IMG/VR virus record: IMGVR_UViG_3300023174_000439
Location: 1 to 32,253 of that record
DNA: 32,253 nt
Direction: 5' to 3' (one strand)
Source: a virus
In this document: positions 1-32,253 of the stretch, in pieces
How the letters are laid out: every line of letters begins with the position of its first letter
Numbering within the stretch: the stretch's first letter is position 1
Notes under the pieces: model-generated
Seen by the model: the letters and a program-made list of their open reading frames with translations, nothing else
Database searches by the model: none
Told to the model about the DNA's origin: nothing
Program-made: the position numbers and the translations under genes

Positions 1-194
1 AAATGCTGAAGAGCAATATCCATCGCAAGTGTATGATCTTTGGTATGTTCGTGCTCAATTGGTTCTCCCATATCCAATTGCTTCTGAATGAAAGAAACAC
101 TAAGACGATGTTTCTTTGCAATCTGTTCGACTGTTTTGTGTGATTTTATTTTTGATGAATGTGTTTCTTTTATAAACTGCTTAAAACTTTTCAT
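1..194 (-). CDS. DUF5661-like phage protein, 5' part only
   Basis: Partial gene: the first 64 codons are present and the rest runs off the left edge. The translation begins MKSFKQFIKE, followed by a helix-turn-helix-like stretch VEQIAKKHRLSVSFIQKQL (residues about 22-40) and then the segment MGEPIEHEHTKDH and AMDIALQH. The latter pattern (acidic/His-rich EHEHT followed by a helix with IALQH) resembles the DUF5661 family found in phages and some bacteria; its function is unknown. The ATG lies 14 nt beyond the gp16 stop, so the gene probably shares the late transcript. In T4 the large terminase gene 17 follows gene 16, so this small gene appears to separate the two terminase genes here, unless gp17 lies elsewhere. 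The family assignment is from memory of the motif and is moderately sure. Confidence 0.7.
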   Translation of the reverse strand, partial: MKSFKQFIKETHSSKIKSHKTVEQIAKKHRLSVSFIQKQLDMGEPIEHEHTKDHTLAMDIALQH

Positions 195-208
195 AAGAAA
201 CTTTCTAA

Positions 209-640
209 CTATTTAGAGATATCTTCTGCATTTAAACCATTCTTAAGAAGTTTTTGAAGTTCTGCGGTAGATCCAACAAAAAGAGCATTTGTGACGTTTT
301 TTGGTCCAGATATTTGTTCCTTTTTTAGTTCTTTTACTTTTTGGTGAATATCCATCAACTTATCTGTAGAATCGGCAACATTTTTAATAAGTTGACCAAA
401 AACTTCATATGCTCTTGGTTGCTGTCCATCTTGTGCTAACTCTAAAAGACTTGTTGCTGCTTCTTGTCCTTTTTCAATTAAACTATAAAGAGTTCCACGA
501 ATATAATCATAATCTAACTCTGAATGGTCTTTATCTTCAATATTTTTTATTTCCTTTTTTGATTCTTTGATGATTTCTTTTGCAGTAATAGTCGCCTTAA
601 TATCCAAAGTTTCGTCTATCTTGTCAAAATTATTTTTCAT
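209..640 (-). CDS. gp16: Terminase small subunit, T4 gp16-like
   Basis: A 143-aa protein, close to T4 gp16 (164 aa). Small terminase recognises the DNA to be packaged and stimulates the large terminase gp17 at the portal. The sequence is nearly all helical and charged. The central part, DYIRGTLYSLIEKGQEAATS (about residues 45-64), followed by LLELAQDGQQPRAYEVFGQL and a helix with KLMDIHQKVKELKKEQ, matches the oligomerising coiled-coil core typical of gp16 proteins in marine T4-like phages. The ATG overlaps the gp15 stop by 4 nt (ATGA), which suggests translational coupling. Its position directly after gp15 is the T4 gene order. The C-terminus (LFVGSTAELQKLLKNGLN) is a short amphipathic tail. 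Confidence rests on both sequence pattern and position. Confidence 0.88.
   Translation of the reverse strand: MKNNFDKIDETLDIKATITAKEIIKESKKEIKNIEDKDHSELDYDYIRGTLYSLIEKGQEAATSLLELAQDGQQPRAYEVFGQLIKNVADSTDKLMDIHQKVKELKKEQISGPKNVTNALFVGSTAELQKLLKNGLNAEDISK
210..216 (-). promoter_or_regulatory. Candidate promoter element CTAAATA before the DUF5661-like gene
   Basis: CTAAATA overlaps the last codons of gp16, about 16 nt before the next ATG. It is identical to the element before gp15. Because it lies partly in coding sequence the support is low. Confidence 0.25.
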
Positions 641-1689
641 ACATCAATACCTTTTGTTGGACTATAGGTTTTGCCATCACCATAGTCGTAACGATATTCA
701 CTAAATCCAAAATCATCATCTTGTTCAATTAAAGCATCATCTGCATTATTGATAATATTTACAACAGTACCAGAAGTATGTGATACGATTTCTGTTTCAT
801 CTTGTCCTCTATTAACTGTGATTGTGTTCCCAGATATTTCTTTAATATACATTTCTTCATTATCAATTTCAATATATTCATTTACAGTAAGTGATGCTGC
901 ATTACTTACATCAAATTTAGTAATTTTATCATCTATATGTTCTGCTAGTGAAGTTGTATTATCATCGGTGTAATCTTGTATTGCTCTTGGTTCAGCAACA
1001 TAACGAAGTTGTCTAGAAGCATTTTTTCTGTTTGTATCTGTATAATAATCGACTTGTACTTTTTTGATAAGACCTTCAGTAGAATCAGGTAATGGTCCAA
1101 ATAGATACGTTTTTGCTGTAAAATTTAAATCATAAATTATAATTCTTTTTTCGTCATATCCACTTTCGTAATTATCTTTGAAATTTATATTTCCAAGAAC
1201 TATTGGAATATCACGTTTTTCACCTATAGAAGATACCAAATCAATTGTTAAATTAAAAGATGGCTGAAAGTATGGGAGAATTTGTTCTACAATTTGAAGA
1301 GCATCATCATTATATTGAGTCATAATTGAAAGTTGTATGCCCAAATTATAAGGAACAGGCATAAACAATCTATTTACTACTTTATCATCTGTGAGACTTT
1401 TTGATTTAAATGTTTGCATAGTAGAAATTTTTCTACTATTATCATATTGAATACTATTCATTTCAAATGCAAGTCTTGGGAGAATTATAGCAACTCTTTT
1501 TCTCAAATCTGGTTTTTGTTCTAATCTTGCTAAAAACTTTTCAGTAGGACCATATGCAATTGGAACTTTTATAGTGCTAAAATCACTGTCATCTTGTTTT
1601 TTGTGTTTGATATTAATATCATTAAATAAAGTACCAAAGGCAATAATTGTCTTACGAATTATTTCGTGATAGTAGTATTGTCCTAACAT
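637..1689 (-). CDS. gp15: Tail sheath stabiliser / tail terminator, T4 gp15-like, with C-terminal extension
   Basis: A 350-aa protein; T4 gp15 is about 270 aa. gp15 forms the hexamer that caps the tail tube and sheath and docks to the neck. The conserved core is residues 1 to about 235: the start MLGQYYYHEIIRKTIIAFGT, then IPIAYGP-like VPIAYGPTEKFLARL, LPRLAFEM, and a later DLNFTAKTYLFGP. Residues about 258-313 are an added module (IEIDNEEMYIKEISGNTITV, then RG and H-x-x-GT) that also occurs in the giant gp7 and the DUF4815 protein of this window. Residues 320-350 are an acidic, Tyr-rich tail. The gene lies 28 nt after gp14, with an AAAGG Shine-Dalgarno about 9 nt before the ATG, and overlaps gp16 by 4 nt. 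Confidence 0.9.
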   Translation of the reverse strand: MLGQYYYHEIIRKTIIAFGTLFNDINIKHKKQDDSDFSTIKVPIAYGPTEKFLARLEQKPDLRKRVAIILPRLAFEMNSIQYDNSRKISTMQTFKSKSLTDDKVVNRLFMPVPYNLGIQLSIMTQYNDDALQIVEQILPYFQPSFNLTIDLVSSIGEKRDIPIVLGNINFKDNYESGYDEKRIIIYDLNFTAKTYLFGPLPDSTEGLIKKVQVDYYTDTNRKNASRQLRYVAEPRAIQDYTDDNTTSLAEHIDDKITKFDVSNAASLTVNEYIEIDNEEMYIKEISGNTITVNRGQDETEIVSHTSGTVVNIINNADDALIEQDDDFGFSEYRYDYGDGKTYSPTKGIDV

Positions 1690-1708
1690 AATAATACCTT
1701 TTATTAAT

Positions 1709-1715
1709 TATTTAG
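1709..1715 (-). promoter_or_regulatory. Candidate promoter element CTAAATA before gp15
   Basis: CTAAATA on the minus strand lies in the 28-nt gap between gp14 and gp15, about 20 nt before the gp15 ATG. It differs from the late consensus core by one base. The same 7-mer recurs at 210-216, between gp16 and the DUF5661-like gene. Two occurrences at gene junctions are suggestive, not proof. Confidence 0.35.
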
Positions 1716-1717
1716 AT

Positions 1718-3136
1718 TTAATAATCCCCAAAAGGGTTTCTTTCACTAAAATCTAAAATTTCATCTGCTTCATTTTCTATTGGTATATTGTCTGCATAAT
1801 CATCATATTCATCTTGAGTATTGATTGAAAGAATTTTATAATTTGCATTTGACCCTCCACTTGTTGTTCCCATACCAACTACAGATTCCCCCCGAATAAA
1901 ACTTCCATTTAAAGTTTTGACTTGAAGTATTCTTGTATCATAATCCCAATCATTTACATAAGCAGTAGTTCCTGTCGAAACTCCTCTTACTATTTCGTTG
2001 AATATATAATTGCCCGTAGATACACCAACAGGTGAAGATATTGTAACTACTGGTGGCTGTGTATAACCTGCCCCAGCATTAGTATAACGAATTGAAGTTA
2101 CAATACCAGAAGAATTAATAAATGCTTGTGCAGTTGCATTTGTTCCACCAACAGGTGCAGTACTTATTGCGACAATAGGTGCAGTAGAATAACCAACACC
2201 ACCATCAATTAAATTTATTGGACCCAAAGAACCAGAAGATATAATTGCTGTTGCTATTCCTCCAGAACCACTACTACTTATAATACTAACAGTGGGTGCA
2301 ATTGTATATCCAATACCTGGATTTATAACTAAAATTTTATCAATTGAACTTCCAGTTTGACTGGAACGACTCGTCATTATTGCAACTGCTGTCGCATTTA
2401 TACCTCCAGAAGGAGCAGTACTTATTGCAACAATCGGAACAGAAAGATAACCAGTCCCATCATTAATTAAATCTATTTTTGATACCGAATTGCCACCAAT
2501 ACCCGGCGCAAGACTAGATGCAAGTTGTACAGTTGCAGATGTTGATGTTGCGCCTAAACCAACCATAATAAGTTTTACGATATATCCAAAATCTTTTACT
2601 GATTCGTCAACTTCATTAATACTTGTATTAATTACATCATCTGCTTCATAGTCCATCACTTCACATCTTAATTCGTAAACATATAAATTATTTAATTGAT
2701 AAAATGGTTTTTTTCCTTCTACATATTTGATTTCAAAAATTGTATTATCTAATGGGAGATAAATTAAATCTCCCTCTTGAGGTCTTGATGATACTTCAAT
2801 TTGTGTATTTAAAGAAATAAATGGACTAATAAAATCTTCATATCTTTCTTTTGATATTACAAAAGTAACTTCATCAGTAGTTTTTACTCCAAATTTTGAT
2901 AGAATGTCTCCTTGACCTCCAAATCCCTCATAATTGACTAAATATGCTTCAATTCTGAATGAATCATCAAATTTTGATGATGTTATTTCCTTTAATATTG
3001 TATTTTTATTGATAATATTTCTTGGAAGATATACTATATCTTGTCCATACATTCTCAATTGTTCATTAATCAAATCTTGTACTAATCTTTGTTCACTAGA
3101 AGAACCCTGCAAAAAATATGGATTAAGTGGAGACAT
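1718..3136 (-). CDS. gp14: Neck protein, T4 gp14-like, with an inserted Gly-rich repeat domain
   Basis: A 472-aa protein, against about 256 aa for T4 gp14. gp14 completes the neck, linking head and tail with gp13. The family core is residues 1 to about 195: MSPLNPYFLQGSSSEQRLVQ, LINEQLRMYGQDIVYLPR, DEVTFVISKERY, EGDLIYLPLDN and YELRCEVMDYE. The conserved C-terminus also remains (ADEILDFSERNPFGDY). Between them lie about 240 extra residues: four units of the type GxGY-x4-P-x-V-x-I (about 219-368), then a module with GTTAYVNDWDYDTRILQVKT (about 375-435). Both additions recur in other tail proteins of this window. The gene starts 2 nt after the homing endonuclease stop, with no strong Shine-Dalgarno, whereas in T4 it directly follows gp13. 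Confidence 0.9.
   Translation of the reverse strand: MSPLNPYFLQGSSSEQRLVQDLINEQLRMYGQDIVYLPRNIINKNTILKEITSSKFDDSFRIEAYLVNYEGFGGQGDILSKFGVKTTDEVTFVISKERYEDFISPFISLNTQIEVSSRPQEGDLIYLPLDNTIFEIKYVEGKKPFYQLNNLYVYELRCEVMDYEADDVINTSINEVDESVKDFGYIVKLIMVGLGATSTSATVQLASSLAPGIGGNSVSKIDLINDGTGYLSVPIVAISTAPSGGINATAVAIMTSRSSQTGSSIDKILVINPGIGYTIAPTVSIISSSGSGGIATAIISSGSLGPINLIDGGVGYSTAPIVAISTAPVGGTNATAQAFINSSGIVTSIRYTNAGAGYTQPPVVTISSPVGVSTGNYIFNEIVRGVSTGTTAYVNDWDYDTRILQVKTLNGSFIRGESVVGMGTTSGGSNANYKILSINTQDEYDDYADNIPIENEADEILDFSERNPFGDY
2033..2482 (-). repeat. Four GxGY-type beta repeats inside gp14
   Basis: Four protein repeats of roughly 35-45 residues, with the core GTGYLSVPIVAIS, GIGYTIAPTVSII, GVGYSTAPIVAIS and GAGYTQPPVVTIS. 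Units 1 and 3 are also close at DNA level: both contain GCAGTACTTATTGC (plus-strand sense) about 260 nt apart and share the protein run IVAISTAP. This suggests duplication within the gene. Related units occur in gp8, the giant gp7 and the DUF4815 protein. Confidence 0.8.
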
Positions 3137-3138
3137 AA

Positions 3139-3684
3139 TTATACTCTACTAAAGGTATATCCACGATGACGAGTTTGTCCTTTTTTATTCAAACACCTAC
3201 AAATCGCACTAGTATCCCCACTAATATAATCTGCACATTCCTTTATTGATTGAAATTTTTTATTTAATTCATTTATCATAACTGATTTTGATGGTATATG
3301 ATTTCCTTTGCCTTTTTTTGTATTTGATATTTTTTTGCCTCTTTTTTTTCTGTCTTCAACCGACAAATTATCCCAAAATTTTTGTACTCCTGCAATATGA
3401 TTATTATTTCCTTTTTTCATACGAGGGGGATTCTCTCCACCATCAGTTTTGTTATAAAGAATACCTGTTCCCAAATCCTTTCTTCCATATTTTTTTATAT
3501 AAATTTTTTCCATTTGCATCGCATCTTCCTCTGTAAGATTATCTGCAACTTTTATTCTTCTTTCTTTTGGGGGAAGACTTATTCCAGGATGAGCTTTACT
3601 ATCTATCCTACCATTGCACCCTTTACCAACATAGTAAGGAGTACCATCTTCTCGGTTATAAAAGTAGCAATAGTATTTTTTCAT
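3139..3684 (-). CDS. GIY-YIG homing endonuclease, free-standing
   Basis: A 181-aa protein with a GIY-YIG nuclease domain at residues 1 to about 88. It has the paired Tyr motifs YYCYFY and YYVGKG, Arg26 in GCNGRI (the expected catalytic Arg), Glu59 in MQMEKIYIKKYG (the expected metal-binding Glu) and the YNKTDGGEN motif at about 77-85, so it looks catalytically intact. The middle (GKKISNTKKGKGNH, about 113-126) resembles a NUMOD3 DNA-binding motif. The C-terminus (KKFQSIKECADYISGDTSAI ending in RHRGYTFSRV) resembles a NUMOD1-type helix-turn-helix. Such genes cut related phage genomes that lack them and spread by repair. It starts 3 nt after gp13 ends and stops 2 nt before gp14 begins, so it is wedged between two genes that are adjacent in T4. 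Its own Shine-Dalgarno is weak. Confidence 0.92.
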   Translation of the reverse strand: MKKYYCYFYNREDGTPYYVGKGCNGRIDSKAHPGISLPPKERRIKVADNLTEEDAMQMEKIYIKKYGRKDLGTGILYNKTDGGENPPRMKKGNNNHIAGVQKFWDNLSVEDRKKRGKKISNTKKGKGNHIPSKSVMINELNKKFQSIKECADYISGDTSAICRCLNKKGQTRHRGYTFSRV

Positions 3685-3687
3685 ATC

Positions 3688-4503
3688 TTAACCTATAAGG
3701 TCCATTGGAGGTAATTCGTATTCCGTTTTAAGTTGATTTTCTGCTTCTTCTATTTCTTTAACTGCATCATCAAAAAGTTGTCTTCCATTAAGTTGCACAC
3801 CACCAGGAAGCAATACACCTTGGAATTTAATCATATTCTGTCCCCACTGTCTTTTGATTAGTGCAGTTAAATATTTTTTTAACCACCAATCATTATAAAC
3901 ACTTGATGCATCTGCGGGATTTACCATTCTATAACAATCAAATATAAGATAATTATTTGGTCCCATTTGGCTCCAATCAATATCTAAATATAATCTATGA
4001 TTTTTTTTATTAAATCTAGTTTGAATGTCTGGAGTAATAATTCTACTTAAATCTTCCAAATAGGTTTTGACCATTGCATAATTTAAAATATCAAGTGCTC
4101 CATAATAATATAAATCATTTAAAAATAATTGATATTTGATATTAAATAAACCACCAGAAATTGTACTGGAGTCTACCTTGAATACATTATTTACACCAAT
4201 TACATGATCGGGAAGTTGTATAAAGTTATTAGATTCTGTATAAGAAACAGTAGTAATTCCAACATTGGAAGATGCAGTTGAAGTTGTGACTCCTGTTCTT
4301 ATAGAATCTAATTGACTTTGTGATAACTGATGTTTTAAGAATACTTTTTCAATTCCATCATAATGTCTTTCATTAAAATATTGAATTGCATCATCAACTA
4401 AATCATCAATTTGATCATCATCTACGTTAATTTCTATTACCGGATATCCAAGTTTTCTTAAACAATAATCTATTAAACCTTGACGTGATGATGGTTGAGC
4501 CAT
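3688..4503 (-). CDS. gp13: Neck protein, T4 gp13-like (head completion)
   Basis: A 271-aa protein (T4 gp13 is about 309 aa). gp13 binds the portal after DNA packaging and, with gp14, makes the head-tail connector. Recognised by the start SSRQGLIDYCLRKLGYPVIE, then DDLVDDAIQYFNERHYDG, LPDHVIGVNNVF, a helix with LEDLSRIITP, and ending GVQLNGRQLFDDAVKEIEEA. These are typical of gp13 proteins of marine T4-like phages. Length and content look complete. The ATG follows the stop of the preceding 79-aa gene by 2 nt, and the Shine-Dalgarno (GAGGCAGG, 4513-4520) lies inside that gene's last codons, so translation is probably coupled. The homing endonuclease gene follows 3 nt after the stop. Confidence 0.9.
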   Translation of the reverse strand: MAQPSSRQGLIDYCLRKLGYPVIEINVDDDQIDDLVDDAIQYFNERHYDGIEKVFLKHQLSQSQLDSIRTGVTTSTASSNVGITTVSYTESNNFIQLPDHVIGVNNVFKVDSSTISGGLFNIKYQLFLNDLYYYGALDILNYAMVKTYLEDLSRIITPDIQTRFNKKNHRLYLDIDWSQMGPNNYLIFDCYRMVNPADASSVYNDWWLKKYLTALIKRQWGQNMIKFQGVLLPGGVQLNGRQLFDDAVKEIEEAENQLKTEYELPPMDLIG

Positions 4504-4505
4504 TG

Positions 4506-4745
4506 TTAGAAACCTGCCTCTTCGTATTTATCTTCTTCTTTTAACTTTTTTGTTTTATTTTTAATCAAATCGTCATATTTTTTTTGAAGTTCCAAATTTG
4601 CAATTAGAAGTTTATTTTTTTCATCTTCATAATCTTGAACTAAAGATTGCATTTTTGCTTCCAAAAGAATATTCTGATTTAGTAGATTTGAAATTTTTTG
4701 CGTGTATACATTTATTAAAATATTCACATCAACATCATTATTCAT
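4506..4745 (-). CDS. Small coiled-coil protein of the structural cluster, unknown function
   Basis: A 79-aa protein, highly charged and predicted helical for most of its length (about residues 8-70), with hydrophobic spacing suited to a coiled coil: ILINVYTQKISNLLNQNILL, then KMQSLVQDYEDEKNKLLIAN and a Lys-rich end. No membrane segment or enzyme motif is visible. It lies between the Mtd_N fibre-type gene and gp13. In T4 the fibritin gene wac, a long trimeric coiled coil, sits just before gene 13, so a coiled-coil virion or chaperone role is conceivable. That is inference from position only; the protein is far too short to be fibritin. Its Shine-Dalgarno GGAGGT is supplied by the last codons of the upstream gene, and it ends in AGF, supplying that of gp13. 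Confidence 0.75.
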   Translation of the reverse strand: MNNDVDVNILINVYTQKISNLLNQNILLEAKMQSLVQDYEDEKNKLLIANLELQKKYDDLIKNKTKKLKEEDKYEEAGF

Positions 4746-4747
4746 AA

Positions 4748-6475
4748 TTAGAATTGACCTCCATCTATAGTGTCAGTCCAAACAGGAACATTTGAAGCAT
4801 TTGTGGTCAAAATATAATTTGAAGTACTTGCATAACCAACTTCTGGAGATGTAGTACTTGTAAGTTTTCCATTTGAATCAAAATATGCAGATCCTCTGGT
4901 ACTAATGCCAGAAGATGTAAAATTAAGATATAAAGCTCCAATATCAAGAGTACCCTTAGTTCCTGATACTACACTATTTGTAAATGTAGCATCAGGAATA
5001 AAAGTAAGGTAACCAGTAGAATCTTTGTAACCAAAGAAACCTTTTTTATAATTTGCAACACCAGAACTTGTATTGTATTCAAAAGAAATACCACGATCAG
5101 TATTTGTATCATAATAATGTTGTACTGTTAACTGCGTAGTCGTTGTAATTCCAGAAGTTGTGGTTCCAGAAATTGTAATAACTTTAGAGGTAGAATTATA
5201 TGCTGTAACAGTTCTATCGGCAGTCGTTACTGGAAGTCCATTTGGCCCAGAAATAATATCGCCGGTATTGATACCAACAACTGAATCTAATGTAATTGTA
5301 CTCACACCAGAAGCAACAGTGCCCATAATGGTCCTGATGCTTGTAATATCCCCAAGATTGAATATTACTTCATTTGCACTTACAGTGCTTGAATTTACTG
5401 TAGTTGTAGTTCCATCTACTTGCAAATCACCTTTAATAACAACAGTGCCCTGATTGCTTAATGCATCTGGATATGGGTCAATATAAAGAGTATTTCCTCC
5501 ACCGGATTTAGTAGAAATTACATTCGAACTAATTCCAATATTATCAATTATTGCTCCACCGATATTAGTAAATACGCCAGAGTGTGTAATTGATCCAGTA
5601 AATGTACTAACTCCGATTATAGTATGTATATCACTACCAGACTCACCTAAATTTGTATTTCCTTGTACTATCAGATTACCAGTAAGAGTCTGATTTGCTG
5701 TTACGTTTAAACTACCACCAATATAAACATTACTTGCAATTCCAACACCACCAGATACAACTAAAGCACCAGTTGCAGATGAACTTGAGGTTGTTGTTCC
5801 ATTAATTTTTACATCACTTGCAAAAGTACCAAATCCTGCCTTAGATACGACAAATTTTGATACGCCACCTACTTGGAAATCAACTAGTTTTGAAGAACTA
5901 GCAGATTGAGTATCTGTTATGTTTACTCTTAGACCAGTAAAATCTATACCAGAATTATTCCAAGTTCCTGTTGCATTTAGAATTGGATTATCTGAAGATA
6001 ATGATCCTTGGGTTATTGTAGTTGATCCATTTGTCGTATCAACTACAAATCTATTTGTAAGTCCATCATTAATATTAAATGTTTGTGATGTTCCTCCAGT
6101 AAAAGTTAAATCTCCAGTACCATTTGGATCAATGACAACATCGCCATTTGTAGATGAAACTGTATTTCCATCAATTGTAATATTATCTACATTCCATTGA
6201 TCAACTTTACGATATTGATCCAAAACAGGAACAAACCCATTTGCTGGAGTTGTTGGATTTGATTGACCCGCAACTAATCCAGGAGCAATGCTTAAAAGGT
6301 CTGTATAGTATCTACCACCAACTATTTGTGGATTTGAAGAATTGTCACCAGCAAATAATCTTCCTCCAAAGTTTCCATTGGTTCCTACACCAACTGTAAG
6401 ACCAAGTTCTCCAAAATTTAAACTACCTGGAGATACAGTTCCTGTGGACCTTTTAACTCTAATTATACTTGCCAT
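4748..6475 (-). CDS. Tail-fibre-like structural protein with Mtd_N-type N-terminus
   Basis: A 575-aa protein, Gly/Ser/Thr-rich and without enzyme motifs. Residues 1 to about 57 (IRVKRSTGTVSPGSLNFGEL, then GGRLFAGD and IVGGRYY) match the attachment domain seen at the N-terminus of many phage fibres and of the Bordetella phage major tropism determinant. The middle is beta-repeat-like, with ATGALVVSGGVGIASNVYIG and several xVGGxx strands suggesting a trimeric fibre or beta-helix. The part DRGISFEYNTSSG followed by KKGFFGYKDSTGYLTFIPDA is a segment common in marine phage fibres. It ends TIDGGQF, like the neighbouring 75-aa protein. It overlaps that gene by 1 nt (TAATG) and has a strong GGAGGT Shine-Dalgarno 8 nt upstream. 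A role in the distal baseplate or host contact is inferred; the receptor cannot be told. Confidence 0.82.
   Translation of the reverse strand: MASIIRVKRSTGTVSPGSLNFGELGLTVGVGTNGNFGGRLFAGDNSSNPQIVGGRYYTDLLSIAPGLVAGQSNPTTPANGFVPVLDQYRKVDQWNVDNITIDGNTVSSTNGDVVIDPNGTGDLTFTGGTSQTFNINDGLTNRFVVDTTNGSTTITQGSLSSDNPILNATGTWNNSGIDFTGLRVNITDTQSASSSKLVDFQVGGVSKFVVSKAGFGTFASDVKINGTTTSSSSATGALVVSGGVGIASNVYIGGSLNVTANQTLTGNLIVQGNTNLGESGSDIHTIIGVSTFTGSITHSGVFTNIGGAIIDNIGISSNVISTKSGGGNTLYIDPYPDALSNQGTVVIKGDLQVDGTTTTVNSSTVSANEVIFNLGDITSIRTIMGTVASGVSTITLDSVVGINTGDIISGPNGLPVTTADRTVTAYNSTSKVITISGTTTSGITTTTQLTVQHYYDTNTDRGISFEYNTSSGVANYKKGFFGYKDSTGYLTFIPDATFTNSVVSGTKGTLDIGALYLNFTSSGISTRGSAYFDSNGKLTSTTSPEVGYASTSNYILTTNASNVPVWTDTIDGGQF
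4757..4762 (-). promoter_or_regulatory. Shine-Dalgarno GGAGGT embedded in the C-terminal codons of the 575-aa gene
   Basis: The 575-aa gene ends GAT GGA GGT CAA TTC TAA, followed by TT and the ATG of the 79-aa coiled-coil gene. The codons for the conserved D-G-G thus supply the ribosome site, 11 nt from the ATG. Confidence 0.8.
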
Positions 6476-6702
6476 TAAAAGTTACCTCCGTTGATGTCCA
6501 AATTTTGAGTGTTACTTGGTGTTAATGATAAAGTTGCTTCCCACTTAGATATTGAAGAATTATATACTAGGACCATACCATTTAATAATCCGCCCGTCAT
6601 ATCAACATCATCCAATCCAGCTAAAGTTCCACTACTACCAGAAAGAGACGATATAACTTTAAGTGCATTTTGGGATCCAACTCTGACTTTTATGTCTGCC
6701 AT
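6475..6702 (-). CDS. Small fibre-type virion protein ending in DINGGNF
   Basis: A 75-aa protein. The start ADIKVRVGSQNALKVISS is followed by LAGLDDVDMTGGLLNGMVLV and YNSSISKWEATLSL. The L-x-DVD ... G-x-VL-x-Y ... W pattern is a short beta-motif found repeatedly in phage tail fibres and in small structural proteins of marine T4-like phages. Its C-terminus NLDINGGNF resembles the TIDGGQF end of the next gene product, which suggests a common origin or constraint. It shares one base with that next gene (TAATG). The upstream 112-aa gene supplies the Shine-Dalgarno (AGGAT) in its last codons. It probably is a minor baseplate or fibre component; the exact place is unknown. Confidence 0.75.
   Translation of the reverse strand: MADIKVRVGSQNALKVISSLSGSSGTLAGLDDVDMTGGLLNGMVLVYNSSISKWEATLSLTPSNTQNLDINGGNF
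6484..6489 (-). promoter_or_regulatory. Shine-Dalgarno GGAGGT embedded in the C-terminal codons of the 75-aa gene
   Basis: The minus-strand end of the 75-aa gene reads GGA GGT AAC TTT TAA TG: the codons for the terminal G-G-N-F also form a full-strength ribosome site 8 nt before the ATG of the 575-aa gene. It decides that start. Confidence 0.85.
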
Positions 6703-6707
6703 TTTTA

Positions 6708-7046
6708 TTATCCTGTGGTAATTCCAGCAGTAACAAGTGCGCTACCTTCAACGACTCTAGTTTTTACAAATCCATCATTCACTAATACATCATAACAATA
6801 TCTTCCTGGTTTTAACCCTGATGTTATTGTTGACCCCAAAGATAACGTCAATTTTCCATTACTTGGACCAGGAAAAGAAACAATAAATGTGGCAGCAGTA
6901 GAACTAGATGAGGGATGCTTCTTCATTTTTGAAGTAGCAGTATATCCAGTCAAATTTAATGGTGTATTCGAAGTAGTCTCAAGATAAAATGTCTGAGTAA
7001 AATCAGATCCAACATCAATTACTATGTTACTAACATATGCTGCCAT
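6708..7046 (-). CDS. Small virion structural protein, probable Ig-like or BppU-like fold
   Basis: A 112-aa, strand-rich protein. Seen: VIDVGSDFTQTFYLETT, the motif LNLTGYTATSKMKKHP (about 51-66 region), GKLTLSLGS and LKPGRYCYDVLVNDG. The arrangement 'LTGYTA-x-S-x-(K/R) ... G-x-(I/L)-x-LSL ... L-x-PGxYxYDV' is the pattern of small phage baseplate or tail proteins with an N-terminal BppU-like beta-sandwich, and similar genes sit in structural clusters of marine T4-like phages. No enzyme motif. A late-promoter-like ATAAATA lies about 27 nt upstream of the ATG, and no Shine-Dalgarno is visible. Position in the block that replaces T4 genes 9-12 suggests an outer baseplate or fibre-adaptor role (inference). 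Confidence 0.72.
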   Translation of the reverse strand: MAAYVSNIVIDVGSDFTQTFYLETTSNTPLNLTGYTATSKMKKHPSSSSTAATFIVSFPGPSNGKLTLSLGSTITSGLKPGRYCYDVLVNDGFVKTRVVEGSALVTAGITTG

Positions 7047-7073
7047 TGAATGTAAATATACTACTTTCTAATA

Positions 7074-7080
7074 TATTTAT
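7074..7080 (-). promoter_or_regulatory. Candidate late promoter before the 112-aa structural gene
   Basis: The minus-strand context GATAAATATA contains ATAAATA in the 33-nt gap between the 72-aa and 112-aa genes, ending 27 nt before the ATG. This is one of the few gaps in this part of the cluster and the following gene has no visible Shine-Dalgarno, which fits a restart of transcription. Chance occurrence cannot be excluded. Confidence 0.4.
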
Positions 7081-7298
7081 CATTTAGATAATATTAATTT
7101 CTTTAATAAATCTTTTATTTCGTCAATATCATTTTTAATCTTTATTACATCTTCTTCTATTTGTTTTGATTTTCCAATTTCTTTCATTTTATCTTCTTTT
7201 GCTTTTAGATATTTTTGATAGTCAAGACTTGAGCAATTAATAATTGCATTAGTTTTTTCGTCCCTAAACAAAAAATTATGATCTTTTACTGGTATCAT
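7080..7298 (-). CDS. Small conserved protein with C-terminal coiled coil, unknown function
   Basis: A 72-aa protein. The N-terminal part IPVKDHNFLFRDEKTNAIIN (residues 2-21) and SLDYQKYLKAKEDKMKEIG look like a small proteins family that I recall next to the large tail gene in marine T4-like phages; the C-terminal half (IEEDVIKIKNDIDEIKDLLK) is a clear amphipathic helix likely to form a coiled coil. Function unknown. The ATG overlaps the stop of the DUF4815 gene by 4 nt (ATGA), so its translation is probably coupled to that of the large tail protein. This could fit an assembly partner or chaperone for that protein, but there is no direct evidence. Confidence 0.72.
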   Translation of the reverse strand: MIPVKDHNFLFRDEKTNAIINCSSLDYQKYLKAKEDKMKEIGKSKQIEEDVIKIKNDIDEIKDLLKKLILSK

Positions 7299-10200
7299 GA
7301 TTTTGTTGCAATTACTCTTAAATCTTTAATTTTTGGATACAAAGCTTGATTTGTTCCAGACATTAAAATTTTAATTTGAAGTCCATTAAATAAAGGAAGA
7401 GCATCTGCCGTAAACTCATAACTTCCAAAATCATTAAAGTTTATAGAAGGAATAACTAAATTATCCGGTAAACTATTATTATCTTTTTCATTTATTATAT
7501 TTCCATTATTGTCTAAATTTGTATATCCTGGAAATAATTCAAATGCTTGTTGTTGTGATGATGTATCATCTCTCAGAATTCTATACATTACTCTAATGTC
7601 ACTAGATGCATCTCGATAAGCATCAAATAGTACTTTTAAACTATCCGCAGATTGTTTTAATTTAATAATTTTTGAAACATAAATCGCTGCATGTGGGTCA
7701 TCAGTTAAACTATTTACTCTAGAATCCGTCACATAATTATCTACTGGTTTATTTAATCTTGTCATTACTGTAATAATATTAGTTCGATCTAAGTCAATCA
7801 TTGGTGATACTTTTGGATCACCAGTCGAAAGTAACATTTCTAAAGTAAATGATTTTGCCCCTGGATAATTCGATAATCTTGCTGTTTCATTTATTTTTGA
7901 AGAAATAATTCTTGGTGATGTTAAAATATTATTAGAATTTAAAGAAATATCTTGATAACCTTGATCTACGAATGATATTTCATTGCCATCCGCACTTGTT
8001 CCTGAAAATGTTCTTATTTTGGAACTAATTTCTGTAGTTTGTGGTAATAGTGTTTGAATATTTGGTCTTATAATATTAAATTGAATATTTTGAGATGCTT
8101 TTGGTCCTTTTGTAGATTTAACAACAGGAGAAAATGCTTCATATGTTCCTCCTGATTTTGTTTCATTAAAAAATAATTCAGAAAAACCATTTACATTACC
8201 GGTAGATCTATCTAAACCTCCAGTAGATTGGTCTAATGCTATACTATATTCATCCAAATCAATATTATAAGATCCAGAAATTGTATGAGTTTTATTTATT
8301 CTTTTTAAAGAAACACCATTTAATTCATATTTAAACACTAATTGATTAGCATCATATGACTCTGGAATAGTACCTCTGACGATTCCAGTTATAGTATTTG
8401 TTGCCACATTTGCCGATGTATATCCAACAATTTCATCTTTAATTAATATGTAACCCGTATTTCCTGCACCTACTGGAATATTTTCAAACGTTGTAAGTAT
8501 TCCAACGGAAGAAGTAAATGAAATATCAGCAGTTGAAGTATTACTATAAGATGTTGCTAATTTTAATGGTGCTAAATCTGGTTCAATTCCACTTAAAATT
8601 ACTTTATTTTGAGAAGAATACATTCCATGATTATTATGATTTACTTTAAATCGTAATCCGTCTTTAATTTCGACAATAGATGTTATGCTAGAATTAGATA
8701 TAGTTGCAATTCCGGAAGATCCTTCATATTGAAGGTATTTTGTCGGATCTGTGTCATTTATTTTTCCTTGAATATTGTCAATAATTAAACTATTTACCGA
8801 TGTAATAATACCAGCAGTATTTGGAATACTTAAAATGAGATTCTTTCCAAGATTTCCTGTATTTGTTGATGCAACACTTAAAATATCACCAACAGCATAA
8901 CCAGTTCCTCCAATAGAAACTGTTGCTGCTATTGCTACTCCATTATTTACAGTCAAATTTACTTTAGCTCCTCTACCAAAACCACTAATACTAATCAAGT
9001 CTACATTTGAGAATACTGTAGTCGTATATCCCGTTCCTGGATTTGTTATTACCAATGTTCCAGTTGTTCCTGTACTGATACCACCAAGAACTTTTACTAA
9101 TTTTGAAGAAAAATTAGAATTATTTTTTTGTGTAATTTTAACACCAGAAGAAAGATTTTGTTGATCAGACGATGAAATACTAGTCCCAATACCAATAAAA
9201 CTCGATTTAGAATACATTTGAATTGGATTTGATCTCAGCGATACAACTTGATCATTTCCGATGTCTAAATTTGGATTATAAAATCTCACAGATCCAGCAT
9301 CAGTTACAAAATTTGCACGATAAATTGTTAATTTCAAATCTTCAAGTTGACTTGGATCCCAAGTAGAACCATTTTGGGATTTAAATAATGACCCCAAAAG
9401 TGGTTGTTGTGAAACTATTATTTTTTCTGCTTCTGGTCTTGAAAGTGTAGAAATGTCCGTTTCTGTCATTCTAGAAATCCAAACATTGTATTCGTCAGAT
9501 GCAGATAAAAGAACTACAGAATAAGAATTTGATGTTTCAAGATAAACTGGAGATGGAAATGTAAATGTGGTTGGAATTGAAGCATCATCAGAGACAGATA
9601 CTTGATCTGGATTTAAAATAACTTCACCAAAAGGCAAAATTGTTTGAGTAGGAAGTCCAGTATTCATAGTTCTAACTTGTAGAGTAACTGGAAGATTGTT
9701 TGTTGATTTGGATTGAAAATAAATATCACATTTAGTTATAAATACACCATTCGAATCCGCAACTTCAAATGATTGTGCAAGTGGATCTACCCATCTTGTT
9801 TGTGTTACTGTGCGATTTGAAAATGTAGTATTTGATACTAATCTTGTATCAGTTTCTGTAGTTATTCTATCATCGGTTCTAGTATTTCTTGATATATCAG
9901 CATTTCTGATACGTAATGTTGTTGCTTCTACATTATCTAATGTTCCACTAGAAGAAAAACTAGTTTCGCCTGAACTTTGTGCGGAACCAGAAACTGTTGA
10001 ATTTGTAGAACTTGTAGTTAATGTAAGAGTTTTTGTTCCTGTCGTAAATACTGGTGCCGATGGAGAAATTGGATCTGGTATAAAAAATGATCCAATAAAC
10101 GTACCGGCATTATCACTAATTAATCTTAAATTGTTAATATTTGCTATTGCGCCACTCGATTGTCCAATCAATTTCATTCCTACTGCAATGCATCCATAAA

Positions 10201-13200
10201 AACTCGAATCCGATTGTAGTTCTAAACTTGCCGTATCAACATTTAACAAATTGGTAGTTGAAGAATAAGAAGAAGAAATTATACTAGTTGTATCGTATGG
10301 ATTTGATACATACACTTCTGATGGATTATTATAAGGTCCATACTTATGATTTTGTGTCGATAATCTAAATTTAATGGTTTTTGATCCCAATACACCAGTA
10401 ATAGTTTCTCCATTAATAAAAGTTCCACTAGACATAGAAACTTCTAATAGTTTTGGTATTACATAATTTGTAATGTCAATATTGTCAAAAAATGCATAAA
10501 ATTGACTATTTGGTTTGAGCCTTCTTGCTATCATTTCAATATTTCTAGATCTCATATATGTTAAAATTTCTCTAGAAATTACTTTATCTCCAAGATTTGT
10601 TGTGTTAAATCTTTCGGAAACTCCAAATTGAATTCCATTTCTTGTTTGATTTCTTGTTGTAATTGATGTTTGATTTGAAAAATTAATAAAACTATCTTGA
10701 AATGTTTGTGCTGTGGTGATTGGGATTCCAAAGTTTTGTCCATCATTTGTAAATCCACCACTTTGGAATGAGGATTCGGAAAGTAAAGACGTTCCAGTTT
10801 GTGACGAAAAAACTGTTGGACCTTGAGATTGTTGTATTCCCGTCCAAGTGGTCTCCCAAGATCCCCAATCGACTGGCGATAATCCAGTATTTGTGTCAAC
10901 ACTTAGTTGTTGTATTGCAGAATTATAAGAACCTTCAATATCTGCAGTTTTCTCTGTTTTTCTAGTTTCAATCCAAGTATCTGACGAAGGATTTAATTCA
11001 ATAGTACCTATCCAATTTACAACATTAAATGGATTTACATTTACGAATCTAGTTGCGTATTTATTTTTAACATATTCAACATCAGTATATTTCAAACATA
11101 CAACATCACCAACTCTTGTGATATTTGGGGAACCAAGATCATTTACAAATCTTAAATCTGCATTTGGGTCAGAAACATTTCCAATACCAATTATTGATTC
11201 TGACCCTAATAAAAGATCAATACTTGTAGTATATGGTTGTGGTTTTAATTCTCCAGAATTTGCATCAATACTACTTCTATATAAACGATTTGAAATATCC
11301 CCACCATTATATGATTTAAAATTATCTACAAAAAAACCACATTTAAACCTATCTAATTGTGTAGTTTTATCTCTAATTGTTAAATTTTGAGTATCGGTTT
11401 CAAGTAAAGACAAAGAAGTGTAATATTCCACATTCGAAAGTCTTTTATCAAGACTTGATATATCTTGCATTCTATATCTTTTATGAGCTGCTAAACTTAT
11501 TTTTGCGCTAGATGCATTAAATAAATATGCAGGTAAATATACTGTTCCTATTTCTAATGAAGAATCCAGACCATTTGGAACTTTTGGTGCGAGTGAAGGA
11601 ACACCTTTATTGATAATAAATGCCCCATCTTTATCTAAGAAAATTCTATCTATTCTAGATAGGTAATAATCATAAGATAGATTTATATTTTTATTTTTTG
11701 CAAAAATATCAGTAGATGATCCATTTAGTGGTTCAAATATTCTTGATTGGAAATCAAATGGTGATAGAGATCCGGAATAACTAGATACCTTTGGTCTGCA
11801 ATCTAGAACATCTGTTAATCTAATTCCATCAACAAATGATATATCTTGATCATATCGATCTTTATCATATGAATTTACACCAACAAAATCACCAGTGTCT
11901 GAAGAACTTATAGTATAATGATTGTAAATTATTTTAATTTTTTTAGATGGGGCAACACTATCTGACTTTCTTATAATTCTTGAATAATCTAAATATTCCG
12001 ATCTTTGCCCATCATCAAATATATAATTATTTTTTATATTTTTATCACCGGGAAATTGAAAAGAGACAGATGCTTGAATTTGTGATTCTTGAAAAATGAT
12101 GGTTTCATTTATTGAAAATAAATTTTCATTTAAATAAACTATATCAATTTGATTTGTTCCTACAGATGATACTAATATTGCTACTGCTCCACTAGATTTT
12201 CCTATAATTAATTCACCTTTTACTGAATTTAAAACATTTGATGTTAAATTTATAAGTTGTAAATATGGTAAGGATGGATTTCCTGTTGTTGATGATTCAA
12301 CAACTGCAATAACATTCGAAACATCTGGAATATTTAAAGAAATTTCTTTATCTTGAACTCTAATACCATATATCGAACTATAAGCCAATCCGTCATTAAG
12401 TGTAGTTCCACCGATACCAGAACCTTGAGATGATGACTTGTTAACAATTAGTGATGAACATCTATTAAAAATTTTCTTTTTAGTTTTAGCATTTATTTTA
12501 TTTAAAGTGTAAGTAAATGTTGCTAATCCATTTTGACTTATATTAAATAATCTATTATTTTGAAGATCAACTTTTTGATTTGAAAGTGTTTCTATTGTTC
12601 CATTAGAAAATGTTAAATTATAATCTTCTTCATCAAATGGAACAAATGTTAAATCTGCAGAAGTTAATAATGAAGATAAATTGGTATATCCATTATTAGT
12701 AATTGTAATCAATATACTTCTTCTTATTGTGATATCGGATCCAGTTAAATTTAAGTTGGCAATATTTGATTTATTTAATTTAGAATATAGAGACACGTTT
12801 GTAGTATTTAAAACTTCAAGTGTAACTTTTTTGAGATCATTAGTCGTAATTGCAGAACTTGGAAGAGATCCAGAACAAATTCCAGAAATAGATGGCAATG
12901 CTACAATTTGCAAACTTTTGGAAGAGGTGCTGATTTGATTTACTTGATTATAAACGGGTAAACTTTCTCCCTGTTTGCTGTAAGAAATGATATCACCTGT
13001 GTTTATTCCAATATAAAAATTCTGATTTGAAGTTGTAACTGTACTAATTCCACCAGAATTTGCCGAAATAGTAAATTGTGTACCAGTTGGTGCAATTGAT
13101 ATTTGATTGGAAAGTAATGGATCTCCAGTAAAACTTACTCCATTTCCAACTAATTGGTGAACATCGGAAAAATTATAGTCTCTAATATTGACAATTGTTC

Positions 13201-14785
13201 TTTCTGTAGTTTCGTTTATTTCTATTGTTTCTTCTTTAATAAAAGAACCAGAAACTTGATACAATTTCATAATATTTGATGAACTCATACTATTCACAAG
13301 ATAACCAGTTGCTCCGCTATTTTTGCCTTTAATAAATGCTGGCAGTGTTTGAGATAATGTTGCATTTAATGTTAAAATTGTATATGTTTGTATATCATAC
13401 AATGATATTTCAAATTGAGTGATTGCATTGGCATATGGAGCATTTTTTAATTTAAGATCATAAACTCTAGAAATTCCAATTTGTTCTCCTGAAGATATAC
13501 CAGCAGTTGCAGTTCTTCCATTGTACAGATTTACATACGATGTTGTACCAAAACCAACTGGAATAGAACCGGTCACGTTATTTAAAACTATTTGTCTGCC
13601 AAGATTAAACGGGATTGCTTGATTGTAATCAGTGTCTGTAGTTCTTGGTTTTTCTAAATCAATTATTGTATTATTAATGGTTTCTACTTCATAACCTCTT
13701 ATGTAAGCTTTTCCTGGGCTTACTGAAAGGCAAAGTAAATCTTTGGATACTTGATTTCCTTGTTTTGTTTTTTGATTTTCAAAATATATTCCATTATTTC
13801 CAGTTCTATTATTTAAACATTCTTTTGGTACTATATCAAATGACTTAATGTAATAGTCACCACTTTCGTCATATGTTCTTCTTGCCAATTCATCACGAAT
13901 TAAATTGTAATTTGTATTTTTTACAAATTTTTGCAATAAACCATTTTCTACTCTTAAAAGTTCAATAAAATTTTCATCATTAAAATCTTCAATATTTTTT
14001 TTAATTAATGATGTAGATATTTTTAATCTATCTGCTCCTGGAGCCGCATAATTTGAAAAACCTTGGGCATTATCAAATAAATCAAGATATTCATCAGATG
14101 CTACAACTATTTCTTCATTAATTAAAAGTCCTACTCTGTAACTTGGCACATTTGTATATTGGTCAAGTATTATTGTTTCTTTGTTTATATTTACAAAAAA
14201 ACCACGAATAAAATAAATACCTTCTTCGATTTTAGCAGCAGAACCAATAGCAGTAGAATTTGAAAGTATTGTTGTCGCAAATGTTGTTCCAGTTCTTATT
14301 GTTGATAGCGAATAAGTAATATCTTCTAAAGTAACTAAATTTTCTCCATCTACAAATGTATTTGTAGTAAAATCGGTTTCACCGGAACTTTGATATTTAA
14401 TATAAAGGGTATAGTTATTATTTTCGGAATCCGAACTATTAATATAAGTTTCTACCTTTGCTTTAACACCACTAGTTTCACCTTGAATTAATTTTCCAAT
14501 TAAACTTTCAATATAAAGAGAAACTGGAAGACCCAAATGTGATTCATCTATTTGAACGCAAGTATACTCGGAATCGTATGCTATTTGTCCAGGAATGACC
14601 ATTGCACCTTCTTTGAATAAGTGCTTACCAAACTTTTCAATTTGGTTTTGTAGTATTGATTGTAATGTTGTTAATTCTCTAGCTTGTATTGGAGTTCCAG
14701 GTTTAAATAAAACTTTTTGATAATTATTTGAATCAGAAAAATCATCAAAATATGGTGATACATTTAAATTGGTGTTTTGTGGCAT
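7295..14785 (-). CDS. Very large tail/baseplate structural protein, DUF4815
   Basis: A 2,496-aa protein. The N-terminus (NVSPYFDDFSDSNNYQKVLF, then KPGTPIQARELTTLQSILQN and FGKHLFKEG) is the DUF4815 signature of large virion proteins in marine T4-like phages. Later landmarks: RRLKPNSQFYAFFDNIDITN (about 1,420), VDPLAQSFEV with DIYFQSK and YSVVLLSASDEYNVWISRMT (about 1,665-1,780), GxGY repeats (about 1,910-1,990), and a C-terminal domain beginning near 2,335 (MTRLNKPVDNYVTDSRVN, KVLFDAYRDASSDIRVMYRI). No signal peptide, membrane segment or enzyme motif is seen. It lies between gp8 and the small fibre genes, where T4 has genes 9, 10 and 11, so it probably forms an outer baseplate arm or short-fibre-like part; that role is inferred. 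The ATG is 6 nt after the gp8 stop. Confidence 0.85.
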   Translation of the reverse strand: MPQNTNLNVSPYFDDFSDSNNYQKVLFKPGTPIQARELTTLQSILQNQIEKFGKHLFKEGAMVIPGQIAYDSEYTCVQIDESHLGLPVSLYIESLIGKLIQGETSGVKAKVETYINSSDSENNNYTLYIKYQSSGETDFTTNTFVDGENLVTLEDITYSLSTIRTGTTFATTILSNSTAIGSAAKIEEGIYFIRGFFVNINKETIILDQYTNVPSYRVGLLINEEIVVASDEYLDLFDNAQGFSNYAAPGADRLKISTSLIKKNIEDFNDENFIELLRVENGLLQKFVKNTNYNLIRDELARRTYDESGDYYIKSFDIVPKECLNNRTGNNGIYFENQKTKQGNQVSKDLLCLSVSPGKAYIRGYEVETINNTIIDLEKPRTTDTDYNQAIPFNLGRQIVLNNVTGSIPVGFGTTSYVNLYNGRTATAGISSGEQIGISRVYDLKLKNAPYANAITQFEISLYDIQTYTILTLNATLSQTLPAFIKGKNSGATGYLVNSMSSSNIMKLYQVSGSFIKEETIEINETTERTIVNIRDYNFSDVHQLVGNGVSFTGDPLLSNQISIAPTGTQFTISANSGGISTVTTSNQNFYIGINTGDIISYSKQGESLPVYNQVNQISTSSKSLQIVALPSISGICSGSLPSSAITTNDLKKVTLEVLNTTNVSLYSKLNKSNIANLNLTGSDITIRRSILITITNNGYTNLSSLLTSADLTFVPFDEEDYNLTFSNGTIETLSNQKVDLQNNRLFNISQNGLATFTYTLNKINAKTKKKIFNRCSSLIVNKSSSQGSGIGGTTLNDGLAYSSIYGIRVQDKEISLNIPDVSNVIAVVESSTTGNPSLPYLQLINLTSNVLNSVKGELIIGKSSGAVAILVSSVGTNQIDIVYLNENLFSINETIIFQESQIQASVSFQFPGDKNIKNNYIFDDGQRSEYLDYSRIIRKSDSVAPSKKIKIIYNHYTISSSDTGDFVGVNSYDKDRYDQDISFVDGIRLTDVLDCRPKVSSYSGSLSPFDFQSRIFEPLNGSSTDIFAKNKNINLSYDYYLSRIDRIFLDKDGAFIINKGVPSLAPKVPNGLDSSLEIGTVYLPAYLFNASSAKISLAAHKRYRMQDISSLDKRLSNVEYYTSLSLLETDTQNLTIRDKTTQLDRFKCGFFVDNFKSYNGGDISNRLYRSSIDANSGELKPQPYTTSIDLLLGSESIIGIGNVSDPNADLRFVNDLGSPNITRVGDVVCLKYTDVEYVKNKYATRFVNVNPFNVVNWIGTIELNPSSDTWIETRKTEKTADIEGSYNSAIQQLSVDTNTGLSPVDWGSWETTWTGIQQSQGPTVFSSQTGTSLLSESSFQSGGFTNDGQNFGIPITTAQTFQDSFINFSNQTSITTRNQTRNGIQFGVSERFNTTNLGDKVISREILTYMRSRNIEMIARRLKPNSQFYAFFDNIDITNYVIPKLLEVSMSSGTFINGETITGVLGSKTIKFRLSTQNHKYGPYNNPSEVYVSNPYDTTSIISSSYSSTTNLLNVDTASLELQSDSSFYGCIAVGMKLIGQSSGAIANINNLRLISDNAGTFIGSFFIPDPISPSAPVFTTGTKTLTLTTSSTNSTVSGSAQSSGETSFSSSGTLDNVEATTLRIRNADISRNTRTDDRITTETDTRLVSNTTFSNRTVTQTRWVDPLAQSFEVADSNGVFITKCDIYFQSKSTNNLPVTLQVRTMNTGLPTQTILPFGEVILNPDQVSVSDDASIPTTFTFPSPVYLETSNSYSVVLLSASDEYNVWISRMTETDISTLSRPEAEKIIVSQQPLLGSLFKSQNGSTWDPSQLEDLKLTIYRANFVTDAGSVRFYNPNLDIGNDQVVSLRSNPIQMYSKSSFIGIGTSISSSDQQNLSSGVKITQKNNSNFSSKLVKVLGGISTGTTGTLVITNPGTGYTTTVFSNVDLISISGFGRGAKVNLTVNNGVAIAATVSIGGTGYAVGDILSVASTNTGNLGKNLILSIPNTAGIITSVNSLIIDNIQGKINDTDPTKYLQYEGSSGIATISNSSITSIVEIKDGLRFKVNHNNHGMYSSQNKVILSGIEPDLAPLKLATSYSNTSTADISFTSSVGILTTFENIPVGAGNTGYILIKDEIVGYTSANVATNTITGIVRGTIPESYDANQLVFKYELNGVSLKRINKTHTISGSYNIDLDEYSIALDQSTGGLDRSTGNVNGFSELFFNETKSGGTYEAFSPVVKSTKGPKASQNIQFNIIRPNIQTLLPQTTEISSKIRTFSGTSADGNEISFVDQGYQDISLNSNNILTSPRIISSKINETARLSNYPGAKSFTLEMLLSTGDPKVSPMIDLDRTNIITVMTRLNKPVDNYVTDSRVNSLTDDPHAAIYVSKIIKLKQSADSLKVLFDAYRDASSDIRVMYRILRDDTSSQQQAFELFPGYTNLDNNGNIINEKDNNSLPDNLVIPSINFNDFGSYEFTADALPLFNGLQIKILMSGTNQALYPKIKDLRVIATKS

Positions 14786-14791
14786 TTTCTT

Positions 14792-16375
14792 TTAAAATTC
14801 CAATACGATTTTTACATCTTCTTTTTGGCTAGAAGATCTGGGAATTGCTGATCTATTATCTATGTATATGATTTCTCCGGACCTTTTATTATATTCTGCT
14901 GATGCAATACCGGAATTAAAAGTAATTCCAAGTTGATATGTTCGATTATTTATGATTGTCGATATACCACTAAATCCAGAACTAATTGATAATGGTGTAG
15001 TTCCATTCATAGATGAACCAGTAATCAATAAACTACCACCAGACCCAGGAGATGAAGTAAATTTATTTATTTTATATCCAACACCAGTTGTTCCTAATCC
15101 AACTGGTTGGTAATATTTAAGAACTCCTGTAATGTTATCCCAAGATGCTACAAAACCAATTGCAGTAGATCCAGTGCTAATAGTTTGAGTAATCGTAGAA
15201 TCTACAGCATAGGTTGTTGCGGTGGTTGCACTTCCGGTAAACTTAAGAGCACTAAGACCACTCACCAAAGAAGTATTTAAAATTTCGGTATTACTTCCTG
15301 ATATTGTAGGATTTTTGATAATACCAACTCTTGCAAAATCATTACCAGAAATAATATCAGGATTTGATTCTAAAGTTTCATATCTAGAATATACAAGAAC
15401 ACGATATGCTCCTAGTTCTCTGTAAATATCATATCCATGCCCACCTTTTGGTGGTATGATTACATCAAATGTGGCAAGTGATGTGGCACCTATTCCTGTA
15501 TTTAATAAAGATGTTGTAAGACCTGGAGCACCTGGAGAGAATTGGATAGTTGCATTTGTATATCCTTGCCCTCCATCAGTAACATAAACATCCATAACTT
15601 TTCCAAAAGAATCAGTAGTTACAGTTACTTTACCATCAGAACCATCTCCTAAAATTGGTATATTTGTAAATGTCGAAGATGCTGGTTCGTAATTATTTCC
15701 TCTTTGTTTAATGACAACTGAATGTATTTTTCCATCTATAGAATTTTCTTTAATTGATATACTCTCTCCAACTATTCCCCAATTTTCTGGAACAGGTATA
15801 AATTCAATTGAATCAAACTTTACAATTTCCGATGGTTTAATTGTATAAAGATATTTCCAAATATATCCATCTCCACTTGTTCCTGCTGCTCTTTGTTCTA
15901 AATCAATAAAAGATGGTTCATCATATGAAGGTCTTCCGTTTGGATTTTCTGGATCTGTTCCATTTTGAATGCAAATATAAACTCTTAAATCTTCATTAAC
16001 TACATAGTAATTTGCTTGATATAAACTTGATTGTTGTGTTACTGGTGTTTTGTTATAAATATTATAATCATTTCTATACATTTCATAAGTTGTTCCAGCA
16101 GTCCAAGTAACTTTTCGAATCATTCTACGAACATCATCCGTAGTAACTTGTTTCATTGCAATTATTGTATCTTTGATGTCATTTTCTTCCTTAAATCCGT
16201 CCAATGGAGATGGCCCAGTGTTCCAAGTAGATGATCCTCCGGCTAAAGGATTTGTAGAATTTGGTTGTCCAATAAAAGTATAATAACGATTAAAAGTTTG
16301 TCCAATACCAATAAAACTTTTAACAAAGGTTTCGGCATTTAATATTCTAAATTGGTCAGATATAATAGCAGGCAT
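14792..16375 (-). CDS. gp8: Baseplate wedge protein, T4 gp8-like
   Basis: A 527-aa protein; T4 gp8 is 334 aa. gp8 is a dimeric wedge subunit that binds gp7 and gp10. The two conserved ends are clear: the N-terminal half has ISDQFRILNAETFVKSFIGI, IRKVTWTAGTTYEMYRNDYN and GDGYIWKYLYTIKPSEIVKF (T4 gp8 has a similar GDGYVWEYLF). The C-terminus has the SGEIIYIDNRSAIPRSSSQK motif and ends VKIVLEF, matching T4's SGEMIYMENR...ILFTF. Between about 215 and 470 is an enlarged region with GxGY-type units (KQRGNNYEPASSTF; DGGQGYTNATIQF). The gene lies 22 nt after the giant gp7 gene, in T4 order. A late-promoter-like ATAAATA lies upstream, but very close to the ATG. Confidence 0.92.
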   Translation of the reverse strand: MPAIISDQFRILNAETFVKSFIGIGQTFNRYYTFIGQPNSTNPLAGGSSTWNTGPSPLDGFKEENDIKDTIIAMKQVTTDDVRRMIRKVTWTAGTTYEMYRNDYNIYNKTPVTQQSSLYQANYYVVNEDLRVYICIQNGTDPENPNGRPSYDEPSFIDLEQRAAGTSGDGYIWKYLYTIKPSEIVKFDSIEFIPVPENWGIVGESISIKENSIDGKIHSVVIKQRGNNYEPASSTFTNIPILGDGSDGKVTVTTDSFGKVMDVYVTDGGQGYTNATIQFSPGAPGLTTSLLNTGIGATSLATFDVIIPPKGGHGYDIYRELGAYRVLVYSRYETLESNPDIISGNDFARVGIIKNPTISGSNTEILNTSLVSGLSALKFTGSATTATTYAVDSTITQTISTGSTAIGFVASWDNITGVLKYYQPVGLGTTGVGYKINKFTSSPGSGGSLLITGSSMNGTTPLSISSGFSGISTIINNRTYQLGITFNSGIASAEYNKRSGEIIYIDNRSAIPRSSSQKEDVKIVLEF

Positions 16376-16384
16376 TTTATTTGA

Positions 16385-16391
16385 TATTTAT
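16385..16391 (-). promoter_or_regulatory. Weak candidate late promoter before gp8
   Basis: Minus-strand ATAAATA (context ACATAAATATC) lies in the 22-nt gap between the giant gp7 gene and gp8, but only 9 nt before the ATG. A transcript from it would be nearly leaderless. A second overlapping ATAAATA lies a few bases upstream, over the gp7 stop. Confidence 0.25.
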
Positions 16392-16397
16392 GTTTAT

Positions 16398-19300
16398 TTA
16401 TTTACTTTTAAACAAACCTCTTGTTCTTGTAACTTCCGGAGCAGTCGAAAGTCCAATTAAACCATTATTAGTGTTTAATGTAAATTCTTTTGGAGAACCA
16501 AGTGATCTATTTTGATAATCATATATCTTACCCCAACTATAATTTCCATAATAACCATTTGTTGTTATTCCAGGATTTATCGTAAAATTAATTCCGGACC
16601 CTGTTGATGGATTGGGAAGAAATGTACAAGTAACAGTCACTATTCCTACTACAGACGAATTGATTGGTTTTTCTACTATATCGGCACGATATAATCCATC
16701 AATAAATGAAGTTGCAGTACCAACAACTTCCCAAGAAGTAGAATTCGTAGTTATTCCGGTTAAGGAATGTCCACACTGAACATTACTATTATATATTATG
16801 AAATAATCTCCTGCCGAAATTCCACTTGAATTTATATTATAACTATTAAGAGCAGAATACCCTATTCCTAATTGAGTATTATCATAAGATTCGGTTTTTA
16901 ATTTAATTTTTATTTTTGGTATAGTTGAACCGATACTAATGCTGGTATCGATACCCACTATAATACCAAAATCACCCTTTGCCTTGATTGATTCGATTTC
17001 TTCTATTTTTGTTTTTTCTGATTCAATTAATACTTTTGGTGGATTTGCTTGATTATATCCAAAACCGGGATTTGTAATTATGATAGAAGTTACAATTCCA
17101 GATTTTGCATCTGAAATTGCTGATGCAAAATTATAAACAGGAACAGAATAAATTGAAGTGGCCCCAGATCCAACAGAAATGTATCTATCTTCAACAATTG
17201 AATAATTAATATCTTTTAATACATTTGATTGATTTGTGGATCTCTGAGTCCAATTTTGAAGATTGAATGAATAATATAATATCCCATTTGAATTTAATAA
17301 TGTATATAAGTTGTAATATGAATTATAATGTATATTTGTAAAATTACCAGAAATATTGGGAGCAATCTGCACCCAACTAGTTCCATTGGTAGAAGTTCTA
17401 ATTTCGGAATTGTTACCAACAGTTATAAATTGAGATCCAGTCCAAATAACTTTATTTAAATTTTCTCCTGTAATATTATTAGAACTCCAAAATGTTCCTA
17501 CATCACTTGTAATAACTGTTCCATTATTTCCAACTGCAACAATAATATTTCCTATAGAAATTGATTTTAAATCATCAATTGTATTTGATGGTTTTTTAAC
17601 AAATTCTGTACTACCAAATCCAACTGCAGAAAAAATTGCACCACCACAACCAACAGAAATCCATTTATCTATAGATGATGAATATTTAATGTCGGTCAAT
17701 GATGAAATATAATTACTTAATGATCTAGTTACAATACCAAATTGAGAAGTTTCTTCGTATTTATTGTATTCGGTCCAAGAAGATATCGTTACACCAAATC
17801 CAATAGATCTTACAATTTTACCTTGTTCCCCAACAGCAATATAATAATTTGTAGAACCCAACCCAACAGAATTGAAGGAAATTGTTCTACCATACCCAAT
17901 ATTTGTTATTGTATTGAATGATGTTCCATTTGTTGTAATTGCCACTATTCCACTTTGTCCAACAGACACTATAGGATTTCCAATAGTAAATGATAATAAT
18001 GAGGTATTTGTCGATAATCCACTCGTAGGCAACCAATTTAATATTGGATCTTTACTTTCAACTGATATTGTTGATATTGAAACTTTTGGAGAAATTGTCG
18101 ATGCATATCCAATACCTCCAGTAGAAATTGCAATAGAAGATATTGTATTTGCAATTGATACAACTGCTGTTGCAATTCCTGCTTCTGTGTCTTTATTTTC
18201 AATTATTAATACATTTCTGTCTGCTTCTTCTATTAAATCAATATCAGTAAATAAAGGATATGCATTATTTACATATATTGACGTATCTGTAGCACTTAAG
18301 TTTGTAATAATTCTAGTTGTGGGTCTAATCGTTGATATTAAACTTGGTCTTGCTTTAGAAACTAAAGAACCAAGAATAACTCTATCTTCTGTTTGTTTTG
18401 TCCATTTTAATGGTCTAAATTTATCCGGATTTATATTGATCCCAATACTATCATAATTATAAGTATCAAGTTGATCTGATGCAACAATTTTTTTAACTAC
18501 TCTTTCAAATTGTTCTCTATCTAAATTATCGTAAATATTTTCTCCAATTTGAACAATATCCCCCTCTTTAATTGTTTTTGGTGGAATAATTGTTTCAACA
18601 TCTAAAGAAGAACCTTTGTAAAATACAACAGAACATTTTGAGTTTATTTTTGGTGGTTCATTAAAAACTATTCTAGAACCAGAAAATGTGTAAGATTCTC
18701 CTGGTACTTGAAGTATATCATTCAAGAATATAAAGATATTATTTTGTAATATAATATCAGACCCAAAATTCTTTTTCAAATCAACTATTTCAGTATTTCC
18801 ACTACTAGTTTGTGTTAATGTAAATTTTTTGCGAGATTCATTAAAATATTGAGAAAAATCATCAAAATAAATAAATTGTCCAGGATAAAAACCACTAAAT
18901 TTATCTGTTAGAGTTTCTGTCACTGTAAGTTTAAACTCTTGAAATCCTGCACCAATCGTTGGATTTGTAGTTAATCCAACTACTTTAAGAATATCTCCAA
19001 CTTTATACCCAACACCAGGATTGTCCAAATTAAAACCAATAACACTTGAACCAGATCCAACTTGAATTGATACTTTTGCATCAGTTCCAACTCCAGATGA
19101 ACCACTAGTATACGCAACACCAAGATTGCTGTATGCAAGAGGTAAGTCGATATTTACATATACTGGTGAAGATGAGGTATATCCAATTCCGCCATTAATG
19201 ATTGAAAGTGACGACAATGTACCACCAACACCAACATTAGCCGTTATAGACGCACCAGAACCAACATTAGACGTAATACTGATGCTTGGAGGTGTTCTAT

Positions 19301-22300
19301 AACCACTACCACCACCTTTTATGGTAATTGAGGTAATTGTCCCTGCAGATGAAACTGATGCTGTTGCTGCTGCTCCAATTAATGGTTGATAACCAAATCC
19401 AGTTGTAATTGCAACATTTACGATTTTTCCAGCATTTGGGATACCAGTTAAAAATTTAATAGTATTATTTCCGGGTGTATCAATTGAATAATCTACTTCT
19501 GGACCTTGGAAAACATTGTTTATAAGTATAATCGGATTATTGTTAATGTCTGTAGAACTATTTGTGTCTGTATACAATCCAACAACACTATTTCCATTTG
19601 ATTTTAAATTAAATTGTGTTGCTGCAATTCCAGTAAAATTAGTAGAAATATCATCTAAAATTAAATTTTTATCATTTGGACTTGAAGAATCAAATGCCCT
19701 AGAGAATGCTCTACCAGAGAAGAAAGATGATACTTTAAATTGAGGGTCCGTTGATGCTATTGCTGGTCCATATGGTGGAGTAGAAAAATATATTACATCA
19801 TCTATGATATTAAAATCACCAGTATGAACAGTAACCGCAGAACCTATTGTGTGCCCAGCAGCAACTGTTCCCATAAATGAACGAGTAACATCTATTTTAT
19901 TTGTAGATCCAATACCAACAGAAATGATTTTTAAAAATTCATTGTTAATTTTTAAAATGTCTGATCCTGATATAGAATTAATACCAGAAGAAATGTATAT
20001 TGCGGTTGATCCAATACCGATTGATGTAGAAAGACCTATTGTAATATTTTTTCGATGAACTGCACTTTGGATTATATTATCTATAGAAATAATTACATTT
20101 TCATTTGGATTTTTAAAACTAAATGATTGAGTTCCAGAACCATATGAAACTAAATTAAAAGGAGTCGAAATTGTTGTAGATAATCCACAAAGTTGAAAAT
20201 TATTTACGTCAATTTTACGAACAAAAACATTTGATGGTAGTTTTTTAGTTCCCAGTAATGTCGGAGAAAGATAAACATTATCTGCAGGTGTAGATCCACC
20301 AATATAAGTTCCAGCAATTGATATTTGGTCAGTTGATGCATAACCAGAACCACCATTCACTACAGACACTAAACTAATATCTCGATTTGCATTTCTGAAT
20401 ACATTAAAAATCGCACCTGTACCTATTCCACTAGAAGAAGAAGGCACATTATTGTAAGTCGCATTTGCAGATCCGGATCTGGTAGATGATAGTTTAGATA
20501 TTGTAAAATACAGATTATTGGTGGGTGTTGCCCCACCCATATATGTTCCAGCAATTGAAATTTTTTGCCCTACAGAATATCCACTTCCACCATCAATTAA
20601 CTGTATTGATGTACTTAATGGTATTCCAGTACCACCATTGTAAGTGATAAGAACTTGAAATAGTGCTCCTGTACCAATTCCAGTATTTACTTGTCCGGGA
20701 ATAGGATTACCAAATCCAAAATATTGAATAACAGGACCAGGGGGAGATATAGTAGTGCTAATTCCAGTAACAATTCCAGTATATGGGACATAATTATTAT
20801 ATCCATTTTCATATATTGCACTTCCTATTCCTGCTCCCACATTTATTAGTATATCAAGAGTTCCCGTTGCATATGATGTGGTAGCAATGCCTATAGTTGT
20901 CCCAACTCCAGAATTGTAAATTATTTCTTGCCCAGATTGAAATCCATGATTTGGGATAATAAATTTATCATTTGATAAATCGACAATTGTACTAGCAGAT
21001 CCAACAAATTCTCTATAAAATAATGAATTTTCCGAACTTTTAAGTTTAAATGAAGACAAACCAACGATTGTTCCTCCAATTGTGCTAGTAATTCCTGTAA
21101 ATTGTGAACTAATATCATCAATTAATGAAACTTTATTGGTCTTATTTAATATAAAAGTCCTCAAAGCAGTTCCTTCTGGGAAATAAATCCTTTCTACGGA
21201 TTCGTCATCTAAAACATCTTCTTCATATACCATCGAAAAATTATGTTTTGTATATAAAGAATCAAAGCTATCCATATTTACAAGTAATGTTGTTTCCGAT
21301 GATGCAACAGAAACTTTCATATTTGTAGATTTAGCAATTCCAAGATTAACTGGACCACTGGTGGGTATTCCAATTATATTTAAATCTGAAAATTCTTTAA
21401 ATCCAGATGGGTGTATAATTGATTTTATAGATTCTTTCCAAGTTGAGTATGGTATTTCGCTTTTAATTGAATATGAGAATTTTTGATAATAATTATTATC
21501 TGATATTCTTTGCTGATAATCGTTCAAAAAACCAACTTTGTCTCCAAAATTATTAATTTTGTCTCTAGAAACTCCTAAAGATGCAGAAAGATTAAATATA
21601 GATACAAATTTTACTACTCCATTTAATTTTGAATTTTCCCCATAAAGTTTATCACCAACATTTAACACTCCTTTAGCGTTTATTAATCTTAATTGATTTA
21701 TGTCATTATCCCAACCATCTTCCATTACTTGTGCTGAAAAATTAGTAGATGATACTTTTTCTCCAGAAAAATATTGGGCATCATCAATTATATTCATTTT
21801 AAATTCAGCCATATCTTTTTTATTGACAACATAACCAAGAGTAAAATCTGAATTATATTCACCAAATGAATTTGTTTGCAAACCATTCATATTATAGTTT
21901 ATAGTTCTATTTGTTGTGTTTATTCCTGTTACTGTAAAAAAGTTATACCCATAATCTTTTGAATTAAAATTAGCAGAAGATGCAGATCCTACAGTCAATC
22001 TACATTTTTCAATAAAAATATTATCACCTACTACAAATGGAAATTCTGTTATTGTTGACCCATATCCAATTGCGATTGGTTCAAATAAAATAGGATCATT
22101 TACTAATTCTATTGTTCCATTTCCTGTGATATGATTTGCATATATTTGATCAATTTCATATCCATTTGAATTATTGTATGGAACAATTCTGAGCGGATCT
22201 TTCAAATTAAAAACATTTTTTACTATTTTTACATCAATTACAGACCCACCTTGAATTTTAGATGTCAATTCTAATTGATCATTTCCAATAACTTTTAATC

Positions 22301-25300
22301 TTGGTGATGTATTATAATTTTTTCCTCCTGTCAAAATACCAATAGATTCTACTCTAGATATTTCTTTAATAATGCAAATAGCAGGAACACTCAATTGTGG
22401 CAGTATAGTAGGATCTGTTGGATAATCAAATCCATCTTTAATTCTATCAAATGATAATATTTTACCAATTTCGGATGAAACTGAATACAATATTGCATTT
22501 TTTCCAGAAGAAGATTTGATATAATCTACAGATGGAAGAATCGAATACGATTTTCCTTTTGAATTAATTCTAATTTGTGATATTTGTCCAGTTGTGTTTT
22601 TTGAATTTGTATCATAAAAAACTGAAGAAATTCCTGATACCTGAGTGTATTCTGTATATTCTGGTTTTTTATTTAAATTAAATTTAAAAGAATTGGTTCC
22701 AATACCAATAATAGATTGTTCATTTGATAAATTGCTTGGCAGAATGTCAATTCGATTAAAACCAAAAACTTCTTTATCCGTAGATAATTGATTTTTTTCT
22801 ACATCATTGGATGACGTAATAAAATTATAGTAAAGATTTGCAGGAATTGATCTATCATTAGTTTGTAGTGTTATATTTGTAGATGTTCTTTGAATTGCAA
22901 ATTGATTTGTTTCTTTTTTATCAATTTCAAACTGTTTTTTGAAATCTTGATCTATATAAAATCTTAAATCAATATCCAATAATGTTGGATCGGATATATC
23001 AAATACTATTATATTTCCTTTTGAAAATGATAGTGGTGGATTTATAAGAGCAATATTTTGAGTACCAATTCCAGCATTAGAAAATGATATCCCCAATCCA
23101 ATAGTCACGTCATAAGAATATTTACAAAGTTGTATTTTATCTGGGTGTTCTTTTAACACATAATAAACTGATTCATTTTCTAAACCACCAATAGCAGTAG
23201 TTCCAGAATAATAAACAATTTTATCTCCATTTTTTAATATATTAGAACCAATATCAATTGTTGATGTAGAACCAATAGAAACTTTTGATGTAGAAAAACC
23301 TATAAGATCGGTTGTAATTTTTCTATTTTTTTTATCAAATCTAAAAGATACATTTTCTGTTCTTGATGGTATAATTGTAAATTTAATTTTATCTCCATCA
23401 ATTAAATTGTGAGGTTCTGAAGTAGTCACAATTCCAGAATAATTTTCAACTCTTGCAGTTACTGTTTGATATGTAGTTCGAATTGAATGAGAATAACCAA
23501 TATTTGAATTGTAAGTAAAATATAAAGAATTTAAAGTACTCCCAATTCCAACTGAAGTAGTAAAACCTAATGTAGATATTCCCAGATAATTATTTCCAAA
23601 ATTTACAGCATATATTGTTTGATTCTGCGTTAAACCAAATGCAAAAGAAGGATTGTTGTCATATACACTCAATCCCATACCAGCAGCAGAATAATTATAA
23701 ATTAATTGTTGTCCAGTATAAAATTTATGATTTGGAATATAAATTGATTTTGATGGGACAAATTTATTTACGGTAGTGCTTGTTCCAATACCAACAACCG
23801 AATAATTAGTTCCAGTAATTCCAAATCCAACACTATTTGTTGGATCAAAATATATCATTTCATTTTCTGGCAAAAATGATGAAATTGGATTAATTTCAGT
23901 AAATTGAAACTTTTTGGGAAGTAATCTTACACTTTCAATTCCTGCAGTATGAATTCCACCAGAAGAAGATCTATTGACCAATAACTGTGATGTTTCTGGT
24001 ATGATATTTGTAATGGTTAATATTTCTGTTCCAATTTGAATTGAATCGTTAACTTCAAAACCAAAAATATCTGTGACATTTATATTTGTAGAAATTCCAG
24101 TAACACCAACGTTTTGTAAACTAGTCGTCAATCCAGTTACTTTTTGATTTACAATTATAGTTTTTGTGCCTTCAAGTTGATGTAGGAATATTGTCGATAT
24201 TCCTGAAATGATTATTTTATCATTAGATATCAAATTATGTACTGATGAAGTAATTCCTATAATATTATTACCTTTAGTCGTAAATATAACGTCATTGAAA
24301 GTAGATACCCCAACAATCATATTTGATATTGTTTTACCATTTACTCTACCAATTTCTGCACTTATTCCTGTTCCTTCTTTTGCTTTTTTAAAATTTATAA
24401 TATCATTTACACGATAGTCTTCACCCAAAGAATCAATTACAATAGATGTAATTCCGGATTTTTTAATTTGCTTTACTATAAAATCTTGTTTTAAATTTGA
24501 AATATTTTTATTTAAAGCATCGTACCCAGAATTTTCAGAATCTAAAAAATAATTTCCGAAATTTCTTATTAAATTAAGATTTTTAAAATCTAATTTTTGA
24601 GAAAAATTTGGATTAAAATTTTCAATAACTGGCGTATCTTTAAAATATTTTCCAATTACATATGGATATTTTGGAATTAGATTTCCTGTAACTAAATCAT
24701 GAGTTGCAAAGTAAGCATATGTTCCATATGGATACTCCGGAGTTATACAAAATCTTCCATTATATTGATCCAAATCTCCAGAATTATTAAACTTATAATC
24801 GTTTACAAAAAAACCAATCTCAAAAGAATTTGGTCTTAACGAAGAAGAAATAATTGGATCTTCTATATAACTAGAATTAATTAATTTAATACTAGTATCA
24901 GTTAAACTTGCATATCCATATGGTCCATAAATCGGATTTCCATCATAAGACCATCCAATAATTGGACTATGCGAAGTGTCAATTCCAACTTCAGTATTAT
25001 TATCGTTAATATTATCACCGATATTTTTTCTTAATTTTTTTGGTAGATAAAAATTAATTATTTTCAACTGAAGAGATTGATCAATGCTTGGATATGTTAT
25101 TGTTTCATCATCCCCACCATAAGATGATATTATATCTTTATTTTTTTTAATTTGATTAATTTTCCACTCAAATACATTTGCAATAAATTGCAAATCTTTT
25201 CCTCTTCTAATTGCCTCTATTGTGGTATTTGATTTTTTATATCCAACTCCACCATCAATTATTACAAATGATGTAATTTTTCCATTTGCAATAAGAGGTT

Positions 25301-28300
25301 GGATATTGGCATACTTTCCATCTCCAGAAATTATTATTTCAGTTCCATTATCGTATCCATTTCCAGAAAAAATAATTTGAATGTCAGTAATTGAACCATT
25401 TATAATAACAGGTTTCAATAAAGCAGAAGTGATCGGTATTAAATCCACATTGGGTCTTCTGTGGAAATTAATAATATCAGAAGAACCATAAGAACTACCA
25501 CCATCTTCAATATAAACACTTTCGGCACTTCCAAGTACTATTGGAGTCAATACTGGCGATACAATTGATGTTGAACCTATTCCAGGTATAGATTCAACTT
25601 GAATATTAATCGGAGGATATGCAAACGTATGTGTACCAACTCCTAAAGAATTAAATTTAATATATTTTTTATTAATATAATTTAAATTGGTTGATGTAGT
25701 TCCAATACCTGCATCAGATAATTTAAATTTATCTTGATCGATAACTGTAATATAGTATTCAATATTGGTAGATAATCCAGATATTGAAGTACCGGTGTTG
25801 GAATATTTAATAAAATCTCCATTTCTAAATCCATGATTTTTGGCAAAAATATAATCATCAAATGTGCTAATTCCAGAAATTTGATAATCTAAAGATGGGT
25901 ATGAAATAGAAGATACTTTAACTAATCTATTTGAATATCCGGAACCTGAATTTTTGACATAAATTTTATTAATAGTTTTTTTACTGTTAAGAGTTCTAAA
26001 TTCATGAAATCCGGAACTTATTCCGGTAATATTAATAGTATTAATTCCTGATAAAACATCTGATCTATTTTTGTGTAATTTAATTTGTTTTGAATTTATA
26101 ATATTTACAAAATAATTTGATTTATCATTTAATCCAGGGAGAACCGAATTTCCATTTGAATAATATGTGACTTCTTCATAATTATCAAAATTATGATTAT
26201 CTATAAATGATATGGTTTCTGTAGATGTATTAATTGCTGTTAAATCTGCTTTAAATTTTGCAATAATTCTTGTTTTTACTAAATTGGATTCTAATACTGC
26301 ACCAGAACCATTTCCACCAATTAAAGTTATTTTTGGTTTTCTATCATAACCAATTCCTGGGGAATTTATTTTTACTTCTTTTAATGATCCAGAAAGAATT
26401 AAATTTGCTTTACATCCAGATCCAATAGAATCACTAATAATTAAATCTGAAGAATTTATCACATCATAATCTTTTCCTGGATTTGTTATTTGAATTGAAT
26501 CTATTTTTCCGTAATAAATATTTTCATCAAATAAAGTTGGTGAAAATAATTCCACACCATTAACTAACAATCCAATATTTCTATTAAATGTAGTTCGATC
26601 ATTTTCGTTATCAAAATAATTAATATTTTCAGTTAAATTGAATTTTCTTAATATTTTTTGATCTTTAATTGTTTTATTTTCATAACCAAGTTTGAAAATA
26701 AAATCATTAGAAACTCCAGAATATAAATTAATATATTCTTCGGCAAATAAATTAGTATTACTATATGCCAGTGATATGGAATTATTATTAATTTTTTTTA
26801 CAAAATAAATTCCAGTTTCAATTCCGGCAGAAGTTTTTGAATCATAATAAATTTTATCTCCAGATAATAAATTATGATTAGATATTTCCAAAATTGTAGT
26901 TGATCCTGTTCCTGTAGTGATAACATTTCTTTTTGTATTTGTAGACGTAATTGTATAATTGGGAAAACCAGAAGTAGTCACGTATAAATATTTTCCCTCA
27001 TTATCAATATAAGTATTTTGGACTCCTCCATTTATATTTGATATATCAGTAAAATTTGGAGAATCGGATTTAGTAATTTTTTTCTTAATTTTTATTATAT
27101 TTGAAATGTCTATATTCGATAATGATTCTATAATAATCGTGGTTGATGATTCGATAGTTATAACTATAGCATCAATATCTACATTTAATATATTAGAAAT
27201 ATAAATTTGATCATTTTTATAAAGTTTAACGTTGTCTTTTAATATTATTCTATAATTATTATTGCCAATTGATGTTATTCCACTTATATTATGATATGTT
27301 GGTATATTATAAATCCAACTATCAAAATTTGTATTTCCTGATAAGTTTTTTCCAAAAGAACTGAGTGATATTTTATCTCCAATTTTTAATCCAGAAGAAT
27401 TTTTAGTATCAATTTTATCAATTACACTAATAACTCTAAATTCGTTTAATGATGTATCTGATTGATCATATGCATATGCTAATTTTTTTTCATAAATAAA
27501 ATCTCCAAAATTTAAATTTTGACTAATGCCAGAAACATTTAAAAATTGAGTGCTTGTTTTGTCTGTATAATTTAAAGTTAATTCGGTTAAATTTGATTTT
27601 TGGGCAATAATTGTTCCTGATTGTGCAAATCCAACTGTAGAATCAACAGTAATTGTATTATTTGATGCAGGAACAGTTTCAATTACTTTAGTAGATCCTG
27701 TAATTTCAAAATCACCAGTAAAAGAGGTAGAATCTAAAGATATTTCATAAAAATCTTTACCTTGTATTGGTCTATATTCAATATTATAGATAGAGGCAGA
27801 AACTGTACCAATTCCACTTATAAATTGATTTAATGTTGTTCCTTTTAATGAAGTGATATTTTTTCCAGAAATTTTTTCAACTAAAATGTTTTTTGTTACA
27901 AAATAATTATTATCAGATGGCCTCAACATATATTCTTGAGGATTTATTGTTTCTATTTCTGTTCCATATAAAATTGAAAAAAGAATTTTAAAAGACTGTG
28001 CTGTTCCTTTTGAAGAATAAAAATCTTTTGCTCTTGATAAAATATTTTGTAAAGAAATTTCTGGAGTAAATTTTCTTTCCTCAAAACCAGGCAAAAACTG
28101 ATATTTAAATTTTTTAAATATTTCAAAAAAGAATATAAAATTTAAATTTTGCAAAGAACTTCCAGATGTATGCTCTGATGCTTCAGTAATTGAAAAATTT
28201 AAAAATTCTGGATTATTGTTTCTTTGTAAACTATCAATTCCACTAAATCCACGAATACAACCCAAAAATGAATTTGAAGTTTTTGAGGTATAAGTAATAA

Positions 28301-28619
28301 TTTCATCATTAATTTTAATTAATCCATATTTACTTGGATATCCAATTGTATGTGATACTAAAATAGTATCATCAAAGGATAAAATATTAGAAGTTAATAT
28401 AGATGGAAGATTTAAATCTATTAATGTTTCATTGTTAAAATTTTGTATTTTTTTATATTTTTGAATATTAGATGATAAATCAACTATTCCAGTTTGATGT
28501 TCCTGTGATGTATAATATTGATTTAAAAATTCTTGAAAAATTGGAGATTCTTCATTCAAAAATTCAGGAATTTGTGAATCTAAAATATGATTGATTTTTA
28601 TTCTTTTGATTTCCGTCAT
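16398..28619 (-). CDS. gp7: Giant baseplate wedge protein, expanded T4 gp7-like
   Basis: A 4,073-aa protein, about four times T4 gp7 (1,032 aa), in the gp7 position between gp6 and gp8. gp7-like segments: residues about 14-50 (IPEFLNEESPIFQEFLNQYY), about 162-220 (FFFEIFKKFKYQFL; DFYSSKGTAQSFKILFSILY, compare T4's DFYSTKGIEASYKFLFKVLY), and about 2,375-2,412 (SIKSEIPYSTWKESIKSIIH then PSGF, compare T4's KIKSNLPSSRWKSDVIRFVH then PVGF). In T4 the last two segments are only some 150 residues apart; here about 2,150. Inserted or added: E-x-RG modules (82-155, about 1,515-1,565, about 2,875-2,925), GxGY repeats (several, for example about 707-783, 2,650-2,785, 3,077-3,217), a YHYH-like domain (about 1,215-1,310), a WD-containing module (about 2,280-2,340) and a probable seven-bladed beta-propeller (about 3,520-3,835). 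One uninterrupted frame; starts 1 nt after gp6. The homology is from remembered T4 sequence and should be tested. Confidence 0.85.
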   Translation of the reverse strand: MTEIKRIKINHILDSQIPEFLNEESPIFQEFLNQYYTSQEHQTGIVDLSSNIQKYKKIQNFNNETLIDLNLPSILTSNILSFDDTILVSHTIGYPSKYGLIKINDEIITYTSKTSNSFLGCIRGFSGIDSLQRNNNPEFLNFSITEASEHTSGSSLQNLNFIFFFEIFKKFKYQFLPGFEERKFTPEISLQNILSRAKDFYSSKGTAQSFKILFSILYGTEIETINPQEYMLRPSDNNYFVTKNILVEKISGKNITSLKGTTLNQFISGIGTVSASIYNIEYRPIQGKDFYEISLDSTSFTGDFEITGSTKVIETVPASNNTITVDSTVGFAQSGTIIAQKSNLTELTLNYTDKTSTQFLNVSGISQNLNFGDFIYEKKLAYAYDQSDTSLNEFRVISVIDKIDTKNSSGLKIGDKISLSSFGKNLSGNTNFDSWIYNIPTYHNISGITSIGNNNYRIILKDNVKLYKNDQIYISNILNVDIDAIVITIESSTTIIIESLSNIDISNIIKIKKKITKSDSPNFTDISNINGGVQNTYIDNEGKYLYVTTSGFPNYTITSTNTKRNVITTGTGSTTILEISNHNLLSGDKIYYDSKTSAGIETGIYFVKKINNNSISLAYSNTNLFAEEYINLYSGVSNDFIFKLGYENKTIKDQKILRKFNLTENINYFDNENDRTTFNRNIGLLVNGVELFSPTLFDENIYYGKIDSIQITNPGKDYDVINSSDLIISDSIGSGCKANLILSGSLKEVKINSPGIGYDRKPKITLIGGNGSGAVLESNLVKTRIIAKFKADLTAINTSTETISFIDNHNFDNYEEVTYYSNGNSVLPGLNDKSNYFVNIINSKQIKLHKNRSDVLSGINTINITGISSGFHEFRTLNSKKTINKIYVKNSGSGYSNRLVKVSSISYPSLDYQISGISTFDDYIFAKNHGFRNGDFIKYSNTGTSISGLSTNIEYYITVIDQDKFKLSDAGIGTTSTNLNYINKKYIKFNSLGVGTHTFAYPPINIQVESIPGIGSTSIVSPVLTPIVLGSAESVYIEDGGSSYGSSDIINFHRRPNVDLIPITSALLKPVIINGSITDIQIIFSGNGYDNGTEIIISGDGKYANIQPLIANGKITSFVIIDGGVGYKKSNTTIEAIRRGKDLQFIANVFEWKINQIKKNKDIISSYGGDDETITYPSIDQSLQLKIINFYLPKKLRKNIGDNINDNNTEVGIDTSHSPIIGWSYDGNPIYGPYGYASLTDTSIKLINSSYIEDPIISSSLRPNSFEIGFFVNDYKFNNSGDLDQYNGRFCITPEYPYGTYAYFATHDLVTGNLIPKYPYVIGKYFKDTPVIENFNPNFSQKLDFKNLNLIRNFGNYFLDSENSGYDALNKNISNLKQDFIVKQIKKSGITSIVIDSLGEDYRVNDIINFKKAKEGTGISAEIGRVNGKTISNMIVGVSTFNDVIFTTKGNNIIGITSSVHNLISNDKIIISGISTIFLHQLEGTKTIIVNQKVTGLTTSLQNVGVTGISTNINVTDIFGFEVNDSIQIGTEILTITNIIPETSQLLVNRSSSGGIHTAGIESVRLLPKKFQFTEINPISSFLPENEMIYFDPTNSVGFGITGTNYSVVGIGTSTTVNKFVPSKSIYIPNHKFYTGQQLIYNYSAAGMGLSVYDNNPSFAFGLTQNQTIYAVNFGNNYLGISTLGFTTSVGIGSTLNSLYFTYNSNIGYSHSIRTTYQTVTARVENYSGIVTTSEPHNLIDGDKIKFTIIPSRTENVSFRFDKKNRKITTDLIGFSTSKVSIGSTSTIDIGSNILKNGDKIVYYSGTTAIGGLENESVYYVLKEHPDKIQLCKYSYDVTIGLGISFSNAGIGTQNIALINPPLSFSKGNIIVFDISDPTLLDIDLRFYIDQDFKKQFEIDKKETNQFAIQRTSTNITLQTNDRSIPANLYYNFITSSNDVEKNQLSTDKEVFGFNRIDILPSNLSNEQSIIGIGTNSFKFNLNKKPEYTEYTQVSGISSVFYDTNSKNTTGQISQIRINSKGKSYSILPSVDYIKSSSGKNAILYSVSSEIGKILSFDRIKDGFDYPTDPTILPQLSVPAICIIKEISRVESIGILTGGKNYNTSPRLKVIGNDQLELTSKIQGGSVIDVKIVKNVFNLKDPLRIVPYNNSNGYEIDQIYANHITGNGTIELVNDPILFEPIAIGYGSTITEFPFVVGDNIFIEKCRLTVGSASSANFNSKDYGYNFFTVTGINTTNRTINYNMNGLQTNSFGEYNSDFTLGYVVNKKDMAEFKMNIIDDAQYFSGEKVSSTNFSAQVMEDGWDNDINQLRLINAKGVLNVGDKLYGENSKLNGVVKFVSIFNLSASLGVSRDKINNFGDKVGFLNDYQQRISDNNYYQKFSYSIKSEIPYSTWKESIKSIIHPSGFKEFSDLNIIGIPTSGPVNLGIAKSTNMKVSVASSETTLLVNMDSFDSLYTKHNFSMVYEEDVLDDESVERIYFPEGTALRTFILNKTNKVSLIDDISSQFTGITSTIGGTIVGLSSFKLKSSENSLFYREFVGSASTIVDLSNDKFIIPNHGFQSGQEIIYNSGVGTTIGIATTSYATGTLDILINVGAGIGSAIYENGYNNYVPYTGIVTGISTTISPPGPVIQYFGFGNPIPGQVNTGIGTGALFQVLITYNGGTGIPLSTSIQLIDGGSGYSVGQKISIAGTYMGGATPTNNLYFTISKLSSTRSGSANATYNNVPSSSSGIGTGAIFNVFRNANRDISLVSVVNGGSGYASTDQISIAGTYIGGSTPADNVYLSPTLLGTKKLPSNVFVRKIDVNNFQLCGLSTTISTPFNLVSYGSGTQSFSFKNPNENVIISIDNIIQSAVHRKNITIGLSTSIGIGSTAIYISSGINSISGSDILKINNEFLKIISVGIGSTNKIDVTRSFMGTVAAGHTIGSAVTVHTGDFNIIDDVIYFSTPPYGPAIASTDPQFKVSSFFSGRAFSRAFDSSSPNDKNLILDDISTNFTGIAATQFNLKSNGNSVVGLYTDTNSSTDINNNPIILINNVFQGPEVDYSIDTPGNNTIKFLTGIPNAGKIVNVAITTGFGYQPLIGAAATASVSSAGTITSITIKGGGSGYRTPPSISITSNVGSGASITANVGVGGTLSSLSIINGGIGYTSSSPVYVNIDLPLAYSNLGVAYTSGSSGVGTDAKVSIQVGSGSSVIGFNLDNPGVGYKVGDILKVVGLTTNPTIGAGFQEFKLTVTETLTDKFSGFYPGQFIYFDDFSQYFNESRKKFTLTQTSSGNTEIVDLKKNFGSDIILQNNIFIFLNDILQVPGESYTFSGSRIVFNEPPKINSKCSVVFYKGSSLDVETIIPPKTIKEGDIVQIGENIYDNLDREQFERVVKKIVASDQLDTYNYDSIGININPDKFRPLKWTKQTEDRVILGSLVSKARPSLISTIRPTTRIITNLSATDTSIYVNNAYPLFTDIDLIEEADRNVLIIENKDTEAGIATAVVSIANTISSIAISTGGIGYASTISPKVSISTISVESKDPILNWLPTSGLSTNTSLLSFTIGNPIVSVGQSGIVAITTNGTSFNTITNIGYGRTISFNSVGLGSTNYYIAVGEQGKIVRSIGFGVTISSWTEYNKYEETSQFGIVTRSLSNYISSLTDIKYSSSIDKWISVGCGGAIFSAVGFGSTEFVKKPSNTIDDLKSISIGNIIVAVGNNGTVITSDVGTFWSSNNITGENLNKVIWTGSQFITVGNNSEIRTSTNGTSWVQIAPNISGNFTNIHYNSYYNLYTLLNSNGILYYSFNLQNWTQRSTNQSNVLKDINYSIVEDRYISVGSGATSIYSVPVYNFASAISDAKSGIVTSIIITNPGFGYNQANPPKVLIESEKTKIEEIESIKAKGDFGIIVGIDTSISIGSTIPKIKIKLKTESYDNTQLGIGYSALNSYNINSSGISAGDYFIIYNSNVQCGHSLTGITTNSTSWEVVGTATSFIDGLYRADIVEKPINSSVVGIVTVTCTFLPNPSTGSGINFTINPGITTNGYYGNYSWGKIYDYQNRSLGSPKEFTLNTNNGLIGLSTAPEVTRTRGLFKSK
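20279..20594 (-). repeat. In-frame duplicated 79-residue unit within the giant gp7 gene
   Basis: Two imperfect copies with a 237-nt (79-codon) offset. Both contain the same 14 nt GTTCCAGCAATTGA on the plus strand (20308-20321 and 20545-20558) and encode related runs: GGSGYSVGQKISIAGTYMGG and GGSGYASTDQISIAGTYIGG, each followed by xTPxxNxY. The exact multiple of three and DNA-level similarity suggest fairly recent tandem duplication. Confidence 0.8.
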
Positions 28620-28620
28620 T

Positions 28621-30489
28621 TTATCTTGTGTAGTATCCGTTTAAGTAACTCGATGTTGAGGTATAAGAAGTAGCAGAAATATTTTCTCCTGAAGTAATTG
28701 TATCCTCTATAGTATTTACTACAGTATTATTCATATCTATTTGTAAATAAATATCTTTCAATGCAATTACATCATTTGATTCTGGTATTGCTTGTATTTC
28801 AATTTTATTATTTGGCAATGATGTCGATGCAATATTTACTATATTTAATTTAATTTCTCCTTTTAAATAATCAACTGTTCCTGCATCTGAAGATATTATT
28901 GTTGGAACATTATCTATAAGTTTAAAAAATAATATTTTTCCATTTATAGAACTAATTGGATCATCAGTTAAATATAATGTATCGGAAATATCTTTAATTT
29001 TAAATCCTGAAGATTTAATGTTATATTTTCCTGTTTTTTGGTGAAATTTATTCCCAAAACATATCTCATACGTAGAAAATTTATTCATTTCTACTGAAAG
29101 ATCTCTTCTCATTCTAACTTTAGTAATATTTGAAGTAATTCCTCGATTTGTATTATCAATTAAAGTATTTACTTTACTAAATTTAAATCTTCCCCCAAAA
29201 CTATTTACATCAGAAGATATTGAATAGGAATTTAAAGTATTTAAAACTTGATTTTTAATTATAACTGGATCTGAAATAAATGCTGGATTATAATAAACAG
29301 TAGAATCAATTTCAACATATAGATATTTTAAATCAATAAGTTCTGGTTTAATTCCAGCAATTGAATACTGTTTTAATTTTTTCTTAATATCATTTTTTGT
29401 AATTTCTGATAAAAAATTACCATTTCTTGGTTTAATTGAAATAAAAACCTTTCCATATTGTGGGGGATCCAATTCTTCTCCCCCATATGCAGTTACAGAA
29501 TCTATATTCGAATAAAGATAAGGTATTAAACCTTTATAGTCATTTGCGGTTACGGCTCTATATTGAGAGGCATACACTCTTGGGGCAAGATACTTTACAG
29601 AATCTATCGTTTCGATGTCATCTCCATTTTCCGATGAAGACGTTGTTGTAATTAAAGAAATTCCACTTGTAATATTAGTTGAGTTATTATCTTTAATATT
29701 TCCAGAAAAAGTAAAGTTTGCAGATCCATCTGCAGATTTTCCATTAGTTACAATATAAGAAATGGAAATTGTGCTACCATGTTCTGGTTTTTTTCCTAAA
29801 ATATTATCACCAAATAAAATTTCATATTTTTCATCTTCTATTTCTTGAATTAAAAATAATTTTGATGTTTTATTTACATTTAAAATATTTTCATATAATG
29901 TATATACTTCAATTGTGCTATTAGACACACTTACACGAATCGTTGAGGTATCTACATTTGAATTTGGTATTAAAAATCTTTGATTTGGTTGGCTGTAATC
30001 GACTGTAAATGTTTTTGTTAAGTAGGACCCTTCGTAAATATCTAAATTTTCAAAAAATGCAATGTTTGAAGTATTTACAGGAACTGTTACATCAGATGGT
30101 ATTGAGAATATATAATTACCATCTTGAACTGCGCCCAATGCAAATGGTCCTGCTTTTAATGTTACAGTTCTAGAATTATAAGATGAGGTATCTACAGAAA
30201 AACTTATTTTTGCTTTAGATGATTTTTTTGAACGAGGCACATATCCAATATTACGAGCATGAGAAACTACATTTTCTCTTAATGTTGCACTATCTAAAAA
30301 TGCTTCATTTGCTTGCATATTAGTATTATATGCAGTAATATAGGAATTGTATGCAAGAATATCAATCAGAACGGAAAAATTTGATCCTTCAAAATCAAAA
30401 TCAGTAAAATTAGAATTTGATCTCAGATAGTCTTTAATCTGAGTACGTAAATCATTAAAATCTAAATTAGTAAATTGATTGAATGACAT
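28621..30489 (-). CDS. gp6: Baseplate wedge protein, T4 gp6-like
   Basis: A 622-aa protein (T4 gp6 is 660 aa). gp6 dimers form the inner ring of the baseplate and, with gp7, the core bundle of each wedge. The N-terminus is highly typical: TNLDFNDLRTQIKDYLRSN, DFDFEGSNFSVLIDILAYNS, NMQANEAFLDSATLRENVVS and ARNIGYVPRSKKSSKAKISF. The middle shows FLIQEIEDEKYEILFGDNIL and YLAPRVYASQYRAVTANDYK, the latter a motif shared with the baseplate J family, then GGEELDPPQYGKVFISIKPR. The ATG overlaps the gp25 stop by one base (TAATG) and the giant gp7 gene begins 1 nt downstream, so gp25, gp6 and gp7 form a tightly coupled unit that mirrors T4 genes 25-6-7. Confidence 0.95.
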   Translation of the reverse strand: MSFNQFTNLDFNDLRTQIKDYLRSNSNFTDFDFEGSNFSVLIDILAYNSYITAYNTNMQANEAFLDSATLRENVVSHARNIGYVPRSKKSSKAKISFSVDTSSYNSRTVTLKAGPFALGAVQDGNYIFSIPSDVTVPVNTSNIAFFENLDIYEGSYLTKTFTVDYSQPNQRFLIPNSNVDTSTIRVSVSNSTIEVYTLYENILNVNKTSKLFLIQEIEDEKYEILFGDNILGKKPEHGSTISISYIVTNGKSADGSANFTFSGNIKDNNSTNITSGISLITTTSSSENGDDIETIDSVKYLAPRVYASQYRAVTANDYKGLIPYLYSNIDSVTAYGGEELDPPQYGKVFISIKPRNGNFLSEITKNDIKKKLKQYSIAGIKPELIDLKYLYVEIDSTVYYNPAFISDPVIIKNQVLNTLNSYSISSDVNSFGGRFKFSKVNTLIDNTNRGITSNITKVRMRRDLSVEMNKFSTYEICFGNKFHQKTGKYNIKSSGFKIKDISDTLYLTDDPISSINGKILFFKLIDNVPTIISSDAGTVDYLKGEIKLNIVNIASTSLPNNKIEIQAIPESNDVIALKDIYLQIDMNNTVVNTIEDTITSGENISATSYTSTSSYLNGYYTR

Positions 30490-30890
30490 TATACCCTAGT
30501 TGGTTGTAAGATAAACTCTATATTTTGAGTTGGAAATGGTAGTCCAACAATATCATATGTAATTTTAATGTTTAAATCATTTGTATCATCTGGATTTTCA
30601 ATTTCAACACTGCGTAATAATATTCTTAATTCGAAATTATTCAATAAGGTTGTGATTTCTTCTTCTAAAAAAGAGAATACATCAGAATTTCCTATTTCAA
30701 ATAATGTATCATCAACTGATGTTCCTATTAGATTATTAAAAAACCTTTCATTTAAACGAGTCCTAACAAGATTAATAACAGATTTTTTAATTGCATCTTC
30801 ATTTCTAAGTATTGTTATATCATTAGTAACTGGATGTTTCGTAAAAGATAAACTAATATCTTTAAAACTACGAGAAATTGTTACTGCCAT
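30489..30890 (-). CDS. gp25: Baseplate wedge protein, T4 gp25-like
   Basis: A 133-aa protein, nearly the same length as T4 gp25 (132 aa). gp25-like proteins are the conserved wedge component that contacts gp6 and the sheath-initiating site; the family is related to type VI secretion TssE. Seen: SRSFKDISLSFTKHPVTNDI, NEDAIKKSVINLVRTRLNER and FFNNLIGTSVDDTLFEIG, the order of helix, R-x-R-x-NE and G-x-x-x-x-x-LFE found throughout the family, then a C-terminal strand-rich part ending NIEFILQPTRV. Although this family is often named 'lysozyme', no lysozyme catalytic pattern is visible. It shares one base with gp6 (TAATG) and has no strong Shine-Dalgarno of its own. Confidence 0.93.
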   Translation of the reverse strand: MAVTISRSFKDISLSFTKHPVTNDITILRNEDAIKKSVINLVRTRLNERFFNNLIGTSVDDTLFEIGNSDVFSFLEEEITTLLNNFELRILLRSVEIENPDDTNDLNIKITYDIVGLPFPTQNIEFILQPTRV

Positions 30891-30925
30891 TTAAACTTTA
30901 TTGTTTTATATATCTATAATACTTT

Positions 30926-31165
30926 TTACCAAGTTTTTCCATAATTTGGTTCCGTTCCATATTCCCAATCATCATAATCTTCATCATTACGAATTTTTTC
31001 ATGAAGATCGGTTTGTTTTTTTAAATTATGATTGGGTGCCAAATCATGCATAATTTCTTGAATGATTCTTTTTGGTGGTTCTGTTTTATAATCCGTAATC
31101 AAACTCGTGGTTCCCCACATTTGACGCATATATTCTCTGTCTCTATCGACTGGTAAATTTGACAT
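30926..31165 (-). CDS. Conserved small protein upstream of gp25, unknown function
   Basis: A 79-aa soluble protein that I do not recognise as a named family. It begins SNLPVDRDREYMRQMWGTTS, has a central helix PPKRIIQEIMHDLAPNHNL and an acidic, aromatic C-terminus (DEDYDDWEYGTEPNYGKTW). No membrane segment, metal site or enzyme motif is evident. The start is supported by an AGGAG Shine-Dalgarno 8 nt upstream of the ATG. That Shine-Dalgarno partly overlaps the 3' arm of a 7-bp hairpin in the 65-nt gap to speD. It is followed 35 nt later by gp25. The position suggests a late-expressed protein, but no role can be given. Confidence 0.7.
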   Translation of the reverse strand: MSNLPVDRDREYMRQMWGTTSLITDYKTEPPKRIIQEIMHDLAPNHNLKKQTDLHEKIRNDEDYDDWEYGTEPNYGKTW

Positions 31166-31174
31166 TTTTGGCTC

Positions 31175-31194
31175 CTGTTTTAAAAATAAAACAG
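31175..31194 (-). promoter_or_regulatory. RNA hairpin touching the Shine-Dalgarno of the 79-aa gene
   Basis: On the minus strand CTGTTTT and AAAACAG form a perfect 7-bp stem with a 6-nt loop. The base of its 3' arm runs directly into AGGAGCC, the ribosome site of the next gene. No T-run follows, so it is not a standard terminator. A second, 5-bp stem (TGGAG/CTCCA, 31206-31223) lies just upstream. Possible roles are RNA processing, message stability, or tuning translation; this is inference. Confidence 0.45.
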
Positions 31195-31230
31195 AACTTT
31201 TATAATGGAGGTTGCTATCTCCAATTTTAT

Positions 31231-31557
31231 TTAACGATTTAAACTTCTAATTTTATAATTATACGAATTAAAATATTTTAAAAGTTCAATTGCAACAATT
31301 TTTGGATTTCCTTCCCCACAAGTGTAAATGTCAATTGCAATGCATCCTTTTTCCGGCCATGTATGCGCCGAAAAATGACTTTCTGATAGTGCAATTACGA
31401 TAGTAAGACCTTGTGGTTCAAATTTATGAGTAAAGATATTTAAAATAGTCATCTTTGCACGAGAAATCCCTCTTTGGATTACTTCCAATAGAGGGATTGT
31501 ATCATTTAACAAATTATATTCAATATCATATACCTCTAATAAGAGGTGATTGCCCAT
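31231..31557 (-). CDS. speD: S-adenosylmethionine decarboxylase proenzyme
   Basis: A 108-aa protein from the ATG chosen here. It decarboxylates S-adenosylmethionine to give the aminopropyl donor for spermidine synthesis, and belongs to the small prokaryotic class that self-cleaves to make a pyruvoyl group. The cleavage and active-site block is intact: SESHFSAHTWPEKGCIAIDI then YTCGE. With this start, cleavage is at Glu59-Ser60, and His65 and Cys80 have the same spacing as Ser63, His68 and Cys83 of the Thermotoga enzyme. The N-terminus GNHLLLEVYD also fits. The frame can extend upstream to a TTG at 31572, but that has no Shine-Dalgarno and adds nothing conserved. Phage speD is a known auxiliary metabolic gene in marine cyanophages. 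A late-promoter-like ATAAATA lies 37 nt upstream, so it may be expressed late, with the virion genes. Confidence 0.93.
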   Translation of the reverse strand: MGNHLLLEVYDIEYNLLNDTIPLLEVIQRGISRAKMTILNIFTHKFEPQGLTIVIALSESHFSAHTWPEKGCIAIDIYTCGEGNPKIVAIELLKYFNSYNYKIRSLNR

Positions 31558-31593
31558 AGAAAATTGTTCCAATAATTATGATACTAAAAAAAT

Positions 31594-31600
31594 TATTTAT
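31594..31600 (-). promoter_or_regulatory. Candidate late promoter before speD
   Basis: The minus-strand ATAAATA sits in the short gap between the 209-aa gene and speD, 37 nt before the chosen ATG. It matches seven of the eight bases of the T4 late consensus TATAAATA. In such AT-rich DNA it may occur by chance, so support is modest. Confidence 0.45.
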
Positions 31601-31601
31601 T

Positions 31602-32231
31602 TTAATTTAAATTTGTAATTTCATACATGTAATGATTAGATGTTTCTATTTTTCTTTTATTTTCTACGGAATATAAATTCATATCAATCTCATATCCAGG
31701 ATTTGATTCAATGCGATTGAATGTCCAGGCACTATCATACCATATAATTCTATTATTTGGGTATGCATAGTAATTTCCAGTTTCCATCTTGAACAAATGA
31801 GCACATTTATGTTCAGGAGTCTCTGAAAAATTAAGATCAGTGACTCCTTTATTTTCCCATGACCAATCAAGAGTAAACATATAACTTCCAATCACCTTTT
31901 TTCCGTCAGGACGAATTAATTCTGCCTGCAATCCAGAAAGACGTGCTCGTTTCTGAACGTCAATATATGGCGAAAAACAATCCCAGTACATAATATCTTC
32001 CAATGGTTCAATTGGTGCATCTGATTTCCAACAAAAGGCATGAAGAGGTCTACGAGTCCAATTTACACCATTTTCAAGAAATGCCTCAAACAAAGGAACT
32101 CTTTTTTCAATACTAGCAACACAATGCACATCACATTTGGTTACTTCGCCATGCCCCTTTATATGATTAAAAAGAAACTCATTACGAATATAACAACTCC
32201 AATCTGGAAGGCTGTGATTTAGATAAGCCAT
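31602..32231 (-). CDS. Conserved phage protein of unknown function, 209 aa
   Basis: A 209-aa, Trp/Cys/His-rich soluble protein. It begins AYLNHSLPDWSCYIRNEFLF and has ENGVNWTRRPLHAFCWKSDA (about 53-72), MYWDCFSPYIDV (81-92), YMFTLDWSWEN (117-127), ETPEHKCAHLFKMETGNYYA (137-156) and YPNNRIIWYDSAWTF (157-171). I recall closely similar proteins as conserved hypotheticals in T4-like cyanophages but know no function. Six Cys (13, 33, 37, 67, 85, 143) and several His could bind metal; this is speculation. It is not T4 gp53, whose sequence is quite different. The ATG has a good Shine-Dalgarno (AAAGGAT) about 8 nt upstream. It is complete at its 5' end, with 22 nt of the window beyond it, and lies 29 nt or more before speD. 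Confidence 0.8.
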   Translation of the reverse strand: MAYLNHSLPDWSCYIRNEFLFNHIKGHGEVTKCDVHCVASIEKRVPLFEAFLENGVNWTRRPLHAFCWKSDAPIEPLEDIMYWDCFSPYIDVQKRARLSGLQAELIRPDGKKVIGSYMFTLDWSWENKGVTDLNFSETPEHKCAHLFKMETGNYYAYPNNRIIWYDSAWTFNRIESNPGYEIDMNLYSVENKRKIETSNHYMYEITNLN

Positions 32232-32253
32232 TTTTATCCTTTACCTTGACCTC

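Follow-up and report, generated by a model that had tools for sequence, protein, structure and literature searches.

A free-standing GIY-YIG homing endonuclease gene at the gp13-gp14 junction of T4-like phages, and a replaced gp13 end that probably travels with it

The DNA studied here, which we call the window, is the whole of a virus record of 32,253 bases. Its minus strand carries a T4-type morphogenesis cluster in which a homing endonuclease gene (HEG) is followed by gp14, gp15 and gp16 and preceded by gp13 (Table 1). The HEG is a gene of its own, outside any intron or intein; 3 nt separate it from the gp13 stop codon and 2 nt from the gp14 start, in agreement with the gaps given in the original prediction. 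The block in front of the HEG that is shared with another contig, L002, includes an AGG 7 nt before the HEG start. By gp13, the nearest annotated phages are Synechococcus phages (best S-SCSM2R, 65% aa), and the host of the window virus is therefore probably a cyanobacterium.

Table 1. Features of the gp13-gp14 region and neighbouring genes, in window positions
Feature	Position	Strand	Remarks
Free-standing GIY-YIG homing endonuclease gene (HEG), 181 aa	3139..3684	-	ATG to TAA, 546 nt
GIY-YIG nuclease part, aa 1-84, common to relatives at other genomic sites	3433..3684	-	
C-terminal NUMOD-like part, aa 142-178, presumed DNA-binding	3151..3261	-	
gp13 neck protein / head-tail adaptor, inferred target gene	3688..4503	-	PHROG 211
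gp14 neck protein / head closure, 3' of HEG	1718..3136	-	PHROG 460 and Pfam T4_neck-protein
Recoded gp13 end	3691..3700	-	Differs from empty L032 at 3700, 3699, 3697, 3691; DMIG to DLIG
20 nt 5' of HEG start, identical to L002; left end of shared block	3685..3704	-	
Right end of L002-identical block, TTATGT	3133..3138	-	Spans spacer and gp14 start codon
gp15	637-1689	-	
gp16	209-640	-	

The HEG protein matches PHROG 15526 (unnamed) and PHROG 314 (homing endonuclease). The residues that carry meaning in the GIY-YIG motif (Y5, Y7, Y18, G20, R26, E59 and N78) are invariant in all 23 sequences of an alignment that includes the window. In an AlphaFold model, the core of aa 1-80 has block pLDDT values of 77-95, and the best PDB match of this model in Foldseek is the GIY-YIG domain of UvrC, a weak match (E 0.46), with no PDB match at E < 0.001. 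A profile search with the HEG returned two GIY-YIG proteins and UvrC at E 2e-4 to 0.25. The protein matched neither the Pfam GIY-YIG profile nor any NCBIfam model, and the Pfam NUMOD-like profile PF22083 reached 24.8 bits at aa 142-178, just below its 27-bit cut-off. Our assignment of the protein as a nuclease thus combines the PHROG matches, the residue alignment and the structure model, with a reading of the motif residues that follows, in part, PMC2988022. The dN/dS of the HEG is 0.10-0.55 in the pairs where it is defined, and the frame is therefore a real, constrained gene. The gene had been predicted to be an intact GIY-YIG HEG with all expected catalytic residues, and this description holds: it belongs to the free-standing GIY-YIG phage HEGs. 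A search of positions 1500-5000 of the window against Rfam gave no match at E up to 0.1.

A protein search of IMG/VR returned at least 10 contigs with HEG copies 88-99% identical to that of the window, plus more distant ones, and an alignment search added two further HEG contigs (L280 and L281). In all 14 contigs with a match over aa 1-178 or more, the HEG sits between gp13 and gp14. Relatives at other sites match aa 1-146 at most among the matches listed, no record of the phage collection covers 80% of the HEG protein, and among the relatives found the NUMOD-like C-terminal part gave a tblastn match only in those at the gp13-gp14 junction. Of the 322 contigs with both gp13 and gp14 fetched from IMG/VR, 301 have an empty junction, 14 the full HEG and 7 a stub of it; these counts are not a prevalence because HEG-positive loci were sought on purpose. 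Before counting, 17 of 339 rows were dropped as repeat fetches (L210, L279, L288, L289, L297, L298 and 11 of L262-L278). Seven pairs among the 322 are identical over their whole overlap; once these are merged, 316 contigs stay in the count, 295 of them empty, 14 with the full HEG and 7 with a stub. Near-identical contigs (L003/L010 and L029/L030, for example) were retained, so that the rows in these counts are not independent. A left-junction pattern was found in 12 contigs of the collection, all of them already among those counted here, and the narrow right-junction pattern TTTTAG in 3 contigs only. The HEG is thus sporadic at the gp13-gp14 junction and not fixed.

Movement shows when the HEG is compared with its neighbours. 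Between the window and L002, both with the HEG at the gp13-gp14 junction, only 6 of the 546 nt of the HEG differ, while protein identity is 53% for gp13 and 42% for gp14. The corresponding dS is 0.029 for the HEG and 1.61 for gp13, and two further pairs show the same contrast (HEG 0.12 and gp13 0.85 for L005-L007; HEG 0.16 and gp13 1.12 for L012-L281). Outside the HEG, the two sequences of the first pair stay identical for 20 nt before its start and 6 nt past its stop. Since near-identical copies reside in phages with strongly diverged gp13, the data point to a recently mobile, horizontally transferred free-standing gene. A recent insertion at this junction had been predicted, and both the dS contrast and the sporadic presence bear it out; an HEG fixed in all relatives, with a divergence matching that of its surroundings, is not what we see.

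The same prediction held that the insertion was scarless and placed exactly between the two genes. Comparison of the junction with close relatives that lack the HEG corrects this point: in close with/without pairs the flanks match, and the last 10-18 nt of gp13 are replaced next to the insertion. Over 300 nt of each gene, identity between the window and the empty contig L032 is 97.0% for gp13 and 97.3% for gp14, and the 4 differences in the gp13 tail all fall in its last 13 nt. We counted differences in three segments, namely the final 24 nt of the upstream gene, the 276 nt before them and the first 300 nt of the next gene, and obtained 4, 9 and 8 for the window against L032 (p = 0.014) and 4, 2 and 2 for L007 against L193 (p = 4e-4). 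At the protein level, gp13 ends in D-X-I-G. Of the 301 empty contigs, 232 have Met as X (226 of 295 once identical sequences are merged). Among the 22 loci with an HEG or a stub, made up of the window, 14 full-HEG contigs and 7 stubs, none has Met, and X is Leu (14), Phe (3) or Ala (5). The insertion is therefore not cleanly intergenic, as the last gp13 codons were replaced along with it, and of the two genes that had been put forward as the target it is gp13 that the replaced end makes probable. What remains of a displaced native end at the gp13 junctions is a stop codon and spacer at most.

How far the tail changes beyond its usual variability was judged from empty contigs. For 62 of them, each set against the closest empty contig of different sequence at a body divergence of up to 5%, we counted 0.040 differences per site in the tail and 0.017 in the body. 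At least 4 differences in the last 24 nt occurred in 7 of these 62 close empty rows and in 4 of 4 close HEG rows (p = 5e-4), or in 4 of 59 and 3 of 3 after a rough reduction of the rows (p = 9e-4). At a divergence of up to 15%, tail and body had 0.234 and 0.097 differences per site in 16 HEG or stub rows, as opposed to 0.069 and 0.075 in 202 empty rows; the other 6 of the 22 HEG or stub rows were left out because they had no empty contig within 15%. Four of the 16 (L011, L012, L029, L030) show no Met change against the nearest empty contig, and the excess in the tail mostly falls short of significance when divergence is larger or when the second-nearest contig is the reference (L002, L003, L004, L006, L010, L012, L280, window vs L031, and others). 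Ends of gp13 also vary without an HEG, 69 of the 301 empty contigs lacking Met at X, and some of the empty contigs (L201, L203, L332, L337, L340, L349) bear the HEG-type codon of their own clade. The recoded tail is therefore not exclusive to HEG carriers; its presence in empty contigs may reflect HEG loss, resistant alleles or chance.

The signature is also seen in cultured Synechococcus phages. Along a stretch of 23 kb, the phages MA01, MC09, MA10 and ME01 show 100.0% identity (rounded value). Their gp13-gp14 junction is empty in MA01 and holds an inverted GIY-YIG HEG in MC09; in MA10 and ME01, and also in S-H34, it holds an HNH HEG of 217 aa with NUMOD3 (L381, L383 and L382, respectively). 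MC09 equals MA01 over the first 825 nt of gp13 and over 1,036 nt on the gp14 side, and in the last 18 nt of gp13 the two differ at 9 positions, several of them synonymous, turning LDMIG into LDQVG (9, 0 and 0 differences in the three segments, p = 3e-11). The same 18-nt gp13 end is found in the HNH-HEG phages MA10, ME01 and S-H34. The orientation in MC09 bears on an explanation by which the replaced gp13 end is kept because the HEG uses it as a ribosome-binding site; in the window, ATAGG lies 7 nt before the HEG start. The window tail has this motif, as do 20 of 21 HEG or stub contigs, with a predicted energy of -3.6. However, the HEG of MC09 lies on the other strand and the tail is recoded all the same, so that it is not the ribosome site of the HEG there; L281 has ATTGG instead, and L032 already has ATAGG without any HEG. 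We thus consider this explanation highly unlikely.

The HNH-HEG phage MA10 presents a longer change. Compared with MA01, its gp13 has the recoded tail and, within the final 75 nt, 2 changes, and its gp14 differs over about 125 nt from the start, where it equals S-H34; the rest of both genes is identical. Having looked for co-conversion tracts, we thus find an S-H34-type gp14 start in an otherwise MA01-like background, which is the pattern that co-conversion would leave; on the gp13 side of the tract the likeness to S-H34 is less clear. No displaced native gp13 end was found at the junction of MC09 or MA10.

Short replacements recur at other genes. In the ACG-2014f isolates, uvsY of the HEG-bearing C7 and US39 equals that of US34 and C80 over its first 416 nt and differs from it at 11 of the final 19, while a third empty isolate, US26, has three further differences in the uvsY body. 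For C7 against US34 the three segments hold 11, 0 and 0 differences (p = 7e-14), and US39 differs from US34 once in the 300 nt past uvsY; the displaced native end amounts to a stop codon and spacer at most. For RN05-S against S-B43 the uvsY counts are 4, 2 and 0 (p = 4e-4), the 2 being scattered changes besides the tail, and here the native uvsY end forms the 3' end of the HEG (GGGTTAGGTTAATGG). Again, in the ORF before the primase, MA01 and MA10 differ near the end: counting gap columns, 17 of the 60 final alignment columns are changed, as against 0 of the 684 before. A gapped alignment was used for this comparison because of an indel. The native end of this ORF likewise forms the HEG 3' end in MA01 (AAGAAGAAGGACTCTTGA). 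A native gene end found at the HEG 3' end places the insertion point at such sites inside the last codons of the upstream gene. Relatives of the HEG were also found between uvsY and uvsW and beside uvsX, S-B68 and S-CREM2 bear HEG sites as well, and the neck cluster itself is invaded at several junctions.

These data can be set against ordinary intronless homing of the T4 Seg type, in which the enzyme would cut elsewhere in gp13 or gp14 and the changed end would be functionless donor sequence at the edge of co-conversion. For free-standing T4 enzymes, the available text of PMC2988022 puts the cut at a distance of hundreds to thousands of bp from the gene, and recipients are assumed to become resistant through replacement by the donor allele (PMC12724721, in the text available); the longer tract of MA10, with the gp13 tail, 2 further changes and about 125 nt of gp14, fits such a process. 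In MC09, ACG-2014f and RN05-S, however, the change lies on one side and is 16-19 nt long, none of 300 nt being changed in the next gene; such short replacements recur at three genes (gp13, uvsY and the ORF before the primase), and the full MC09 tail is matched in the phage collection in HEG-bearing records only (5 records). We therefore regard Seg-type homing as an unlikely, if serious, account of the replaced ends.

The reading that we favour, with a probability of roughly two in three, is that the mobile unit consists of the HEG and a recoded, probably cleavage-resistant gene end, a phage counterpart in miniature of the yeast WHO elements. It takes up the mobility, the sporadic presence, the replaced gene end, the decay by deletion described below and the like layout at other genes, to which it would add cleavage, cut position, immunity and coupling as inferences. 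The HEG would move among co-infecting T4-like phages at one site, the gp13 3' end, as a unit that joins the nuclease gene to a recoded gp13 end of about 10-20 nt with its stop codon. By analogy with the WHO elements, the enzyme most likely cuts an HEG-free phage in the last gp13 codons, commonly GAYATGATNGG, and repair from the HEG-bearing genome would swap in recoded codons that still make a gp13 end and would copy the HEG. The target would be lost through the recoding, and the carrier would be immune with gp13 intact. The original gene end would come to lie downstream of the HEG; at two other sites it still supplies the last codons and stop of the HEG there. Translation of gp14 would then probably be coupled to the HEG stop. 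More broadly, GIY-YIG and HNH HEGs of cyanophage-type T4-like phages might as a rule home into the final codons of essential genes, bringing a recoded end that restores the gene and is uncuttable, with tail-only alleles being resistant; on this wider proposition we see the odds as evenly balanced.

Seven contigs carry decayed copies of three kinds at the gp13-gp14 junction. L029/L030 keep aa 1-24, with the joint in AGGAT, a motif that occurs at both joint positions in the full copies L007 and L009. L283-L285 have an in-frame internal deletion that leaves 87 aa, and L330/L338 retain 21 aa. HEG copies thus decay by deletion, and every stub ORF ends at or over the gp14 start codon, which is compatible with gp14 coupling. 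The seven stubs, which document loss by deletion, would also suit an HEG that is an old resident lost many times, the tail differences being chance linkage. Against this, HEG divergence is far below gp13 divergence across clades, and the empty close relatives that we examined keep the usual Met tail of their clade and not a stub; an old resident is hardly credible.

The idea that the insertion leaves gp14 with a weak ribosome site was borne out only mildly. The predicted gp14 Shine-Dalgarno energy is -2.4 in the window and has a median of -2.4 in the 14 full-HEG contigs (-4.0 to -2.0), against a median of -3.6 at the 301 empty junctions (-15.1 to 0.6; L032 -4.0, L192 -2.7). The site is thus weak after the HEG, but it is weak at empty junctions too. 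As gp14 starts are weak with and without the HEG, coupling of gp14 translation to the preceding stop codon is plausible in both situations, and the HEG is predicted to have a modest effect on gp14 expression at most.

In the yeast WHO elements at FBA1 (Coughlan et al., 2020), the unit is an HEG together with a resistant 3' end of the target gene, according to the available text (PMC7282813). The likeness extends to the position just behind an essential gene, the replacement of the 3' end of that gene along with the HEG, the native 3' end displaced behind the HEG (clear in the phages at uvsY of RN05-S and the ORF of MA01), and the decay of older copies. Unlike the phage genes, WHO enzymes are intein-like with a zinc finger, and they replace some hundreds of yeast-gene bases, compared with about 10-55 nt here; the resistance of the replaced end to the enzyme was demonstrated for WHO (PMC7282813) and is presumed here by analogy. 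A word search of the available text of this paper gave no mention of phage. With a GIY-YIG and NUMOD-like protein in place of an intein-like endonuclease with a zinc finger, and HNH enzymes in other phages, the phage HEG would work like a WHO element and is not a member of that family.

The target of F-CphI of phage S-PM2 is reportedly the intron insertion site in psbA. This enzyme, too, is encoded by a free-standing cyanophage HEG, but it belongs to another nuclease family, with an Endo VII motif (PMC6083498, available text). The T4 Seg (GIY-YIG) genes, such as segE at inh/uvsW and segA at uvsX, are likewise free-standing mobile genes between conserved T4-type genes, and they differ in that their enzymes are described as cutting far off, while the inherited change here abuts the insertion (PMC2988022, in part). 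Mobile ORFs with a foreign gene C-terminus, known from the mitochondria of the fungi Glomus and Allomyces, combine an endonuclease ORF with a replacement host-gene end and leave the native end behind; in contrast to the phage genes they are mitochondrial, have longer replaced ends and are in some cases in frame with the gene (PMC3630166, available text). A limited search of the open-access literature, as far as its text was accessible, gave no description of recoded gene ends with phage HEGs, the word "homing" is absent from the available text of PMC7472177 on S-H34 and S-N03, and "Makaravirus" is not mentioned in the open-access literature searched.

Should the favoured reading be correct, it would explain how free-standing HEGs can insert beside essential structural genes without harm or self-cleavage, and cut site and insertion site would lie together, unlike in the T4 textbook case. 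A recoded-rescue layout is used in engineered homing drives; the same layout would then exist in phages, as a natural "home-and-rescue" drive. HEG targets could also be recognised from sequence alone by the short replaced ends of genes. Related cultured phages with and without the elements (MA01, MC09 and MA10; S-B43 and RN05-S; ACG-2014f) make the idea directly testable.

Lastly, we note some observations on the neck genes and the rest of the window. S-N03 has a GIY-YIG HEG relative between gp15 and gp16 (L374 2998-3567), S-N03 and S-B68 themselves having only distant relatives among the matches seen. An annotated homing endonuclease lies between gp14 and gp15 of S-SRM01 (L369 6275-6802) and is HNH-like, below the Pfam cut-off. 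In S-CAM9, gp13 is enlarged to 373 aa (L370 3001-4122), and the window gp13 matches it in two pieces; we dropped the idea that this split marks another HEG, as gp13 is annotated there as a single longer ORF. In its C-terminal part (aa 216-367), the window gp14 has matches to regions within baseplate and virion PHROGs, and a 4073-aa baseplate ORF (window 16398-28619) matches the head-closure PHROG 460 at aa 3021-3156; the two proteins perhaps have a repeat domain in common. Near the end of the window, positions 31602-32231 encode a protein that matches PHROG 3704 (ferredoxin, auxiliary metabolic gene).
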